This document shows positions 1 to 64,000 of a stretch of DNA of 64,000 bases, in pieces; within the stretch, counting starts at the first letter, position 1, and each line of letters begins with the position of its first letter. The notes beneath the pieces were generated by a model. It was given only the letters and a program-made list of their open reading frames with translations. It had not been told where the DNA came from and did not search any database. Position numbers and translations under genes: made by a program. Source of the stretch: Methanoregulaceae archaeon PtaB.Bin056 (lineage in GTDB: Archaea > Halobacteriota > Methanomicrobia > Methanomicrobiales > Methanospirillaceae); contig MVQD01000086.1 in the NCBI GenBank assembly GCA_002067095.1, forward strand, positions 1 to 64,000, written 5' to 3'.

Positions 1-465
1 ATGACAGAGTTAAAAAGACGCAGAATCATACGCATTGGCGATATTGTCGTCTTTGATAAGGGATATTACTCGTACAACAACTATATTCAGGGCATCTTTG
101 AATTCAACATCGTTCCATTGATATTTTCCAAAAAGAAGTTCTCAATTTCGAAATTGATGAGGAAATGTATCTATCCATTATGGATCTTCGGCAGATCTGA
201 TACCAAGATTCTTATGAAACGATTTGCATCATTGGCCAGACGATTGTTCATGCATCTTCGTGATGAGATACCCTTCCTGGAGAAGAGATCTCTCATTGAG
301 GATGTATTCAAAACAGCGAAAAATGCATTCGGTTTGAGGAAAATTCACAAGTATACAACGAAATCTGTGAAAAAGACAATTTGTTTGAATGTACTTTTAC
401 TCGGACTCGTGATTTCTTTGGGCTTTGACAAAAAAATCGATTTACAGAGGCTCGCTGAATGGTGA
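1..465 (+). CDS. DDE transposase, C-terminal part (IS4-like)
   Basis: The readable part is 154 residues and begins at the window edge, so the gene almost certainly continues upstream. It contains a DKGY motif (second catalytic Asp region, like the DRGY of IS4-type enzymes) near residue 20 and, near residue 96-108, R-x3-E-x6-K, the signature around the catalytic Glu in IS4-family DDE transposases. The C-terminus is a hydrophobic segment followed by a stop at 463-465. The DNA is visibly AT-richer than the rest of the window, which fits a recent arrival. No terminal inverted repeat can be identified because only one end is in view. Whether the element is intact cannot be judged. Confidence 0.75.
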   Translation: MTELKRRRIIRIGDIVVFDKGYYSYNNYIQGIFEFNIVPLIFSKKKFSISKLMRKCIYPLWIFGRSDTKILMKRFASLARRLFMHLRDEIPFLEKRSLIEDVFKTAKNAFGLRKIHKYTTKSVKKTICLNVLLLGLVISLGFDKKIDLQRLAEW

Positions 466-641
466 GTTGTTAAGGGGGCTACAACATGATGATGATCCGG
501 GGCATCTCCGGCAGACCTGTCCAATTCTTCGGTCAGGAGCACCCGTGTCTGCTTGTTCGCGAGAGAAGGACTGGATTGGACTCTCGCTGGCTGATCAATT
601 CACAATCCTTATTTACGAAAAAAATGGCCTGGATGGATCTC

Positions 642-3149
642 TCACGCCGGAGAGAAATGGATCGCCTGGTCGTAGAGGATCTCGGTGCTGACCGGGCCTA
701 TACCCGTCCCAGGCTCAACATAAGTCCGATACCCGATGCGGATTGGGACATCCTCCGGGATCCCGAGGCCGCCGCAGCAGTACGGGATCTCTGTGCATCC
801 CGCCTCGCCGTTGCAGTGGCGTGCAAACTTCCAGACATAGAAGAGGCCGGCATCGGGGTTCCCTGGGAGATACGAGTCAGCAGAACCGGCAATATCAGTA
901 TCAGTGACTGCAACTACGCCATTCAATGCTTCGGTCCCGTAGACCGCAATGTTCGTGTAGACCACTTTTCCGGTTGCCTGGTGGTTGACACCGTACACGA
1001 TGACGAAATCATCGTCGGAGAGGAGGTAATCACCGTTCCGCAGGTAGAACGCGTCCCGGTTATCCCCCAGTGCGTCTGCTTCCCGCTGGAGTGAATCATA
1101 TCCCTCGAGTATCCAGATATACGACTTGTTCGCGGTTGCGACCATCCCGCTCCCGTACCTGGCAAGGATTGCATCACGGAGCGCCTCCTGTGTCTTCAGG
1201 AGGTCAAGCTCGTGGGTATCGCCAGTTCCCCGGACGATGAGCCGCGGCACAGTATAGGGCTGCTGAGTGTGCGGGGTGTTCGGTGTAAGTCTGAAGACAT
1301 AGCCCGGTGTACCGTTCAAATACTCATTCCCCCTTGTCTCGTTGGCAAAGAACGCCAGTCTGTGTATGAAAGTGACGGTGTCCGAAGTATTCGACAGGCC
1401 CATCCGGATGAGCCCGGACGGGATGATGTCGGTATTCATCATGCCTGCAGGGTACCCTGCCTTCAAGGCTGCCTTTCTCACCAGATCGTTTGTGCCCCGG
1501 TCACCGGTGGTGATGACCATCACGGGTTTCTCGAAAGGACCTGGGTTGAACTGGCCTGGTGTCGTGCCGACGTTGATGCGATAATTGTTGATGGTGTCGC
1601 CGAGGCTTGCAAATATACGCTCAAAATCATTCAGTTCGGTGAACCAGCGCGTCCCGACATAACTCCGGTAACTGAAGTATTTCACCTCGGGAGGGGTGGA
1701 TCCCACAAAGACAATTGCCTCATCAGGCTCCATGAAGTAATCCAGCCAGAGGCCTTTGTTATCAGGCCTGATGGGTGCGTCTGAAACCCTTCCCCCCTGG
1801 GCAAGACCCGGGTAACCCGGGAGCTTGTAGACGAGGTAAGGGGTGCTCGGGTTATTCCCGTAGCAACTCGGGATGATTCCGGCATCGTACATGGCGAGGA
1901 CATCGAAGGCCTCAAACTTACCCTGCTGGACGGTGAAGCCTTCTTGTTCAAGGGCGGAGATGAACGCATTGATCTTATCGGATCCGTCCGTCTTTTTGGA
2001 CAGGGCCACAAAGAGAAGCTGCTCCTTTCCAGGTGTCACGGTCACCGTCCGGTTGGCGGTCTCGTATCCTGCCTTCGAGAGTGAGACTGCATACGTCCCC
2101 GGCTCAAGATCATTTACGGTAAGCGGGGTCGGCCCGATCGCGGAATTGTTGAAGAGGACATCTGCTCCCGACGGCGTAGTCTGGATCCGCAGGCTCCCAT
2201 AAGTCGCCGTGAGGGTCGCAGTCACCGTCGTAGGTCTTCCGGCTGAAATGGTCACGTCTCTTTCGTAGGGCGCATACCCCGTCTTTTCCAGTACGAGGGC
2301 ATGCACCCCCGGCTCGATGCCGGAGATCGTCCTCGGTGTTGAGCCTTTCGCCTCCCCGTCAAGGAGGATGGTTGCCCCTGATGGGATAGACGATACGCTC
2401 AGAAACCCGGTGGAGGCGGGTGTCCTCGTCGGGGTGGGCCCCGGTCCTCCCTGGTTGACGTGGACGACGAAGACCGAGATCGGTTGAATCCCGGACATCC
2501 CCGGGGGAGTGTCATGACAGAGGCTTGCTGATGCCTCCCCGGAGACAAACGTGAGGGTGACACCTGAGCCGTCTGCAGGGTCAGTATAGGTTACTTCCCC
2601 GCCGGGAAGGAGTGTCTCGGCCAGCATCTCAACTCCGTCGCGGGAGATGGTGACGTCTGCTGCATCTGCCTGGCAGACCATGCCGGAGCAGTTACCGCAG
2701 TCTGGCTCTGTGTTGACTTCCAGGCTGTACCTGGATGCCAGAGGTGCACGAAGAATCCCCAGGTCCCCGAAGAGCCGGGTCGCGTGGTGGGGCTCTGACG
2801 AGTACAAGGGGGTCAGGACCCCGATGCCTGCCCATCGTTCACCCTGCGAGCCGACACTCCCCGCTTCAACAGACGAACCTATCCTGACATGGTCAAAGAC
2901 CTCAGGGGCAGGAGCGGTGCCGGTGAGTATCTGCGGGCTGATCGATCTCCAGTTGCATATCGCGGCGCCATCAACATACTCGCAGCCCCACCTGTGTGTC
3001 ACGAGGATGGTGACAGTATTGTCCGAGCGGGACAGGTCGGTCACGGTCCCCCTGAAGCAATAGGAAGGCAGGATAGCTGCAGCGGGTAGGCAGAAGGCAC
3101 AGAGCGCGAGGACAAGGAAGAGGATGATAAGTGTACGGTGTGGATTCAT
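642..3149 (-). CDS. Secreted protein with two PEGA domains
   Basis: An 835-residue exported protein. The start at 3149 is chosen because a GGAGGAGAT ribosome-binding site sits just upstream and a classical signal peptide follows. Residues 248-315 and 318-383 are two consecutive PEGA domains (patterns 'PSGATILLDG' and 'PSGADVLFNN'), small beta-sandwiches common in archaeal surface proteins. The N-terminal 200 residues contain many cysteines, including C-x2-C-x4-C, possibly disulfide-bonded. The C-terminal 450 residues are unrecognised, rich in aromatic residues and Gly, and contain a late Cys cluster. PEGA domains suggest a role at the S-layer; no catalytic motif is evident. It stands alone, with no operon partner. 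Confidence 0.75.
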   Translation of the reverse strand: MNPHRTLIILFLVLALCAFCLPAAAILPSYCFRGTVTDLSRSDNTVTILVTHRWGCEYVDGAAICNWRSISPQILTGTAPAPEVFDHVRIGSSVEAGSVGSQGERWAGIGVLTPLYSSEPHHATRLFGDLGILRAPLASRYSLEVNTEPDCGNCSGMVCQADAADVTISRDGVEMLAETLLPGGEVTYTDPADGSGVTLTFVSGEASASLCHDTPPGMSGIQPISVFVVHVNQGGPGPTPTRTPASTGFLSVSSIPSGATILLDGEAKGSTPRTISGIEPGVHALVLEKTGYAPYERDVTISAGRPTTVTATLTATYGSLRIQTTPSGADVLFNNSAIGPTPLTVNDLEPGTYAVSLSKAGYETANRTVTVTPGKEQLLFVALSKKTDGSDKINAFISALEQEGFTVQQGKFEAFDVLAMYDAGIIPSCYGNNPSTPYLVYKLPGYPGLAQGGRVSDAPIRPDNKGLWLDYFMEPDEAIVFVGSTPPEVKYFSYRSYVGTRWFTELNDFERIFASLGDTINNYRINVGTTPGQFNPGPFEKPVMVITTGDRGTNDLVRKAALKAGYPAGMMNTDIIPSGLIRMGLSNTSDTVTFIHRLAFFANETRGNEYLNGTPGYVFRLTPNTPHTQQPYTVPRLIVRGTGDTHELDLLKTQEALRDAILARYGSGMVATANKSYIWILEGYDSLQREADALGDNRDAFYLRNGDYLLSDDDFVIVYGVNHQATGKVVYTNIAVYGTEALNGVVAVTDTDIAGSADSYLPGNPDAGLFYVWKFARHCNGEAGCTEIPYCCGGLGIPEDVPIRIGYRTYVEPGTGIGPVSTEILYDQAIHFSPA

Positions 3150-3513
3150 GGAGTCATCTCCTCCGGATTGGTCCGGTATTGATGGAGAGCAATGCGCAGG
3201 AGAGTAAATAGTTTTATGCAATTGTTCCAGGGTAATCGACTACAGGAGCGCAGATCCACGGTGCCGGATACAATTCGCCAAGACAATCGATTGAAGAGTC
3301 CCGGGTGACGAGCATGAATGGATACTATTGATTCCAGGGTCTTTTCGTTAGTTATCGTCGTTCCTGCCAGCCGCGCAATCTGTTCCCAAGCGACCAGGCA
3401 ACGGAATAAAAGATCGAAAAAAAAACGTCCTGCCATATGACTGTGCCCTCACCTTTTTTTGGAGGATATGCCCGGATGAAGCAGGGATCGGTCTATCGAA
3501 CAAGACGAAAAAA
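3150..3513. other. Intergenic, 364 bases
   Basis: Upstream region of the PEGA gene. Reading frames here have no recognisable protein features. It includes an A-rich run near 3415-3426 and should hold the promoter of the PEGA gene; I could not single out a convincing TATA box. Confidence 0.4.
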
Positions 3514-3870
3514 TTATTCAAAAAGGATCCTCAACTTCCGTTCGATAAGTGGAGAGATCCGGTATTGCCCTTGTTCAAATGTTCCAGATGATTGGTACTG
3601 GATTGCGCATTCCAGATCATCATCTGATATCGCCAGATGGGCAGGACTCATCGTCTCCGTGAGAGTCGGAGATCCCACCTTGCTCTTCGTCCTGCAGAGA
3701 TCAATGCTTGTCCCGTGCAGGTCCAGGTAATAATACCAGTCCCCGATGGGTATCCACCTGTCCTCGCATTTCCGCTCATCCATTTTATTAAAGAAATCAC
3801 TGGCATCATACGGGGGGCCGGCCTCGATCCTGAGCCAGTGCATCTTCCTCTCAATATTTTTCGTTGCCAT
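3514..3870 (-). CDS. Hypothetical protein, 118 aa
   Basis: Family not recognised. The start at 3870 follows a good ribosome-binding site (GGTGAGGAG, short spacer). The protein is soluble, mildly acidic, with an aromatic stretch around residues 42-50 (IGDWYYYLDLHG) and no signal peptide or membrane segment. The composition and the ribosome-binding site argue for a real gene; overlapping frames on the other strand lack both. It has no clear operon partner. Confidence 0.6.
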   Translation of the reverse strand: MATKNIERKMHWLRIEAGPPYDASDFFNKMDERKCEDRWIPIGDWYYYLDLHGTSIDLCRTKSKVGSPTLTETMSPAHLAISDDDLECAIQYQSSGTFEQGQYRISPLIERKLRILFE

Positions 3871-4076
3871 TTCTCCTCACCTCTCATCCCACCTCTCCCA
3901 GGCTCGCGGTTCACCTGATCGTCTCCCTGCGGTTCAAGAACAGGAGAGGTGTCTCCAGTTTCAATCTGGATGGAAGGAAGTAGCTTTCCATGCTTATTAA
4001 ACTATTTGTATTATTTATTCTTTTTGATAACGGGAATTATCGATTAGTAGACATCCAGAGGGGTTCTTACAACGGG

Positions 4077-5303
4077 TTACATCCGCTTCACCGCATACTT
4101 GGCGAGGGCAATGATCGTGAGGATAGGAGGGGCGCCCGGCGTCGCAGGGAGGACCGAGGCATCGCAGGCATAGAGGCCGGAAAAAGGGGTCACGAGCCTG
4201 TTATCCACCGACACGCCGATTCTCGCCGTGCCGCCAGGATGGGAGCCCCGGAGGGGGAGCGTGACGAATGTTGAGGGGTCTACGCCTGCCTCTGCGAGGA
4301 TCGCACCGGCGACCGAGGAACCTTCCGCGAGCCGCAGCGCATCGGTCCCGGTCACCCCCTTCTCGATAGTATCGCCCACCCGACCGGTGTCCTCGTCCGC
4401 GATCTTGACCATCATGCCGAGCACGTCCCCTTCTGCCACGGTATGCCCGGCGCCTCTCAGAGCGGCCACGAGCTGCCGCGAATAATGCGTCAGGATGAGA
4501 CTGCTGCTCTGTGCCACGTATGCGCCCATCGGGACATCCTGGTGGAACCTGATGCCAGGACAGACGCCGCCGATGCTTGCGAAGGTGTCGCAGAAGAGCG
4601 GTGCGGACTGGATCCCGATGCTTCCAAGGAGACGTGGGGTCTCCAGGGCTCCGGCTGCGATCACCACGAGGTCATCATGATATTCCTTTGACCCGCACCG
4701 GACGCCGGTCACCCGACCTCCCCGGGCAAGTATCGCCGATACAGCCCTTCCGGTCAGCACCTGCGCACCGTGTTCCCGTGCTGCTTCAACGAACCGGACC
4801 GCGTTCCACCGTGCCTGAACAGGGCAGCCAAAACTGCAGCGCCCGTCCATGCAGCACTTCCCTGGATCAATGAACTTGGGCATCTTCCTGACCGGGAGCC
4901 CGAGCCGGGAGGCGGCGTCCATCAACCTGCGTGTCCCTTCCCCGATGAGTTCATCGGGGAGTTCCTGGACGCCGAGCTCCTGCTCCGCTTCGGAAAATTC
5001 CCTGGTGAGATCGATCCCGAGTCCACGCAGATCCTCCTCCAGGCACCGCATGGCATTCCCTGCCGAGACCATAGTGGTCCCGCCAAGGCAGCAGGTACGC
5101 ATCAGCTTCACCCCGGCATCCACGTTCGCATAGTGCCGGTAGGCATCCTCCTCCGCGATCCTTGGACCCTTCTCGATGAGCAGGACCTGGTGGCCTGCCT
5201 CGGCGAGCTCCTTTGCCACCGTCGCGCCGCCAGCCCCGGAACCGACCACGATTGCCATACTGGAGAGAGGGTGCCCGGGAGTGATAAGGTACTGGGAAGC
5301 CAA
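4077..5303 (-). CDS. GMC-family FAD-dependent oxidoreductase
   Basis: A flavoprotein of about 408 residues. Just after the start region is the dinucleotide-binding fold GSGAGGATVAKEL with the acidic 'LIEKGP' end of beta-2 that holds the FAD ribose. The middle has a Cys-rich stretch (CCMDGRCSFGC) like the ferredoxin-like cysteine pattern of archaeal and clostridial GMC relatives, and the C-terminus has the GMC signature region SHPGGTARIG followed by 'LYACDASVLP'. GMC enzymes oxidise alcohols, sugars or polyols; the substrate is unknown. TTG at 5303 has a ribosome-binding site (GAAGGA); ATG at 5258 is a good alternative that begins right at the Rossmann strand. It is monocistronic. Confidence 0.8.
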   Translation of the reverse strand: MASQYLITPGHPLSSMAIVVGSGAGGATVAKELAEAGHQVLLIEKGPRIAEEDAYRHYANVDAGVKLMRTCCLGGTTMVSAGNAMRCLEEDLRGLGIDLTREFSEAEQELGVQELPDELIGEGTRRLMDAASRLGLPVRKMPKFIDPGKCCMDGRCSFGCPVQARWNAVRFVEAAREHGAQVLTGRAVSAILARGGRVTGVRCGSKEYHDDLVVIAAGALETPRLLGSIGIQSAPLFCDTFASIGGVCPGIRFHQDVPMGAYVAQSSSLILTHYSRQLVAALRGAGHTVAEGDVLGMMVKIADEDTGRVGDTIEKGVTGTDALRLAEGSSVAGAILAEAGVDPSTFVTLPLRGSHPGGTARIGVSVDNRLVTPFSGLYACDASVLPATPGAPPILTIIALAKYAVKRM

Positions 5304-5507
5304 AGGTGTTCCTTCGCAATCGTGGGTGGGCCAATGGAGTATCTCTTGAAAAACCCCCGGGCACGGGAGGGGTGAGGGTGAAGAGACTGGCACATGAGAG
5401 GATAAATTGTACTTCTCTCTCCCCTCAACTGCGGATGGATAAATTCCCCCTCATATTCCCAGAAGACCCTTCCCGAAATACTTTCAGGATTCCTGTATCA
5501 CGCAGTA

Positions 5508-6044
5508 TCACCTGAGGGCCTGCACAAACTCTTCAGGAACGATGATATCAAAGAGAGTGTGGATCCCAGCCCGTGCATTGTCAAACCAGTCCAATAGGTC
5601 ATCGCATGAAGTAAACCTGGCAGGTTCTGCGGTATACATGGAAAAAATCAGGGTCCACCCAGGCCTGCCGGGCCTGTTGAGAAGTGAAATGACTGACCCG
5701 GCAGTGCCGGGGATATTTGTGGGGATGAGCACGATCTTGTGTCCGCTGGTCTTGTAATCATAGTGCCGGGAGATGAGGTCTTCGATATCTTCAATTCCGG
5801 GCAGGGTAACCCCGGACAGGAGAGGGAAGAGGTCGGTATATTGGAGCATGCACCCGTCAATCCGGGAGATATCTTCTGCACCGGCAATCATCTCCCTGAC
5901 CATTTTCCTGATGTGCGGCCAGCCCGGATAGGGTCCCGGGATTGAAAGGGAGAGTGATCCGGCATCATGTCCGAGGGTGCAGCGGCAGACGACCTCCTCG
6001 ACCGGTGAGCGGGAAAAGGAATGTGGAGGCGGATAGTCCATCAA
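5508..6044 (-). CDS. Hypothetical protein, possible TIGR04255-like
   Basis: A 178-residue soluble protein. The beginning (PPPHSFSRSPVEEVVCRC) and the phrase 'LQYTDLFPLL', together with the length and alternating hydrophobic strands, resemble the poorly characterised TIGR04255 family, in which a conserved Pro-Pro-x-x-Glu opening precedes a beta-rich domain. The match is from memory of family style and is weak. No signal peptide or membrane segment. Neighbours do not suggest a function. Confidence 0.5.
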   Translation of the reverse strand: MMDYPPPHSFSRSPVEEVVCRCTLGHDAGSLSLSIPGPYPGWPHIRKMVREMIAGAEDISRIDGCMLQYTDLFPLLSGVTLPGIEDIEDLISRHYDYKTSGHKIVLIPTNIPGTAGSVISLLNRPGRPGWTLIFSMYTAEPARFTSCDDLLDWFDNARAGIHTLFDIIVPEEFVQALR

Positions 6045-6183
6045 GAAAAGGAGTATGGGGGGTTCGTTCCTTTATCTTTCCTCTTCTCTTTGCAGGCATC
6101 TGCGATGCGGGGCATCCGCAACATAATGCACGACCGGTTGTGGCGGGAGTACAGCACTCGCAAAGACCCGCTCGCTCGAAACG

Positions 6184-6432
6184 CTATTTCTGTCCCTTAC
6201 CAAGGGTATCGAGAAGAGACTCCATTAATTCTACATTGCGGGTGACATTCCTGTCGATATTATCCAGGGTGATCACATATCCCCATAGCATGATGATCAT
6301 GCTGACTATGAGAAAGAATTGGGAGGAGGCCAACAAACTGGAACCTGGCACAATCATGCCAATGAACCCGATAACTATACCGATGAGAAGGACGATCAAT
6401 CCAATCAAGAAGAATGTCCGGATCTTCGACAT
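6184..6432 (-). CDS. Small membrane protein, two transmembrane helices
   Basis: An 82-residue protein with two clear transmembrane helices (about residues 7-29 and 36-54) joined by a short Gly/Pro turn, followed by a polar, charged tail (NIDRNVTRNVELMESLL) that could form a short amphipathic helix. Family not recognised. The start at 6432 lacks an obvious ribosome-binding site, so it may be leaderless. The hydrophobic periodicity is hard to explain by chance, which is the main evidence for the gene. Confidence 0.6.
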   Translation of the reverse strand: MSKIRTFFLIGLIVLLIGIVIGFIGMIVPGSSLLASSQFFLIVSMIIMLWGYVITLDNIDRNVTRNVELMESLLDTLGKGQK

Positions 6433-6949
6433 GCAGGATACTATTCTTACATGATTATTAATCTTCTGTGATAAAATCTAACTGGAAGGGCATCTTCCCT
6501 CAAGCAAGTCCCCAAATTTCGACCAAGCCTGGATATCTTATCCCTTATGTACATGATATATTCATAAAATGTGACTGCCTCGCGCCACAACCGGAAGGAA
6601 CCGCGGGATGATATTTTTTTCCCGACGATAATGACTGCCCCGTTTTTATGAATGCGTAATGCATGCGTCCTGGAGAGAAACCTGCAGGTTTTATACTCAT
6701 CCTCCCTGAAAAAATTGTGCGAAAATGTGATATCCTCTCCCTGGCCCTTTTCCGAATTGGATTACGGCCAGCGTTCTGGTAAGTAATCCTCGCAACAGAG
6801 TGTGCATGTCTGAAAAGAGTTACGACATTTATCCAGTATTCTTTTTTAAAAAAAGTAGGTCTTTTCGAGAGTACCAAAAAAAAGGCCTAACGAGGATGAT
6901 CTACAATCATTCCGCAATCCTTTTTCACCTGCTTTCTCAAGAATCTAGT
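6433..6949. other. Intergenic, about 517 bases
   Basis: AT-rich DNA between two divergent genes. It has a T-run/A-run palindrome near 6841-6856, which could act as a terminator or promoter element. Frames that cross the region contain homopolymer-type peptides and look non-coding. Nothing else is seen. Confidence 0.35.
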
Positions 6950-7168
6950 ATGTCATCGATAGATGGATATACCGATTACCAGCGCCGGGAATATTGTAAG
7001 GATGTGAAATGCCCCATCCAGCTGCTCCTGGACAAAGAAGTGGAGAAATCCCCGAAATATGAAGATATCCGGGCAATCTGTGCATCCAACTGCCTGCACA
7101 CGACGCACGAATTCCACCACTGGCTGATCCAGAAGGGCTACCTAATCGTAAGGCACAAGAGAGAGTGA
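6950..7168 (+). CDS. Small conserved-type cysteine/histidine protein
   Basis: A 72-residue soluble protein beginning MSSIDGY. It has four well-spaced features typical of a small metal- or redox-binding domain: 'YCKDVKCP' (C-x4-C), 'ICASNCLHTTHEFHHW' (C-x3-C followed by three His) and a hydrophobic C-terminus. I believe similar short proteins occur widely in methanogens, but I do not know a function. A longer reading frame runs upstream, but the region before 6950 is AT-rich and looks non-coding, so the internal ATG is preferred. Confidence 0.6.
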   Translation: MSSIDGYTDYQRREYCKDVKCPIQLLLDKEVEKSPKYEDIRAICASNCLHTTHEFHHWLIQKGYLIVRHKRE

Positions 7169-7287
7169 TCCCGGTTTTCCAGGAAAGATCTGCGGCGTGT
7201 CCTTCCAGCCTATCACCGTATTTTGCTCGGAAATCACAAGAGTTTTTTTACCGTTGCACATCCTTACTTCTCGTGAAGTGTCTCGCA

Positions 7288-8112
7288 ATGGCAACTGCAT
7301 ATCTTGATGTCGGGATCCAGAGCCGGATGAACCGGATCATCAATCCAAAGGACAACCGGGTCGTGATGCTCGCGGTCGACCATCCCTATTTCCAGGGGCC
7401 GACAACGGGTCTCCGGAACATGAGCAACACGATAAAGACCCTCCTCCCCTTCTGTGACTGCCTGATGACCACACGCGGGGCGGTGCGGGCCAATATTGCG
7501 CCCGAAGACCTCGGGTCAAAACCCATCATGCTGCGGGTGTCGGGCGGAAACAGCGTCCTCTTCGACGAGCTGAGCGACGAGCAGATCACGGTCTCTATTG
7601 AGGACGCCATCCGGATGGATGCGGCCGGCGTCGCGGTCAGCGTGTTTATCGGCTCTGCCAACCAGCAGCAGACGATCCTGAACCTGACCGACACAATCAA
7701 CTGCGCCGAGGAGTACGGGATCCCGGTACTTGCCGTGACCGCGGTAGGCAAGAACATGGCAAGGGACCTCCGCTACCTGGCGCTCGCATCCCGCATCTGC
7801 CAGGATGCCGGGGCTCGGATCATCAAGACCTATTACTGCGAGGAATTCTCAAAATTGGTCGACTGGGTCGCTCCCACCGCGGTTGTCGTGGCGGGCGGGA
7901 AGTATTCGAGTCCGCCTGACGCGCTCCAGATGGCCTACGACTCTGTCCAGGCAGGTGCCGTGGGAGTTGACTTCGGCCGGAACATCTTCCAGGACGACAA
8001 TCCTGTTGGCATGATCAAGGCAATCGGCTCGATTGTCCACGGAAACCATACCGTGAAGGAAGCGCTTGATATCTACAAGGCCTGCATGCCCGTTGCAAAA
8101 AAACTCGAATAA
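7288..8112 (+). CDS. LsrF/DhnA-type class I aldolase
   Basis: A 274-residue TIM-barrel protein closely resembling LsrF (3-hydroxy-5-phosphonooxypentane-2,4-dione thiolase) and the archaeal class I aldolase family. Shared features are 'GIQSRMNRI', 'MLAVDHPYFQGPTTGL', 'RVSGGNSVL', 'VTAVGKNMARDLRY', and 'ARIIKTYYCEEF', whose Lys is the expected Schiff-base residue. The C-terminus has 'AGGK' and 'GVDFGRNIFQ', which bind phosphate in this family. There are no other lsr genes nearby, so autoinducer-2 breakdown is not implied; related archaeal enzymes make aromatic amino-acid precursors or condense sugar phosphates. The preferred start is the ATG at 7288 because homology begins there; a longer frame opens upstream with no homology. 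Confidence 0.85.
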   Translation: MATAYLDVGIQSRMNRIINPKDNRVVMLAVDHPYFQGPTTGLRNMSNTIKTLLPFCDCLMTTRGAVRANIAPEDLGSKPIMLRVSGGNSVLFDELSDEQITVSIEDAIRMDAAGVAVSVFIGSANQQQTILNLTDTINCAEEYGIPVLAVTAVGKNMARDLRYLALASRICQDAGARIIKTYYCEEFSKLVDWVAPTAVVVAGGKYSSPPDALQMAYDSVQAGAVGVDFGRNIFQDDNPVGMIKAIGSIVHGNHTVKEALDIYKACMPVAKKLE

Positions 8113-8181
8113 GAATGGAATATCCTTCAAATAGCCGGTGTTTCCGGTTCACTGGAACAAGACGACCCCGGTGTGCCTAAA

Positions 8182-8655
8182 ATGGAGAGCCTCGTCATTG
8201 TGTATTCTTATCATCACCATAACACAGAGAGAATAGCACGGGTAATCGCGAATGTCCTTGACGCCCCGGTAAAAAAACCGGACGAGGTGACTCCCGAAGA
8301 GATTTCCGGGTACGGGCTCATTGGGTTTGGTTCAGGGATCTACCACGGAATGCACCATGAATCCCTGCTCTCACTTGCCGACAGGCTCCCCAGTGCCAGT
8401 TCTGGGACTGCATTCTTGTTCTCAACTGCTGGGATTACTGGAGAGAGAAAGACCTCAAAGGATCATTCCCTCCTTCGGGAAAAACTGCAGGCGAAGGGGT
8501 ACCGTGTTACTGGTGAATTCAGTTGCAAGGGGTACAACACGAATAGTTTTTTGAAATATCTCGGCGGAATGAACAGAGGCAGGCCGAATGCAGAAGACAT
8601 TCACCGAGCTTGGGAGTTTGCCCGGAACCTGCGAAAGGAATTGGTGGATCGGTAA
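8182..8655 (+). CDS. Flavodoxin-family protein
   Basis: About 157 residues with a flavodoxin-like fold: strand 1 'LVIVYSYHHHNTERIA' provides the phosphate-binding loop (normally T/S-x-T-G-x-T, here SYHHHNT), 'YGLIGFGSGIYHGMHHESL' the loop that packs on the isoalloxazine ring, and 'TAFLFSTAG' the third FMN loop. It is expected to bind FMN and transfer electrons in the cytoplasm. The C-terminus 'RPNAEDIHRAWEFARNLRKEL' is typical of archaeal flavodoxin-like proteins. GTG at 8173 is an alternative start. The partner enzyme is not evident. Confidence 0.8.
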   Translation: MESLVIVYSYHHHNTERIARVIANVLDAPVKKPDEVTPEEISGYGLIGFGSGIYHGMHHESLLSLADRLPSASSGTAFLFSTAGITGERKTSKDHSLLREKLQAKGYRVTGEFSCKGYNTNSFLKYLGGMNRGRPNAEDIHRAWEFARNLRKELVDR

Positions 8656-8712
8656 CCTGTCCTTGTGGGGGAGTATGCGTACTGCGAAATATCATCTTTC
8701 CGGGGAAATTTC

Positions 8713-9765
8713 ATGAAAGCCGCAATCTATTATTCAAACAGTGACATCCGCACCGAAGAGGTCGAGGATATCGCCGCCGGCCCGGGCGAAGTCAAGGTCA
8801 AAATCATGGCGTGCGGGGTGTGCGGGTCGGATGTCATGGAATGGTACCGGATCAGGCGTGCGGGACGGCCGGGGGGTATCGGGGCGTTCGGGCACGAGTG
8901 CACGGGGGTCATTGCCGAGATCGGCTCCGGAGTCGATCCGAAGTGGAAAGTGGGGGACCGGGTCGTGGTGACCCACCATGTCCCCTGCAACACGTGCAAT
9001 GCATGTCTCCGCGGGCACGCGACCGCATGCGAAACGCTGCAGAAGACGAAGTTCAAGAACGCATACGGGGCATTCGCCGAGTATGTGGTCCTCCCCCCGA
9101 TCAACGTCGACCGGGGGATGCTGCGCCTTCCCGATCAGGTCTCGTTTGATGCAGGGACCTTTGTCGAACCTCTTGGATGCGTGGTCCGTGGGCAACGATT
9201 CGCGCCCACATCGGATGGGAGGTCAGTCCTTATCATCGGGGCCGGGATCACGGGACTCCTCCATTTAAAGGCAGCCCGCCTGAACGGTGCGGGATTTATT
9301 GCCGTCTCCAACCCGAGTCCCGACCGGCTGAAGATCGCCCGGAAATTCGGCGCGGATGCGACTATTTCAGCCGCGGAAGATGTCCCGGAAAGGTTTAAAG
9401 AACTAAACGGGGGGTCTGGCGCAGATACCGTGATTATGACCGCCCCGGTCCCTGTATGCGTGAAGCAGTCGCTTGATGCGGTCGGACGCGGGGGCACGGT
9501 CCTGTTTTTCGCCCCCACAAATCCTGATATCCAGTCAGGGATCAATCTCTGGAGCCTGTGGCAGAAGGAGGTCACAATCACCCATTCCTATGCTGCCGAT
9601 CTCAATGATCTTTCCACTGCGCTCGCATGGATCAAATATGGGAGAATCGAGATAACCGATATGATCACCCATGTGTTTCCCCTGCGGGACACAGTCGAAG
9701 GCTTTCAGATCACCGCCCGGCATAAAGAAGGGAGCCTGAAGGCGATCGTGCACCCCCAGGAATAA
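8713..9765 (+). CDS. Zinc-dependent alcohol/polyol dehydrogenase (MDR)
   Basis: A 350-residue medium-chain dehydrogenase. Catalytic zinc ligands are Cys37 (GVCGSD) and the His61-Glu62 pair (GHE). The structural zinc lobe has Cys92, Cys95, Cys98 and Cys106. The NAD(P)-binding Rossmann motif is 'GAGITGLLHLKAA'. Sequence style is like L-threonine/sorbitol dehydrogenases, so the substrate is a secondary alcohol or sugar alcohol; the exact one cannot be told. Start at 8713 follows GGGGAAAT. It is separated from the flavodoxin gene by about 57 bases and could be cotranscribed with it. Confidence 0.88.
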   Translation: MKAAIYYSNSDIRTEEVEDIAAGPGEVKVKIMACGVCGSDVMEWYRIRRAGRPGGIGAFGHECTGVIAEIGSGVDPKWKVGDRVVVTHHVPCNTCNACLRGHATACETLQKTKFKNAYGAFAEYVVLPPINVDRGMLRLPDQVSFDAGTFVEPLGCVVRGQRFAPTSDGRSVLIIGAGITGLLHLKAARLNGAGFIAVSNPSPDRLKIARKFGADATISAAEDVPERFKELNGGSGADTVIMTAPVPVCVKQSLDAVGRGGTVLFFAPTNPDIQSGINLWSLWQKEVTITHSYAADLNDLSTALAWIKYGRIEITDMITHVFPLRDTVEGFQITARHKEGSLKAIVHPQE

Positions 9766-9893
9766 CCTGCCGTCTCTTACATCGGGGGATTCGAAGTGAT
9801 ATCCATCCCCCGTGTCTTGCCGAAGGTATCGAAATTTTTCGCAGTTAACGCCAGATTGATGTCCTTATCTCCCCTATGGCGATGTGAAAGACC

Positions 9894-12002
9894 ATGTCAG
9901 CCGGTCGCAATATCCTCATGCTCTGCTCATGCATCATACTCGTCGCCGTGCTTGCCGCGGGATGCATGACTGCAACGACACCCACGCTCCCGCCCGGGAT
10001 CAAGAAGTTCAATTCGACTGCCGAGATCGAGCAGTATCTCGAAGAGTCGGTGGCAAACGTCGAACATGACGCCATATACCGCACCATGGTTCCCACCACC
10101 GTGGGGATCAGTGCCGATTCGAAGGCAATGGCGCAATCGGAACAGGCTTCGGGGATCCCTGCACCGTCCGTCTGGGGTGGCGGTCCCGGGGCAGGCGGAG
10201 TCCCGTACTCGCAGACCAATGTCCAGGTCGCCGGGGTCGATGAGCCTGATATCATCAAGAACGACAACCGGTACATCTACACCATCTCCGGCCAGAACCT
10301 GGTGATTATCGATGCGTACCCTGCAGCTCGTGCCTCTGTGATATCTGCGACAGAGATTGCCGACACGCCACGGGACATCTTTGTCCGCGGGGACCGCCTT
10401 GTCCTCTTCAGTACAGGAACGCCTGGTGCTGATACCTACCAGGAACACTCCGAATCACGGATGATACCAGCGTACTACATTCCCTCTCCACCCGTCACGC
10501 ATGCGACTATCTATGATATCAGCAACCGTGCGAAGCCTGCGGTTATGAAAGACTTCTCGATCGACGGCAATTATGTCGACGCACGGATGATAGGATCGCT
10601 CGTCTACCTGGTCACCCAGGAGCAGATTTACCCGTACTACCGCGATGGCCCGATCATCGTCCCTGTGCTCAGGGAGGGATCCCGGACGGTCATCCAGCCG
10701 GATATCTGGTACTTCGACCATCCTGAGTCCCAGTACACGTTCACCACCATCACGGCCCTCGATATCGCAAGCGGGAATGAGAGGGATGCCCAGACCTACC
10801 TGCTGGGAAGCGGGAACACCCTTTATGTATCTGAAGATGCTCTCTACGTCAGTTATCCGCAGTACCGCCCTGTAATCTACCGGGCGCAGGAGGATATCGC
10901 GGTCAGGGCTGTTCCCGCCAGCGATCTGGCAACCCGTTCATCCGTTATCCCGGCTGACTTCAACACGCTCACCGGGCAGGAACGCGAGTCCATCATCGAG
11001 GGTCTCAGGAACGCTGAACAGGAGGCAATCAGCCGGAAAGAGGCTGACCAGACCACCACGGTGATCCATAAGATCGGCATCCGTAACGGCGCCGTCACCT
11101 ACCTGGCCAGAGGGGAAGTCCCCGGCACTCTCCATAACCAGTTCTCGATGGACGAATACAAGGGGAATCTGCGGGTCGCGACCACGTCAAGCATCTACAC
11201 GCCGCGATACGGGCAGTACTCCTACAACAATGTCTATGTCCTGGACCAGGACATGGCAACGATCGGCGGGCTGACCCACATTGCCGAACAGGAGACGATC
11301 TATGCAACCCGGTTCATCGGGGACCGGCTCTACATGGTGACCTTCATGCGGATCGACCCCTTCTTCGTGATCGATCTCTCCACTCCTTTGAATCCGAAGA
11401 TCCTCGGGAAGCTCAAGATCCCCGGTTACTCCGATTACCTCCACCCGTATGACGCAACGCACATCATCGGGATCGGAAAGGAGACATCGACCAACGAGTG
11501 GGGAGGCGTCTCCACGAGCGGGGTCAAGCTCGCCCTCTTCGATGTCTCTGATGTCAACAACCCCACGCAGGTCGACAAGGTACAGATCGGGGATGCTGGT
11601 TCTGACTCGGCCGCACTCGAGGACCACCACGCGTTCCTCTTCGACCGGGCAAAGAACCTCCTGGTGATTCCGATCAGGGCCGTTACCGCGGATCCGGTCG
11701 TAAAAGGGGACTATTATTCCTACCGCCCGCAGGTATGGTACGGGGCTTACGTCTTCGGCCTCTCTCCCGAGACTGGATTTACCCTCCGAGGCACTGTCCA
11801 GCACGGCAGCGGCGACTCCGGGTACTACTATTACGGCAGCTCGGCATCGGAGGTGAAGCGTTCCCTGTACATCGGCGACGTGCTCTACACGATGTCCTCA
11901 AAACAGATCAAGGCGAATCCTCTCGACGATCTCGCCACGACCCTTGCGACGATCCCCCTCCCCCCCGCGGGGGATATCTACTACCCTGTCGTGGAGAAGT
12001 AG
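9894..12002 (+). CDS. Lipoprotein with C-terminal beta-propeller (COG4880-like)
   Basis: A 702-residue exported lipoprotein: the signal peptide ends in a lipobox LAAGC with Cys24. From about residue 110 the chain is a large beta-propeller of the type found in secreted archaeal proteins (the Beta_propel family): recurrent 'YIYTISGQNLVIIDAYP', 'LVYLVTQEQIYPYY', 'LYVSEDALYVSYPQY' and 'LYMVTFMRIDPFFVIDLS'. In related proteins the propeller is thought to bind ligands or partners outside the cell. No catalytic site is apparent. Tyr-rich strands and DxxDP turns are evenly spaced, consistent with an intact gene. Confidence 0.82.
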   Translation: MSAGRNILMLCSCIILVAVLAAGCMTATTPTLPPGIKKFNSTAEIEQYLEESVANVEHDAIYRTMVPTTVGISADSKAMAQSEQASGIPAPSVWGGGPGAGGVPYSQTNVQVAGVDEPDIIKNDNRYIYTISGQNLVIIDAYPAARASVISATEIADTPRDIFVRGDRLVLFSTGTPGADTYQEHSESRMIPAYYIPSPPVTHATIYDISNRAKPAVMKDFSIDGNYVDARMIGSLVYLVTQEQIYPYYRDGPIIVPVLREGSRTVIQPDIWYFDHPESQYTFTTITALDIASGNERDAQTYLLGSGNTLYVSEDALYVSYPQYRPVIYRAQEDIAVRAVPASDLATRSSVIPADFNTLTGQERESIIEGLRNAEQEAISRKEADQTTTVIHKIGIRNGAVTYLARGEVPGTLHNQFSMDEYKGNLRVATTSSIYTPRYGQYSYNNVYVLDQDMATIGGLTHIAEQETIYATRFIGDRLYMVTFMRIDPFFVIDLSTPLNPKILGKLKIPGYSDYLHPYDATHIIGIGKETSTNEWGGVSTSGVKLALFDVSDVNNPTQVDKVQIGDAGSDSAALEDHHAFLFDRAKNLLVIPIRAVTADPVVKGDYYSYRPQVWYGAYVFGLSPETGFTLRGTVQHGSGDSGYYYYGSSASEVKRSLYIGDVLYTMSSKQIKANPLDDLATTLATIPLPPAGDIYYPVVEK

Positions 12003-12198
12003 AGTGTCGAGAGGCGAATAGTTTTTTATTTTGGCAGGAAGGGTTCTGGAATGCCCGGGATCTCCCCCGACCCCGCACCGGCCAGAATCCATACATGTGT
12101 GGTAAGAATGTCCATTCAGGGACGCGGAGTTCGTCATATCCCGGCCAGCATTTCAGCAGGGTTAAGACCAATTGGTTAAAACAGATGGAGATGATCCT

Positions 12199-12675
12199 AT
12201 GCAAAAATACTACATACCACTCCTGGCAGGCATTCTCTGCCTCCTGCTGATCGCGACCGGCTGTACGACTACCTCCCCTGCGCCCGCGGCAACCACCGTT
12301 CCCACGACCGCGACGCCGGTCCCGACAACACCCGCGGTCCCGTCATGGGAGGGGACCTGGAACACCACCTGGCTTAATACTGACGGCAACCTGACAGTCT
12401 CCGTGGTTACGATGACAATGGCTGGTGATGAAGTCTCCGGGAACTACAGTTACACCTATCCCGATGAGGGCACCTATGACGGATACCTGAATGGGACCGT
12501 GAAGGGACAGACCTTAACAGGGATGTACGCTGAGACCGATGATGATGTCGGGAATATCATCTTTGCATTGTCCGCGGATGGAAACTCGTTTACCGGACGG
12601 TGGGTCCACGCAGAGAACCAGACCGAGCTTGACAATTCCACGCTCTTCTGGAACGGCGTCAGGATAGCCCCGTAG
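12199..12675 (+). CDS. Small lipoprotein with Thr/Pro linker
   Basis: A 158-residue lipoprotein. The start at 12199 follows GGAGATGAT. The signal peptide carries a lipobox with Cys22 (LIATGC). Residues 25-48 are a Pro/Thr/Ala-rich linker likely to be glycosylated or to span the S-layer. Residues 50-158 form a beta-rich domain with 'WEGTWNTTW' and 'NGTVKGQTLTGMYAE' repeats, similar in style to lipocalin-like or bacterial META-type small barrels. Function unknown. Spacing of about 200 bases from the upstream propeller lipoprotein argues for a separate promoter. Confidence 0.75.
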   Translation: MQKYYIPLLAGILCLLLIATGCTTTSPAPAATTVPTTATPVPTTPAVPSWEGTWNTTWLNTDGNLTVSVVTMTMAGDEVSGNYSYTYPDEGTYDGYLNGTVKGQTLTGMYAETDDDVGNIIFALSADGNSFTGRWVHAENQTELDNSTLFWNGVRIAP

Positions 12676-12984
12676 ACAAAAAAATCACATCTCTTTTCCT
12701 TTATCCTGTGTGACGATTCGGGGAAGGCTGAACAGAAATTACGATACTTCGCTCTTGTCCGTAGGGAGCACATTTCCCCTTTGAAGGAGAGGGCAGGAGG
12801 GATGAACCGGAAAAATTCGCTCTTGAACTGTTCGGTTAAACCCACTCCGCCCCGATCGCATGCGTATACTACTGTTCGAGGGAGAGAATCCCCAAGAAGA
12901 AGTGCATCGAGGCCATGGAGGGATCGGGATCGGCCCACGCTGAGGAACAGGCAGCCTGCGGGACCGGGATGTTCATGGCATTCT
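12676..12984. other. Intergenic, 309 bases
   Basis: Region between the lipoprotein and the convergent Nudix remnant. A pyrimidine-rich stretch near 12684-12707 could be a terminator. No gene is supported. Confidence 0.35.
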
Positions 12985-13290
12985 TCAGATCTCCCGTCGG
13001 ATCCATGCCGCGATGAGCGCCCGCGAGATGCTCTCCTTCGAAGGAAATGGGAGCATGATATCGCGGGAAAACCAGCCGGCCTCTGCAATCTCGCTCGGAT
13101 CGATCCGGATCACTCCGCCTGGATAGTCTGCGACAAAACCGATCATGAGCGAATCGGGGAACTGCCAGGGCTCCCTCCCGAAGTACCGGAGATTTCGAAC
13201 CCTGATCCCGACTTCCTCGCCGACTTCGCGGCGGACTGTCTGCTCGAGGTTCTCGCCCGGTTCATTGAAGCCGGTGAGGACCGAATACAC
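12985..13290 (-). pseudogene. Nudix hydrolase remnant (NudC C-terminal part)
   Basis: About 101 residues match only the catalytic C-terminus of NADH pyrophosphatase-type Nudix enzymes: 'TAVYSVLTGFNEPGE', then the Nudix box G-x5-E-x7-REVGEEVGI and 'REPWQFPDSLM', the NudC-type 'QPWPFP' signature. The N-terminal zinc-ribbon half is absent; upstream sequence in this frame belongs to another gene read out of frame. GTG at 13290 could initiate a short product, but a lone C-terminal part is unlikely to be active. The core residues are intact, so the truncation looks recent. Confidence 0.7.
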
Positions 13291-13295
13291 CGCCG

Positions 13296-13941
13296 TTAAC
13301 CTTCCAGTTCGTGGCAAAAGACCGCATTTTCGAGGGAAGTCCGGAGCACGATCGCAATCGCGACGATCACTGCCGGCACGAGCGCCCCTATTGATCCAAG
13401 GAAGACGGGGTTCGAAAAGAATACCAGGAGCGCCACCGCATACCCGGGATGCCAGACCTGACGGTAAGGACCGTTGGTTACAACCGAATGACCGCGATCT
13501 TTCTGGATGCGGACGACTCCCGACAAGAACCGGTCCGGGAGGATCGCATAGTTTCCGATTCCAAACCCTGCCAGCATGATCAGAATCGCAAAAGCCTCTG
13601 CCGGGAGGCTCGTTGCTGGCAATCCGCCAATCATCGCCTCCAGCCCAGCGACGAGCAAGATGATGACGCTTTCCATCATCACCAGGGGAGCCAGGATCCA
13701 ATCCCACGCCTTGCCCACCTACTGCGAAGTGAACCCGGTCACGCCCCGCGAACAGGTCCGGGGTATGGACCGCGGGGAGATGCCGCCCGACCGCGAAACC
13801 GATGAGGTTCAGTGCGGCATACACCCACGCCTCCAGCCAGTCCCGGCGCCAGGATACGAGCAGCGGAAGGAAACCGAGCAGGACGACGTCGACTGCAACC
13901 AGTATGAGCGTTCCCGGGGGGGTTGCTGGAAGGGCATTCAT
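13296..13941 (-). pseudogene. Isoprenylcysteine methyltransferase-like gene, frameshifted
   Basis: Two frames together give an integral-membrane ICMT-like protein. The N-terminal part (from about 13941) reads 'LLGFLPLLVSWRRDWLEAW' and further helices, then the reading switches frame near 13715-13760 into 'GKAWDWILAPLVMMESVIILL', and then 'GPYRQVWHPGYAVALLVFF', the SAM-binding signature of the family. A TAG lies just ahead of the second part in its own frame, so no start codon can rescue it without a shift. The gene ends at 13296 beside the Nudix remnant. Either a true pseudogene or a single-base sequence error. Confidence 0.65.
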
Positions 13942-14009
13942 GCTCTGTTCCGGAGATATCGATGGCACTTCAATAGAAGGGAGACCGGTTGGACCGAGAA
14001 GGCCGGGAT

Positions 14010-14456
14010 TCAGGAAGATTTCTTTGTCAGGAGCTGTTCCATCCGGTCGATAAATTGGGTGGCAAGGTGGAGGGATGCTTCAACCTCCTCCTTTGTTGCC
14101 GGCGGTTCGAATCCATACTGGTTGACATCCCGTTTACTCCTGATATTCCCATACAGGACGACCCATCTTAATTCCAGTGCTCCGGATGTCACATAGGTCT
14201 GCAGGTACTGTTCAATGCAAAAATGGCTCTTCTCACGAATACCATCACGGAAGAGAATGGCCCGTGCACCATGAAAGATCGCGACATAGGTACTGTTTGT
14301 TGCTGCACGGAGCAGCCCTGCTTTTCCTGCTTCGACTGCCTCATGGAGGTTATCCCGTGCAGCACGCAGGGATTCCCATGCTTTTTCCTCTGACGGGGAA
14401 ACAGTCTGTAATTTTCCTTCGGCAAAACAGTCCTCAAGCGTTCTCAATGCCTTCAC
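14010..14456 (-). CDS. HEPN-domain protein (toxin partner)
   Basis: 148 residues with the all-helical HEPN layout: 'YVAIFHGARAILFRDGIREKSH' is the typical helix-2/helix-3 region of MNT-associated HEPN proteins, with the polar residues R74 and H78. HEPN domains of this type are ribonuclease or AMP-acceptor toxins paired with a minimal nucleotidyltransferase. Its first 23 bases overlap the upstream nucleotidyltransferase gene, so translation is coupled. The R-x3-H spacing differs from the canonical R-x4-6-H, so RNase activity is uncertain. Confidence 0.78.
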   Translation of the reverse strand: MKALRTLEDCFAEGKLQTVSPSEEKAWESLRAARDNLHEAVEAGKAGLLRAATNSTYVAIFHGARAILFRDGIREKSHFCIEQYLQTYVTSGALELRWVVLYGNIRSKRDVNQYGFEPPATKEEVEASLHLATQFIDRMEQLLTKKSS

Positions 14457-14979
14457 CCCGGATCACACAATGATCTTTAATGAATTCCCTGTAAAATGGT
14501 GGATCCCTCGTTGGCAGATCCCGTAACTTCTTTTTTGTGAGGATGAAGGTATGCACGTCGTATCCGATTTTTTGGGAGAGTGCGTGCTGTAATTCTGCGA
14601 TGGTTAACTCGAGTTCCTGGTCATACCTGTCCACGAGAATCCAGAGATCCAGATCGCTCTCGTAGGTATTGGTTCCCCGTGCCCACGACCCATAGAGACC
14701 AATACCCCATGCCCATTCAAGGGGGGGAAGGTGCTGTTCCACCAGGAGGATGTTCATGAATCGTTTCAACTCGGTGCTTACAGGGGATGATACCCAGGAG
14801 ATTGTCCTCCCTTTCCGTTCACACAACCCATACCGTACAAGTACACTAAGGTATCGTGAGACGACTGGTGTTGAGACACCCGTGCCGTTCGCGACAGACC
14901 GGACGCTCACGCTTTTTCGCTCCGAGGTATATCTCATCATTCGCACACGGTCTTCTGATTTGAAGAGTTCTGGAAGCAT
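14434..14979 (-). CDS. HTH-nucleotidyltransferase fusion (MNT antitoxin)
   Basis: 181 residues. Residues 1-80 form a winged-helix domain ('SVANGTGVSTPVVSRYLSVL'). Residues 90-150 are a minimal nucleotidyltransferase: GS at 97-98 and acidic residues D109 and D111 (motif GSWARGTNTYESDLD) plus D141 in 'YDVHTFIL' give the G-S-x9-D-x-D metal site. In MNT/HEPN pairs the nucleotidyltransferase neutralises HEPN by AMPylation. The winged helix suggests the antitoxin also represses its own promoter; three palindromic 22-bp repeats lie 45-115 bases upstream. The gene is first in the pair and overlaps the HEPN gene. Confidence 0.82.
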   Translation of the reverse strand: MLPELFKSEDRVRMMRYTSERKSVSVRSVANGTGVSTPVVSRYLSVLVRYGLCERKGRTISWVSSPVSTELKRFMNILLVEQHLPPLEWAWGIGLYGSWARGTNTYESDLDLWILVDRYDQELELTIAELQHALSQKIGYDVHTFILTKKKLRDLPTRDPPFYREFIKDHCVIRGEGIENA

Positions 14980-15742
14980 GGGAAACGCTCTTTCCTCCTC
15001 TAATATCTTCTGTGAATGATTCTTTTGTTTCTGAAATAGAAATAATTTGTTTCTGAAATAGAAATAATTTGTTTCTGAAATAGAAATAATTTGTATAACT
15101 GTTCAGCCAGACCTTTGAGCGGCAGAAGGGACAAAGGGTCTCCTTTAAGCACCTTCAGCAGAGACGTGAACAAAGGCATCTCGTTCCGTTTCACCATTGA
15201 GATAACACCCCTGACCCTGCAGAAGCAGTCAGCACCTTCATTACTCCCCAACCCTCCCGAGATCTCCTGTTGCAATTTCATCATCCGGGTATCCCGTTCA
15301 GTTTCGTTCTTCGATGATGATACGAAGAGATTGAACACAAGATGCAGGATGTATTTCCTTGGTATTGTTATTCTGCTGATTGTCTGTCACTAATCGTTCC
15401 TATGTAATCATTGTACTAAGATCTCGCGGTTGACCCTGAACAGCTGCCACGATTTTAATTTAATGAGAAGAACCGGGCCTTTCGTTTGACTTCCATCTTC
15501 TGATTCAGGTTAACATAAATCCAGGGTTCACCTTGAATATCTGTCGGCCGGCGCGAAATTGGTACCGGGGAACACTCCCTTCACGAACCCGATATGGATT
15601 TTGGCGTGCATGAAGGGGACATGCGTAGGGTTTGTTTCTCCGATCACGAGGAAGGGCGTTTCATTGTTGCGCAAAGAGGATTGGCGTGAATGAGATGTCA
15701 ACCTCATAGGAAGGCCTGGATATCCATCGCAACCCCGATTCT
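14980..15742. other. Intergenic region with 22-bp tandem repeats
   Basis: About 760 bases. The repeats at 15024-15094 are described separately. A minus-strand frame 15000-15338 encodes 112 residues whose first 78 look protein-like (ending 'LLPLKGLAEQLYKLF') but whose tail is translated repeat, so at most it is a gene fragment. A second frame, 15528-15746, is not convincing. The AT content is high throughout. Confidence 0.45.
15024..15094. repeat. Three tandem 22-bp repeats with internal palindrome
   Basis: Three perfect copies of a 22-base unit run from 15024 to 15089 and a partial fourth (TTTGT) follows. Each unit contains the inverted repeat TTTCT-GAAAT-AGAAA, so the centres of symmetry are spaced 22 bases apart, about two helical turns. 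The array is 45-115 bases upstream of the HTH-nucleotidyltransferase gene on the minus strand. The arrangement is what one expects of an operator array for cooperative binding by a dimeric winged-helix protein. Confidence 0.85.
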
Positions 15743-16234
15743 TCACAGCCCGGCAATCACCTTTCCGACCACGGTCTCAAAGTCCTCGTCCGAGCACTCA
15801 ACCGTGAGATCGGCATATTCCTGGTAGAGTGGAGCCCGCTGGTCGTACATCGCCCGCAAGCTCTGGCCGGGGAGTAAGACGATGCCCCGGGTCGTGATGT
15901 TTCTGATCCTTCGTTCCATCTCCTCAAAAGAGATCTTCAGGTACACCACCACTCCCATGGATTTCAGGTGCGCCATTGCCGACCTGCTGCATACCACGCT
16001 CCCGCCTGTTGCAATTACCGCGTGATATGGGTGCAGGGAGAGGATCGTCTCCTCCTCGATCTGCCCGAATCCGCGGGGGCCTTCCCAATCGAGGATCTCC
16101 TGGAGCAACTTTCCGGTCCGCTCCTGTATCATGATGTCCGTATCTATGAACTTCAGCCCAAGCGACTTTGCGAGGATCACGCCGACCGTGCTCTTCCCTG
16201 CTCCCGGCATGCCGATGAGGATGATGGTATTCAT
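15743..16234 (-). CDS. aroK: Shikimate kinase, bacterial AroK/AroL type
   Basis: 163 residues, the normal length of bacterial shikimate kinases. The P-loop is GMPGAGKST (8-16); D31/D33 in 'FIDTDIMI' match the shikimate-binding Asp; 'IATGGSVV' matches the GG loop at the substrate pocket; 'PLYQEYADLTVEC' is the conserved C-terminal segment. It would phosphorylate shikimate in the aromatic amino-acid pathway. Most archaea use an unrelated GHMP-type shikimate kinase, so this gene suggests transfer from bacteria or a different small-molecule substrate. An AAGGAG element is about 12 bases before the start. No other aro gene is adjacent. Confidence 0.8.
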   Translation of the reverse strand: MNTIILIGMPGAGKSTVGVILAKSLGLKFIDTDIMIQERTGKLLQEILDWEGPRGFGQIEEETILSLHPYHAVIATGGSVVCSRSAMAHLKSMGVVVYLKISFEEMERRIRNITTRGIVLLPGQSLRAMYDQRAPLYQEYADLTVECSDEDFETVVGKVIAGL

Positions 16235-16277
16235 GCGAATGGAAAACTCCTTCTATGACCCTTGCATTCCCCATGCC

Positions 16278-19190
16278 CTAACCTGCAGCCACTCTGAAAT
16301 TATCCCGTGGCACCGTGATCTCGAAACGTGCCCCGGTCCCCGGCTCCCCGGTCTCCATGATGGTAATTCCGGTCAGGGAGAGGATCTCCCTTGCGAGGAA
16401 GAGGCCAAGCCCGGTATTCCTCCCCACCGCCTGGTCAAAGATCCGCTCTTTCTCCCCGGGTGCGATCCCTATCCCGTTGTCCTCCCACATGATGACGAGA
16501 TTGTCGCCAGAACGATGTGCAGATACCCTGATCGCAGAAACATGCCCCCCGTGGCGGACCGAGTTGTCAAGAAGATTATAAAATACCCGTTCCACCATCG
16601 GGTCTGCCATGATCTCGACCCCCTTGACCTCTGCATGGAAGGAAATGGTGGCAGGGACATGACGGTGAGGGAGTGCGGAATCAAGAGAGATCCACTCCGG
16701 AGCCCGGGTCCCGATATCCCGAAACAGCCTCATGAATTCTATCTGTTCGCGGATTGCGTGGGTTGCAGACTCGACCTTTTCCAGGTATCCGCCCAGCTCC
16801 GGATCCTTCACGCTCTCTTTTGCAATCTCGAGGTATCCCAGGATGACTGAGACCTTGTTCAGGATATCATGGCGGGTGATGCCCCCGAGCAGGTTCAGCT
16901 GGCGGTTGGCGTGCCGGAGCGCAACCTCCATGCTTTTCCGTGCCGTGATATTCTCGACACCTGAAAGGACGAACATATCATTCCCCATGTGGATAACGGA
17001 TGCAGAATAAAGGCATGTCTGGATCTCACCACTTTTTATCCTGAACCGGATCTCCATATTTTTTACCTGGCCTTGGGTCTTCAGGAGCGAGAAAACATGA
17101 TCAGCTTCGGATGGATCAGCAAAAAAACCGATCTCACTGGCTTTTTGGCCGATTACATCCTCCCGTGAATACCCCGATTCCCTTACAAAGGCATCATTCA
17201 CGTCCACACAGGTACCGTCTTTTATAGAAACGATCATGAGCGCGACAGGGCTGCTCTTAAAGACTGTCGAAAACTTCTCCTCGCTCTCCTGGAGTGCCAT
17301 CTCTGCATACTTGGCTGCGGTAATGTCGGTCAGCACATTCATGATGGCTGGCGATTCTCCAACTCTTATGATCGTTCCCCTGACATTGACGATCCTGCGT
17401 GTTCCATCCCGTGCGATCAGCTCGATGGTGTAGGGAATATCAATGCCGGATTCAATGCGCATGCGTATGGCATCTTTCACTGCCTCGTGGTACTCGGGGG
17501 CGATGAACTTCAGGACAGGTTGGCCTTCCACATCCGCGGGCAGCCAGCCCATGGACTCACTCATCGCGGGGTTGACATAAAGGATTATTCCCTCCCGGTG
17601 CACCACGATGAGGTCGGGGAGGTGTTCGAGGATCTCGCGGGTCTTTGCCTCGCTTTCCCTGAGTTCGTGCTGGGCCTGCGTAAGCGCGGTCACGTCCACG
17701 AGTGAGGCGATGCTGTTGCCGGTCCCTGGGATCACGTCGACATGGACAAAGCCGTAATGAATGCCCCCTTCCGCATCGACCAGCCTGCATTCATACACGC
17801 TCGGGGCAGCGGCAGGGTCCTTCCGCCTGGCATAGTGGTACTCTCTCATCCGTTCCCGGTCAGCGGGGTGGATGAACTCCGTCCAGCTCAGGATATTCTC
17901 CTGCGCCGACAGCGGCACGCCGGTAAGCCTCTCCCATTCGGCGTTTGCCTTGAGTATAGTCGTATCGGGGCCGATCAGGATGGTTGCCGTTCCGGTGTTC
18001 TCAAAGACTGTCCTGTACATATTCTCGGATCGCACCAACGCGTCCTCCGAGCGTTTCCGCTCCGTGATATCGCGGAAAATCCCCTCGATTCCTGCAACCC
18101 TGCCTTCATGATCGTAATAGAGATGACTGCTGGCAGAGGCCCAAATGATATTCCCATTCCTGTGGCGGAGTCTCACTTCATAGTTCTGCACAGATCCTTT
18201 CTCCTTTATTGCATCTAGGAGTCTCTTGCGATCGTCGGGGTTGGCATAAAAGGTCTCCGCAAGATTCAACCCTACGACACTCTCCGAAGGATCATATCCA
18301 AAAAGCCGGTAACCCGAAGGGGAGAACATGAGAAGGGTGCCGTCCAGGTCGGTCCGATAAAAAACGTCCTGGATATTCTCGAGGATCATTCGGTACTTCT
18401 CCTCGCTCTCGCGGAGCGCCGCTTCTCGCCCCCTTTCGGCAGTTACGTCATAGAACGTCCCAATCGAGGCAGGCTGGCCGTGATAGGTCCCTAGGTATGT
18501 GCTGACCCGCATGCGGCTCCGGGTGACGCCATCTTTATGCAGGAGGGAGAACTCGTACCGGTCAGGGACCTCCCTGCCCTCTGCCCGCTCCCTTGCCCTC
18601 GAGATAACCATCTCGCGATCTTCAGGGGCGATCAGGTCAGCGAGGAGCCTTCCCTCCAGTTCTTCAGGAGTATACCCTGAGAGGCCGGCAAGTGCCCTGT
18701 TGTAAAAGACCAGTCTTCCCTCCTGGACGATGAAGACGCCATCGCGGCTGTGCTCTACAAGCATCCGGTACTTCTCCTCGCTCTCGCGGAGCGAGTTCTC
18801 AGCCTGTTTCCTCCGGAAGGCCTGCCGGACCTTGTGCGTAAGTTCGGCGAACTGCGCCTTTGGGTCACCCCCTTTCTGGAGATAGAAGTCGGCACCGTTG
18901 TTGATTGCCGCGATCACGACCTCCTCGCGGCCGCGCCCCGTGAAGAGGATGAAGGGGATGTCCCCGAAACGTCCCCGTACCTCCTTGAGAAACTCGATCC
19001 CGTCCATTCCCGGCATCTGGTAATCGGCGATGATGACATCGTATGAAGGGATATCGTGGTCGTTGAGCGCCTCGCGGGCCGATTCCGCTATCCCGACCGA
19101 TATCCCGCCTGAATTCTCGAGGTACAGCCTGGCGAGATTCAGGAGGGATGATTCGTCGTCGACATACAGGACCCGGATCCCTTCATCCAT
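16278..19190 (-). CDS. Response regulator-PAS(x5)-histidine kinase hybrid
   Basis: 970 residues, cytoplasmic. An N-terminal receiver domain (phosphoacceptor Asp56 in IIADYQMPG, acidic DDE at 11-13) is followed by five PAS sensor domains, each preceded by a 'RESEEKYRM'-like linker. The kinase core has an H-box 'GGITRHDILNKVSVILGY', an N-box 'NLLDNSVRHG', and G-boxes 'DNGIGI' and 'NTGLGLFLA'. The layout, receiver first and multiple PAS after, is common in Methanomicrobiales and suggests input by another kinase as well as by small molecules or redox state. No transmembrane helix is present. The duplicated linker is also visible as near-identical DNA around 18392 and 18768. No output regulator lies next to it. 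Confidence 0.9.
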   Translation of the reverse strand: MDEGIRVLYVDDESSLLNLARLYLENSGGISVGIAESAREALNDHDIPSYDVIIADYQMPGMDGIEFLKEVRGRFGDIPFILFTGRGREEVVIAAINNGADFYLQKGGDPKAQFAELTHKVRQAFRRKQAENSLRESEEKYRMLVEHSRDGVFIVQEGRLVFYNRALAGLSGYTPEELEGRLLADLIAPEDREMVISRARERAEGREVPDRYEFSLLHKDGVTRSRMRVSTYLGTYHGQPASIGTFYDVTAERGREAALRESEEKYRMILENIQDVFYRTDLDGTLLMFSPSGYRLFGYDPSESVVGLNLAETFYANPDDRKRLLDAIKEKGSVQNYEVRLRHRNGNIIWASASSHLYYDHEGRVAGIEGIFRDITERKRSEDALVRSENMYRTVFENTGTATILIGPDTTILKANAEWERLTGVPLSAQENILSWTEFIHPADRERMREYHYARRKDPAAAPSVYECRLVDAEGGIHYGFVHVDVIPGTGNSIASLVDVTALTQAQHELRESEAKTREILEHLPDLIVVHREGIILYVNPAMSESMGWLPADVEGQPVLKFIAPEYHEAVKDAIRMRIESGIDIPYTIELIARDGTRRIVNVRGTIIRVGESPAIMNVLTDITAAKYAEMALQESEEKFSTVFKSSPVALMIVSIKDGTCVDVNDAFVRESGYSREDVIGQKASEIGFFADPSEADHVFSLLKTQGQVKNMEIRFRIKSGEIQTCLYSASVIHMGNDMFVLSGVENITARKSMEVALRHANRQLNLLGGITRHDILNKVSVILGYLEIAKESVKDPELGGYLEKVESATHAIREQIEFMRLFRDIGTRAPEWISLDSALPHRHVPATISFHAEVKGVEIMADPMVERVFYNLLDNSVRHGGHVSAIRVSAHRSGDNLVIMWEDNGIGIAPGEKERIFDQAVGRNTGLGLFLAREILSLTGITIMETGEPGTGARFEITVPRDNFRVAAG

Positions 19191-19614
19191 ATACACTCCT
19201 CTTGGTCTGGAGATATATCATCACTTGGGATCGTCCCCTACAAAGAGACTCCCATTCCCGCAATTGTCCCATGCAGCCACAGCACCCCCCCGTGTCCATC
19301 CCTTTCCTTAGATCCTTTCTCATGGCTACCGTCACGCCGCGACGGGTCCTGTAAAAATTCCATGAAACAGAAGGGACACCCATGAGAAGGCTCACAACGC
19401 GGGAACAAGAACTGCGCTTTTTCCGAAACGATTGAGACACGATCCGTAAATCAGGCATGGACCCGGGTGTTTTAGTGTTCTGACCCATACGAATGATCGA
19501 AGAGTTCCATGAAAGGATTCTCTTTTGCTATCTCCCCCACCTCAGGGCCCCGGTAGCAGTCCCGGTGAAAACAGGCAGATTCATCGGGTGAAATGTGATA
19601 CCTCCCACATCAGG
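19191..19614. other. Intergenic, about 424 bases
   Basis: Divergent promoter region between the kinase and the MscS channel. No convincing gene. Frames reading through it are composed of scattered peptides without family features. A TATA-like sequence 'gagatatatc' lies near 19208-19217 and could serve the kinase on the minus strand. Confidence 0.35.
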
Positions 19615-20568
19615 ATGCGATCGTATACCCTGCCGCCCCGGTATTTCCTGCTCCTCACCCTTATCATCGGGACGATGATGGGAGCGATGATCATCTCAGA
19701 GACCCTCGCAACAGAGAGTGGGGATAATAGTCTGGTCATTCTCATCCAGAGCCCCTTTGAAGGCACCGTCTTCGAACAGATCTTCAATACGCTCGCTATT
19801 GCGGTCTTCATCCTTGTGCTGTACACCATCGGGGTCTACACCATTGTCAGGAAGATGCCGGACGAAGCCTCCCGTTTCACTGCCGTCAGGATCTTCTCTG
19901 CATTCCTCATAGGGCTCGGCCTCCTCCTGGGGCTGATGGTCTGGGTCCAGGACCCAAAGGAGATCGTAATTGTAATCGGCATCATCTGGGGGGCGATTGT
20001 CGTCGCGCTCCGCGACCTCATCCAGAATATGGTGGGAAGCCTTGTCCTTCTTGTCACCCGGATGTACCGGATAGGCGACCGGATCCATATCAAGGGAGTC
20101 TACGGGACTGTCATGGACATCGGGATCTTCCGGACCACCCTGATGCGGCTCGACGAGGAGTCCGGTGACCATCCCAGCGGCCAGGTCACCACCATCCCAA
20201 ACGGCATACTCTTCCGGGAGACTGTTACCAATACGAGCCGTGACCTCTCATTTACTGGTGACGAGATCCGAATCACGCTCCCGTTCTCTTCCGATATCGA
20301 CAAAACGCGGACCCTTCTCCTCGGGATCGTGCAGAAGCATACCGCAGACGTCCAGCAGAAGGCGAGGGCCGAGATCGAACAACTCAGCGACAGGAAATTC
20401 CTTCCTTCGTTTGAGACCGAGCCGACATTCTTTGTGCACCTCGACCGCCACCAGATTCTCCTGGTCGTCAAGTACTACACGGAGACCCGGAGGAGGTCCG
20501 AGATCAAGAACCAGATCGTCGGGGAGATATCGCAGGTCATCCCGGAAGTCCTGGACGTGGCCCGGTAA
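19615..20568 (+). CDS. MscS-family mechanosensitive channel
   Basis: 317 residues. Three N-terminal hydrophobic segments (about 8-28, 60-82, 95-115) precede the pore-lining helix and the beta domain: 'IIWGAIVVALRDLIQNMVGSLVLLVTRMYRIGDRIHIKGVYG' shows the typical MscS sequence with the Gly/Ala-rich TM3 and the 'G-D-x-I-x-I' entry of the beta domain, and 'TIPNGILFRETVTN' is the conserved turn (IPN) before the lower domain. The channel opens on membrane tension to release solutes. ATG at 19615 is chosen because it begins just before TM1; an upstream GTG (19588) is possible. Confidence 0.87.
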   Translation: MRSYTLPPRYFLLLTLIIGTMMGAMIISETLATESGDNSLVILIQSPFEGTVFEQIFNTLAIAVFILVLYTIGVYTIVRKMPDEASRFTAVRIFSAFLIGLGLLLGLMVWVQDPKEIVIVIGIIWGAIVVALRDLIQNMVGSLVLLVTRMYRIGDRIHIKGVYGTVMDIGIFRTTLMRLDEESGDHPSGQVTTIPNGILFRETVTNTSRDLSFTGDEIRITLPFSSDIDKTRTLLLGIVQKHTADVQQKARAEIEQLSDRKFLPSFETEPTFFVHLDRHQILLVVKYYTETRRRSEIKNQIVGEISQVIPEVLDVAR

Positions 20569-20908
20569 CTGGCCTGCGTATGGTTGTGGGATTCCCATTT
20601 CAGGCAGCAGTATCATTTCAGAGAAGACAGGAGAGAGGGTGCCCGATCAATCCGGATCGCAGATCCCGAAAGATAATGTGCCACCACCCCTGGGACCTCT
20701 CACTATTGAGGAGACAATTCGCAGCCGTCGCAAAGTGTCATGGTATGATTGATCACCATTTGACGAGGCCTCTCCATGAAATGCACATACCATGCCTGCG
20801 AGAAATCCCGGTTCCGTTCGTGTCCGTTGCCGGAACACAATCTCTTTCCCAGGCCCACGGCATCTGAATCGAGGTAGAAAAAAAGAGATCTGGAGAGATG
20901 GGTTCCTT
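20569..20908. other. Intergenic, 340 bases
   Basis: Region between the convergent MscS and propeller/PKD genes. It should contain the terminators of both. A run 'gtagaaaaaaagagat' near 20874-20889 could serve the plus strand. No gene is supported. Confidence 0.35.
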
Positions 20909-23900
20909 CTATCGAACGTACACGTTCCGGGACGTAGTACTCCTTCCGTTGGCGTTCTCCACCGAAAGCGATACCGCGTAGGTCCCGGGGTGCGCGAAGG
21001 TGTGGACAGGGTTTCTCAATGCCGAGGTCTCGCCATCGCCAAAATTCCACTCCCAGGAATTCGGACTTCGGAGCGACATGTCATTGAACTGGACTGCCAG
21101 GGGAGCTGACCCGAAGCTCCTGTTCATCGCAAAGAACGCGATAGGGGGAACGCCGGGGACCGGGGGGATCGTGGGTTTCGGGGTGATGGTCGGGGTGGGG
21201 GTGATCGTCGGGACCACGGGTTTTGTTCGGATCCATACGAACGATGTATATACGCTGCTCCCGCCAGGATTGAAGGCCCTAAGCACCGGGGTGTATGTTC
21301 CAGGGGTAGCGTAGGTATGCACCGGGTTCTGCTCGGTCGAAGTGTTTCCATCCCCAAAGTCCCATCGCCATGCGGTGGGTGTCCCCTTCGTCCGGTCGGT
21401 GAACCTCACCTCAAGCGGGCCGTACCCCGACATCGGGGAGGCGGAAAACCACGCCGCAGGCGGCCTGCCCGACGGGCTGACCTGGATATAATCCGTCCTT
21501 ATTTTGGTATCCTGTGCATCGATGTTTCCGGCCGCAAGCGAGACTGTGAAGGTGCCAGGATAGAGATAGGTGTGGGTCACCTGGAGAGTCTCGTTTGCCC
21601 AGGTGGTGGTCCCGTCGCCGAAGTCCCAGGACCTTGTGGTGACGACCCCGGTCGAAGTGTCGGTGAACTCCACGTCAAGCGGGGCTTTCCCGGCCGTTGC
21701 GTTTGCGGTAAAGTCTGCGACCGGCGGGTCGAGCGGGAGAGTCCCGATGGCGTACACGCTGCCGTCGTTGCAGCCGAAATATACGATGCCGCCTGCAACG
21801 GCAGGGCTCGAGAGGATTGCGTCACCGGCGGTATAGTTCCAGAGGAGGGAGCCGGTTGCGGCATCCAGGGCATAGAGGTTCCCGTCGTAGCTCCCGGCAT
21901 AGACCACGTTGCCTGCAACGGCAGGGCTCGAGAGGATTGCGTCACCGGCGGTAAAGTTCCAGAGGAGTTCCCCGGTTGCGGCATCCAGGGCGTATACGTT
22001 GTTGTTGTCATTGCTCCCGACGTAGACTGCTTTATTTTCAACGGCAGGGCTCGAGTACGCGGTTTTCCCGGCCGGATACTCCCAGAGGAGTGTGCCCGTC
22101 GCGGCATCCAATGCACAGAACGGACGACCCGAGCCGCTGCCGGCATAGACAATCCCGTCCGAGACTGCGGGGCTTGCATACAGGCCCGCGTCGTCTCCTG
22201 CGCCCGCCTCCCAGAGGAGGGCCCCGGAAGTCGCGTCAAGGGCAAAGAGGTCTCCCCCGTAGGTCAGGACAAAAACCCTGCCATCAGAGACCGCCGGGCT
22301 CGAAAAGATGCGGTTGAGATCATAGGGCGAATCCGGGGTGGAATAGGTCCAAAGCAGCCTGCCCGAAACCTCGTCGAACGCGTAGACAACCCCGTCCATG
22401 TTGCCGATGTAGACTGTCCCCCCGAAAACCGCCGGGCTTGAGCTGATACTGCTGCGCACGGTTGTCCGGATCGGGAGCCTGTATTTCCACAGGAGGTCTC
22501 CGCTGTAAGCATCGACGGCATGGAGTTTTGTCTTCATCCCCCCGATGTACACGACACCGTTTGCAACGGCAGGGCTCGAGCTCACGGGGTCATTTCGCTC
22601 CAGCGTGTCATACTTCCAGAGGACTGCCCCCGTCTCTGCATCCAGCGCGTATAGGTTCCGGTCCTGGCTCCCGACGTACACGGTGCCATCTACGACCGCA
22701 GGGCTCGATGTCACCCGGCCCCCGGTCTGGCAGGTCCAGAGCAGGGATGGGACGGCCCTTCTCCCCCCGTCATTGTACACGCCCGTGTTGGCAGGGTCGG
22801 ACCGGAACTCGCGGGCCGTTACCGCCGCAGGGTCGTCGGTGACAAAAAAGACGACTGCGTTCGAGGTCTCTCCAGTCGCGTGATCCATGACGGTGAGAGT
22901 GACCCTGCGGGAGTGGGCCAGGAGGCCGGCCGCAATGTCCACCGAGAGGCAGGTCTCGTTTTCAAACTGCGTCACCTGCTCTTTGCCGTCCCACGAGACG
23001 GAACACGACGGGGTAAATCCGGTGCCGCAGACGTGGAGCGTAAACTCCGGGCTGCCCACGATTACGCCGGCCGGGTCAAGGGAGAGGACCGAGAGGGATC
23101 CCGTCGTTGCCGTGCTGGTCACCGCGGTCTGGTTCACGAGCCCGGTTGTCCCGACCGACCGGACGGCGAGGGTATACGGCGTAGACGGGAGAAGCCCGCC
23201 TGCCGTCCACGTGCCCGTCCCGGCAGACACGTTCTCCTGGAAGACGCCGTCGAGGAAGACCATTACGTGGGAGAACCCGATCACCTTGGGGTCCGTCCAG
23301 GCCCACGTGATCTCTCTCCCGTTGATCGTGGCCGGGTGGAGTTCAGCGACGCATTCCGGTGGTTCGTCAGGGAGCGTGGCAAGGGCATACATCGTCCCGC
23401 CCGACCCCGTCGCATAAAGGACTCCGCCTGCAATCACGGGACTTGAGAACCCCTGTTCGGTGGTCGCATAGGTCCAGAGCAGCTCCCCGGTCCCGGCATT
23501 GAGGGCAAAGATGGTTCCGTCCGAGCTGCCGGCATAGACTATGCCGTTTGCATAAGAGGGGCTGTTCCTGACCGGGCCGCCTGCGGTATAGTTCCAGAGC
23601 ATCTCCCCTGTCCCGGCATCGAGGGCAGAAACGGTCCCATCCCAGTCCCCGATGTAGATAGTGCCACTGGCAACGGCAGGGGCGGACTCAACGGAGTCGG
23701 CCCCGGGACGGTTCCAGAGCAGGGTCCCGGTGGACCCGTCGATGGCGTAGAGGATTCCGCCCGTGGTCCTGATATAGACCGTGTTGCCAGAGACGACCGG
23801 GCCTGACGAGACAATCTCTTCCCCGGTCTCATAGTTCCAGACGAGGTCTCCCGAGGTCGCATTGAGGGCAAAGAGTTCTCCGTCCTGGTCCGCGATGTAG

Positions 23901-25801
23901 ACGCGGCCGTGTGCCACCGCGGGGCCTGACCGGACCTCGCTCCCGGCATTATATGTCCACAGGAGTGCCCCGGTCCCGGCGTCGAGGGCGTAGACCTTTT
24001 CGTCCGTGCTACCGGCGTACACGGCTCCCCCTGCCACCGCCGGGCTCGATGCAATGAGCCGTCCGGTTGTGTACTGCCAGAGGAGGGCCCCCGTAGACGC
24101 GTTGAGGGCGTAGATGTTCTTATCGCTGCTGCCGGTGTAGACAACTCCTCCTTCGACCGCCGGGCTGCTCTCACCTCCCCCGTGAGGGGAGACCCAGAGG
24201 ACCTTTCCGGTCAGTGCGTCGAGTGCGTACATCTCGTAGATACTGTTGACGTAGAGGACACCGTCTGCCAATGCAGGGAGGGACCCGTAATAGTTCTCTA
24301 TCTGGGACTTCCAGAGGAGTTCGTTTCCGGGCCGGGTGCCGCCGTCATTGTAGACCCCCGAGTTGTAGAGGTCAGATCGGAACTTCCACGACCGCCTTCC
24401 CGCCTCCGGTCCGGTCCAGGCCGTGTGGTTCACCCATGTCGCGTTGACGCTGCCACCGGCCGAAACCGTCCTCGTACCAATGGTATGCGGCGTTTCCGGC
24501 AGGAGCCCGGTCGCAGTCCAGGTCCCTGTCCCGGCCGTGACGTCCTCCCGGAACTCCCCGTCGAAGTATACTTTAACGATGGCAAACCCGGGCGTTTCGG
24601 GATCGGTCCACGCCCACGTGATGGAGCCTTCCGTTGCCGCCGTTGCATGAAGACCGGTCACGCCTGCCGGCGGAGCTTCCTGCGACGACCCGAAGGCATA
24701 GATTCCGCCGTCATGGCACCCGACATAGACGATGCCATTGGCTACCGATGGGCTTGAGAACACCCAGTTCCCCGTCAAAGAGCTCCAGAGGAGAGCGCCG
24801 GTTACTGCATCCAGGGCATAGAGGTTCCCATCGTTGCTCCCGATATAGACTACGCCGTTTGCAACCGCGGGACTCGAAGAGACGCCATGCCCTGTCGTGT
24901 AACTCCAGAGGAGGTCTCCACTTCCTGCATCGAGTGCATAGATGTGATGGTCGTGACTCCCGAAATATACGACGCCGTCTGCAATGGCAGGGCTTCCGAA
25001 GACTGCACCGCCCGTTGTAAAGTTCCACAGGAGATCGCCATTCGTTGCATTGAGAGCATACAGGTTGTCATCCCAACTCCCCACATACACCACCCCATCT
25101 GCGACGGCAGGGCTTCCGAATACATAGTCCGCGGTCGTAAAGTTCCAGACAAGATCCCCGGTTGATGCATCGAATGCATAGAGGTTCTGGTCATAACTGC
25201 CAATGTACACAATACCATCTGCGACCGCAGGGCTGGATGTCACATAGCCGACAGGCCATGGAGAGGAACTTTTGGTAGAATTCCAGAGGAGTGCCCCATT
25301 GGATGCATCGAGTGCAATAATCTTGTGCGGACCCTCTCCTGCATAGACCACACCGTCAGCCACTGCCGGACTGGACCGTGCCACCTGCTCCGTCGTATAA
25401 TTCCAGATGAGGTTCCCTGTCCCGGCGTCGAGTGCGTAAATATTGTAATCGTCACTTCCAAAATATACCACATTGTCTGCAACCGCAGGACTCGACCTTA
25501 TTTCCCGCCCGGTCGTATACGACCAGATGAGATCTCCCGTGACCGCATCGAACGCATAGAGTGAGTGGTCATCGCTCCCGACATATACCACTCCATCTAC
25601 CACTGTCGGGCTGGAATACACTTCTTTTTCTGTGGTGTAGTTCCATACCACCATCCCGTCAGGCCTCGTCCCCCCATCGTCATAGACTCCGGAGTTGGAG
25701 AGATCGGAGCGGAACTTCCAGGCCTGCCCTTCGGCGGATACATGTGAGGATGAGACGAGAACGAGCAAGAAAAGTACAGTGAGAATACAATATGGTTTCA
25801 C
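20909..25801 (-). CDS. Giant secreted PQQ-like propeller/PKD surface protein
   Basis: 1630 residues. GTG start with ribosome-binding site AAAGGTGG; signal peptide to about residue 23. Three PQQ-like eight-bladed propeller blocks, with many copies of 'SSPAVADGVVYVGS' plus 'YALDAATG', lie at roughly 27-375, 480-850 and 1000-1370; each block starts with a 'WKFRSDLSNSGVY' type motif. Between them are fibronectin III-like segments ('WAWTDPET') and an IPT/TIG-like segment. Three PKD domains (WDFGDG, WRWDFGDG and WEWNFGDG) with a Thr/Pro linker end the protein. The pattern is that of extracellular adhesion or cell-wall proteins of methanogens; it does not imply that PQQ is bound. Near-identical DNA repeats, e.g. 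around 21790-21840 and 21908-21960, show recent internal duplication. Confidence 0.9.
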   Translation of the reverse strand: MKPYCILTVLFLLVLVSSSHVSAEGQAWKFRSDLSNSGVYDDGGTRPDGMVVWNYTTEKEVYSSPTVVDGVVYVGSDDHSLYAFDAVTGDLIWSYTTGREIRSSPAVADNVVYFGSDDYNIYALDAGTGNLIWNYTTEQVARSSPAVADGVVYAGEGPHKIIALDASNGALLWNSTKSSSPWPVGYVTSSPAVADGIVYIGSYDQNLYAFDASTGDLVWNFTTADYVFGSPAVADGVVYVGSWDDNLYALNATNGDLLWNFTTGGAVFGSPAIADGVVYFGSHDHHIYALDAGSGDLLWSYTTGHGVSSSPAVANGVVYIGSNDGNLYALDAVTGALLWSSLTGNWVFSSPSVANGIVYVGCHDGGIYAFGSSQEAPPAGVTGLHATAATEGSITWAWTDPETPGFAIVKVYFDGEFREDVTAGTGTWTATGLLPETPHTIGTRTVSAGGSVNATWVNHTAWTGPEAGRRSWKFRSDLYNSGVYNDGGTRPGNELLWKSQIENYYGSLPALADGVLYVNSIYEMYALDALTGKVLWVSPHGGGESSPAVEGGVVYTGSSDKNIYALNASTGALLWQYTTGRLIASSPAVAGGAVYAGSTDEKVYALDAGTGALLWTYNAGSEVRSGPAVAHGRVYIADQDGELFALNATSGDLVWNYETGEEIVSSGPVVSGNTVYIRTTGGILYAIDGSTGTLLWNRPGADSVESAPAVASGTIYIGDWDGTVSALDAGTGEMLWNYTAGGPVRNSPSYANGIVYAGSSDGTIFALNAGTGELLWTYATTEQGFSSPVIAGGVLYATGSGGTMYALATLPDEPPECVAELHPATINGREITWAWTDPKVIGFSHVMVFLDGVFQENVSAGTGTWTAGGLLPSTPYTLAVRSVGTTGLVNQTAVTSTATTGSLSVLSLDPAGVIVGSPEFTLHVCGTGFTPSCSVSWDGKEQVTQFENETCLSVDIAAGLLAHSRRVTLTVMDHATGETSNAVVFFVTDDPAAVTAREFRSDPANTGVYNDGGRRAVPSLLWTCQTGGRVTSSPAVVDGTVYVGSQDRNLYALDAETGAVLWKYDTLERNDPVSSSPAVANGVVYIGGMKTKLHAVDAYSGDLLWKYRLPIRTTVRSSISSSPAVFGGTVYIGNMDGVVYAFDEVSGRLLWTYSTPDSPYDLNRIFSSPAVSDGRVFVLTYGGDLFALDATSGALLWEAGAGDDAGLYASPAVSDGIVYAGSGSGRPFCALDAATGTLLWEYPAGKTAYSSPAVENKAVYVGSNDNNNVYALDAATGELLWNFTAGDAILSSPAVAGNVVYAGSYDGNLYALDAATGSLLWNYTAGDAILSSPAVAGGIVYFGCNDGSVYAIGTLPLDPPVADFTANATAGKAPLDVEFTDTSTGVVTTRSWDFGDGTTTWANETLQVTHTYLYPGTFTVSLAAGNIDAQDTKIRTDYIQVSPSGRPPAAWFSASPMSGYGPLEVRFTDRTKGTPTAWRWDFGDGNTSTEQNPVHTYATPGTYTPVLRAFNPGGSSVYTSFVWIRTKPVVPTITPTPTITPKPTIPPVPGVPPIAFFAMNRSFGSAPLAVQFNDMSLRSPNSWEWNFGDGETSALRNPVHTFAHPGTYAVSLSVENANGRSTTSRNVYVR

Positions 25802-25930
25802 GATTCCACCTTTCTCTATTGTAGTAACTAAAAAAACAGTCGGCCACTATTTATGCATTTCCACGTCCTTTCGCAGAAGAGATCGGCGATCGAAAATCCG
25901 CTCGGTTTATAGTCCGGATATGTGCCTTGA

Positions 25931-26095
25931 CTATGGAGCGGCCGCCTGCGTCAACCCCTGCAAACACCGCCACGACCATGTCATGCCCTTCTGCAAGAGT
26001 CTTTGGGACAGAGACGAAGTTCCACCCCGAACGGAGGAGGATGGTTCTTCCCGCAGGAGTCGGGGTCGGCGTTTTGGGGGTGGGAGCTCCCGTGC
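25931..26095 (-). pseudogene. Duplicated fragment of a secreted Thr/Pro-linked protein
   Basis: The minus strand here encodes a fragment 'RSGWNFVSVPKTLAEGHD' and 'VFAGVDAGGRSI', which is nearly the same as the segment in the gene at 26693-27940 (there 'VPRILAEGHD', 'VFAGVDTGGRSI'). The DNA similarity extends over about 150 bases and is high, roughly 85 percent by eye. There is no signal peptide or following domain, so this is a partial copy left by duplication, not a functional gene. Confidence 0.75.
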
Positions 26096-26208
26096 CTTAT
26101 GAGATTGACCCGGACGGGAAACCAATTCTGTTGAGAGAGTTGGATTGGATTGGCCGATCGGGTTGATCGAGCTGGCCCACCCTCAAGATTATCATTTCAG
26201 CGGGTGAA

Positions 26209-26589
26209 ATGAAGTGCGTGAAATGGTATCATCTTACCCCAGTGCAATGGGTAATTCTGATCGTGCTTATTGCCCTTGCCAATACCTTCACTGTCACCCA
26301 GAGGTATGTGGTACCTGAAGTGCTGCGGCCCGTTGCCTACGTGCTGTTCCTTATTCTCCTTATTCTCGCCTTCTTTTTCATCGTCAGCCCGGTGGAACCG
26401 CTGCTGCTTGCAAAGACCCTTGCCTTCATTCTCGGGGTGATCGCGATAGTGCTCATCGTTATTCAGGATGTGATCCTTGCATCCACCCTGTCCTGGAAGG
26501 CCATGGTCATATTCCTGGGAGCGGTGCTTGCTCCCTTCATCGCCTGGCATATCTATGGGGCATTGCACAACCGGATTCTTTCACACTGA
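26209..26589 (+). CDS. Small membrane protein, four transmembrane helices
   Basis: 126 residues with four hydrophobic helices (about 12-30, 38-60, 66-90 and 95-116). The pattern 'WVILIVLIALANTF', 'YVLFLILLILAFFFIV', 'LAFILGVIAIVLIVIQDV' and 'MVIFLGAVLAPFIAW' is regular enough to leave little doubt that it is a membrane protein. Family unknown. A GGGTGAA element precedes the start. It is flanked by the duplicated fragment and a convergent secreted protein gene. Confidence 0.7.
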   Translation: MKCVKWYHLTPVQWVILIVLIALANTFTVTQRYVVPEVLRPVAYVLFLILLILAFFFIVSPVEPLLLAKTLAFILGVIAIVLIVIQDVILASTLSWKAMVIFLGAVLAPFIAWHIYGALHNRILSH

Positions 26590-26692
26590 GTCCCCGGGAC
26601 CCACGCGTTTCACTGCAGGACCTGGAGGAGTTATTGCAGCATCAATTAGAGAGGATGGGGCATACTCCCATCTCTCGCAGCAGGTGTGCTCT

Positions 26693-27940
26693 TCAATATT
26701 CTATTGCAACCAGCGTCCCGTTCCCGTTCATCTTCACCCAGTATCCTTGGAAGGGATGGAGGTGCCGGGTATCGCTGTGGGTCCCGGACCCGTCCTTTAC
26801 GATCGATGTCTCGTACTTCTGCAGGGTCGAATCGTACCCAAAGATCTGAAACCAGGTGTCATTGACTGACACGAGGGCATACCGCGCCTGCATCGGTTCC
26901 GTAGAGGAGAACCCGATAGTGTTCCAGCCGGAATAGAGTTGCTTTGTCGTTGTTTCCGGCATCCCGCCTGAGGCATAGACGAGAGGCACCTCCCTCGCAT
27001 CCGATGAGTAAATCCAGATCCCATCCAGCAGCCTCAAGGTATCCCCATATCGCAACTGCCTCCAGCTCTGGTTCTGCCCGTCGTATGTGAAGATGGAACG
27101 GCCCCCCGTGTCAACCCCTGCAAACACCGCATCGACCATATCATGCCCTTCAGCGAGTATCCTCGGCACCGACACGAAGTTCCACCCCGACCGGAGGAGG
27201 ATGGTTCCTCCCGCAGGAGTCGGGGTCGGGGTCGGCGTGGTGGAGGTTGGATCCGGAGTGGTCGGTGTTGGCGTGGGATTGGTTGGAATGGGGGTCGGGG
27301 TTGTCGGTGCCGGGGTGGTGGGAGTGGGGGTGATCGTGACCTGGTTTCCGACCGGAAGGGTACGCGAGAGTGCAGTTTCCCCGTCGACAAGGACCGTGAT
27401 CGTGACATTTCCGTCAGTTACCCCCTCGATAAAGAATGTGATCGCCGAATCGTCCGGGCCGGACTTGCTCCCCGCAAGTGAGAGGGAGGCCACGATGTTG
27501 GGAGCTCCCGATGCCGCCTCACCTCCAAGGGAGATGAGATCGTAGGTCCCTGCTGGTATGGTGCCAGTCGTGGAGGTTGAGAACACCCCGTCCTGGGAGA
27601 GCCCTACCCTCCTCACCTCGGTGTCACCCTTCCTGATCGTCATCACGTTGGTCCCGGTGTTCCACAGCGTCGCAGAGATTGAGCCGTCGTGTAAGGTAAA
27701 GGGGAGGAAAAATTCCCTTACTCCGAACGAGAACGGGCTTTCCGGTATCGCTGCAAAGGTGCCGTCAATGCTGATACAGAATGTTGAGGCATCCGAGAGG
27801 TTCCCGATCGAAATGGTCACCTGGTCTCCCGGCATGACGTGGTCAGGTGAGATGGAGACTGATGCCGTGGAGACTCCCTGCACGACGAGCAGCACTGCAA
27901 GCACCGCGAAGGCAAGGCAGGAACGAGTCATTGGCGCCAT
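26693..27940 (-). CDS. Secreted protein with Thr/Pro stalk
   Basis: 415 residues. Start at 27940 follows GGGGAG. Signal peptide to about residue 26; the N-terminal domain (about 30-205) is beta-rich ('PGDQVTISIGNLSDAST'); residues 207-250 are a Thr/Pro repeat stalk; the C-terminal domain (about 252-415) has 'LRSGWNFVSVPRILAEG', 'YDGQNQSWRQLRYGD' and 'LYSGWNTIGFSS', a pattern seen as a repeating module in archaeal surface proteins. No catalytic residues are obvious. Likely an S-layer-associated protein. The fragment at 25931-26095 was copied from its C-terminal half. Confidence 0.75.
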   Translation of the reverse strand: MAPMTRSCLAFAVLAVLLVVQGVSTASVSISPDHVMPGDQVTISIGNLSDASTFCISIDGTFAAIPESPFSFGVREFFLPFTLHDGSISATLWNTGTNVMTIRKGDTEVRRVGLSQDGVFSTSTTGTIPAGTYDLISLGGEAASGAPNIVASLSLAGSKSGPDDSAITFFIEGVTDGNVTITVLVDGETALSRTLPVGNQVTITPTPTTPAPTTPTPIPTNPTPTPTTPDPTSTTPTPTPTPAGGTILLRSGWNFVSVPRILAEGHDMVDAVFAGVDTGGRSIFTYDGQNQSWRQLRYGDTLRLLDGIWIYSSDAREVPLVYASGGMPETTTKQLYSGWNTIGFSSTEPMQARYALVSVNDTWFQIFGYDSTLQKYETSIVKDGSGTHSDTRHLHPFQGYWVKMNGNGTLVAIEY

Positions 27941-28308
27941 GGAATTCTCCCCGGGGATTCGTCACAATCAGATGGTCCATACTCCTTATTAGGAATTCGG
28001 TGCCGGCCGGGTCGTTTCGGGTCTTCAGAATCCTGCCTTTCGTATCGTTTAATCTTGCATATGTGAGGTCGTCACGGAACGTTTTCATGAGAGTGCACGG
28101 AGAATACCCCGTGGAATCTCAAACGTTCACGTGCCGATCGATCCCTCAACACCCTCACCCTCTGCGCGGGCGAGCGTGCGGTCACTGGGGAATCCCCATA
28201 TCATACACACGACGAGCCGCTCCTCGTTTATTCCCATCTCCGATAAGAATTCCCCGGATCCCTGCAAGGCAGTTTTTTGGTCATCCTGCCTGTTCCAGGC
28301 TTGCGGGA
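27941..28308. other. Intergenic, 368 bases
   Basis: Between the stalk protein (upstream side) and the end of the flavin reductase. It holds the promoter of the stalk-protein gene; an AT-rich stretch lies near 27978-27992. No gene is supported. Confidence 0.35.
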
Positions 28309-28869
28309 TCAGCCCTTCCTGTAATTCTTCCCGGCTGAAAACGCCTCTCCTGCATCGTCACCCACGCGGTAGTAGGAGTGCTGCGCGTAGATGATCGGGT
28401 CGATCTTCCGGATGTCCGGCACCCCGTTGGTCACGCAGGACTTCGCGGCATGGATCTCCACGACCTTCCCGATGACCAGCAGGTGGCTCCCGCAGTCCAC
28501 GGACTCGAACAGTTCGCACTCGATGTTGACCGGGCACTCCGCGGCCATAGGTGCAGTCCCGAGTGTCCCGTATACCGATCGGAACACCCCGGACTTGTCC
28601 TCCCTGGCACCTGATACCAGGCCGCAGTGGTCGGTCTCGACCACCTGGGATGAGGTAGGCACGTTCAGCGAAAATGTCCGGTTCTCCTCGATCCCCTTCC
28701 AGGTGTACCGCCCCTTGTTGATCGCGACGCAGACCATCGGCGGCGCCATGCACGCGACAGTCGCCCAGGCAGCAGTCATGTAGTTGGGCCTTCCCAGGAC
28801 ATTTGCACCCACGAGCACCGTGGGCATGACACTCATATACGGCATCGGGCCAAGCGTTATTTTTTCCAT
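28309..28869 (-). CDS. Flavin reductase / flavoredoxin family protein
   Basis: 186 residues. The start at 28869 has a strong GGAGGAGCG ribosome-binding site. The FMN-binding split barrel is seen in 'MPTVLVGANVLGRPNYMTAAW' (phosphate/isoalloxazine contacts T-A-A-W), 'VAINKGRYTWKGIEENRTFSLNVP' and 'VSGAREDKSG'. Proteins of this family reduce flavins or are redox carriers ('flavoredoxin') in anaerobes. The final segment is polar. No adjacent partner gene is seen. Confidence 0.85.
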   Translation of the reverse strand: MEKITLGPMPYMSVMPTVLVGANVLGRPNYMTAAWATVACMAPPMVCVAINKGRYTWKGIEENRTFSLNVPTSSQVVETDHCGLVSGAREDKSGVFRSVYGTLGTAPMAAECPVNIECELFESVDCGSHLLVIGKVVEIHAAKSCVTNGVPDIRKIDPIIYAQHSYYRVGDDAGEAFSAGKNYRKG

Positions 28870-28997
28870 GCGCTCCTCCATCGGGTATGCGAATCAATTG
28901 TTCGCCCCAGGACAGTATCAGGGTAACGTTTCCTGGGTCCGCAGTGAATATCCCGGATGGATAAATCCATCCAGGGAAAAATGAGGGTCTCTTCCCT

Positions 28998-30263
28998 TTA
29001 CGCGGCACACGGCGTATACATCCCGCTTGCGACAATGTAGGTCTCTGAGTCGCTCCCCTCTACACGCCGAATATACGCCGACTTGTAATAGACGCCGTTT
29101 CGGTCGGGGATCATCCAGATGTAGTCCACCCAGCCGGTCCCCTCCGCAAGGGCCTTTTCAACGATCTGCTCCCTGAACGGGGTGCCGGCGACATCGGTCT
29201 TCCCCTTCATGTTCACCCCGATCAGATGAGGATTGTCGGCTTCCGCGACGATGGTCACGTTCGTGTCGTACACAAAGACATAGAGGGCCCGGTTTTCGCG
29301 GTCCCAGAACGGGTGCTCGCCTGCGTTGATACGTGCGATGGTCCCGGGGGCGTCATGCATCAGCGCATCAGCGGTGTAGTCCACGAGCGACACCACCTGT
29401 TCACGCGACACTGGCGGCTCCGGGGTGCAGGAGACCCCGAGATACCGGTACATGATCCGCTGGTACTCGGTGATCCCGGTCTCGTCCGGCTCGTACCGCA
29501 GACTGTCGAGGGCTGCCTGGAACCTGGCGACGAACTCGTCCGGCGTGTTCTTATTGAAGGCGTAGTAGTGGTCCTGGTATTCGAGCGTGTAGACTACGGA
29601 AAACGCATTGGGATCGCCGGTCACCTTCCCTGCATGGTACCTGCCGACAGTCTCGCCGTAGCACCAGAGGTCGAGCGTCCCGTCCTGCATCGCGGAGATG
29701 AGGGAGCGGATCGTGGGATAGGCGATGATCCGGGACGCGTTCACGCCGAGTCCCAGGAGCTGGAGATGAGCAGAGTCGTCCCTGACCACCCCGATGCGGT
29801 AGCGGTCCAGGTCTGAAGGAGTGGTAATCACTGGGGACCTGTCCTTCAAAGAGAAGAGCACCTTCCGATCGGAGCCGAGCGGGCCTGCCCACTTGAAGAG
29901 GTGCTCGCGCTCGGGGAGTCGAACGGTGGCGAACACTACGGTGTTGTTGCGGGAGAGCGCCGTCTCGTAGGCCTGCGACCATGAGAGCACCGTGATGCGA
30001 TCGGAGGAGACTGCGTTACCCATCCGTTTGAGAACCCCGCGGAGAAGGTCAACGGATATCCCCCTGATCGTCCCGTTCTCGACGTAGTTGAGCGGGGGGT
30101 AGTCCTCGGTGAGGAACATCAGGTCTTCGGGAGCAGTCGCAGGGGGTGCGGTCACACTCGGGGCTGCAGGCAATTCAGTCGTCTGGGGGGCCATGCAACC
30201 CGAAAGGAATACCGCGCCTGCGAGCAGTCCAAGCAGAAGCAAAAGGAGAGTCGGTCTCATCAT
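28998..30263 (-). CDS. Lipoprotein: periplasmic-binding (SBP_bac_3) plus Cache
   Basis: 421 residues. Signal peptide with lipobox cysteine Cys23 (FLSGC). The N-terminal two-thirds has the SBP_bac_3 pattern: 'LMFLTEDYPPLNYVENGTIRGISVDLLRGVL' is the family opening, followed by 'WSQAYETALSRNNTVVFATVRLPERE' and 'DLDRYRIGVVRDDSAHLQL'. The C-terminal part 'VSLVDYTADALMHDAPG' to the end is a single Cache domain with 'YIWMIPDRNGVYYKSAYI'. There is no ABC permease nearby, so it is more likely a sensor/receptor subunit than a transporter component. ATG at 30260 is an equally good start. Confidence 0.8.
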   Translation of the reverse strand: MMRPTLLLLLLGLLAGAVFLSGCMAPQTTELPAAPSVTAPPATAPEDLMFLTEDYPPLNYVENGTIRGISVDLLRGVLKRMGNAVSSDRITVLSWSQAYETALSRNNTVVFATVRLPEREHLFKWAGPLGSDRKVLFSLKDRSPVITTPSDLDRYRIGVVRDDSAHLQLLGLGVNASRIIAYPTIRSLISAMQDGTLDLWCYGETVGRYHAGKVTGDPNAFSVVYTLEYQDHYYAFNKNTPDEFVARFQAALDSLRYEPDETGITEYQRIMYRYLGVSCTPEPPVSREQVVSLVDYTADALMHDAPGTIARINAGEHPFWDRENRALYVFVYDTNVTIVAEADNPHLIGVNMKGKTDVAGTPFREQIVEKALAEGTGWVDYIWMIPDRNGVYYKSAYIRRVEGSDSETYIVASGMYTPCAA

Positions 30264-30452
30264 CCACCATCCTTGGTTGAGTGGTTCCGCCGTGCATCTC
30301 TTATGCATTGCGGAATGGTCGTGGGTGGGGGGCAAAGGGCCTTTGAGGGAAAATTGGGAGACTGCCCTTTCCCGTGGGGAGGGATCGGTCCCTTCACACT
30401 TTCACTCCCCACCCGGGCGATCTTGTAGACTCCATGAAGCCGCTCTCCCCGC

Positions 30453-30650
30453 ATGCACGACGACCCGCCGCTCGTCTGTTGCCCTGTCTGTAAATCGGCA
30501 ATGGTCACCCGGATCAACGAGAGAGGCCTCTGGGAGTGCCAGTACCACCTCTGCCGGGCGGTGTTCCTGCTCTACCCCCGGATCCCGCACGACCAGGCGC
30601 CGCTCATACGTGAGGACGGGAGCTGGTATTTTGCCAAAGGGGGGCCGTGA
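30453..30650 (+). CDS. Small zinc-ribbon-like protein
   Basis: 65 residues with 'CCPVCK', then 'CQYHLC', giving two cysteine pairs separated by about 20 residues, a zinc-ribbon spacing. Composition and the lack of a competing long frame in this gap support it. No ribosome-binding site is obvious. It lies between two Cache-domain lipoprotein genes, which run the opposite way. Function unknown. Confidence 0.5.
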   Translation: MHDDPPLVCCPVCKSAMVTRINERGLWECQYHLCRAVFLLYPRIPHDQAPLIREDGSWYFAKGGP

Positions 30651-30693
30651 TCCCCTCCATACGCTGTTCCGTGAAAGGAGGGGAGATACTCCC

Positions 30694-31542
30694 TCACGTC
30701 TCCCCGATCACGAGCACCCGCCACTCTGTCCCGTGGAGCTCCACCGTGTCCCAGAAGGTCTCCTTCGAGACGACCTCACCGGACCCGGTCCGGTGGAAGG
30801 AGCAGGTGTCGTACCCGGTGCGGTTTGCCGCATAATGGCGGGCAAGATCGAGTATCTCCGGGAATTCTGCATAGAGCGTCTCGTTGAAGGTCTTGCGCCC
30901 GACCTCTTCGGGGTCGGCGTCATAGAGGACCCTTCCTCCAGGCTGTGCAGCCATGAAAGAATACGGGGTGCCGGACACGGCGGTCTCCGCGACGGGGCGG
31001 ACGAGGGCATCGGGCGAAAATGCCATGCTTATCACGCCGGCAAACTCCTTGTCCATGGAGAAGACCGGGTGAGCGATCACCACGCCGTCTCCTCCTCCGG
31101 CAAGCGCAAGAAGTTCGCTCATCAGGGGAACTCTTTCTGTTACGGCCTTCTGTACGATCGCATAGCCGATGAGGTCCTGGCCGACAAGGACCTTCGCATC
31201 GCCAGGTTCTGCAGCGAGCACGGTGCCGTCCGGGCCATAGGTGATCACGTTCATGACCGCGGGGTGAGAGGCCGCTGCTTTTGCGAGCACCGCGTCCGCG
31301 GCGGGGCCGGAGAGCCCCCTCGTCCCGAGGGCATCTGCGGCATCAGAGACGGTGAGGTCGAGCTCATAGAGGGCAGACTGCACGCTTCCGGTCACATCCC
31401 AAAGCGCCTGCTGCATGGCCGCGTGGCCGGTGAGCGGGGTCGGTGCGGGAGTGATCGGTGAAGTCTGTTCCTGGAGGCAGCCCGCAACGAGGAGAAGGCC
31501 GGCAACCACGGCAATAAGGAAAAAATTATAGTACCTATTCAT
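30694..31542 (-). CDS. Cache-domain lipoprotein
   Basis: 282 residues. Signal peptide and lipobox Cys22 (LLVAGC), a short Pro/Thr linker, then a helical region and an extracellular Cache-type sensor domain: 'VMNVITYGPDGTVLAAEPGDAKVLVGQDLIGYA', 'HPVFSMDKEFAGVISMAFSPDAL' and 'VLYDADPEEVGRKTF' are typical double-Cache phrases. No signalling domain is attached, so it may hand the ligand to a separate membrane receptor. It lies just downstream on the map of the SBP-Cache lipoprotein, which suggests related ligands. Confidence 0.78.
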   Translation of the reverse strand: MNRYYNFFLIAVVAGLLLVAGCLQEQTSPITPAPTPLTGHAAMQQALWDVTGSVQSALYELDLTVSDAADALGTRGLSGPAADAVLAKAAASHPAVMNVITYGPDGTVLAAEPGDAKVLVGQDLIGYAIVQKAVTERVPLMSELLALAGGGDGVVIAHPVFSMDKEFAGVISMAFSPDALVRPVAETAVSGTPYSFMAAQPGGRVLYDADPEEVGRKTFNETLYAEFPEILDLARHYAANRTGYDTCSFHRTGSGEVVSKETFWDTVELHGTEWRVLVIGET

Positions 31543-31750
31543 GAGGTATCATGTAGACTCCGTGCCGTTTTGTTATTTTTGCTCTGGCGTGATGACGGGC
31601 GTCCACCCGCGCATCGGAATGCACAGTGACCAGGACATCGATATCGGGAAATCTTTATATTGCCAATTCGTCATTTCACTCCTTGACCAGCAGCAAAGGG
31701 ATCACGAAATTTCCTCGCCTGCATGGTCAAACAGGAAAGGGGGTGTAAAA

Positions 31751-32251
31751 TTGAACATACGGGACCATTCTCTATTCTGGCTTCTTGTCATGATCGTGAT
31801 TTGCTCTCCTGTCATGGCAGCCGGTGCGTCTGAGTATCCGGCATTAAAGAGCATTGCAGCCTCCCTGCCGATGGAGGACTTAAAAACCGCAGAGGTCACG
31901 GCCGATGCCAATGCGCAACTTGGCACGATCTCGTATTACCTGTGGGATAGAACGGCGGTTGCAAAACATACCTATGACGGTTCCAAGATCATTTCGGTGC
32001 CGTGGGGATCGATGCTGGTGTGGGAAGTGACAGGGAGAGTGAATGGTGGCCCACACCAGACGGGTATGATATTCATGTATGACATGTTCGCGGGGGAAGT
32101 AACGGATTCAATTCTTCTCAAACCGAACAAGTGGGCAACCCTCAGGACGAATCCCGGATTCTATGTCACCGCTGATACGGGTGTTGAGATCCTTGTCATT
32201 GCCCCGGATGGCGATATCGCCTACGAAGCAATCTTGATTGACATACCCTGA
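31751..32251 (+). CDS. Exported protein of unknown function, 166 aa
   Basis: The start is taken as TTG at 31751, with a GGGGGTGT ribosome-binding site 3-4 bases upstream and a signal peptide right after it (FWLLVMIVICSPVMA). A longer frame runs upstream but has no protein character. The mature part, about 140 residues, is beta-rich: 'ISYYLWDRTAVAKHTYDGSKIISVPWGSMLVWEV' and 'WATLRTNPGFYVTADTGVEILVIAPDGD'. Family unknown. It is secreted or lipid-free in the pseudoperiplasm. Confidence 0.65.
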   Translation: MNIRDHSLFWLLVMIVICSPVMAAGASEYPALKSIAASLPMEDLKTAEVTADANAQLGTISYYLWDRTAVAKHTYDGSKIISVPWGSMLVWEVTGRVNGGPHQTGMIFMYDMFAGEVTDSILLKPNKWATLRTNPGFYVTADTGVEILVIAPDGDIAYEAILIDIP

Positions 32252-33003
32252 ATATTTTTGATTGGCGGGAATCTGGAAGCATCCCTGATTTTCTCACGTC
32301 AATATCTCGAACCAAATGATAAGTCAGGGTCCAAAGATGCGAATTTTTTTTAAAACCATTCCTCATGTACCGGAGACCGGGTATCCCGAATGAGCAGATG
32401 TGCAAATCTCACGCATGCCGGAGCCATCCAAACGCCGGGGCATGGAAAGCCCTTCTGACCGGGTCTGTGAACACACCACCCACCGTAATACATTCAATGA
32501 AGCCGTAAAAACTGTACAGGACGAGGCCCGAAGAATTGTATGATTCGCTCTTTTTGTCATTGCCCCGGAGGGCCCCCGTTACAGGCTGGTGGTAGAGAGA
32601 ATCGCCGCGATGAGACCGGCATAAAAGTCATGGCCGGAGCGTGCGGCCATGCTCGATTCCCCCCGAGAGCAAAGCGGAGATGCGCCGGAAGTTCCAAAAG
32701 TAGTATGGCTGCCCGTTCTCCATGATGCAGGGGCCGGCCCGTGATAAAGACCCTCCCGGGACAGAGGAAGCGCATTCCTCATTCTGGTCACACAGCACGG
32801 ATCCCGCGTTCACCCGCCCTGTCACCTCCAGGAACCGGGATAAGGGATATGGCCCGTGCCGTCCGGGTGTCGATAAAGACCAGAATGATTTTCTGGCCCC
32901 GGCACCGACAAATACCAATACCTGGTCCCGGTAAGACTCCCCCACTATACGATCCGAAAATGCAGTGGGTGAAACGGGACTCTTCCGAGGAACGTGTGAA
33001 AAA
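32252..33003. other. Intergenic, about 750 bases
   Basis: The longest gene-free stretch outside the repeat region. Several frames of 60-180 codons cross it on both strands, but none has a recognisable family, ribosome-binding site or signal peptide. The minus-strand frame 32628-33167 reads smoothly and may preserve a remnant, but I cannot name it. An AT-rich block at 32341-32352 precedes it. Confidence 0.35.
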
Positions 33004-34053
33004 ATGAGACCACTACGACTGGTATTGATACTCCTCCTCCTCATTGTTGTGCCCCTCTCCATGGTGTCCGGCTCCGGGACCTGGGGGGTTGTCGCCGCGT
33101 GGGGTGCCGAAGGCAACGGGGCGGGGGAATTCTCCGGCCCGTACGGGATCGCGGTCGACGAGAGCAAAGAGATGATCTATATCGTCGACGAGAGCAACCA
33201 TAGGGTCCAGGTATTCGACTCAAACGGCACTTTCCAGGCGATGTGGGGGGAGCCCGGGTACGATGCGGCCGGTGAGTTCAACCACCCGACGGATATTGCG
33301 GTCGCTCCCTCCGGGTCGGTGTACGTGGTGGACAACTACAACCACAGGGTCCAGGCCTTTGACCGGAATGGAGAGTTCCTTGCTCTCTTTGGCTCCTATG
33401 GAACCGGCGACGGGGAGTTCAACCTTCCCACCGGTATCGCGATCGATGCTGCAGGAGATGTCTACGTAACCGACCTGAACAACTGCCGCGTCCAGAAGTT
33501 TACGGCTGACGGGACTTTCATCAACGCATGGGGCTCCGAAGGGAGCGGGCCGGGGGAGTTCATGAACGCCGAGGGTATCGCGGCAGGCCCTGACGGGAGC
33601 ATTTACGTCGCGGATACCCGGAACAACCGGACCCAGAAATTCGACTCATCGGGGACGTTCCTCCTCGAGTGGGGACATTCCGGGGACAGGGAAGGGGAGT
33701 TCATCTACCCGATTGACATTGCCGCTGACGCGAACGGGAACGTGTACGTGACCGACTGGGGCAACAACCGCATCCAGGTGTTCGATGCCTCGGGCACGTT
33801 CCTCTCGGCGTGGGGAGCCAATGGTACCGGGCCGGGCCAGTTCAACGGGCCGACAGGGATTGCAGTCGACGCCGCCGGCAATGTCTACGTGACAGAATGG
33901 GCAGCGAACCGGGTCCAGAAATTCTCCTCTTCGGCAACCCTCGTTCCGACCACGTCCACGCCCACCGGCACGGCAACGGCACCCCTTGGGTGCGCAGCCC
34001 TTGGGGGGGTTGTCCTCGCCATGCTGTTCCATGCAGGACTTAAAAGGAAGTGA
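33004..34053 (+). CDS. Secreted NHL-repeat beta-propeller protein
   Basis: 349 residues. Signal peptide at 1-20 (LVLILLLLIVVPLSMVSG). Six NHL repeats follow with the motif 'GEFNxPxGIAxDAAGDVYVxDxxNxRVQxF' in variable form; this folds into a six-bladed propeller. A Thr/Pro linker and a C-terminal hydrophobic helix 'LGGVVLAMLFHAGL' followed by 'KRK' should anchor it in the membrane. NHL proteins of archaea are often extracellular binding proteins; the substrate is unknown. The GAGG element about 13 bases upstream is a weak ribosome-binding site. Confidence 0.87.
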   Translation: MRPLRLVLILLLLIVVPLSMVSGSGTWGVVAAWGAEGNGAGEFSGPYGIAVDESKEMIYIVDESNHRVQVFDSNGTFQAMWGEPGYDAAGEFNHPTDIAVAPSGSVYVVDNYNHRVQAFDRNGEFLALFGSYGTGDGEFNLPTGIAIDAAGDVYVTDLNNCRVQKFTADGTFINAWGSEGSGPGEFMNAEGIAAGPDGSIYVADTRNNRTQKFDSSGTFLLEWGHSGDREGEFIYPIDIAADANGNVYVTDWGNNRIQVFDASGTFLSAWGANGTGPGQFNGPTGIAVDAAGNVYVTEWAANRVQKFSSSATLVPTTSTPTGTATAPLGCAALGGVVLAMLFHAGLKRK

Positions 34054-34143
34054 AACCCCAATCACTCAATTGTCCTTGGATCAGGGGAATGCCCTTGATC
34101 TTTTCATCCTGTATGCGTGTGCAGCAGGGAGACCGGGGGATTT

Positions 34144-34617
34144 TCATGGGGGACTCAATAGTATCCGGTCGAGAATTTCTGCCGCGTCCCTGACGGGACA
34201 TCGGGCACCTGGTTGTAAAGAGGCCTTCGTTCTTCGCACGCTGATATTCTGCGGGATTGTCCAGGTTGCAGCCAAGGAGCGCCGTGCAGTTGATCGAGCC
34301 GTTCCGTTCCGAGAATTGACGGATGAATTCCCTGACAAGTGCCCGGGTCTTATCAGTCGCGCCATCGTCACCGGCAACTGCCTTCCCATACTTTACGCAA
34401 ATCACAAGGACTGCACCGGATACCGCCCCGCAGATATTTCCCGTTTTTGATATCCCTGCACCAAATCCGCAGGCAACTTTTCTCGCTACATCCAGGGTCA
34501 AGACCCAATTCTTTCAAAAAAAGTGGAGAATACTGCCGCTGAACAGGTGAAGCCTGCACGAAAATATGCAAGGGCCTCGTCTGGTTTTTCCAGGTTGACA
34601 TCTCCATTCTCTCTCAT
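34144..34617 (-). pseudogene. C_GCAxxG_C_C redox protein gene, two frameshifts
   Basis: Read with two frame changes, the strand gives a complete C_GCAxxG_C_C family protein. It starts at ATG 34617 after GGGGAGAG and reads 'ALAYFRAGFTCSAAVFSTFFERIG'; near 34503-34512 the frame changes and continues as 'ARKVACGFGAGISKTGNICG' (the family's C-x2-x... GCAxxG region), then 'ALLGCNLDN', and near 34190-34206 returns to the first frame with 'VRDAAEILDRILLSPP' and stop. The family is thought to be a membrane or cytosolic redox/thiol protein near selenium and sulfur genes. Two compensating indels may be sequencing errors or decay. Confidence 0.72.
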
Positions 34618-34661
34618 TTCTCTCCCCTGAAACGCCCAGGTTTGCCAGTCTTTTGGAGATA

Positions 34662-34877
34662 TCACTTCCCCAGCCTGACAAGATACCGGTTATCGGCCGC
34701 CTGGTCCCATGAGACCTGGTATCCCTGGCCCGAGAACGGCGAGCAGGTGTTGTCCACCTGCTCCCTCGTTGCAAAGAAGGCGACCGCGTCGCCCTGTGGG
34801 AGCTTGTTCAGCAGGATCTTCAGTTTGATCATCAGGTTCGTGCAGGTAAGTTCGGTGAAATCCATTGGTTCAGTCAT
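34662..34877 (-). CDS. TusA/SirA-like sulfur carrier protein
   Basis: 71 residues. 'MDFTELTCTNLMIKLKILLNKLPQG' matches TusA family proteins with the active cysteine at Cys12, but the usual C-P-x-P is replaced by C-T-N-L. The rest ('AVAFFATREQVDNTCSPF') agrees with the family fold. In the Tus/Dsr pathway this protein accepts sulfur (or selenium) from a transporter-side partner. It is the last gene of a four-gene operon (37119 to 34662). Confidence 0.8.
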   Translation of the reverse strand: MTEPMDFTELTCTNLMIKLKILLNKLPQGDAVAFFATREQVDNTCSPFSGQGYQVSWDQAADNRYLVRLGK

Positions 34878-34894
34878 GGCAGCCTCTCCTCTCT

Positions 34895-36058
34895 TTAAAA
34901 GAATATGAGCCGTGACGCGGCCCCATCGTTCTCCGCTTTCCAGAGCACCCGGGCAAGGTCTTCGTTTCGCAGTCGCGGGATAGTCACAAACCCGGGTGAG
35001 AGGTCGATCCCCCGGTCGTCAAGCGACGGCCCGTGCACGAAATACTCAAGACCCGGGACGTCTGTCGTGACCGCGACCATCTCCTGGACATTGAAGACCT
35101 TGTCGTTTGCGGGGACCTCGTGGGTCCCGTGGAGTGCATATACCCCGTCCTCGATGAAGATGACCGTTGTCGGGATCCCGCCCATCGCAGCGGCGAGGGC
35201 AAGCGAGAGCCCTCCAAAGGTCCATTCCGTACAGTACGGGGGGTGTGCGATGAATACCACAAGGGGCGGGACGCGATCTTCCCGCCTCCCGTCCGGCACC
35301 ACGTTCCCCGATGCAGACGATATTATCGGAAGGTTCCCGGAAAACCGGGAGAGTATCTCTTTCAGCGGCAGTATGGCGATCTCTTCGATGGCGGAGGCGG
35401 GCTCGCAGAACCCTGTCCCGGGGTTCATCTGGTAGTAGCCCCTTGCTGTCGCACACCGGGAGCAGGCCGCAAACCAGGGCTCCCTCCCGGCCTGGACAGC
35501 GGATGCAGAGATGCCTGCGATCGCCCTCCCGATATTCTCAAACTCGGATGGACGCTGGCCGTTGTGCAGGGTATGGACGCCGTCAAGATAGGTGTAAAGC
35601 TCCGGCGAGAGCCCTCCTCCCTGGACTGCCGAAAGGAACCTCACCATGTAGACGGTGGCCCGGCTCATGTACGGGCCTTCGCAGAGGAGAAAGCCTGCCT
35701 TTTTAGTTCCCTTCCACCCGGAAACAAGGGAAGAGACGAGGGACTGCCAGAACGGGGCATCTTCCTGGCTTCCCGCGACTGTAACCCATGGGGATCCGGT
35801 CGCAACGAAACCCCGCAGGCCGTGGAGTATGAGTTCGTCCCCGTCGGCAACGATGCGGATGCCGTCGCGCTCTGCAAGCATCCGCCAGAAATCCCTTGTC
35901 CTCGCGTCAACGAGGCTGTAGAGTGCGTCGCCTGTGAGATACACCGTTGTGCCGAGAGGGACGCCGCCTGTCCTCGCAGATGCCCGGAGCGTCTCCGCCA
36001 CCCAGCGAAGGCGCTCAGCCGGTACCAGGTCGCAGAAGAGGAAAGTCGAGACGGCCAT
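34895..36058 (-). CDS. Large DsrE/TusD-TusC-like sulfur relay fusion protein
   Basis: 387 residues, far longer than the 110-130 of single DsrE-type proteins. Three DsrE-like parts are suggested: an N-terminal 'VSTFLFCDLVPAERLRWVAETL' strand region, a central 'VYMVRFLSAVQGGG...' part ending in 'ACSRCATARGYYQMNP' (the conserved Cys of TusD), and a C-terminal 'LVVFIAHPPYCTEWTFGGLSLALAAAMGGIPTTVIF' part (TusC/DsrF style with a Cys). Such proteins pass persulfide sulfur. In the operon it sits between YeeE halves and TusA, 18 bases upstream of tusA. Confidence 0.7.
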   Translation of the reverse strand: MAVSTFLFCDLVPAERLRWVAETLRASARTGGVPLGTTVYLTGDALYSLVDARTRDFWRMLAERDGIRIVADGDELILHGLRGFVATGSPWVTVAGSQEDAPFWQSLVSSLVSGWKGTKKAGFLLCEGPYMSRATVYMVRFLSAVQGGGLSPELYTYLDGVHTLHNGQRPSEFENIGRAIAGISASAVQAGREPWFAACSRCATARGYYQMNPGTGFCEPASAIEEIAILPLKEILSRFSGNLPIISSASGNVVPDGRREDRVPPLVVFIAHPPYCTEWTFGGLSLALAAAMGGIPTTVIFIEDGVYALHGTHEVPANDKVFNVQEMVAVTTDVPGLEYFVHGPSLDDRGIDLSPGFVTIPRLRNEDLARVLWKAENDGAASRLIFF

Positions 36059-36064
36059 GGTGAA

Positions 36065-36589
36065 TCAGGCTCCGAACCCAAGCGTTTTCATCAGCGCAAC
36101 CACCCACCCCGACACGAGCGCTGCAAAGAGGATTGAACCTGCGCACATCCCGACAAAGAACCAGGCTGCCCTGTAATTCCCCTCTGATGCCATGACGGTC
36201 TGGCGGATGGGGCAGCCGCCGATGAGCACCGCGATCAACCCGATGAAAAAGCCGGGAACTATCGAGAAGATGAGATACGCAGCGGCATCCAGGCCTCCGG
36301 GAGCACCGGGGATTGGTGTTGCAGGTCCGCTCGTAAGTGCCCAGAAGAAGTGCTCCATTGCGGCCGGGGTGAGGAACCAGAAGAGGAGATACCCGGCAAA
36401 AGACGCCACGATCAGTGCGAGGTACCCGGAGAGGAGACGGGTGTGACGGAACAGGAAATAGTCCCGGAACCCGCCTATCGAGCAATACCCGGATCGCTGT
36501 GCAAGGTATCCTATGAGGATGCCCAAAAGAAGCGTCATGATGGGGACAAAGAAGACTGCAGCATCTTCCGGAAGGATCCCGCTTGCCAT
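36065..36589 (-). CDS. YeeE/YedE family transporter, second half
   Basis: 174 residues with five or six hydrophobic helices. Conserved family elements include 'RSGYCSIGGFRDYFLF' and 'VLIGGCPIRQTVMASEGN'. The 'GGCP' cysteine lies at the pore in thiosulfate transporters of this family, which import thiosulfate. The start at 36589 overlaps the stop of the preceding gene (TGATG), so the two are translationally coupled. Together the two products correspond to one normal YeeE protein. Confidence 0.85.
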   Translation of the reverse strand: MASGILPEDAAVFFVPIMTLLLGILIGYLAQRSGYCSIGGFRDYFLFRHTRLLSGYLALIVASFAGYLLFWFLTPAAMEHFFWALTSGPATPIPGAPGGLDAAAYLIFSIVPGFFIGLIAVLIGGCPIRQTVMASEGNYRAAWFFVGMCAGSILFAALVSGWVVALMKTLGFGA

Positions 36590-37119
36590 CAGGCGCCCTC
36601 CTGCTCGGCCTTCCTGAGCATGAAATAGGCTCCCAGGACCACGCCCGCCGCCATCGAAACGATGAAGATGACTGCCATGAGGTCCCCGTACCCTGTCCGA
36701 AGAGCTGCCCGGTAGGGGCACCCCCCGAATATCATCGCAAGGTTCAGGACAAGGATACCGGAGATGAAGTAAATGAGATAGTCCCTTGTTGTCCCTTTCT
36801 TTATCCTGTGCTCGCGGTGAAGGGTGGCAGAGATATAGCCCCCGATCAAAACTCCTGCCACGCTCATGACCGGCAGGAGTGAGTTCTTCGAGATGGCGGC
36901 CAGGGCAAGGTTCGTGCCTGCGATGATGTTGGTCAGGCCGTTCACCATGTCACGGGTATGGCATGCGACGCAGAACCCGTACGCCTCAGGACCCCCAGCA
37001 CTGATCAGGAGGGCTTGCGAAAATGCAGCAAGGACCCCGATCAGTGCACCAAGGAATGCCGGGTGCCTTGAGAGCAGGGACGCATAATATCGTATCGTAT
37101 TGGTGTATTCATCTGGCAT
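36589..37119 (-). CDS. YeeE/YedE family transporter, first half
   Basis: 176 residues with hydrophobic helices and the motif pair 'GFCVACHTRDMVNG' and 'GGCPYRAALRTGYGD', which mirrors the second half gene ('GYCSIGG', 'GGCPIRQ'). YeeE/YedE proteins have an internal pseudo-symmetry, so here each symmetric half is a separate gene. It is the first gene of the sulfur operon. A palindrome TTTAA-N6-TTAAA at 37136-37151, only 17 bases upstream of the start, may be its control element. Confidence 0.85.
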   Translation of the reverse strand: MPDEYTNTIRYYASLLSRHPAFLGALIGVLAAFSQALLISAGGPEAYGFCVACHTRDMVNGLTNIIAGTNLALAAISKNSLLPVMSVAGVLIGGYISATLHREHRIKKGTTRDYLIYFISGILVLNLAMIFGGCPYRAALRTGYGDLMAVIFIVSMAAGVVLGAYFMLRKAEQEGA

Positions 37120-37583
37120 AATGAGCGGGATATCATTTAAAATTTTTTAAAAATAAGTATTCCGATGCATTTTTACGCGTATGAGAAAAAATGCCCATGT
37201 AAATGCGGCGAATTTAAGAATGAAGAAGAAAGATGCGCAGGATGAAAATGAAGGGAGAGAGAAGATCACGACATGGATCTTCTGACTATCGAAGGATTCA
37301 TGCAGGGCACGATAGATTTTCGAAGTGATCCTCGCTGCATGCTGCTCCTCTGCAATCGGGATTCTCCTTGCTGTGATGGCCACCAATGTGCCATCAATTC
37401 ATCCTGATGCTGTCAGCACTCCTGAAATTCCCATTCGTGATTGATCTTTTGGCCCTTGAGGGTGTGCACCCCGTAATTTCCCGTCGTACCCAATGGCCCT
37501 GTAAAAGAAGACAATACCAGAAAGGATGTGGGGATTCGAGAGAAAGTCCAGGCAATTTTTTCGACTGAAGATGATGAAAAAGG
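37120..37583. other. Intergenic, 464 bases
   Basis: AT-rich region between the sulfur operon and the end of the ArsR gene. It includes a TTTAA-N6-TTAAA palindrome at 37136-37151. Frames here have no protein character. The region must contain the sulfur operon promoter. Confidence 0.4.
37136..37151. promoter_or_regulatory. Palindrome TTTAA-N6-TTAAA upstream of sulfur operon
   Basis: TTTAA at 37136-37140, six-base spacer, TTAAA at 37147-37151. The geometry equals that of the TTCAA-N6-TTGAA sites elsewhere in the window, with one base changed in each arm. It is very AT-rich and could occur by chance or be the TATA region itself. Confidence 0.35.
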
Positions 37584-38012
37584 CTACATGCGTCCGGATT
37601 TGCGGGGCAAGGTGTACCCAAATCGCCTGAACTCGTTCCTGATGAACGCCTGTGCCGCGGGAGTAATCTGGTAAATGATATACAGTCCTTGCTGCTCCCC
37701 CTCGATCATCCCGGCTTTCTTCAGGATCGTGAGGTGATATGAGAGCCTGGAATCGGCTATCTTCACGACAGATTTGATGATGCAGACGCAGAGCGGCTGG
37801 ACCATCAGGAGGGCGAGGATTTTCAGCCGTGCTGGATCGGCACAGGCCTGGTACCAATCGCGCATCTTATCGAAGACTTCATCGGGAGGGAGTTGTTTGA
37901 TAAGTCCCTCAACACCGCCGCAAGAACAGAGCGAATCGACGATCTCCTTTGGAAGGCAAAGGTCACCGGTCCCCTTACCAACAACCTTTACAGATGCTCC
38001 CCGTACCTTCAT
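37584..38012 (-). CDS. ArsR-type winged-helix repressor
   Basis: 142 residues. The ArsR fold is in 'CADPARLKILALLMVQPLCVCIIKSVVKIADSRLSYHLTILKKAGMI'. The C75-V-C77 pair at the end of helix 3 matches the arsenite/metal-sensing CVC site of ArsR. An N-terminal extension has three cysteines (19, 29, 31), which may add a second metal or redox site. ATG at 38012 has no ribosome-binding site; a CTATATAG box at 38039-38046 lies 27-34 bases upstream, so the transcript is probably leaderless. It is divergent from the frameshifted reductase gene. Confidence 0.86.
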   Translation of the reverse strand: MKVRGASVKVVGKGTGDLCLPKEIVDSLCSCGGVEGLIKQLPPDEVFDKMRDWYQACADPARLKILALLMVQPLCVCIIKSVVKIADSRLSYHLTILKKAGMIEGEQQGLYIIYQITPAAQAFIRNEFRRFGYTLPRKSGRM

Positions 38013-38038
38013 TTCAAAATAATATAAAATACCTGGCT

Positions 38039-38046
38039 CTATATAG
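38039..38046. promoter_or_regulatory. TATA box CTATATAG, possibly bidirectional
   Basis: This palindromic box lies 27-34 bases before the ATG of the ArsR gene on the minus strand, the spacing expected for an archaeal TATA box of a leaderless gene. The same sequence read on the plus strand is 54-61 bases before the GTG of the reductase pseudogene, so it may drive both. Confidence 0.55.
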
Positions 38047-38099
38047 AACTTTAGTGAACTGCTGATAGGAGAAGGGCAGACTTAATAGAGGGAATATAC

Positions 38100-38415
38100 G
38101 TGAGCGAGGTGGACCTTGTCCCCTGTAACCCGGACAAGGACGCATCAGATCTTGAAAAGGAGATCTGTTCCTGGGTTGCCCGATACGCCGCTGACCATGG
38201 ATGGGTGCTTAACCCTGACTGCCGTGTCCTGGACAATAGTGATCAGGGGACTTGCGGGGAACTGCAAAAAGTTCGGCAGGCCCTATTGCCCCTGCCGTAT
38301 CCGGAGCGGGAACCCGGAAAAAGACCAGGATATTGTCTGCCCCTGCGTCTTCCACAAAGACGAGGTATCAACCGATGGACACTGCCACTGCAACCTGTTC
38401 TACCAGTCCGGTTAA
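38100..38415 (+). pseudogene. Ferredoxin:thioredoxin reductase catalytic-like gene, frameshifted
   Basis: The C-terminal part reads 'NCKKFGRPYCPCRIRSGNPE', then 'VCPCVFHKDE' and 'CHCNLF', the cysteine signature (C, CPC, CPC, CHC) of the FTR catalytic subunit that holds a [4Fe-4S] cluster and active disulfide. The matching N-terminus 'DASDLEKEICSWVARYAADHGWVLNP' is in another frame; the change of frame falls near 38220-38250. GTG start at 38100 follows GAGGG. FTR-like enzymes reduce thioredoxins with ferredoxin electrons, which would suit the thioredoxin-like protein at 44107. Needs one base change to be intact. Confidence 0.72.
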
Positions 38416-38499
38416 AAAAGGAGGATGAGGGAACACGCACCACTGCCTTGTCGATAGGGGTGCTCACATCACAGTAACATCTACAGCTCTTTCCCACTA

Positions 38500-38517
38500 A
38501 TTCAATTTTTCTTGAAT
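38500..38517. promoter_or_regulatory. Palindrome ATTCAA-N6-TTGAAT
   Basis: Perfect 6-bp inverted repeat with a six-base spacer (TTTTTC), 92 bases upstream of the DUF2193 start. The geometry equals sites at 42606-42625 and 62143-62160. A TATA-like AATAAATTT follows immediately. Confidence 0.65.
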
Positions 38518-38608
38518 AAATTTGATAAAGGATCAGAGTTCAGTGACCATTGTTGCCTTCCCGATGTTGCCACGAACAACCGGGAGAGTACCAAGAGGTG
38601 AAAGAAGA

Positions 38609-40108
38609 ATGACCGAACTCTACAAAAAGATGGTCCACGAGGCGATGGCTGCCCAGCGGGCCGACGTCGGGATGATAAAGAAGAAGCGGGGGCAGGCATT
38701 CGTCATTGCGGATGCAAAGGTCTACCTCGACGCGGTGAAGACGATGAAGCCGGCAGGGGACCAGTCAAAGGCGGTCTTTGCCCTTCACACAAATTCGGTC
38801 AAAGCCCATTTCGACGTTCTTGAAGGACTGACCAAGACAGTCAGGCCCGAGGACGATCCCTTCGTCGAGCACTACCAGACCCCTGTTGTCCTCGAGATCC
38901 TCTATGACCAGGACCCGGCGTTCAAAAAGAGCGTCGATGCATTTGTAAAAGCAATCAAAAAGTCCGAAGCACTGATCGGCCGGGAGTCTGCACGCCGGTA
39001 TGCAGGGTTCTACGGCCCGACATGCGTCGTTGATTTTGCCCTTATCCCGGGGAGCACGAGCAATGTCGTGAACCAGGTCCTGCAAAAGACTGACATCCCC
39101 GTGGCCCACAAGCAGGCAATCCTTGCATCAAAGTCCTGGGGGATGAACACGTCCTATGGTATCGGGGAAGTATTTGCCCACGAGACCGAAAAAGGTGCGA
39201 CCATCGCTGATGCGGTCAAGGCTGAGATAAAGATGCTGCAGGAGGTCTATGACAGCCCGGTCGAGACTCAGGCAAAGCTGATGGACGATGCCGGCATGAC
39301 CTCGTTTGACTGCCGGAAGTACATGGCAGGGTACCGGAAGAGGATGGAGTCTACGGTCAGGGCTGCTATCGACGATGGTGTCCACTACGGCAACATCGTG
39401 ACCATCCCTGCGTATTGCGTGGGGGATATTGCCCACCACATCGCCCAGTCCACCTTCAACATGTGCAAGGACGATGTCATCATGGCAACGATTGAGGCTG
39501 CCACTGAAGTGATGGACAGGAACCTGAATGCTGCAGTACCGAAGTTTAAGAACGAATACGACGTCCTCTCGGTTGCAACCGGGGCGTCGGCATGCGCTGC
39601 TGAATACCTGCTCGAACTGGACGGGTTCAACGCCATCATGGTGGTCGACCTCCTCACGAAGCGGTGGCATAACTACGTCCAGCTGTACCCGCGCCGCGGG
39701 GCAGCGGCCGAACTGCACAACTGCGACTTCATGGACATGATCTACCGGGGCTGGAAGTACATCGACAAGGCCCGGAGAGCCCAGAACGGGCAGCCCGGCA
39801 TGCTGAAACCGAAGGTGGGCGGCTTCGAGGTCGACCTCTCGCCCATCCATGAGAACGAGGTGCTGATGAACCCGCAGCGGTATGCGTACCCGGCGTGTGC
39901 CATCACGGTCCGGGCATCCGCGATGCTCCGGCTCGCCGATTACCCGTGCCTCCTGACGAGCGAACCGGTCACCGCGACCCTCATGACCAACATCATCGCC
40001 CTGCATAAGGAGGTTGCCGCAGCTCCCGCCCGTATCTGCAAGGACTGTGCATCGGCCGCCCTGATGGACTTCCGTCACTGCTATTGCCAGTGGAAGGAAG
40101 CGGTCTGA
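38609..40108 (+). CDS. DUF2193 protein, methanogen-specific
   Basis: 499 residues. Family DUF2193 is, to my knowledge, restricted to methanogens and has no assigned role. Start at 38609 has a GAGGTGAAAGAAG ribosome-binding region. Features include many conserved-type cysteines, with a C-terminal group 'ICKDCASAALMDFRHCYCQW' (C-x2-C ... C-x-C), and a helix-rich body with 'HNCDFMDMIYRGWKYIDKA'. Cysteines suggest metal or cluster binding. Next come DUF2180 and aquaporin genes with small gaps, so all three form an operon with the upstream palindrome as control element. Confidence 0.85.
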   Translation: MTELYKKMVHEAMAAQRADVGMIKKKRGQAFVIADAKVYLDAVKTMKPAGDQSKAVFALHTNSVKAHFDVLEGLTKTVRPEDDPFVEHYQTPVVLEILYDQDPAFKKSVDAFVKAIKKSEALIGRESARRYAGFYGPTCVVDFALIPGSTSNVVNQVLQKTDIPVAHKQAILASKSWGMNTSYGIGEVFAHETEKGATIADAVKAEIKMLQEVYDSPVETQAKLMDDAGMTSFDCRKYMAGYRKRMESTVRAAIDDGVHYGNIVTIPAYCVGDIAHHIAQSTFNMCKDDVIMATIEAATEVMDRNLNAAVPKFKNEYDVLSVATGASACAAEYLLELDGFNAIMVVDLLTKRWHNYVQLYPRRGAAAELHNCDFMDMIYRGWKYIDKARRAQNGQPGMLKPKVGGFEVDLSPIHENEVLMNPQRYAYPACAITVRASAMLRLADYPCLLTSEPVTATLMTNIIALHKEVAAAPARICKDCASAALMDFRHCYCQWKEAV

Positions 40109-40132
40109 ACTACGTTGGAAAGGTGAGAACGC

Positions 40133-40342
40133 ATGAAATGTTACGTATGTGCAAAGGAAGGGCGTTCCTCGGATGCGGTCGCAGTCTGCATCGTGTGCGG
40201 GATGGGGCTCTGCAAAGAGCATGCCATGCGCGAGGAACTGGAGATGTGGGAAGGGGGCTACCCCTTCCCGGCCCGGAGGGTGAAGGCAAAGATACCACGG
40301 ATACTCTGTCCCGAGTGCTACCAGGCACTGAAGGGGAAGTGA
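40133..40342 (+). CDS. DUF2180 small zinc-binding protein
   Basis: 69 residues. Four CxxC-like pairs: 'MKCYVCAKEG', 'CIVCGMGLCKEH' and 'LCPECYQ' give a treble-clef or B-box-like zinc site with His. It matches DUF2180, a small archaeal family. Located 24 bases after DUF2193 and 4 bases before the aquaporin start, so cotranscription is nearly certain. Possible role as an assembly or regulatory subunit for the DUF2193 protein. Confidence 0.82.
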   Translation: MKCYVCAKEGRSSDAVAVCIVCGMGLCKEHAMREELEMWEGGYPFPARRVKAKIPRILCPECYQALKGK

Positions 40343-40346
40343 GACG

Positions 40347-41102
40347 ATGAGCGATCTCGCAAAGCGTTGCATTGCAGAACTTGCAGGAACGGCGCTCCTT
40401 GTTTACTTCGGCGCGGGTGCCGCGGCGATCACCCTCATGATCGCACGCGGGACAGATACGGGGACACCGTTCAACATCGGGATTGGCGCACTGGGGGGGC
40501 TGGGGGACTGGTTTGCCATCGGTATGGCGTTCGCCATCGTGATCGCCGCAGTCATCTATTCCATGGGCAGGGTCTCGGGTGCCCATATCAACCCTGCAGT
40601 GACTGTCGCGCTCTGGGCAACGAAGAGGTTTCCCTCCGGCGATGCCGGTGCGTACATCGTTGCCCAGTTGATCGGGGGAGCTCTTGGCAGCCTGCTGTTT
40701 GCTGCCAGTGCCGGTATGGACGCGGTCACGGTCGGGGGGCTCGGCGCCACCGCCCCCTTCCCCGGGATCGGCTACGGGCAGGCGATCCTCGCCGAAGCCA
40801 TCGGGACCTTCGTCCTGATGATGGTCATCATGGGGATTGCCGTCGATAAGAAGGCTCCCCAGGGCTTTGCCGGGCTGATCATCGGGTTAACAGTCGGAGG
40901 GATGATCACGACAACCGGCAACATCGCGGGAGCATCGCTCAATACGGCCCGCACCTTTGGCCCGTACCTGATCGATTCCCTCCTCGGCGGACCGGACCTC
41001 TGGGTGTATTTCCCGATCTACATTGTCGGGCCCATAATCGGCGCGATCCTCGCGGCATTCTTCTATGACTATCTCGCGGGAGGGGAGAATTCAACCGAGT
41101 GA
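40347..41102 (+). CDS. aqpM: Aquaporin AqpM-type (variant second motif)
   Basis: 251 residues, six transmembrane helices. It follows AqpM closely: 'FNIGIGALGGLGDWFAIG', 'GATAPFPGIGYGQAILAE', 'NIAGASLNTARTFGPYLID'. The first selectivity motif is normal N82-P83-A84. The second, usually N-P-A, is N199-T200-A201 here (codons AAT ACG GCC), followed by R202 of the aromatic/arginine filter. AqpM conducts water and small solutes, possibly also gases such as CO2 or H2S. Its location in an operon with a methanogen-only protein near sulfur and arsenic genes favours transport of a small neutral hydride or arsenic/antimony hydroxide. Confidence 0.92.
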   Translation: MSDLAKRCIAELAGTALLVYFGAGAAAITLMIARGTDTGTPFNIGIGALGGLGDWFAIGMAFAIVIAAVIYSMGRVSGAHINPAVTVALWATKRFPSGDAGAYIVAQLIGGALGSLLFAASAGMDAVTVGGLGATAPFPGIGYGQAILAEAIGTFVLMMVIMGIAVDKKAPQGFAGLIIGLTVGGMITTTGNIAGASLNTARTFGPYLIDSLLGGPDLWVYFPIYIVGPIIGAILAAFFYDYLAGGENSTE

Positions 41103-41151
41103 AGACACTGGAAGGCAAGGGGGTGGCCCTTGTCCCCCCCGCTCCTCCGGC

Positions 41152-41991
41152 TCACCGTACGGCATTCTTCTCTCGTTTGATCGCGTGAATCAGGATGCGT
41201 GCGAGGCATCCTTCGACCTCTTGTTTTTCCGGGACCTGGAGATTGCCGGCAGCATCCCGGGCCATCGGATCATTCAGGGCACAGTCCAGGGAAAACGGCG
41301 TCTCCTTTACAATATGCACATCCTCAAAGCCTGCAGCCTCAACAGTATCAATATACTCCTGCCGCCGCATCGCCCCAGAGACGCATCCCACGTAGGCTTC
41401 TACCGATTGCTGGAGAAATTCAGGAAGGGGCTTTAAAAGAACGGTATCTGATACGATCAAACGACCGCCGTTTTTCAGGACGCGGAACGCCTCGCGGAAG
41501 ACCTGCGGCTTGTCAGGGGAGAGGTTGATGACACAGTTGGAGAGGACCACGTCAACAGAGTTGTCTGCAACCGGCAGGTGCTCTATCTCTCCCAGGCGGA
41601 ACTCGATATTCCGGATATCTCCCTTTCGCGCAGTCTCGCGTGCCCTTGCGACCATCTCAGGGGTCATGTCGACACCGATGACCTTCCCGGTCTCCCCGAC
41701 CCTCCGGGCCGCAAGGAAGCAGTCAAAGCCAGGTCCGGCGCCAAGGTCGAGCACTGTCTCTCCCAGAGAGAGGGACGCGATCGCGACCGGGTTTCCGCAG
41801 CCGAGTCCGAGATTTGCCCCCTCGGGGCTTGCGGCAAGATCCTCATTGCTGTAACCCACCTTTTGCGCAATCGTGTCCGCGGTCTTGGCTGATCCGCAGC
41901 ACGACGAGGAAGGGCCGCAGCACGAACGCTGCTGCAGGGCGACCTTGGCATACCCTTCCCGAACATTCATCCTAATTTTTTCTTCTGACAT
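41152..41991 (-). CDS. arsM: Arsenite methyltransferase ArsM
   Basis: 279 residues. SAM-binding motif 'VLDLGAGPGFDCFLA' (80-94). Cysteines that match the As(III)-binding set of ArsM are C65 (GLGCGNP), C153 (SNCVINLSPDK) and C203 (YVGCVSGAM). The N-terminal end carries two extra CC pairs (24-25 and 31-32: CCGPSSSCCG), seen in several anaerobe homologues and likely to gather arsenite. Product: methylated arsenic, ending with volatile trimethylarsine or permitting efflux. The AbrB-like gene upstream is only 12 bases away, so they form an operon. Confidence 0.93.
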   Translation of the reverse strand: MSEEKIRMNVREGYAKVALQQRSCCGPSSSCCGSAKTADTIAQKVGYSNEDLAASPEGANLGLGCGNPVAIASLSLGETVLDLGAGPGFDCFLAARRVGETGKVIGVDMTPEMVARARETARKGDIRNIEFRLGEIEHLPVADNSVDVVLSNCVINLSPDKPQVFREAFRVLKNGGRLIVSDTVLLKPLPEFLQQSVEAYVGCVSGAMRRQEYIDTVEAAGFEDVHIVKETPFSLDCALNDPMARDAAGNLQVPEKQEVEGCLARILIHAIKREKNAVR

Positions 41992-42003
41992 GGGTCATCT
42001 TCG

Positions 42004-42267
42004 TTACAGGGCCTCTTTGACCATGGGTCCAACCACGGTTTTCACGGGTTCTGACAACTGGTCGACCGGAATAAGCATGATACAGCAGACCTGTCCCCCC
42101 TTCTCCCAGCTGACCGCGGCGAGCTTGTCGCCGGGGTTGATCCCGGCCTTTGTCCTGAGCTCCTTTGGGATCACCATCTGTCCCCTATCATCCATGCTCA
42201 CAATCGCCTCCACGCTGCAACGACCGCTCTGACCAGGCACGGGACAACATGCATCTTTCTTTGCCAT
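42004..42267 (-). CDS. AbrB-like regulator, HgcAB-associated protein type
   Basis: 87 residues. The swapped-hairpin AbrB domain is 'VSMDDRGQMVIPKELRTKAGINPGDKLAAVSWEKGG' (24-58). Cysteines C7-C8, C17 and C61-C62 are positioned to bind a metal or arsenic. The sequence style fits the family some databases name HgcAB-associated protein, though mercury-methylation genes are not in view. It is leaderless: TATA box 42293-42300 is 26-33 bases before ATG. The palindrome at 42276-42296 overlies the expected transcription start and is the probable autoregulatory operator. ArsM is the second gene. Confidence 0.8.
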   Translation of the reverse strand: MAKKDACCPVPGQSGRCSVEAIVSMDDRGQMVIPKELRTKAGINPGDKLAAVSWEKGGQVCCIMLIPVDQLSEPVKTVVGPMVKEAL

Positions 42268-42275
42268 GTGGGCTG

Positions 42276-42296
42276 TATGTTGGTGTCCACAACATA
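42276..42296. promoter_or_regulatory. Operator palindrome TATGTTG-N7-CAACATA
   Basis: A perfect 7-bp inverted repeat with a seven-base spacer, placed between the TATA box and the start codon of the AbrB-like gene. Binding here would block transcription initiation, so it is a likely repressor site for the AbrB-like/ArsM operon. Confidence 0.7.
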
Positions 42297-42300
42297 TAAT
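42293..42300 (-). promoter_or_regulatory. TATA box of AbrB-arsM operon
   Basis: ATTATATG on the minus strand, 26-33 bases before the ATG at 42267. This spacing is that of a leaderless archaeal transcript. It overlaps the right arm of the palindrome by four bases. Confidence 0.6.
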
Positions 42301-42762
42301 ACCTCTGATTAATCAAAAAATTCTGATCATACTGAAAATGGCAGCTCCCGGTCCGGGACCATGAGGAAAACAGGATGTGGGAATATCGTGTCATCAAGGG
42401 GATGAAAACGACATGCCCTCTCCTGCCCGCGATGGGTGGTGGGCTTCCTTCCTGCACCCCTCGCCAGAGAAAAATTCGCACCATTCACTTTTAGTTATCC
42501 TTTTCACAGACCTGCAGGGTGATCATGCGAGGAGAATGCCCCTGGAAAAAAAATGGGACGAAGGGGACCAGTGTGTGCTACTTTAATAATGTTTATCGTT
42601 CCATCATTTCAATTGTATTTGAAATAATTGGAGGGATGAATGAAACCGCAATACCTGTGCATGATGCATGCGTTATCCAGGCGGGTCCCGGAATGGCGAA
42701 ACGACGCATTCCTCGGGTTCAAGGCCCGAGGTACCGATAAAACTTCAGGGGGTGAATGAGGG
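42297..42762. other. Divergent regulatory region of the arsenic island
   Basis: Region between AbrB/ArsM and the ArsP-like permease. It holds the palindrome at 42606-42625, a TATA-like element TTAATAATGTTTA (42593-42605), and no convincing coding frame. The permease start lies at 42763. Confidence 0.5.
42606..42625. promoter_or_regulatory. Palindrome ATTTCAA-N6-TTGAAAT
   Basis: Perfect 7-bp inverted repeat with six-base spacer (TTGTAT), 138 bases before the permease gene and just downstream of the TATA-like element. It has the same core TTCAA-N6-TTGAA as the sites at 38501-38516 and 62144-62159, and may be the operator for the arsenic operon. Confidence 0.7.
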
Positions 42763-43836
42763 ATGACGGATCCCATATTCGGGTCCCTCCTGCTTGGCTG
42801 GGAGACGCTTGCAGGGTATCTCCAGGAGCACGTCCTCACCTGCCTCGTGCCTGCGTTCTTCATCGCAGGAGCGATTGCGACCTTCATCAAGAAGGAGGCC
42901 ATCCTCAAGTATTTCAGCCCTGATTCGCCAAAGTCAATCGCGTATGGCCTGGCCTCGATATCCGGGACCGTGCTTGCAGTCTGCTCCTGCACGATACTCC
43001 CCATGTTTGCCGGGCTCTTCAAGAGGGGGAGCGGGATCGGGCCTGCCACCACGTTTCTGTATGCCGGACCGGCTATCAACATCCTTGCCATTGTCTACAC
43101 GGCAAAAGTGCTCGGGTTTGACCTCGGGATTGCAAGGGCCGCCTTTGCAATCGTGATGTCAATTATCATCGGCCTCGTGATGGCGATGCTCTTCCGGTCC
43201 TACGATACGGAGACGAAGGAGAAGATGAAACTCATGCCCTCGGTCCCCGGCGGGGAGAAGGCAGAGCGGCCCCGCTGGGTTGTGCCCCTCTTCTTTGTCC
43301 TCCTGGTGGGAATCCTGATCACTGGCACGTCACAGCTGGACTGGCTGATCAAGTTTCCCATCATCTACGCGATGACTCTCGTGATCGCCTACCTCCTGGT
43401 CTACTTCTTCGAGCGGGACGAGGTCACCGAGTGGGGATACGAGACCTGGGACCTGACAAAGAAGATCTTCCCCATCCTGATCATCGGGACCTTCTTTTTG
43501 GGGATGCTCGCATTCTTCCTCCCGCCCGAGACGTTCCGGCCGTTCTTCGGGACCAACTCGATACTCTCCACGCTCCTTGCAGCCATCGTCGGGACTATCC
43601 TGTACATGCCCACGCTCCTCGAAGTGCCTGTCATCGGGACAACGTTTGGCTATACGAGCGGGGTGATGGCGGGAGGCCCGGCACTCGCTCTCCTGCTCTC
43701 AGGGCCGAGTGTCAGCCTCCCCTCACTCCTCGTCCTCTACAGGATCATGGGGATAAAAAAGACAGCGGTGTATGCGGTATTGGTCATCATCTTCTCGGCC
43801 CTTGCAGGGTTTGCCTACGGGCTGTTTCTGGGGTAG
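42763..43836 (+). CDS. ArsP-like permease (DUF318/COG0701)
   Basis: 357 residues, eight to ten transmembrane helices in two repeats. The motif 'AVCSCTILPMFAGLF' carries Cys74 and Cys76, which in ArsP-type permeases bind organoarsenicals; the second repeat has 'GTILYMPTLLEVPVIG'. Family members export methylarsenite or other thiol-bound metalloids. The start follows GGGTGAATGAGGG. First gene of the plus-strand arsenic operon. Confidence 0.88.
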   Translation: MTDPIFGSLLLGWETLAGYLQEHVLTCLVPAFFIAGAIATFIKKEAILKYFSPDSPKSIAYGLASISGTVLAVCSCTILPMFAGLFKRGSGIGPATTFLYAGPAINILAIVYTAKVLGFDLGIARAAFAIVMSIIIGLVMAMLFRSYDTETKEKMKLMPSVPGGEKAERPRWVVPLFFVLLVGILITGTSQLDWLIKFPIIYAMTLVIAYLLVYFFERDEVTEWGYETWDLTKKIFPILIIGTFFLGMLAFFLPPETFRPFFGTNSILSTLLAAIVGTILYMPTLLEVPVIGTTFGYTSGVMAGGPALALLLSGPSVSLPSLLVLYRIMGIKKTAVYAVLVIIFSALAGFAYGLFLG

Positions 43837-43849
43837 GGTGAAGTATCAT

Positions 43850-44110
43850 ATGGGAGAGAGAGATACACCGTGCTGTGCGGCAGAAGCGCTGCGCCGCATC
43901 CGCCAGGTGGATGTCGGGGGCATTACCGTCGGGCTTGCGATGCTCGACGACATCATCGACGAGGTGCAGGGGCTTTCCCTTGCATCAAAGGATGCAATCG
44001 TCAATGAACTCATCAAGCGCGTAAAGGTCTACAATTACATTCCTCCATCAGCCGAAGAGAATTACCGGAAGGCAATCCTGCGGGAGTATGAAAAAAAGGT
44101 GAAACCATGA
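43850..44110 (+). CDS. Small CC protein of arsenic operon
   Basis: 86 residues. Cys8-Cys9 near the N-terminus are followed by an alpha-helical protein with 'DVGGITVGLAMLDDIIDEVQGL' and 'VKVYNYIPPSAEENYRKAILREYE'. Similar small proteins accompany ArsP-like permeases and thioredoxin-like proteins in anaerobes. Probably a metalloid chaperone or regulator. Start 13 bases after the permease stop; the thioredoxin gene start overlaps its stop (ATGA). Confidence 0.75.
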   Translation: MGERDTPCCAAEALRRIRQVDVGGITVGLAMLDDIIDEVQGLSLASKDAIVNELIKRVKVYNYIPPSAEENYRKAILREYEKKVKP

Positions 44111-44340
44111 AGATCGAGATCCTTGGAACCGGTTGCATGAAATGCAAAAGACTGGCAAAGAACGTTGAACATGCCGTGGCTGAACTCGGCATCACCGCCG
44201 ATATCCAGAAGGTGGAGGACATCACCGCGATCATGGACCGGGGGGTTATGCTCACCCCTGCGCTGATAGTGGATGGTGAACTGAAGGTGTCAGGCCGGGT
44301 GGCCGATGTAAAAGAATTAAAGGAGATCTTACAGAGGTGA
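44107..44340 (+). CDS. Thioredoxin-like redox-active disulfide protein
   Basis: 77 residues. The active site is C10-M-K-C13 in 'EILGTGCMKCKRLAKNVEHAV'. 'GVMLTPALIVDGELKVSGRVADVKELKEIL' carries the cis-Pro loop. It belongs to the short archaeal glutaredoxin-like group (TIGR00412). Likely supplies or receives thiol electrons for arsenic handling. Overlaps the preceding gene by 4 bases. Confidence 0.9.
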   Translation: MKIEILGTGCMKCKRLAKNVEHAVAELGITADIQKVEDITAIMDRGVMLTPALIVDGELKVSGRVADVKELKEILQR

Positions 44341-44345
44341 AATCA

Positions 44346-44741
44346 ATGGCAGAGGAAGTGAAATGCGTCTGCGGTGGACCCGGCGTCGGAGAAGGCGGGA
44401 AGAAAAGAGTTCTCTTCCCCTGTTCCGGAGCCTCCAACACCGGCCAGATGTCCAACCATGCTGCGGTCCGGCTCGCACAGGAGGGGTTTGGTATCCTCGC
44501 ATGCACTGCCGGGATTCCCATCCGTGCCCCTGCGACGATGGACAAGGTCGCGAAAGGGGAGGAGATGGTTGCCATCGACGGGTGCCCCGTGGCATGTGCA
44601 AGAAAAGTCCTCGAGCAGCAGGGGATCACGGTAGGCCAGCATATCATTGTGACCGAACTTGGGATCAAGAAGACCGGCGAGCTGATACCATCCGACGAAG
44701 AGATCGAGAAAGTCGTTGACGCCGCATGGAGCGGTTCATAA
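44346..44741 (+). CDS. Putative zinc-binding DGC-domain protein
   Basis: 131 residues. Conserved DGC features: 'VKCVCGGPGVG', 'LFPCSGASNTGQ' and 'IDGCPVACARKVLE'. These cysteines bind zinc or another soft metal. Start at 44346 follows GAGGTGAAATC. Families of this type are found next to arsenic and thioredoxin genes and may act as arsenic or mercury sequestering proteins. Confidence 0.83.
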   Translation: MAEEVKCVCGGPGVGEGGKKRVLFPCSGASNTGQMSNHAAVRLAQEGFGILACTAGIPIRAPATMDKVAKGEEMVAIDGCPVACARKVLEQQGITVGQHIIVTELGIKKTGELIPSDEEIEKVVDAAWSGS

Positions 44742-44861
44742 GGCGAGCGATACGTGCATATATAGTCACGGGATATGGAATGTTCCCCTCATACATCATG
44801 CATGGACTGAATGGAGAGAGGGCAGAGGGGAAGGAGAGATCAGTATCCTTTTTAAGGGGGA

Positions 44862-45947
44862 ATGGATGTGACCGAGCGACGCCTGAGCACGTTTGAAAAA
44901 TACCTCACCGTATGGGTAGTCCTCTGCATCGTTGCAGGGATCGCTCTTGGAGCGATTGCGCCCGGTGTTGCCGTAGCCCTCGATTCCTTCTCTGTCTACC
45001 AGGTCTCGATCCCGATTGCAATAGCCCTCTTCTTCATGATGTACCCCATCATGGTGAAGATCGACTTTGCCGAGGTCCTCAAGGCCGCACGGACACCGAA
45101 ACCCGTGGCCCTCACCCTCTTTGTGAACTGGGCCATAAAGCCGTTCACAATGTATCTCCTTGCCACGTTCTTCCTCGGCTACGTCTTTGTCTCCTTCATC
45201 CCCGGGATTGATGTGCTTGCAGACGGGAGCACGGTCGAACTCTGGAGGAGTTATGTCGCAGGCTGCATCCTGCTTGGCATCGCACCCTGCACCGCAATGG
45301 TCCTGATGTGGAGCTACCTGGCACGGGGAAACGACGGCCTCACCCTGATCATGGTTGCCATCAATTCGCTCACCATGCTCGTCCTCTACGCGCCGCTCGG
45401 TGGGTTCCTCCTCGGGGTGAACGCGATGCCTATTCCCTGGGAAACCATCCTCCTCTCGGTCGCCACCTATGTCGGCCTCCCCCTCATTGCCGGGTACTAC
45501 ACGAGGAAATGGATAATCAGGAGGTGGGGTATGGCCTGGTTCGAGACAAAGTTCCTGCACGTTTTAACGCCGGTCTCGATAATTGCACTCCTGGGGACAC
45601 TCGTCCTCCTCTTCACTTTCAAGGGGAACGTCATTGTCGAAAACCCGGCAACCATCCTCTGGATTGCGATCCCCCTCTTCATCCAGACCATGCTCATCTT
45701 TTCCATCGGGTACTTCGCCCTGGCCCGCTGGCTGAAGCTCCCCTACCGGGACGCGGCACCCGCAGGGATGATCGGGGCATCAAACCACTTCGAGGTCGCG
45801 ATTGCCACGGCAACCATTCTCTTCGGGCTTGGTTCCGGAGCAGCTCTCGCAACGGTGGTGGGAGTCCTGATCGAGGTGCCCGTGATGCTCATGCTTGTGA
45901 AGATCTGCCTGCGGACGCAGGGGTTATTCCGGAGTGAACCGGTATGA
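44862..45947 (+). CDS. acr3: Acr3 arsenite exporter
   Basis: 361 residues, ten transmembrane helices. The Acr3 signature '[18 protein letters not shown]' has Cys143, essential for As(III) transport in the family, and '[14 protein letters not shown]' carries the conserved Glu. '[21 protein letters not shown]' is the second discriminating segment of the BASS/Acr3 fold. It expels arsenite with proton antiport. A TATA box TATATAG is at about 44758-44765, so the gene has its own promoter. Its stop overlaps the start of the universal-stress gene (ATGA). Confidence 0.9.
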
Positions 45948-46807
45948 AAATGAAATCAATGCTTGTGCCATTAGAAATCCATGGTGCGGGAGCGGTGATG
46001 GTCCCTGCTGTGGAAGAGATCGCCCGTCTCGGTATCGAGAGGGCTGACCTGCTGTATGTGATCAACATTCGTGAGACGGCAGGTGATCCAGGGTTATATA
46101 CACATGACCAGGAGGTGATGAACGAGTGGAAGAACCGCATACAGGCATGCGGGGTTAAAGATGTGAACGTTGAGGTTGCCAAAGGCATCCCCTGGATCGA
46201 GATCCTGGAAAGAGCAGAGGGAAAACTTCCCTCCCTCATCGTGATGGGTTCGCACGGCAGATCTCTCATCCCCCGCATGCTCCTCGGAAGCACGACCGAG
46301 AGTGTGCTCCATCATGTAACAGCCCCCCTCCTTGTCCTCCGCCTCACAATCATGAAGAGTGGTGACCCTGACACCTGCACAATTCGCCAGGGGCTCTTCC
46401 GGCGGGTCCTCTACCTCACCGACTTCTCCGGACCGGCAGAACGGTGCATCCCGTTCATCGAGTGGCTGGCCGGTGCGAAACCCGAGCAGCTGGTCATCAT
46501 GCACGTCCAGGACACCCGTCGTCTCTGGACTGCTACGCAGAAACAGATTGCTGAATTCAACCACAAAGATGCCGGGAGGCTCGCAGAACTGAAAAAACGG
46601 TTTGAATCGACCGGTATCCCCCAGGTCGTGACCGAGCTCGTCACCGGAAATGCAATCGATGAGATCCTGGCAGTGGAGGACTCCTTCGCACCGACCATCA
46701 TCGTGATGGGGGCAAAGGGCAGGACGAGCAGCGTGAGTTCCCTCCTGGGGGGTGTCACGGAAGCAATAGTCCACCGGGCAAAGGCGCACGTGCTGGTAGC
46801 AAGGTAG
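45944..46807 (+). CDS. Tandem universal stress protein
   Basis: 287 residues containing two UspA domains. ATP-binding G-x2-G-x9-G motifs occur in both: '[16 protein letters not shown]' near residue 103 and '[16 protein letters not shown]' near residue 257. Sequence order is typical for archaeal tandem USPs. Coupled to acr3 by a 4-base overlap. Likely a nucleotide-sensing regulator of stress or transport. Confidence 0.9.
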
Positions 46808-46901
46808 GACATGGGGGATCCAAGGAAGCATCGGATCCGTAAAGGCGGCCCCGAATGGCCTGGAAGACGACTCTTTCAGGGGTTATATCAAGTACGGAGC
46901 A

Positions 46902-47711
46902 ATGAGTGAAGGGATTGAAGAGGTGAATAAAAGAATGACTCATGTTGAAGATGTGAGAAGAGCCGGACAGAGGATGAGAGAGATCCTCGGCCTTCATGGG
47001 GCCCCCATCGGGGTTCGTTTCCTGAAAAAAGACCAGATGGATCGTTTGGCTGAACCCTGCTCGGAAGGGCACATGCGGTTCTGCCAGGCGCTGATGCGGG
47101 CCCGGCATGGGATGAGAACGGTGATCTGCAAGGAGAACATTGCATGCCCCGCTGCGGCCTGTGCATTCGGGTTCAAGCCGCTTCCAGAGCCGTTGAAGAC
47201 CGGCAAGGGTCTCGTCGGGTTCGGCATCACGGCAAGGGAAGAGGTCGGGGTGAGGATGTTTGAGGGGATGACGGTCTTTGACAAGGGTAATATTGACCGG
47301 ATCGAAGTATTCCCTCTCGATCAGGCCCGGAAAGAGCCGGATGTCGTGGTGGTCGAGGACGAGGTGGAGAAGCTGATGTGGATAGTGCTCGCCTCGATGC
47401 ACAGCCATGGCGGTGAACGGGTCCGCGGGACAACGGCCGTCCTCCAGGCCACATGCGTAGATGCAACAATCATCCCTTACCAGGAACAGCGGCTCAATTT
47501 CAATTTCGGGTGCTACGGGTGCAGGGATGCGACCGACATCGGCCCGGGTGAAGCGATCGTCGGGTTTCCGATCGATGAGCTCCCAGCAATCATCACCCAC
47601 CTGGAATACCTGAACAAGAAAGCGCTCCCCCATTCTCGGGGCAAGCATGCCTTGGAAGCGTTCATGAAACAACAGAAAGGTGGGGATGAAGGTTCATGCT
47701 CCTCGCTGTGA
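46902..47711 (+). CDS. DUF169 protein
   Basis: 269 residues. Signature phrases of DUF169 are 'LGLHGAPIGVRFL', 'RFCQALMRARHGM', 'CKENIACPAAACAFGF' and 'NFGCYGCRDATDIG', together offering about eight cysteines. The family is poorly characterised and common in anaerobes and methanogens; its cysteines suggest binding of a metal, heme-like or arsenical ligand. It is inside the arsenic island, giving a possible functional link. Confidence 0.85.
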   Translation: MSEGIEEVNKRMTHVEDVRRAGQRMREILGLHGAPIGVRFLKKDQMDRLAEPCSEGHMRFCQALMRARHGMRTVICKENIACPAAACAFGFKPLPEPLKTGKGLVGFGITAREEVGVRMFEGMTVFDKGNIDRIEVFPLDQARKEPDVVVVEDEVEKLMWIVLASMHSHGGERVRGTTAVLQATCVDATIIPYQEQRLNFNFGCYGCRDATDIGPGEAIVGFPIDELPAIITHLEYLNKKALPHSRGKHALEAFMKQQKGGDEGSCSSL

Positions 47712-47730
47712 CCAACAGAGGGGCTTGAAA

Positions 47731-47745
47731 ATACATGTGATGTAT
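47731..47745. promoter_or_regulatory. Palindrome ATACAT-GTG-ATGTAT
   Basis: A perfect 6-bp inverted repeat with a 3-base spacer, 95 bases before the BASS-type transporter. It might be a regulatory site or a small terminator of the DUF169 gene. Confidence 0.4.
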
Positions 47746-47839
47746 CATGCACACAGGCGTGCCGAATACGCACGCGATACGCTTGTTCCAGGCGTAAACA
47801 AGGAAAAATGAAGGTTTCAGGCAAGCCCCGGGGGATATA

Positions 47840-48874
47840 GTGGCAAAGAGAAATGCGCTGCTGAAGTATGCAGCATTCACGAGAGAATACTATGCACTTA
47901 TCATCATTGCAACCCTTCTCGTGGCAGTAGCAGTCGGGCTGGTCTCATCCGCTCCAGGCCAGGTTCTCCAGCAGTACAGCGTGCTGTTCATCGTGATCAT
48001 GATCGGGGCGATGGGCTTCTCCATCACTTTCAAGAGCCTCAGTGCCTCCCTCAAGGAATGGTGTGCACGCTGCCTCTCGCTCGGACTGGTATTGAACTTC
48101 CTCTTTGCACCGTTCCTGTGCTGGCTCCTTGCACTCCTGCTTCTCCAGGAATATCCTGATTTTGCCGTGGGCCTCATCCTTATCGGCGCGGTCCCCTGCG
48201 CCGGGATGGCCATGGTATGGACCGGTCTCCTGAAGGGTGACCTCCCGCTCGCGACAGTCATCAATGCCGTGACGATGGTGCTCGCACCCTTCCTGATCCC
48301 ACTGATCATGCTCTTTTTTGCCGGGCGCTTCGTCGTTATTGATACGGCTGCCATGTTTGTGCAGGTGCTCCTCACCGTCCTCTTACCCCTCCTTGTCGGC
48401 ATATCCCTGCGGGAGATCCTTGAATGGAAGACCTGTGCCCACAAAAGCCAGGATGAACCCCAAATACGCGGCGCGAAAGGGAGGGAGAACAGCGTTCAGC
48501 ATATACTCCCCGTCATGTCTGCAGTCTCCGCGACCATGGCAGTCCTGCTCATGTTCATGGCGATCAATACGAGCATCCCGCTCATAATCAAAAATCTGCA
48601 GGCAATAATACCGCTCATCGTATCCACCGTGGCAATTTTCCCTATTTTGTTCATTATATCGTACGCGATCAGCATACGGCTCTTCCCCCATGCCCAGAAC
48701 ATTGCCCTCACCTATTCTTCCGGAATGAAAAACCTCCCCATTGCCATCGGGATAGCCTCGGTCAGTTTCGGGGGGCTCGCGATGCTGCCAGTCGCGGTTG
48801 GATTTGCCTTCCAGATGCTGACCGCAGTCGGGTTTTACCAGGTGTACAAGAGATCATCTTTAGGCAACCGTTAA
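47840..48874 (+). CDS. Bile acid:sodium symporter family transporter
   Basis: 344 residues, nine or ten transmembrane helices. Start is GTG at 47840 after GGGGGATATA. Family features: 'VGLILIGAVPCAGMAMVWTGLLKGDLPLATVINAV' and 'MKNLPIAIGIASVSFGGLAMLPVAVGFAFQML'. The PC motif matches Acr3/BASS proteins, so it may be a second arsenite or metalloid carrier. Substrate not certain. Confidence 0.85.
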   Translation: MAKRNALLKYAAFTREYYALIIIATLLVAVAVGLVSSAPGQVLQQYSVLFIVIMIGAMGFSITFKSLSASLKEWCARCLSLGLVLNFLFAPFLCWLLALLLLQEYPDFAVGLILIGAVPCAGMAMVWTGLLKGDLPLATVINAVTMVLAPFLIPLIMLFFAGRFVVIDTAAMFVQVLLTVLLPLLVGISLREILEWKTCAHKSQDEPQIRGAKGRENSVQHILPVMSAVSATMAVLLMFMAINTSIPLIIKNLQAIIPLIVSTVAIFPILFIISYAISIRLFPHAQNIALTYSSGMKNLPIAIGIASVSFGGLAMLPVAVGFAFQMLTAVGFYQVYKRSSLGNR

Positions 48875-48900
48875 TTGGGTGGAGAGAGGAGAGATTTTTT

Positions 48901-50313
48901 ACGGACGTTACAGCCTGTTCTCAAAACACCAAAAGGAACCAGCGCGCCATCCTCCTTGTCGCAATACTCACCTCGTTTCTTACGCCCTTCCTGATCTCCT
49001 CTGTCAATATTGCAATCCCTGCCATAGGATTGGAATTCGGGGCAGATGCCGTCCTCCTCGGCTGGATCCCGACATCCTACATACTGGCGTCGGCGATCTT
49101 CCTCATCCCGGTAGGAAGGCTTGCCGACATCCATGGCATGCGGCGGGTCTTTTTCCCGGGGATCGTCATTGTCACCATCGCAACAGTTCTCTGTGCATTC
49201 TCCATCTCGACCCCCATACTCATCGGTTTTAGGGTACTCCAGGGGATAGGGAATGCCATGGTCTTCTCGACTGCGGTTGCCGCGCTCACCATTATATATC
49301 CACCCGGGGAGCGGGGCATGGCGCTTGGGCTCAGTGTAACGGCGTCCTACATCGGGCTCTCCCTCGGCCCTTTCATTGGAGGGATATTGACCCAGAACCT
49401 CGGATGGCGGAGCATATTCCTTGCCACAATTCCGATCTCGGCACTTATCATCCTCCTGCTCATGCAAAACGGTGACGAGTGGACAGAGAAAATCCCGGAG
49501 CGCTTCGATCTTGCAGGGTCCATCGTCTACGGCTCCATGCTCCTCTGCCTGATGTACGGCCTCTCGCTCCTCCCCGGGACGGAAGGGTGGACGTTTATCC
49601 TTGGCAGCCTGCCATTGCTCGCAATCTTTATTGGCTGGGAGATGCGCATCGAGAGCCCGATTATAAAGATCAGCCTGTTCCTGGAGAACCGCGTCTTTTC
49701 CTTCTCGAGCATCGCAACGATGATCAATTACAGTGCCACCTTTGCCACAAGCTTCCTCCTTGCACTCTACCTCCAGTTCAACCGGGGATTTGACCCCCAG
49801 GCAACAGGTCTCATTATCATGGCGCAGCCGGTCGTGCAGGCAGTCTTTTCCCCCGCGGCAGGCCGGCTCTCTGACCGCGTGGAGCCGGGACTCATCGCAT
49901 CAGCAGGGATGGGTGTAACGGTGGTCGGGCTTGCGATGCTTGCCCTCCTCGCAGAGGAGACGCCTCTTCTCTTCATCGTGGCCGCCCTCGTGGCCCTTGG
50001 CATCGGTTTTGCGCTCTTCTCATCGCCAAACACGAATGCTGTCATGAGCTCGGTAGACCGGAAATTTTTTGGCGTTGCCTCAGCCACCGTTGCAACCGCC
50101 CGCCAGGTCGGGATGATGCTCTCTCTCGGTGTCACGATGGTGATTTTCTCGGCGGTCATCGGGCGTGTCCAGATCACCCCGGAAGTGCACGCGCAACTCC
50201 TGGCAAGCATACAGATAGCCTTCGCTCTCTTTGCAGTCCTCTGCGCGGCGGGAATCTACTTCTCGCTCGCACGAGGGAGGGTGAGGGGGAGACAGTCTGG
50301 GCCAGCACAATGA
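48901..50313 (+). CDS. MFS drug exporter, DHA2 type, start unresolved
   Basis: About 470 residues. 'AILLVAILTSFLTPFLISSVNIAIPAIGLEF' is TM1 of a DHA2-type exporter with 14 helices; 'GWIPTSYILASAIFLIPVGRLADIHGMRRVFFPG' gives motif A, and 'VLQGIGNAMVFSTAVAAL' motif C. The first canonical start in frame is TTG at 49030, which would remove TM1. Coding similarity begins near 48930, but the frame has no ATG/GTG/TTG there. A different-frame GTG at 48879 with AGAGAGGAGAG beside it suggests an insertion or deletion near 48920-48940, or a rare start codon. Confidence 0.82.
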   Translation, partial: TDVTACSQNTKRNQRAILLVAILTSFLTPFLISSVNIAIPAIGLEFGADAVLLGWIPTSYILASAIFLIPVGRLADIHGMRRVFFPGIVIVTIATVLCAFSISTPILIGFRVLQGIGNAMVFSTAVAALTIIYPPGERGMALGLSVTASYIGLSLGPFIGGILTQNLGWRSIFLATIPISALIILLLMQNGDEWTEKIPERFDLAGSIVYGSMLLCLMYGLSLLPGTEGWTFILGSLPLLAIFIGWEMRIESPIIKISLFLENRVFSFSSIATMINYSATFATSFLLALYLQFNRGFDPQATGLIIMAQPVVQAVFSPAAGRLSDRVEPGLIASAGMGVTVVGLAMLALLAEETPLLFIVAALVALGIGFALFSSPNTNAVMSSVDRKFFGVASATVATARQVGMMLSLGVTMVIFSAVIGRVQITPEVHAQLLASIQIAFALFAVLCAAGIYFSLARGRVRGRQSGPAQ

Positions 50314-50555
50314 GTGTCAATGCTCAAAACATCAGGCGCATGGGAACCGGGCCTCCTTTCCGTGCTGAGGCACCTGAACTCTGGCTGACTCCGGGAACGG
50401 TTCACTTTATCGGGTGCGGCGTTGTGCAGGGTCTTTCCAGGGGAGGTTCGTCTGGACAGTATGCCCCTCATGCAATGGTTCCTGCGCGAATCTCCTGCCC
50501 TGGAAATTCGCCACGGTTACGTGGTTGATCGATTCGACAGCAGAGGCAGGGGAGG
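50314..50555. other. Intergenic, 242 bases
   Basis: Convergent gap between MFS and the AAA+ gene. Nothing recognised. Confidence 0.3.
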
Positions 50556-53500
50556 TCAGGGGCCTCTCCTGTTCAATGCCACTTTGTATTCCTGTGCCCC
50601 CGATTGACCAACAATTTCGAAATTAACCTGACCGGCGAGGGTCGTCGGTTGATCGTCGAGAATATGGTTCTTCTCCAGGAAAGCCATGATCCCGTCCTCA
50701 AGGATTACCTGGACACGCCCCTCTTCCGGGACACAGGAGATATCGGCGATCGCGGTCCCTTTCCATGAGGTCGTATCACTTGTACCCCTGTTGATCCGGA
50801 CTGTCTCTTCGGGATACCCCGTCTCATCGAGGGAAAAGAAGGGCGTCCCATCATCACCGGTGATTCCAAGCCGGAACCGGTGCTCCACGGGGCGGTATTC
50901 GATTGACAGGACCCCAAGATCAAACCTTTCGACTGGGTCAGCAGGCATCCCGGTCCGGGAATAGCGCCACGGATATGCCGACCGTGAACAGGAAGAGATA
51001 AGATCCCTGATTATCCGTGCGTGCCGGTCATCTCCTGTGACCGCGATCCTTGAAAAATGTCCGGTGACCTCTGCGAGTTCTTCTTCCCCGACCGGGTTCT
51101 CTTCGGCAAGCCAGAAACCGCGGACCATGACGGGGCCCTGGTCTCCCGGCCGTTTCAGGTCATGGAGGAAACGGACGATGAACACCGAACGGCGGTCCAC
51201 ATCCCCCTCCACCCCGGTCCTCACAAGGATATCGCCCCGGGAGAGTATCGTCGAGCCGGCCGGGATCGGCTCGGAAAAATGCCTGTACCCGAGGAGAATG
51301 GCCCGTGCCTTCACCTCGAAAGGTATGTCGCGTGGTCTTTTCCGGGCGAAGAGGGAAGAGGCAATGTACGAACGGAGATCCCTGAGAAATGCCTGGGCTT
51401 CCGGGGACCTGGCTTCTTTGTGCCTGCCCTCGCATGTGTCCAGCTGGGAAAAGGGGATATACAACCGGTGAATCCCCAGAACCCGGTTGTCATTTCCGGG
51501 GACTTCTGATGGGAAAGGGGACCCGGCGGCAAGATCGACACACTGGTGCCTGGTACCGTTTGTCTCTGCAACAAGCATTATCCTGACCCGGGAGTCCGGG
51601 AGGATGGTATACATGACATCGCCTGTCCCCATCTGGGGTGCCCCCGAAAGAGGACGCGCATACCGAATGATCTCGTGGAGACGGGATTTGAGCAGTTCTG
51701 CGCGGGGGACGAGATCATCTTCGTGGTGTGCTGCAAGAGGCACCACGCGCCACGAGAGCGCTCCTGCCGCTCCCCTGCCCAATTCCCCGGGAACATGGTC
51801 GGTCCCGGAGAGGACAAGCGTCAGTTGAGAGTCTTTTTCCCTGTAGAAGAGGTGGACAAACGGATCCTGGGGAAGTGCACGCTCCGATACCCGGCCGTCC
51901 GGCAGGGATGCGTGGAACACCCCGGATCGTCCCTTGCCATCCTTCATCCAGCCATAGCGTGTGATCCCTGTTTCCTGGCCCGATGGCGCGACCGCTACCG
52001 ACCAGTCTCCTCGTTGGGAAGCAGTAATCGTCACGGTCCCACCTCCGGCCTCCAGTGTTCGGACGACAGTTCCGTCCCTGCAGACAGGAGATTTCCAGGG
52101 CGGGGAGGGAAGAGTGCAGGCCAGGTGGGAGAGACCCAACCCGGTGCCTGTTCTCTGGATGAACTCAGTGACAAGGTGGCTCAAGGGGGCATCATCCTCC
52201 CGTGGACCTGCGGTGCTGCCAGGATGGGTCTTTTTCCCGTCGCATTCATAGATGCAGAGGCCATGCCCTATATCCTGGAAGACGAGGTGGAAGGTCGCAG
52301 AGAACCGGTTGAGGGAAGGGAGGCAATGCCCGCCCCTCTCCGAGATGATGAGTGCGGCATTTCCAGTCTTCGTATTGACTGCCTCAAGCACAATAACGGG
52401 TCTCTGATCTTTGATCTCCGTGTCCGCCCACAGGACCCTGTATTCCTCGTCGTTGTCCACCCGGATTTCGCGACAGGCAGGAAAGGCGTTTTGAAGTTCC
52501 TCTTCTGCTCCCCTCACCTTTCCGGTCTGGAGGTGGATTTCCGCACTCGCAAAGGAGAATACCCAGTCCCGCAGGGGGTTTCTTGAGAGCATCTCCCGGC
52601 ATATCCCGAGCGCCGCTTCCGGCTTGCCGAGACGCCGGTATGTGTCGACAAGGGAACGTGCAAGGCTCTCGTTATTCTTATCTGATTCCCAGGCGCAACG
52701 GAACTCTGCCAGTGCAGATGATGCGGGGATGACATCCCGGTCAAATCCCCCGGCAACAAGTGCGTTCCGGATGGCATTCAGTTCACGGGCATCCCGCGGA
52801 GCATATCCCGCACAGAGCAGATCAACGAGATTTATGGCCTGGTGCGGGTACTGGAGCCCCCGCTCGATTGCAGCCTCCTCGTTTCGCATGGTGATGGGTT
52901 CAAAAAGGATCCCCCCGCTGTAGAGCGGATGGAGCGCATAGTAGCCGTTCACGATATCGCGGATGAAGTCGATGTCGGCTTCTGCATATTTTGCATGGAG
53001 CACTTCCACCGCCTGGTCAGGGGGAAGGTGTACGATGGTATGGATTGAGAACCTGTCCATGAACTCGAACGAGAAGTCGTTCACCTCGTAAGGTGGCCGG
53101 TTTGGATTGATATTGACGCATATCGTGGCCCGGACCGTGGCTTCCTGCCCACCCGGCAAGCGGACGGTGCGGTCCTGGAGGAGGTCGTTCAAGGAGACCA
53201 GCACTCCCTGCTTTGCCTTGTTTGCCTCGTCCAGGACAACGATCCATTTCTGCCGGTCATCGGTCAGGGCACGCAGCCCAAGGGTCGCGGTATCCCCGGT
53301 CTTTCCCTCCTCCTCTTCGCCGAAACTGCGGTAGGTCAGGAGGTCCGAGACCCGGGTCCCCCCGCTCATCCCGATGACCAGCAGGTTCCAGTTGAGGAGG
53401 TGCGCAAGGTAGCTCTCAAGCTTGTTCTTTCCTACCCCTGCCTCGCCGATCAGCATGATGTGCTCTCCAAGCACGATATCCTGTAAAATCGCTTCGAGGT

Positions 53501-54680
53501 CGGAGAGGTTCTGCGGGACCTCCTCGATGCACGTGTCGGGCACGAATGGCCCGCCTGGGCCGAGGGGGTGCGTAACGGTGCCGATTGAAAGGTGCGGGAG
53601 AGATCCTTTTTCACTGACTGCCACCCTGGATCGCTCGATGTGGCGGCGCTCCCCGTCATGGATACCATGGAGATCGAGGAGGTCATCCACAAGTCTCCTG
53701 GCGACAGCAGGGTGGACCTGGTCATCGAGCCAGTACATCTTTCTCCAGAACAGGGATCGAAGCATGGCCGCGTCGTCCGGGAACATCTCGAGGTGGCGGA
53801 CCACGCGAATCAGGGCCCGGGTCGTCACAGGGAACGGGAGGACCCCGTGCTCTTCGGCATAATCCCGCCGGATATCCTTTGCCACGGCCAGGAGCCGGTC
53901 GATCAGCACGTCATCCACGTGGGGCCCGTAATCCTTCAGGATCTCGAATTCCTCGTCCTGGGGGAGATAGGATACCTGGACCTTGTTCGTAAACCTGTTT
54001 GCGAACTCGCCGCTCATCACCCTCCCCTCGTAGATCCCCCGCCCCTCGCTCTTGACCGGGTTTGCAGTCGCGATGAAACGGGTATCGGGATGACCCCGGA
54101 CGACCTGCTGGTGCAGTGACTTGGCCTTGTTCTCCAGCGGCTCGTTGAATTCGGCCCAGACCTCCTCGCTGCTGCGGTTCACTTCGGAGAGAACGTTCCA
54201 GTCACCCGCCACCATCCCGTCCAGCACGTCGCTCATGGTCCACCCCGTCTTCTCCTGCCCGGACTCCCCGTAGTGACGCCGCTCGGTGATATCAGACCGC
54301 CGCAGGTTCTCGTGGAAGGTGAGGACCCTGACCTGGAACGCTGTCGCCCGTTGCCGTACGTGGCCGGCATCGAGGTGTCCTTCTCCCTGCGAGGCATGCG
54401 CGAGCATTGCCTGCCGGTAGAGTTCTCCCAGGTAACGGACGAGGACAGTCTTTCCCGAGCCGGATTCACCGGTGACAAGGAGGTTATTCCGCGATGGCAT
54501 CCTGATCCCGTCCCACATCTTCTGGAGGGATGCGACGTTCGTAGGAGTGAGCAGGAGACGAGGACTCTCCGGGGCAGGGATCTCAATGTCACCGATCGCA
54601 AGGACCGTTGCAACAGTGACCCGGTGACCCTGCCGGGATGACACGACACGGAGGGGGCCAAGGCGGCTCAGTTCGAACAT
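50556..54680 (-). CDS. Tandem-AAA+ MoxR/CobS-like ATPase with TPR
   Basis: 1374 residues. AAA1 (about 40-340): Walker A GESGSGKT at 71-78, Walker B site 'WNVLSEVNRS' at 161-170 with Ser in place of the usual Asp, sensor 1 'ATANP' 204-208 and arginine finger R229. AAA2 (about 375-650): 'GEAGVGKN' at 412-419 with Asn in place of Ser/Thr, full Walker B 'VVLDEAN' 481-487, sensor 'CVNINPN' 521-527 and R543. Then TPR-like helices (about 655-735) and an unrecognised C-terminal 600 residues. Pairing of MoxR/CobS ATPases with vWA proteins is typical of chaperone or metal-insertion machines. Start overlaps the vWA gene by 13 bases. Confidence 0.85.
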   Translation of the reverse strand: MFELSRLGPLRVVSSRQGHRVTVATVLAIGDIEIPAPESPRLLLTPTNVASLQKMWDGIRMPSRNNLLVTGESGSGKTVLVRYLGELYRQAMLAHASQGEGHLDAGHVRQRATAFQVRVLTFHENLRRSDITERRHYGESGQEKTGWTMSDVLDGMVAGDWNVLSEVNRSSEEVWAEFNEPLENKAKSLHQQVVRGHPDTRFIATANPVKSEGRGIYEGRVMSGEFANRFTNKVQVSYLPQDEEFEILKDYGPHVDDVLIDRLLAVAKDIRRDYAEEHGVLPFPVTTRALIRVVRHLEMFPDDAAMLRSLFWRKMYWLDDQVHPAVARRLVDDLLDLHGIHDGERRHIERSRVAVSEKGSLPHLSIGTVTHPLGPGGPFVPDTCIEEVPQNLSDLEAILQDIVLGEHIMLIGEAGVGKNKLESYLAHLLNWNLLVIGMSGGTRVSDLLTYRSFGEEEEGKTGDTATLGLRALTDDRQKWIVVLDEANKAKQGVLVSLNDLLQDRTVRLPGGQEATVRATICVNINPNRPPYEVNDFSFEFMDRFSIHTIVHLPPDQAVEVLHAKYAEADIDFIRDIVNGYYALHPLYSGGILFEPITMRNEEAAIERGLQYPHQAINLVDLLCAGYAPRDARELNAIRNALVAGGFDRDVIPASSALAEFRCAWESDKNNESLARSLVDTYRRLGKPEAALGICREMLSRNPLRDWVFSFASAEIHLQTGKVRGAEEELQNAFPACREIRVDNDEEYRVLWADTEIKDQRPVIVLEAVNTKTGNAALIISERGGHCLPSLNRFSATFHLVFQDIGHGLCIYECDGKKTHPGSTAGPREDDAPLSHLVTEFIQRTGTGLGLSHLACTLPSPPWKSPVCRDGTVVRTLEAGGGTVTITASQRGDWSVAVAPSGQETGITRYGWMKDGKGRSGVFHASLPDGRVSERALPQDPFVHLFYREKDSQLTLVLSGTDHVPGELGRGAAGALSWRVVPLAAHHEDDLVPRAELLKSRLHEIIRYARPLSGAPQMGTGDVMYTILPDSRVRIMLVAETNGTRHQCVDLAAGSPFPSEVPGNDNRVLGIHRLYIPFSQLDTCEGRHKEARSPEAQAFLRDLRSYIASSLFARKRPRDIPFEVKARAILLGYRHFSEPIPAGSTILSRGDILVRTGVEGDVDRRSVFIVRFLHDLKRPGDQGPVMVRGFWLAEENPVGEEELAEVTGHFSRIAVTGDDRHARIIRDLISSCSRSAYPWRYSRTGMPADPVERFDLGVLSIEYRPVEHRFRLGITGDDGTPFFSLDETGYPEETVRINRGTSDTTSWKGTAIADISCVPEEGRVQVILEDGIMAFLEKNHILDDQPTTLAGQVNFEIVGQSGAQEYKVALNRRGP

Positions 54681-57600
54681 ATGTCCTCTTCCAATACATG
54701 TCCAGGACTGTCAGACTTCCACCCGGCCATTGCAGGGCGTCCGAGCTCTCTCCTGAGCACCTCTCCAAGAGACCTGGGGAGATCGGCAATGTCGTGGACC
54801 CATGTCCCGTACGGCCTATACGTGTCCTCGATCATCTCCATGTCCGGCCCCACTCCCCATGCAAAGATGCGGATGTCATTGTGGCGGGAGAGGATCTCCT
54901 TCATCTGTGTCCTCCCCCCGACCCCCGACTGGCCGTCAGATATGAGAAAGATCATACGGTTTTTTCCCTGTGAATCCCGAAGCCTGGCCATCCGGTCGAG
55001 TGCGCTGCCGACGGCACCGACATCATTGGTACCCCCGGACGCATGGATGACCTGCCGGATACAGAAACATCCCTGCTGAATGGTCCAGTCGTCCTGGTAG
55101 CGCTTCAGGGGGATATACTCGGAGTCGGTAAATGCTGCAATCTCGAACCGTATGCCTGTGACATGGCTGAGCGCCTCCCCAAAGAGAACGACAGCCTGGA
55201 GCGTGGCATCCAGTTTCTTCGACACGGTCTCGTCATGCATGCTGCTGCTCGCATCGACGAGGAGGGAGATGGTCCACCGGGCCTTGTCCTCCTGGCGGCC
55301 GGTCTCCTTGAATATCCGCATCGTGGTCCTGACCGCCGCGAGGTTCTCCTCGTCGATGTCGTCTCCGGTCGCAAGTTCAGTCAGGTCCAATGTCGCCAGA
55401 TCTTTCTGGAACGCCTGCTGGATGTTCTTCCTGGCCACTCCGACCAGGCCGGCGACCGGCTGGTAGAACCGCTGGTACAAGGCGTAATCGTCCTGCCCTA
55501 CAGCGAGGTACTCGTAGAGGGCGACCTGCCGGACCCTTTCTGCACTCTCGTCCAGAGTCTCCCATTCACTCCTCGTCCGTTCCCGGAGGGTGGTGAGGTA
55601 TTGTTCTGCCTCCCGCGTAAGGGCGAGCTTTTCCTGTTCAAAGCGTTTTTCAGTGGTATCCCGAGAGATCCGGGAAGATGACGATCCGCTCACGTTCTCT
55701 TCTCGATCATCCCCGTAAATGGCATCGAAGTAGGAGAAACTCTCCCAGAGTTCAGGGCTTGATACGGCGTCCGGAACAAACGCGGGTTCCAGGCGCCCCG
55801 TGGCAGGCAGTTCCCCGGCCTCACTCGTATTTCCGCCTGCGGTTTCGGGAAGCCGTACCCTTGCCTGCCATTCACCGGCTTCTGGTTCGGGCACTGTCCC
55901 TGCGACACGCTGGAACTCGGCCCCTTTCTCCTGCAGGGCAGAGAGGGCTTCTCTTGTCATTCCGATGCGGGAACCGGTGTCCTGCCTCTCCATCCCGGGA
56001 AGCTCTGCCATGTGTTCAAGTGCCGTTGCCATTTTACGGTATTTTCGTGCAGCCCGGCAGATATCGCGGGAGAGCGTGAGCAGTGCATTCCATTCCTCCC
56101 CCCTCTTCCCCCGATCCCCCCCGGACTCAGGGCCGGGCGGGGACCCATGCGACGCAGCAGGGCCCAGGTTCCTGATATCCTCTTTGATCCTGTCAGCCAT
56201 GCTCTCAAGATGCCGTGCTGATCTCCCGAGTTGACGGCAGGTGTCAGGACTTCCGCGATCCCGCGACACTCCCCCGGAGGCAAGGGTATCAAGGAGTTCG
56301 CTGCTCTCCTGGCATTCCCTGACAAAACGACTGGCAATGTCCTTCACCGAATCACTGTTTCTCCGGGGCCCCTCCGAAACATGGCCCGGGACTTGCTCGC
56401 CGTCTCTTTCCTCCCGCATGTCCGGGCGGGGTGTACCGGTCCCCCCGTCTTGGGCAGTCCCCTCATGGGCAGACGTGATGGGAACCTTGTACTCTTCATC
56501 GTCCAGGAATCCTGATTTCCTCCCGGAAAGTATCTTCCCGGCCGTATTCGCGCGGGGTGCATGCGGTCCCGGGACCTGCAATCCAAATGCCGAAACCGAC
56601 GAAAGGGGGACAATGCCGGGGTGCGGTGCTTCAGGTCTCCCGGGCAGACGTCCCGTAGTTTTGCCGGATACAGGTTCCTGTACGAATAGCGGAGCGCACA
56701 ACGGCAGGATCTCGTCCATGACTATCTTTTGGCACTCCTGGTCGGTAAGGTGAAGATTGCTGACTTTTTCCCGGGCATTTCGTGTCCCGTCCAGAACGAG
56801 TTGAACAGCAGGTGAGCGCCGCGTGTCCGGCCTTATCCCCACCCTTGATTCTAAGAGCACCTCTGCAAGGAACTGGTCGGCAGGTGGGAGCAGGTGGACT
56901 CTTGCGCGATCTGCACAGAAATCGGGCTCTCCTGATACAAGGGAATAGAACCGGTTCAGCCAGGTAGCGGCCCCGGGATGGACTGCCAGTCCCTTGCGGA
57001 CCGCACGATGGTTTCCGGTTACTGCGAAAAGGAGCGATATCCAGCTCTTGGGCAGGGAGGACTCCATCGCAATCGGGGGCCGAAAACCGAATATGGACCT
57101 GTAATATGCCTCGATTGCAAGCGCCAGGGCCGATTCCCTCTCCATGTATGCCAGGTCCCTCGGGTCATACACGAGGACTTCCCGTTCGTTTATGACTTCC
57201 AGCGGGAAAATGCGTGCACTACCTTGCGTAAACGGGAAACATCGCCACGAGTATTTCCCGGTGAGGACATTCAGAAGGTGCCTGATCTCCCGAACAGTCT
57301 CGTCAAGGCTGCGGACAAGGTCTGGCCCGGGCTGTGCACGTCCAGAAGGCTGCGATGCCGCCTCCCGAAGGAAATCAAGAAATATTCGTGGCAGGCTGGA
57401 AGAGGTGTTGCTCGTGGGCCCATGCGGTTCATCGGATGTTGAATCGCCTTTGCCTTGACCACATGCAAACCCCGCAAGCACGTGCCCGGCACACTGCTCA
57501 AGGTCTGGTTGGACCATCTCCCTTTCCCCTGTGGATAGGGACTGGATGATACTGTCTGCAGCCCGGTAGAATACCCTGACATCTCGCGCCTCACCGCACT

Positions 57601-58384
57601 GCCGGATCGCCTGCCCTGATGTGAAGAGCGCAGCGGTCAATGGGGGCGAGTCCTTCAGGAAAATCTCTACACCACCATCTCCCCCGGATCCAATGATGCC
57701 GAGGTCCCCGATCGCCTGGTGCACGAGGCCTGGGAAATGCGTACCCGGGAGGGAATGGGCATGAACAAGGTAACAATAGACGGCTCTTGAGACCTTTGCA
57801 CAGAACGTGGCACGGTCGACACCCAGGGGGAGAGGAATCCACCCTCCAGCGGCAGCATTGCTCCAGAAAAAGGGGGGAAGATCCAATCCCGCCGATTCCA
57901 GGAGAAGAATGGTGGGAAACCTCTGCATGCGCGTGATGTCCGGGGAGAGGATGTCGGGAAGAGTGAGGGGGCGGGCAGCTGAACGAAGCGTCTCCTCGAG
58001 TTCCACGGGGTCGGGTGGCGCCAGGGCCCATGCCCAGTCACGGCATATCCTGCCGACCATGGACGCCTCTTCTGCAGTGATCCCACCTCCCATCAGGGGG
58101 ACCAGGTCAAGCACGTCAATAATTCCGGCAACCGTTTCTTTCCCGGAACCTAACCCGTGAATGGCGATCCCCGCCAGTTCTTCACGCGATATCCCAGACT
58201 CCCTGATGATGGAAATATGACGGGAGATTTTTTCAAGTGCCGTATGGTATCGTTTTGGATCCGCGGGTGCGACAAGCGCATCCATTGTGACCTCGTGTTC
58301 GGAACAGCTGTCGAGGAGTTCAACAAGAGAACGGCAGATCTCATCGATCTCAAAGAGAATAGGAGCCCTGGCTCCCTCATCCAT
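54668..58384 (-). CDS. vWA-domain protein, CobT/NorD-like
   Basis: About 1238 residues from the ATG at 58384, which follows GGGGAGCG; ATGs at 58432 and 58513 lack such a site. The C-terminal domain (about 1037-1220) is a vWA fold with the MIDAS motif D-A-S-S-S (D at 55255-55253), threonine in 'GGTND', and D in 'ISDGQS'. The segment before it ('ATGDDIDEENLAAVRTTMRIFKE') looks like CobT/NorD relatives. The first 800 residues are helical, rich in charged residues, and of unknown family. It would bind the AAA+ partner via the vWA domain and bring substrate. Translational coupling to the next gene is likely. Confidence 0.82.
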   Translation of the reverse strand: MDEGARAPILFEIDEICRSLVELLDSCSEHEVTMDALVAPADPKRYHTALEKISRHISIIRESGISREELAGIAIHGLGSGKETVAGIIDVLDLVPLMGGGITAEEASMVGRICRDWAWALAPPDPVELEETLRSAARPLTLPDILSPDITRMQRFPTILLLESAGLDLPPFFWSNAAAGGWIPLPLGVDRATFCAKVSRAVYCYLVHAHSLPGTHFPGLVHQAIGDLGIIGSGGDGGVEIFLKDSPPLTAALFTSGQAIRQCGEARDVRVFYRAADSIIQSLSTGEREMVQPDLEQCAGHVLAGFACGQGKGDSTSDEPHGPTSNTSSSLPRIFLDFLREAASQPSGRAQPGPDLVRSLDETVREIRHLLNVLTGKYSWRCFPFTQGSARIFPLEVINEREVLVYDPRDLAYMERESALALAIEAYYRSIFGFRPPIAMESSLPKSWISLLFAVTGNHRAVRKGLAVHPGAATWLNRFYSLVSGEPDFCADRARVHLLPPADQFLAEVLLESRVGIRPDTRRSPAVQLVLDGTRNAREKVSNLHLTDQECQKIVMDEILPLCAPLFVQEPVSGKTTGRLPGRPEAPHPGIVPLSSVSAFGLQVPGPHAPRANTAGKILSGRKSGFLDDEEYKVPITSAHEGTAQDGGTGTPRPDMREERDGEQVPGHVSEGPRRNSDSVKDIASRFVRECQESSELLDTLASGGVSRDRGSPDTCRQLGRSARHLESMADRIKEDIRNLGPAASHGSPPGPESGGDRGKRGEEWNALLTLSRDICRAARKYRKMATALEHMAELPGMERQDTGSRIGMTREALSALQEKGAEFQRVAGTVPEPEAGEWQARVRLPETAGGNTSEAGELPATGRLEPAFVPDAVSSPELWESFSYFDAIYGDDREENVSGSSSSRISRDTTEKRFEQEKLALTREAEQYLTTLRERTRSEWETLDESAERVRQVALYEYLAVGQDDYALYQRFYQPVAGLVGVARKNIQQAFQKDLATLDLTELATGDDIDEENLAAVRTTMRIFKETGRQEDKARWTISLLVDASSSMHDETVSKKLDATLQAVVLFGEALSHVTGIRFEIAAFTDSEYIPLKRYQDDWTIQQGCFCIRQVIHASGGTNDVGAVGSALDRMARLRDSQGKNRMIFLISDGQSGVGGRTQMKEILSRHNDIRIFAWGVGPDMEMIEDTYRPYGTWVHDIADLPRSLGEVLRRELGRPAMAGWKSDSPGHVLEEDICSN

Positions 58385-58513
58385 CGCTCCCCAGCCGTTA
58401 TTGCCTCTGTATGCGGACTGTTCCTTTCCCATGGGATCTTGCTGTGTGGTTTTCCTGCTCTGCCTTTTATTGTGTAATTGTTGGCAGGGAAATGGCAAAA
58501 GTGCATGGATCAT

Positions 58514-58671
58514 GACATGAAAGAGGTGTCACGTGCGTGACCCATGGGAAGGTTGACGGATCATGCCGATGGACAACACCCTGGAAAAATGAGAGAAGGG
58601 TGCAGGGAGTGATGGCCTTTTACGATGCAGGATGCCTGAGACAATCAAAAAGAGAGGAGGGGACTTCGTGC
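58514..58671. other. Short intergenic region
   Basis: Includes the promoter of the vWA gene on the minus strand and the tail of the MarR remnant. No separate element recognised. Confidence 0.3.
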
Positions 58672-59235
58672 TCATCCGACACGTACGAGTCGGCGAATGA
58701 ACAAGCCTTCCCAGGAGTACCCTATAATTCCGCCGATGATGTGTCCGGCAACAATGTACGGGCGTGCCGGGCCTGCCATCATTCCGGCCTGCCCGCAATC
58801 ACCTCCGGCGAAATGAATACTGTGTCGTGCCATCGCGCGCATGTGCTCCCGCATCAGATCCCGGTCTTTTGGGGGGATTGAAGAAAGGAGAGTCTCCTCC
58901 CACTCGTCATTCACCTTGTGGATCTCCGCGATGACCTCCTTTCCCTTTTCTGTCCGGAAAAGACGATACGCACGCCGGTTTCTGGCATCAGTCCTCCGTC
59001 AGATGAACCCCTCTTCTTCGAGCCGGCGGACGGCCACGGGCAATGGTTACCTTGTCAAGGTAAAGAACCGGGCAAAGGTTTCCCGTATCATCCCATCCCT
59101 TCGGGACAGGAACATCAGTATCGGGGATTGCCCTGCAGAAATGCCCCTTGGTTTCAGGCGTGTATTAAGGAGAATGAGGTGGTACCTGTTATTAAAGGAG
59201 AACAGTTCCCCCATTTGAAGATCCTGGTGCAAAGG
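58672..59235 (-). pseudogene. MarR-type regulator gene with multiple disruptions
   Basis: Assembled from different frames, the strand gives a MarR protein: 'YHLILLNTRLKPRGISAGQSP' then 'MFLSRRDGMIRETFARF', then in another frame 'LDKVTIAR', then 'AVRRLEEEGFI' followed by a TGA and directly 'RRTDARNRRAYRLFRTEKGKEV' and 'WEETLLSSIPPKDRDL'. These are the MarR dimerisation, recognition helix and wing segments in order. At least two frame changes (near 59060 and 59035) and one in-frame TGA (near 59000) disrupt it, so it is non-functional. It precedes the CDF gene, which it may once have regulated. Confidence 0.75.
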
Positions 59236-59389
59236 GTTTCAATACCATTACCATCCGCACAGGTATCGTGTAAAGTTGTGTATGCAACAGTTGTCGTATC
59301 ACCCAAAAAAAAGAGAGAAGTACCTCGTTTCCACGACGAAAGAACAGGTCAATACCTTTTTCGCAAGAGAAGAGGATTGAAAAAAAGGA

Positions 59390-60316
59390 ATGACGATGAC
59401 GGGCCAGACCCATTCCCAGGCTGAAGACATAAAAAAACCTCATAATAACGATCTGCGCCTGGTGAAGCAGGCCCTCATTCTCACCGTAATTTTTCTCACC
59501 ATCGAAGCCATCGGGGGATACCTCTCGGGTTCTCTCTCGCTTTTCAGTGACGCAATCCACATGCTCAGTGACGTCTCAGCCCTTCTGCTCACCTTCGGTG
59601 CGTTGCGACTGGGCCAAACTATGCCCTCAAAGAGGCGGACATTCGGATATCATCGTGTCGAGACAACTGCAGCCTTTGCAAACGCGTGCATTCTCATCCT
59701 CATCGCGGCGTGGATCCTCTGGGAAGCGGTCCAGCGCATTTCGGCACCGTCTCCTGTTCAGGTCTCCCTCATGCTTCCTGTTGCGGTGGTTGGATTCATC
59801 GTGAATCTGTACATCGCATTACGGATGCATGGGAGCCACGACCTTTCCGTGAAAAGCGCATACCTGCACGTCCTTGCCGACTCTCTTTCATCTGCAGTGG
59901 TGATCATCGCCGGGGTGGTGATCATGTTCACAGGAGAGGTGCGATTGGATCCCGCCCTCTCGATGCTCGTCTCTCTTTTCATCATCGGATCGGCGATCCC
60001 GGTGATCAGGATGAGCGGGGCAATTCTCCTCCAGTTCGCCCCGCCGGACGTCGATTTTTCTGCCCTCATCGCAGATATTGAATCGGTCCCGGGGGTGGAG
60101 GGCGTGCACAATGTCCATCTCTGGAGCCTGTGCTCGCACACGAATGTACTTGACGCCCATATCTACACCTGTGTGGAGCGGGTTGCGGACCAGGAGGTGA
60201 TAAAACAGGAGATAAAGCAACGGCTGGAAAAGTACAGGGTCTATCACTCGACCCTTGAGTTCGAATGCAACGAATGCAAAGACTGTTCGGTGGTGCGGCC
60301 TTTCAGGTCTCCATGA
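59390..60316 (+). CDS. CDF-family cation exporter (ZitB/CzcD-like)
   Basis: 308 residues. Six helices; the metal sites are D-x3-H-x3-D-like 'SDAIHMLSDVSALLL' in TM2 and 'HVLADSLSSAVVIIAG' in TM5. The C-terminal cytoplasmic domain has 'HNVHLWSLCSHTNVLDAHI' and ends in 'FECNECKDCSVV', a cysteine-rich tail unusual for CDF proteins that might sense metal. It exports Zn2+, Cd2+ or Co2+. Located next to the MarR remnant and the second ArsP-like permease. Confidence 0.9.
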   Translation: MTMTGQTHSQAEDIKKPHNNDLRLVKQALILTVIFLTIEAIGGYLSGSLSLFSDAIHMLSDVSALLLTFGALRLGQTMPSKRRTFGYHRVETTAAFANACILILIAAWILWEAVQRISAPSPVQVSLMLPVAVVGFIVNLYIALRMHGSHDLSVKSAYLHVLADSLSSAVVIIAGVVIMFTGEVRLDPALSMLVSLFIIGSAIPVIRMSGAILLQFAPPDVDFSALIADIESVPGVEGVHNVHLWSLCSHTNVLDAHIYTCVERVADQEVIKQEIKQRLEKYRVYHSTLEFECNECKDCSVVRPFRSP

Positions 60317-60488
60317 ATGGCCAGGGTTCGGAAGGGACATTGAATTTTTATTCCGACAGCCGGATCCTGAGAAGAAGTCTTTTTCGCTTCATACGCCCCG
60401 AAAAAAGCCTATTTTTGCACTATGCAGTATATAGAATATTTTACGGTGGGGATTAAATATTTGAATATGCGAATATAATAATGTTACA
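60317..60488. other. Promoter region of ArsP-like permease
   Basis: 172 bases, AT-rich. Two direct GAATAT hexamers around 60464-60477 lie next to the TATA-like TTAAATATTT and precede the permease start at 60489; they may be a repressor contact. Confidence 0.4.
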
Positions 60489-61664
60489 ATGACTGCCATC
60501 AACGACCTTGTCACATCAGGCCAGTTCTTCCTCACAATTGCCGCGGAACTCATTCTGCTTTTTATCGGGATCAGTTTTCTCGTAGGCCTCATCCAGGAAT
60601 ATGTGCCGGAAGAGAAGATCAGGCGTGCGCTCACCACCAGGCACATCATGACCGGGACTGCCCTTGGTGCAGTGTTTGGTGCACTCACCCCTTTCTGCTC
60701 GTGTTCGACAATTCCCATACTATTAGGGTTGATCAGGTCAAAAGTCCCGTTCGGGGCATGCATGGCCTTTCTTTTCGCATCGCCTCTCCTGAACCCGATC
60801 ATCGTCTTCATGATCCTCGCATTCTTCGGGCTCGCGCCGACGCTGATCTACTGCACCATGACATTCTGTATCGCAGTGTGCTCCGGCATCGTGCTCGAAC
60901 GCCGTAATTTTCTCCGTTATGTAAAGCCAATCGGAACAGGGAAGGGGAAGAGTATAGGTTCTCCACTATCCAGCGGGTGTTCCTGTACCAATGCTCCCAC
61001 ACCTGCAGTATCATCTTCCTGCTGTTCAGAGAGCCCTGTCATACCCCCGGTTGTACCATCGCCTGGATGTTCTTGCAACACAGAACAGAGTCTTCCCCCT
61101 GCGGGGTCAACAGCCTGCTGTCCTGGCAGTCCTGTTGCCCAACCGGGACATGAATCCACCGGGAGCTTCTTCAATGCGGCACCCACACCAGGGTCCGGGT
61201 GCTGCAGCAGGGATACCGGTGCACCCTCCCTGCACCGTACGCGTATATATTCAGCACTCCATTCTGCGCTGTCGCTCTTCCGGCAGGTACTTCCGTACCT
61301 CATCCTCGGTGCTGCAATTGGTGCCTTTATCTACGGGTTCGTGCCGGAAGACCTGATTGTGGCACTTGCCGGCCCTGGCAATCCCCTGGCAATCCCGGTC
61401 GCCGCAATTATCGGCGTCCCGATGTACATACGGGCAGAGACTATAATCCCCATCAGTGCCGTGCTCCTCGCAAAAGGCATGGGGATCGGTGCGGTCATGG
61501 CACTCATCATCGGGGGAGCAGGGGCAAGCATCCCGGAAGTGACGCTCCTTGCCTCGATCTTTGAGAAGAGACTCGTCGCAGCATTCGTGGTCACGATTGT
61601 CGGGGTTGCGATCCTGACCGGGTTTCTCTTCCAGGTTCTCCAGACCACTGGAGTGTTCGGATGA
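60489..61664 (+). CDS. ArsP-like permease with cysteine-rich insert
   Basis: 391 residues. The permease core has 'GALTPFCSCSTIPILLGLI' (Cys70, Cys72), 'ASPLLNPIIVFMILA' and 'GVPMYIRAETIIPISAVLLAKG', as in the COG0701/ArsP family. Between the two halves, residues 164-239 form a hydrophilic Pro/Ser loop with ten cysteines in five close pairs (C-S-C, CC, C-S-C, CC, CC), longer than in the homologue at 42763. The loop probably binds metalloid or metal in the cytoplasm. It stands directly before an ArsR gene. Confidence 0.88.
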   Translation: MTAINDLVTSGQFFLTIAAELILLFIGISFLVGLIQEYVPEEKIRRALTTRHIMTGTALGAVFGALTPFCSCSTIPILLGLIRSKVPFGACMAFLFASPLLNPIIVFMILAFFGLAPTLIYCTMTFCIAVCSGIVLERRNFLRYVKPIGTGKGKSIGSPLSSGCSCTNAPTPAVSSSCCSESPVIPPVVPSPGCSCNTEQSLPPAGSTACCPGSPVAQPGHESTGSFFNAAPTPGSGCCSRDTGAPSLHRTRIYSALHSALSLFRQVLPYLILGAAIGAFIYGFVPEDLIVALAGPGNPLAIPVAAIIGVPMYIRAETIIPISAVLLAKGMGIGAVMALIIGGAGASIPEVTLLASIFEKRLVAAFVVTIVGVAILTGFLFQVLQTTGVFG

Positions 61665-61705
61665 ACGAGCACGACTTTATTCGCCAAAAAAGGATATGGT
61701 AGTGT

Positions 61706-62098
61706 ATGACTTCCGGGAAGTTTCGCCGTGGTGGGACCGCGCTTCATGCCTATACCACCATCTTCAAGGCATTATCGGATGAAACACGCCTCAGGATCTA
61801 TCTCCTCTTGGGAGAGGGCGAGCTCTGCGTCTGCCAGATCCAGGTCGCACTCGGGATGTCCCAGACCAAGATATCACGGCATCTTACAGTACTGCGGAAT
61901 GCGGGCCTTGTTTTCGCCCGGAGGGACGGTCTCTGGATGTATTATTCGCGTACGGTCCCGGGTCCCCGCTCCCTTGGAAAATTTTTACCCCAACTCTCAC
62001 ACTGGCTTGAATCTGATGAAAAACTCATGGCATCGGTTGTGTCAGACCCGCAATATGCGACACTGTCCCTGGAAGAAGTTGCGCGCATCGCAAAGTGA
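61706..62098 (+). CDS. ArsR-type metalloid repressor
   Basis: 130 residues. The winged helix 'KALSDETRLRIYLLLGEGELCVCQIQVALGMSQTKISRHLTVLRNAGLV' carries the Cys41-Val-Cys43 sensing motif found in arsenite-type ArsR proteins. It lies 41 bases after the permease, so the two are cotranscribed. A TTCAA-N6-TTGAA palindrome, a possible binding site, is 46 bases beyond its stop, upstream of cooS. Confidence 0.92.
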   Translation: MTSGKFRRGGTALHAYTTIFKALSDETRLRIYLLLGEGELCVCQIQVALGMSQTKISRHLTVLRNAGLVFARRDGLWMYYSRTVPGPRSLGKFLPQLSHWLESDEKLMASVVSDPQYATLSLEEVARIAK

Positions 62099-62143
62099 CC
62101 TGTACCGGAGAGAATTCCCGAATTTTTTCCTGCTCATAAATAG

Positions 62144-62159
62144 TTCAAATTTTTTTGAA
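62144..62159. promoter_or_regulatory. Palindrome TTCAA-N6-TTGAA ahead of cooS
   Basis: Perfect 5-bp inverted repeat with a six-base spacer, 127 bases before cooS, between TATA-like CATAAATAG (62135-62143) and AATAACCTTTAT (62158-62169). Same core as sites at 38501 and 42608. Confidence 0.65.
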
Positions 62160-62286
62160 TAACCTTTATTTCTTCCCACGCGTATCGTCCCATGATAAAA
62201 GGAAGTATCTCATAATTGACGCTGGTCGTCATGAACCATGCAGCACGTCGAAGAAACCCGCTTGATTGAAATGATGTGATATCGCT

Positions 62287-64000
62287 ATGGAAGAAGAACC
62301 CAAACCAACCGTTGTCAGGGAACGGATTGAGGTGTGCGAACTTGACCGTGCACGCCTTTCCCTGATGAACCCCGAACTGATCGAACAGAAGAGGGAGAAC
62401 AGGACGATAGACGAGGCGGCAAAGCCGTTCATCGAGCTCACGATGAAAGAGGGGATCGAGACTGTCTGGGACCGTTACGAGATGCAACAGCCCGAGTGCA
62501 AGTACTGTGCTGCCGGGATATCCTGCCAGCGGTGTGCGATGGGGCCCTGCCGGATCATCCCGCCGCACCGGGTCCGGGGTGTCTGCGGGGCTGACGCAGA
62601 CCTGATCGTGGCAAGGAACCTGCTGGACCAGATCGCGACCGGGGCTGCCGCCCATTCGGATCACGGGAGAGAGATCGTCCTTACCCTGTATGGAATCGGC
62701 AAAGGGACGGTGAACGACTATGTCATATCCGACCGGGAAAAACTCGTGCGCCTCGCCACCGAGTATGCCCAAAACCCCCAGGGAAAGGACGATAAAACGA
62801 TTGCAGCTGAACTGGGCCAGGCAATGCTCGACGAATTCGGTACCGTCAAGGACTCTCTCCAGATTGCGTCCAGGGCACCTGCCGCTACGAGGGAGATCTG
62901 GGAGAAGGCAGGAATTGTACCCCGGGGCATAGATCGGGAAGTCGTCGAGGCCATGCACCGTGTCCAGATGGGTGTTGCCGCAGACTATGCCAACACCCTG
63001 GTCCACGGGTTGCGGACCTCGCTGTCGGACGGGTGGGGAGGCTCTAGCCTCGCAACCGAGATATCAGACGTCCTCTTCGGGACACCGAAACCAAACGAGT
63101 CTCTGGTCAACCTGGGAGTAATTAAGAAAGAATTTGTCAACATCTCCCTCCACGGCCATAACCCCATGCTCTCTGAAATGGTCGTGAAAGCAGCAAAAGA
63201 TCCGGAGATCCAGTCATTGGTAAAGAAGGTCGGGGCAGCCGGGATCAATCTTGTAGGGCTCTGCTGCACCGGCAATGAACTGCTGATGCGCAAAGGCATC
63301 CCCAATGCCGGCAACCACTTCAACCAGGAGCTCGTAATCACCACCGGAGCCCTCGAAGCCATGGTGGTCGACTACCAGTGCATCTTCCCCTCCCTCCCGC
63401 GGACAGCAAGCTGCTACCACACCCACATCATCTCTACCAGCCCGAAGTCCCGGATCCCGGGCTCCTACTACTTTGAGTTCGAGCCGGAGACCGCGTATGC
63501 GACAGCCAAAGCGATCGTGAAGATGGCGGTCGAGAACTTCCCGAACCGGAACCCTGACCGGGTCTTCATCCCGGTCGAGCCGGTGAAGGTGACGACCGGA
63601 TTCTCGGTCGAGGCAATCAGGGGTGCGCTTGGGGGGACATTCAAGCCGCTCATCGACCAGATCGCGTCCGGGAACATCCGTGGAGCAGTCGGCATTGTTG
63701 GATGCAATAATCCCAAGGTAAAGCACGACTACGGCCACGTTACGCTTTCAAAGGAGCTGATCAAGCGGGACATCCTCTGCGTGGAGACCGGCTGTGCCGC
63801 CATTGCATCAGGAAAAGCAGGGCTGCTCCAGCCCTCCGCGGCATCCCTCGCAGGTCCGGGTCTTGGGCCTGTCTGTAAGTCTCTTGGAATTCCTCCTGTC
63901 CTCCACATGGGCTCCTGCGTGGACAATGCCCGTATCCTGCACCTGGCAGCGGAGCTTGGGAATGCCCTTGGCGTAGGCATCCACCGCCTCCCCATTGCAG
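62287..64000 (+). CDS. cooS: Anaerobic CO dehydrogenase, CooS-type, 3' end beyond window
   Basis: 571 residues are visible with no stop before the end. Cysteines C71, C74, C80, C83, C88 and C100 near the N-terminus match the D- and B-cluster ligands. The Ni-Fe-S C-cluster ligands are all present: His289 (LHGHNP), Cys326/327 (GLCCTG), Cys365 (DYQC), Cys473 (GCNNPK), Cys503 (ETGCAA) and Cys544 (GSCVDN). The enzyme oxidises CO to CO2 or does the reverse. It is the monofunctional bacterial-like type, distinct from the archaeal CdhA. Partner CooF or accessory genes would be beyond the window. Confidence 0.94.
   Translation, partial: MEEEPKPTVVRERIEVCELDRARLSLMNPELIEQKRENRTIDEAAKPFIELTMKEGIETVWDRYEMQQPECKYCAAGISCQRCAMGPCRIIPPHRVRGVCGADADLIVARNLLDQIATGAAAHSDHGREIVLTLYGIGKGTVNDYVISDREKLVRLATEYAQNPQGKDDKTIAAELGQAMLDEFGTVKDSLQIASRAPAATREIWEKAGIVPRGIDREVVEAMHRVQMGVAADYANTLVHGLRTSLSDGWGGSSLATEISDVLFGTPKPNESLVNLGVIKKEFVNISLHGHNPMLSEMVVKAAKDPEIQSLVKKVGAAGINLVGLCCTGNELLMRKGIPNAGNHFNQELVITTGALEAMVVDYQCIFPSLPRTASCYHTHIISTSPKSRIPGSYYFEFEPETAYATAKAIVKMAVENFPNRNPDRVFIPVEPVKVTTGFSVEAIRGALGGTFKPLIDQIASGNIRGAVGIVGCNNPKVKHDYGHVTLSKELIKRDILCVETGCAAIASGKAGLLQPSAASLAGPGLGPVCKSLGIPPVLHMGSCVDNARILHLAAELGNALGVGIHRLPIA

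What the first reader, a model, noticed from the sequence alone, without database searches (positions are those of the whole stretch)
50556..58384. Two-gene tandem-AAA+/vWA machine without known relatives nearby
A vWA protein of about 1240 residues and a tandem-AAA+ protein of 1374 residues overlap by 13 bases and carry long, unrecognised extensions on both. AAA+/vWA pairs are known as MoxR/vWA, NorQ/NorD, CobS/CobT, CbbQ/CbbO and ChlI/ChlD; in ternary conflict systems such pairs are accompanied by further effectors. Here no substrate gene (chelatase subunit, Rubisco, nitric oxide reductase) lies beside them, yet they are in a metalloid/thiol region. The long extensions suggest a dedicated substrate or defence role.
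Basis: partly seen in the sequence, partly recalled or inferred. Interest (0 to 1): 0.78.

Follow-up and report, generated by a model that had tools for sequence, protein, structure and literature searches.

The report
Mobile tandem-AAA+/vWA remodelling gene pair
Two overlapping genes in a methane-producing archaeon encode a large double-motor ATPase and its partner protein, a self-contained machine that arrived in this genome as a pair and is related to the engines that mature metal enzymes and ribosomes, but whose target is unknown.

Summary
The pair is real: vWA protein (54668-58384, -, 1238 aa) followed by tandem-AAA+ protein (50556-54680, -, 1374 aa), overlapping by 13 bp. The same pair with the same overlap stands at all 7 junctions read. 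It is in 8 of 232 genomes of the order, all in one family, in 0 of 12 congeners, and not full-length in phage or plasmid records. Walker, sensor, arginine-finger and MIDAS residues are invariant. The AAA+ core and the vWA end are strongly conserved; the long extensions evolve 3-5 times faster, still under constraint. In a close congener the MFS and MATE genes that flank the pair lie 25 bp apart, so the pair entered as a two-gene cassette and the metal/metalloid surroundings are incidental. AAA1 is nearest to CobS; AAA2 and the vWA are nearest to a six-AAA+vWA midasin-like giant of other archaea, itself a threefold repeat of an AAA pair. Most likely it is an ATP-driven ring (three tandem subunits) that twists a docked vWA partner, as in NorQ/NorD, CobS/CobT and midasin. 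Target unknown; defence versus maturation undecided. A new variant of a known kind.

The parts
54668..58384 (-). vWA protein, 1238 aa, first gene of the pair
   Evidence: start chosen by homologue starts and a GGGGAG stretch just upstream
56705..58384 (-). vWA protein residues 1-560: helical N-terminal domain, unrecognised, fast evolving
55715..56704 (-). vWA protein residues 561-890: low-conservation linker rich in G/S/P/T/N/Q
55280..55582 (-). vWA protein residues 935-1035: near-invariant block (DYxxYQRFYQPVAGLxGVARKNIQQ...DIDEENLAAVRTTMRIF); candidate pore finger / docking element by position relative to NorD (inference)
   Evidence: conservation; finger of NorD lies before the vWA core
54740..55279 (-). 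vWA domain with intact MIDAS (DASSS, GGTND, SDGQS)
54668..54680 (-). 13-bp overlap of the two genes (ATGnnnnnnTNA core), GGAGA/GGAGG stretch upstream; identical length at 7 of 7 junctions
50556..54680 (-). tandem AAA+ protein, 1374 aa, second gene of the pair
53661..54533 (-). AAA1 (residues 50-340): P-loop GESGSGKT, Walker B NVLSEINR, sensor TxNP, Arg finger NRF; nearest to CobS
52761..53528 (-). AAA2 (residues 385-640): P-loop GEAGVGKN (Asn for Thr/Ser, invariant), Walker B VLDEANK, Arg finger DRF; nearest to the archaeal six-AAA protein
52482..52733 (-). TPR-like helices, residues 650-733
50559..52478 (-). beta-rich C-terminal arms, residues 735-1374, fold not matched to a known one, fast evolving
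50291..58670 (.). inserted segment (8.4 kb) absent between the MFS and MATE genes of congener G010
58675..59232 (-). remnants of the MATE gene (last ~27-36 codons) and a broken MarR gene, which mark the right edge of the insertion

Best explanation
A self-contained, horizontally acquired AAA+/vWA remodelling machine. Tandem AAA+ subunits assemble into one six-site ring (most simply three copies of the two-AAA protein). The vWA protein docks on the ring through its near-invariant pre-vWA block and vWA domain, and binds a protein target with its MIDAS site and/or its helical N-terminal domain. ATP turnover in the ring turns the vWA domain and stretches the flexible linker (residues 561-890), changing the conformation of the target held between the vWA and the N-terminal domain or the TPR/beta arms of the AAA protein. 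Shown here: intact active-site motifs, fixed gene order and overlap, conserved engine with faster extensions, insertion as a pair. Inferred from NorQD, CobST and midasin: ring, docking, twisting. Unknown: the target; because no partner gene travels with the pair, it must be a host or invader protein or lie within the extensions.
For: Two AAA_5 domains and a C-terminal vWA. P-loop K, catalytic E, sensor N and Arg-finger R of both AAA domains, and all MIDAS residues, invariant in the loci aligned. Same pair and same 13-bp overlap at 7 of 7 junctions: a fixed 1:1 operon. Conservation sits in AAA1-AAA2 (61-90%) and the last ~340 aa of the vWA protein (59-78%), the parts that must fit each other, versus about 16-47% in the extensions. 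dN/dS 0.07-0.09 in the engine, 0.2-0.35 in the extensions. AAA1 nearest to CobS (hhalign score 161 against 82-108 for other groups), AAA2 and the vWA nearest to the archaeal six-AAA+vWA giant, whose AAA domains fall into two clades alternating A-B-A-B-A-B, which makes a ring of three AAA pairs a natural form. The linked vWA/AAA twisting mechanism is documented for NorQD (PMC13036017) and peptide capture by MIDAS for MoxR/vWA pairs generally (PMC7159879).
Against: No biochemistry; ring, stoichiometry and docking are by analogy. AAA2 has an unusual P-loop (GKN) and AAA1 an altered Walker B (SE for DE), so one site may bind but not turn over ATP. The tree does not resolve whether AAA1/AAA2 of the pair correspond to the B/A domains of the giant. 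No relative of either extension outside the family to tell the target.
Confidence: 0.6

Rival explanations
1. Accessory conflict (anti-virus) system: the extensions sense an invader component and the ATPase switches or executes the response, in the manner of MoxR/vWA conflict systems.
For: Patchy presence (8 of 232 genomes of the order, 0 of 12 congeners); gain as a two-gene cassette with an orthologous locus lacking it in a congener and presence/absence also in a second genus; sensor-like extensions evolve fastest, one stretch of the vWA protein (codons 200-300 of the aligned pair) at dN/dS ~0.8 in both species pairs tested.
Against: No third component or effector domain, which define the published MoxR/vWA ternary systems (PMC7159879); no specific PADLOC match; no recognisable defence genes beside it in the loci read; absent from viral and plasmid collections.
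Confidence: 0.4
2. Maturation/metal-insertion or assembly factor for one accessory host complex, like NorQD, CbbQO or CobST.
For: AAA1 is CobS-like (PHROG 249); all well-studied AAA+/vWA pairs of this kind are assembly or insertion factors (PMC13036017 and PMC7159879).
Against: No candidate client next to any of six contexts; insertion into genomes without co-transfer of a client; fast extensions.
Confidence: 0.4
3. An alternative motor for the cobalt/nickel chelatase (CobN).
For: CobS-like AAA1; G000 encodes one CobN.
Against: G000 already has a 680-aa AAA protein of ChlI/ChlD type on the same contig as CobN (type inferred from length and N-terminus); CobN is on another contig than the pair, in no homologous locus, and present in genomes that lack the pair (Methanosarcina, Methanocaldococcus controls).
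Confidence: 0.05
4. Prokaryotic midasin: acts in ribosome assembly.
For: Profile E 3e-29 to midasin, and a six-AAA+vWA relative in archaea.
Against: That E-value is a sum over six repeats; the best single midasin domain scores 27.6 bits, no better than CobS at 28.9. Present in a small minority of genomes, so not needed for ribosomes.
Confidence: 0.03

Closest known systems
CobS/CobT (cobaltochelatase AAA+/vWA)
   Same: AAA1 is most similar to CobS; separate vWA partner; H2-insert AAA+ fold family
   Different: CobS has one AAA; no CobN partner here; CobT-type vWA compares much worse than the giant's vWA; both extensions absent from CobS/CobT
NorQ/NorD and CbbQ/CbbO
   Same: Two-gene AAA+/vWA machine, vWA C-terminal after an N-terminal domain and linker; conserved block before the vWA where NorD has its pore finger
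   Different: Single-AAA ~270-aa NorQ against a 1374-aa tandem protein; no NO reductase or Rubisco gene; N-terminal domain not alignable by the tools used
Midasin (Mdn1/Rea1) and the archaeal six-AAA+vWA giant found here (L051, L052)
   Same: Several dynein-related AAA domains plus a C-terminal vWA; vWA and AAA2 are nearest to the archaeal giant
   Different: Two AAA in one chain and vWA in another; giant has six AAA, a beta-propeller insert and one chain; no ribosome link
MoxR-vWA ternary conflict systems (Kaur et al. 2020)
   Same: AAA+ of the MoxR clade with vWA protein, large variable regions, patchy spread
   Different: No third component or effector; tandem AAA; found in methanogens, not in multicellular bacteria

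Membership tests
MoxR/vWA clade of AAA+ machines (broad) | dynein-related AAA_5 domain with helix-2 insert, next to a vWA protein gene | tested here: met
   (region between strand 2 and Walker B)
MoxR/vWA clade of AAA+ machines (broad) | intact Walker A/B, sensor, Arg finger, and MIDAS aspartates | tested here: met
   AAA2 P-loop GKN and AAA1 Walker B SE are deviations, invariant in the family
CobST cobaltochelatase | meets the curated CobS model cut-off (558 bits) | tested here: not met
   20.6 bits
CobST cobaltochelatase | genomic link to CobN | tested here: not met
   CobN only on contig C35; none in homologous loci read by eye
Midasin | six AAA domains and MIDAS in one chain | tested here: not met
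   two AAA, vWA on another chain
MoxR-vWA ternary conflict systems | third conserved component (VMAP, iSTAND, FtsH or beta-propeller protein) or effector domain | tested here: not met
   inserted segment holds only the two genes; bpMoxR match is weak, 19.8 bits against a cut-off of 27
Known anti-phage systems (PADLOC) | specific match to a system protein | tested here: not met
   only generic P-loop matches, E >= 9e-5
AAA+/vWA remodellers of NorQD type (mechanism) | physical complex, pore finger, ATP-driven turning of vWA | not testable with these tools
   needs biochemistry or a complex prediction

The most novel reading that the evidence does not exclude
The pair and the six-AAA giant are members of an unrecognised archaeal, midasin-like branch: mobile remodelling machines in which a ring of three AAA pairs drives a vWA arm; the two-gene form is the split, threefold-assembled version of what the giant makes in one chain, and it acts as a new class of defence or host-takeover-resistance device.
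Probability: 0.2. Interest if true: 0.82.

Novelty: new variant of a known kind. Interest (0 to 1): 0.55.

Why it matters
It adds a family-restricted, mobile AAA+/vWA machine with a tandem ATPase and two large unassigned client-facing regions, and links it to an archaeal protein with the midasin layout whose six ATPase domains are a threefold repeat of a pair. That makes a testable route from homo-hexameric MoxR rings to single-chain rings such as midasin (pair, then triplicated pair), and offers a compact two-protein system in which to ask what a MoxR/vWA machine does when it travels without its client.

Tried and rejected
Midasin as the closest relative on the strength of E = 3e-29: rejected, because that is summed over repeats and the best single domain (27.6 bits) equals CobS (28.9). 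An internal repeat in the AAA C-terminal arms: segment-against-segment hhalign gave nothing (probabilities under 9%). Homology of the vWA N-terminal domain with the pre-vWA region of the giant, including a decayed HExxH-like site: hhalign 50.8%, not enough; Foldseek gave selecase/jannalysin hits with probability up to 0.97 but E 0.7 on a low-confidence model, so left open. Fold of the AAA C-terminal arms: only TPR segments match. A dTALE match of the vWA N-terminus has no stretch passing on its own and was discarded. AAA hits in Vibrio, Methylomonas and Thioalkalivibrio plasmids are CobS-like single-AAA modules beside DUF3150 and vWA genes, and the Mycobacterium phage hits were read only as AAA-ATPase, not family members. 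Burkholderia and Caballeronia hits: no P-loop motif found in frames of the one examined. Repeats at the insertion edges: none of 8 bp or more. GC3 of the pair does not differ from neighbours. The conserved Cys near the vWA C-terminus is forced by the overlapping ATG, so it is not evidence of function.

Full report
What is there. On the minus strand of the window a vWA protein gene (54668-58384, 1238 aa) is followed by a tandem-AAA+ gene (50556-54680, 1374 aa), overlapping by 13 bp. Pfam recognises two AAA_5 domains and one C-terminal vWA domain, little else; NCBIfam, PADLOC and PHROGs give only generic P-loop or CobS-like matches. Homologues start where the ATG at 58384 lies, so the 1281-aa version from 58513 is less likely.

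Relatives. The full-length AAA protein is found in 8 of 232 genomes of the order, all in one GTDB family, and in none of 12 congeners. A scan of one genome for each of 84,980 species found five loci, all Methanomicrobiales or kin, but it depends on short exact peptides and would miss distant relatives. Plasmid, phage and viral collections hold no full-length relative. In all seven junctions read, the vWA gene precedes the AAA gene with an overlap of exactly 13 bp and a GGAG-type stretch before the second start: the two are made as one unit.

Anatomy. Residues of both ATPase sites are invariant across the family: AAA1 GESGSGKT, SE(I/V)NR, TxNP, NRF; AAA2 GEAGVGKN, DEANK, NINP, DRF. AAA2 has Asn where Thr/Ser is usual, and the A-type domains of the giant described below have Asp there. 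The vWA domain keeps DASSS, GGTND and SDGQS. Identity to the window protein is 61-90% over most of the AAA part and 59-78% over the last 340 residues of the vWA protein, against about 16-47% in the AAA C-terminal half and 20-41% in the vWA N-terminal part. Between two closely related pairs dN/dS is 0.09 and 0.07 in the engine parts and 0.27-0.35 in the extensions, so the extensions are constrained but faster; one stretch near codons 200-300 of the vWA protein reaches 0.8 in both species pairs. AlphaFold models, from only six sequences, give TPR-like helices and then beta-rich domains for the AAA C-terminus (mean pLDDT 75) and a helical, poorly determined N-terminus for the vWA protein (61); Foldseek finds no reliable match apart from TPR. 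Neither extension was found in any other protein of 325 archaeal genomes.

How it got here. In the close congener G010 the block 38593-50290 of the window is 86-90% identical in DNA, then the MFS gene (stop at L079:13107) is followed after 25 bp by a convergent MATE gene and a MarR gene. The same order MFS-MATE-MarR stands in G003 and G007. In the window the pair lies exactly between: MFS ends at 50313, and at 58675-58755 comes the last bit of the MATE gene fused to a broken MarR gene (58789-59232). With 0 of 12 congeners carrying the pair, a gain of an 8.4-kb segment holding only these two genes is the simplest reading. G009 has Ku and ligase-like genes in the same gap. A second genus shows presence and absence: G477 is syntenic with L035 up to position 4375 and then lacks the pair. 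Neighbours of the pair differ between genera: Hel308-like helicase, asparagine synthase-like and GatA/GatB, ABC transporter and MoeA-like, HisD-like (names from reading the sequences).

Position among known machines. hhalign of AAA groups: AAA1 scores 161 with CobS, 108 with the B domains of the giant, 106 with haloarchaeal MoxR, 82 with the giant's A domains; AAA2 scores 106 with the A domains, 99 with B, 71-72 with CobS and MoxR. The vWA part scores 76 with the vWA of the giant, 30-32 with CobT-type, 20-38 with haloarchaeal MoxR partners. The giant is a 3261-3311-aa protein with six AAA_5 domains, a beta-propeller insert and a C-terminal vWA, found in 3 of 112 genomes of its family, all in one genus. 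Its domains 1, 3, 5 and 2, 4, 6 form two fully supported clades: a threefold repeat of a pair. Whether the AAA1/AAA2 of the window's pair correspond to B/A is suggested by scores and by the GKN/GKD P-loops but not resolved by the tree, where long branches meet. The striking E-value to midasin (3e-29) is a sum over repeats; per domain it is no better than CobS.

Mechanism. [quoted passage not shown] The pair has the same order of parts: N-terminal domain, linker, near-invariant block before the vWA core, vWA. I therefore infer a ring of three tandem subunits driving the vWA protein. The target is not known. Because nothing travels with the pair, the client is either common in hosts or comes from invaders; I give maturation and defence about equal odds.

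Verdict. Observation confirmed; interpretation partly supported; a new variant of the AAA+/vWA kind, of moderate to good interest, raised by its mobility and its tie to the archaeal midasin-like giant.

Noticed in passing
L051:3778-13563 (+) and L052:3635-13570 (-); also G570:C155: A midasin-like archaeal giant: six AAA_5 domains in an A-B-A-B-A-B pattern, a beta-propeller insert and a C-terminal vWA in one 3261-3311-aa chain; confined to one genus (3 of 112 genomes of the family). Neighbouring genes look like those of Methanosarcinaceae.
   Followed up: partly
L034:2588-3538 and 1-2676 (-): In genome G351 the AAA gene is split by a frame change near residue 296; pseudogene or assembly error not decided.
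   Followed up: no
window 58675-59232: Remnants of a MATE efflux gene and a broken MarR gene that are intact in congeners.
   Followed up: yes
L083:6705-9777: In G009, Ku and ligase-polymerase-like genes sit in the same MFS-MATE gap where the window has the pair: a possible insertion spot without repeats.
   Followed up: no
L053, L054, L032: Haloarchaeal loci with a MoxR-type AAA gene, a vWA gene and a very large third gene (1000-1900 aa or more), two copies in one genome: candidates for MoxR-vWA ternary systems in archaea.
   Followed up: no
window 42763-43836 and 60489-61664; 44862-45947 and 47840-48874: Two ArsP-type permeases and two SBF/ACR3-like transporters within 20 kb, partly conserved in synteny in congeners.
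   Followed up: no
L051:12067-12095 region (residues ~2764-2772): HEIFE motif followed by NGIGDIWIN before the vWA of the giant, reminiscent of a metallopeptidase-like domain; the corresponding region of the window's vWA protein would have lost it (homology not established).
   Followed up: partly
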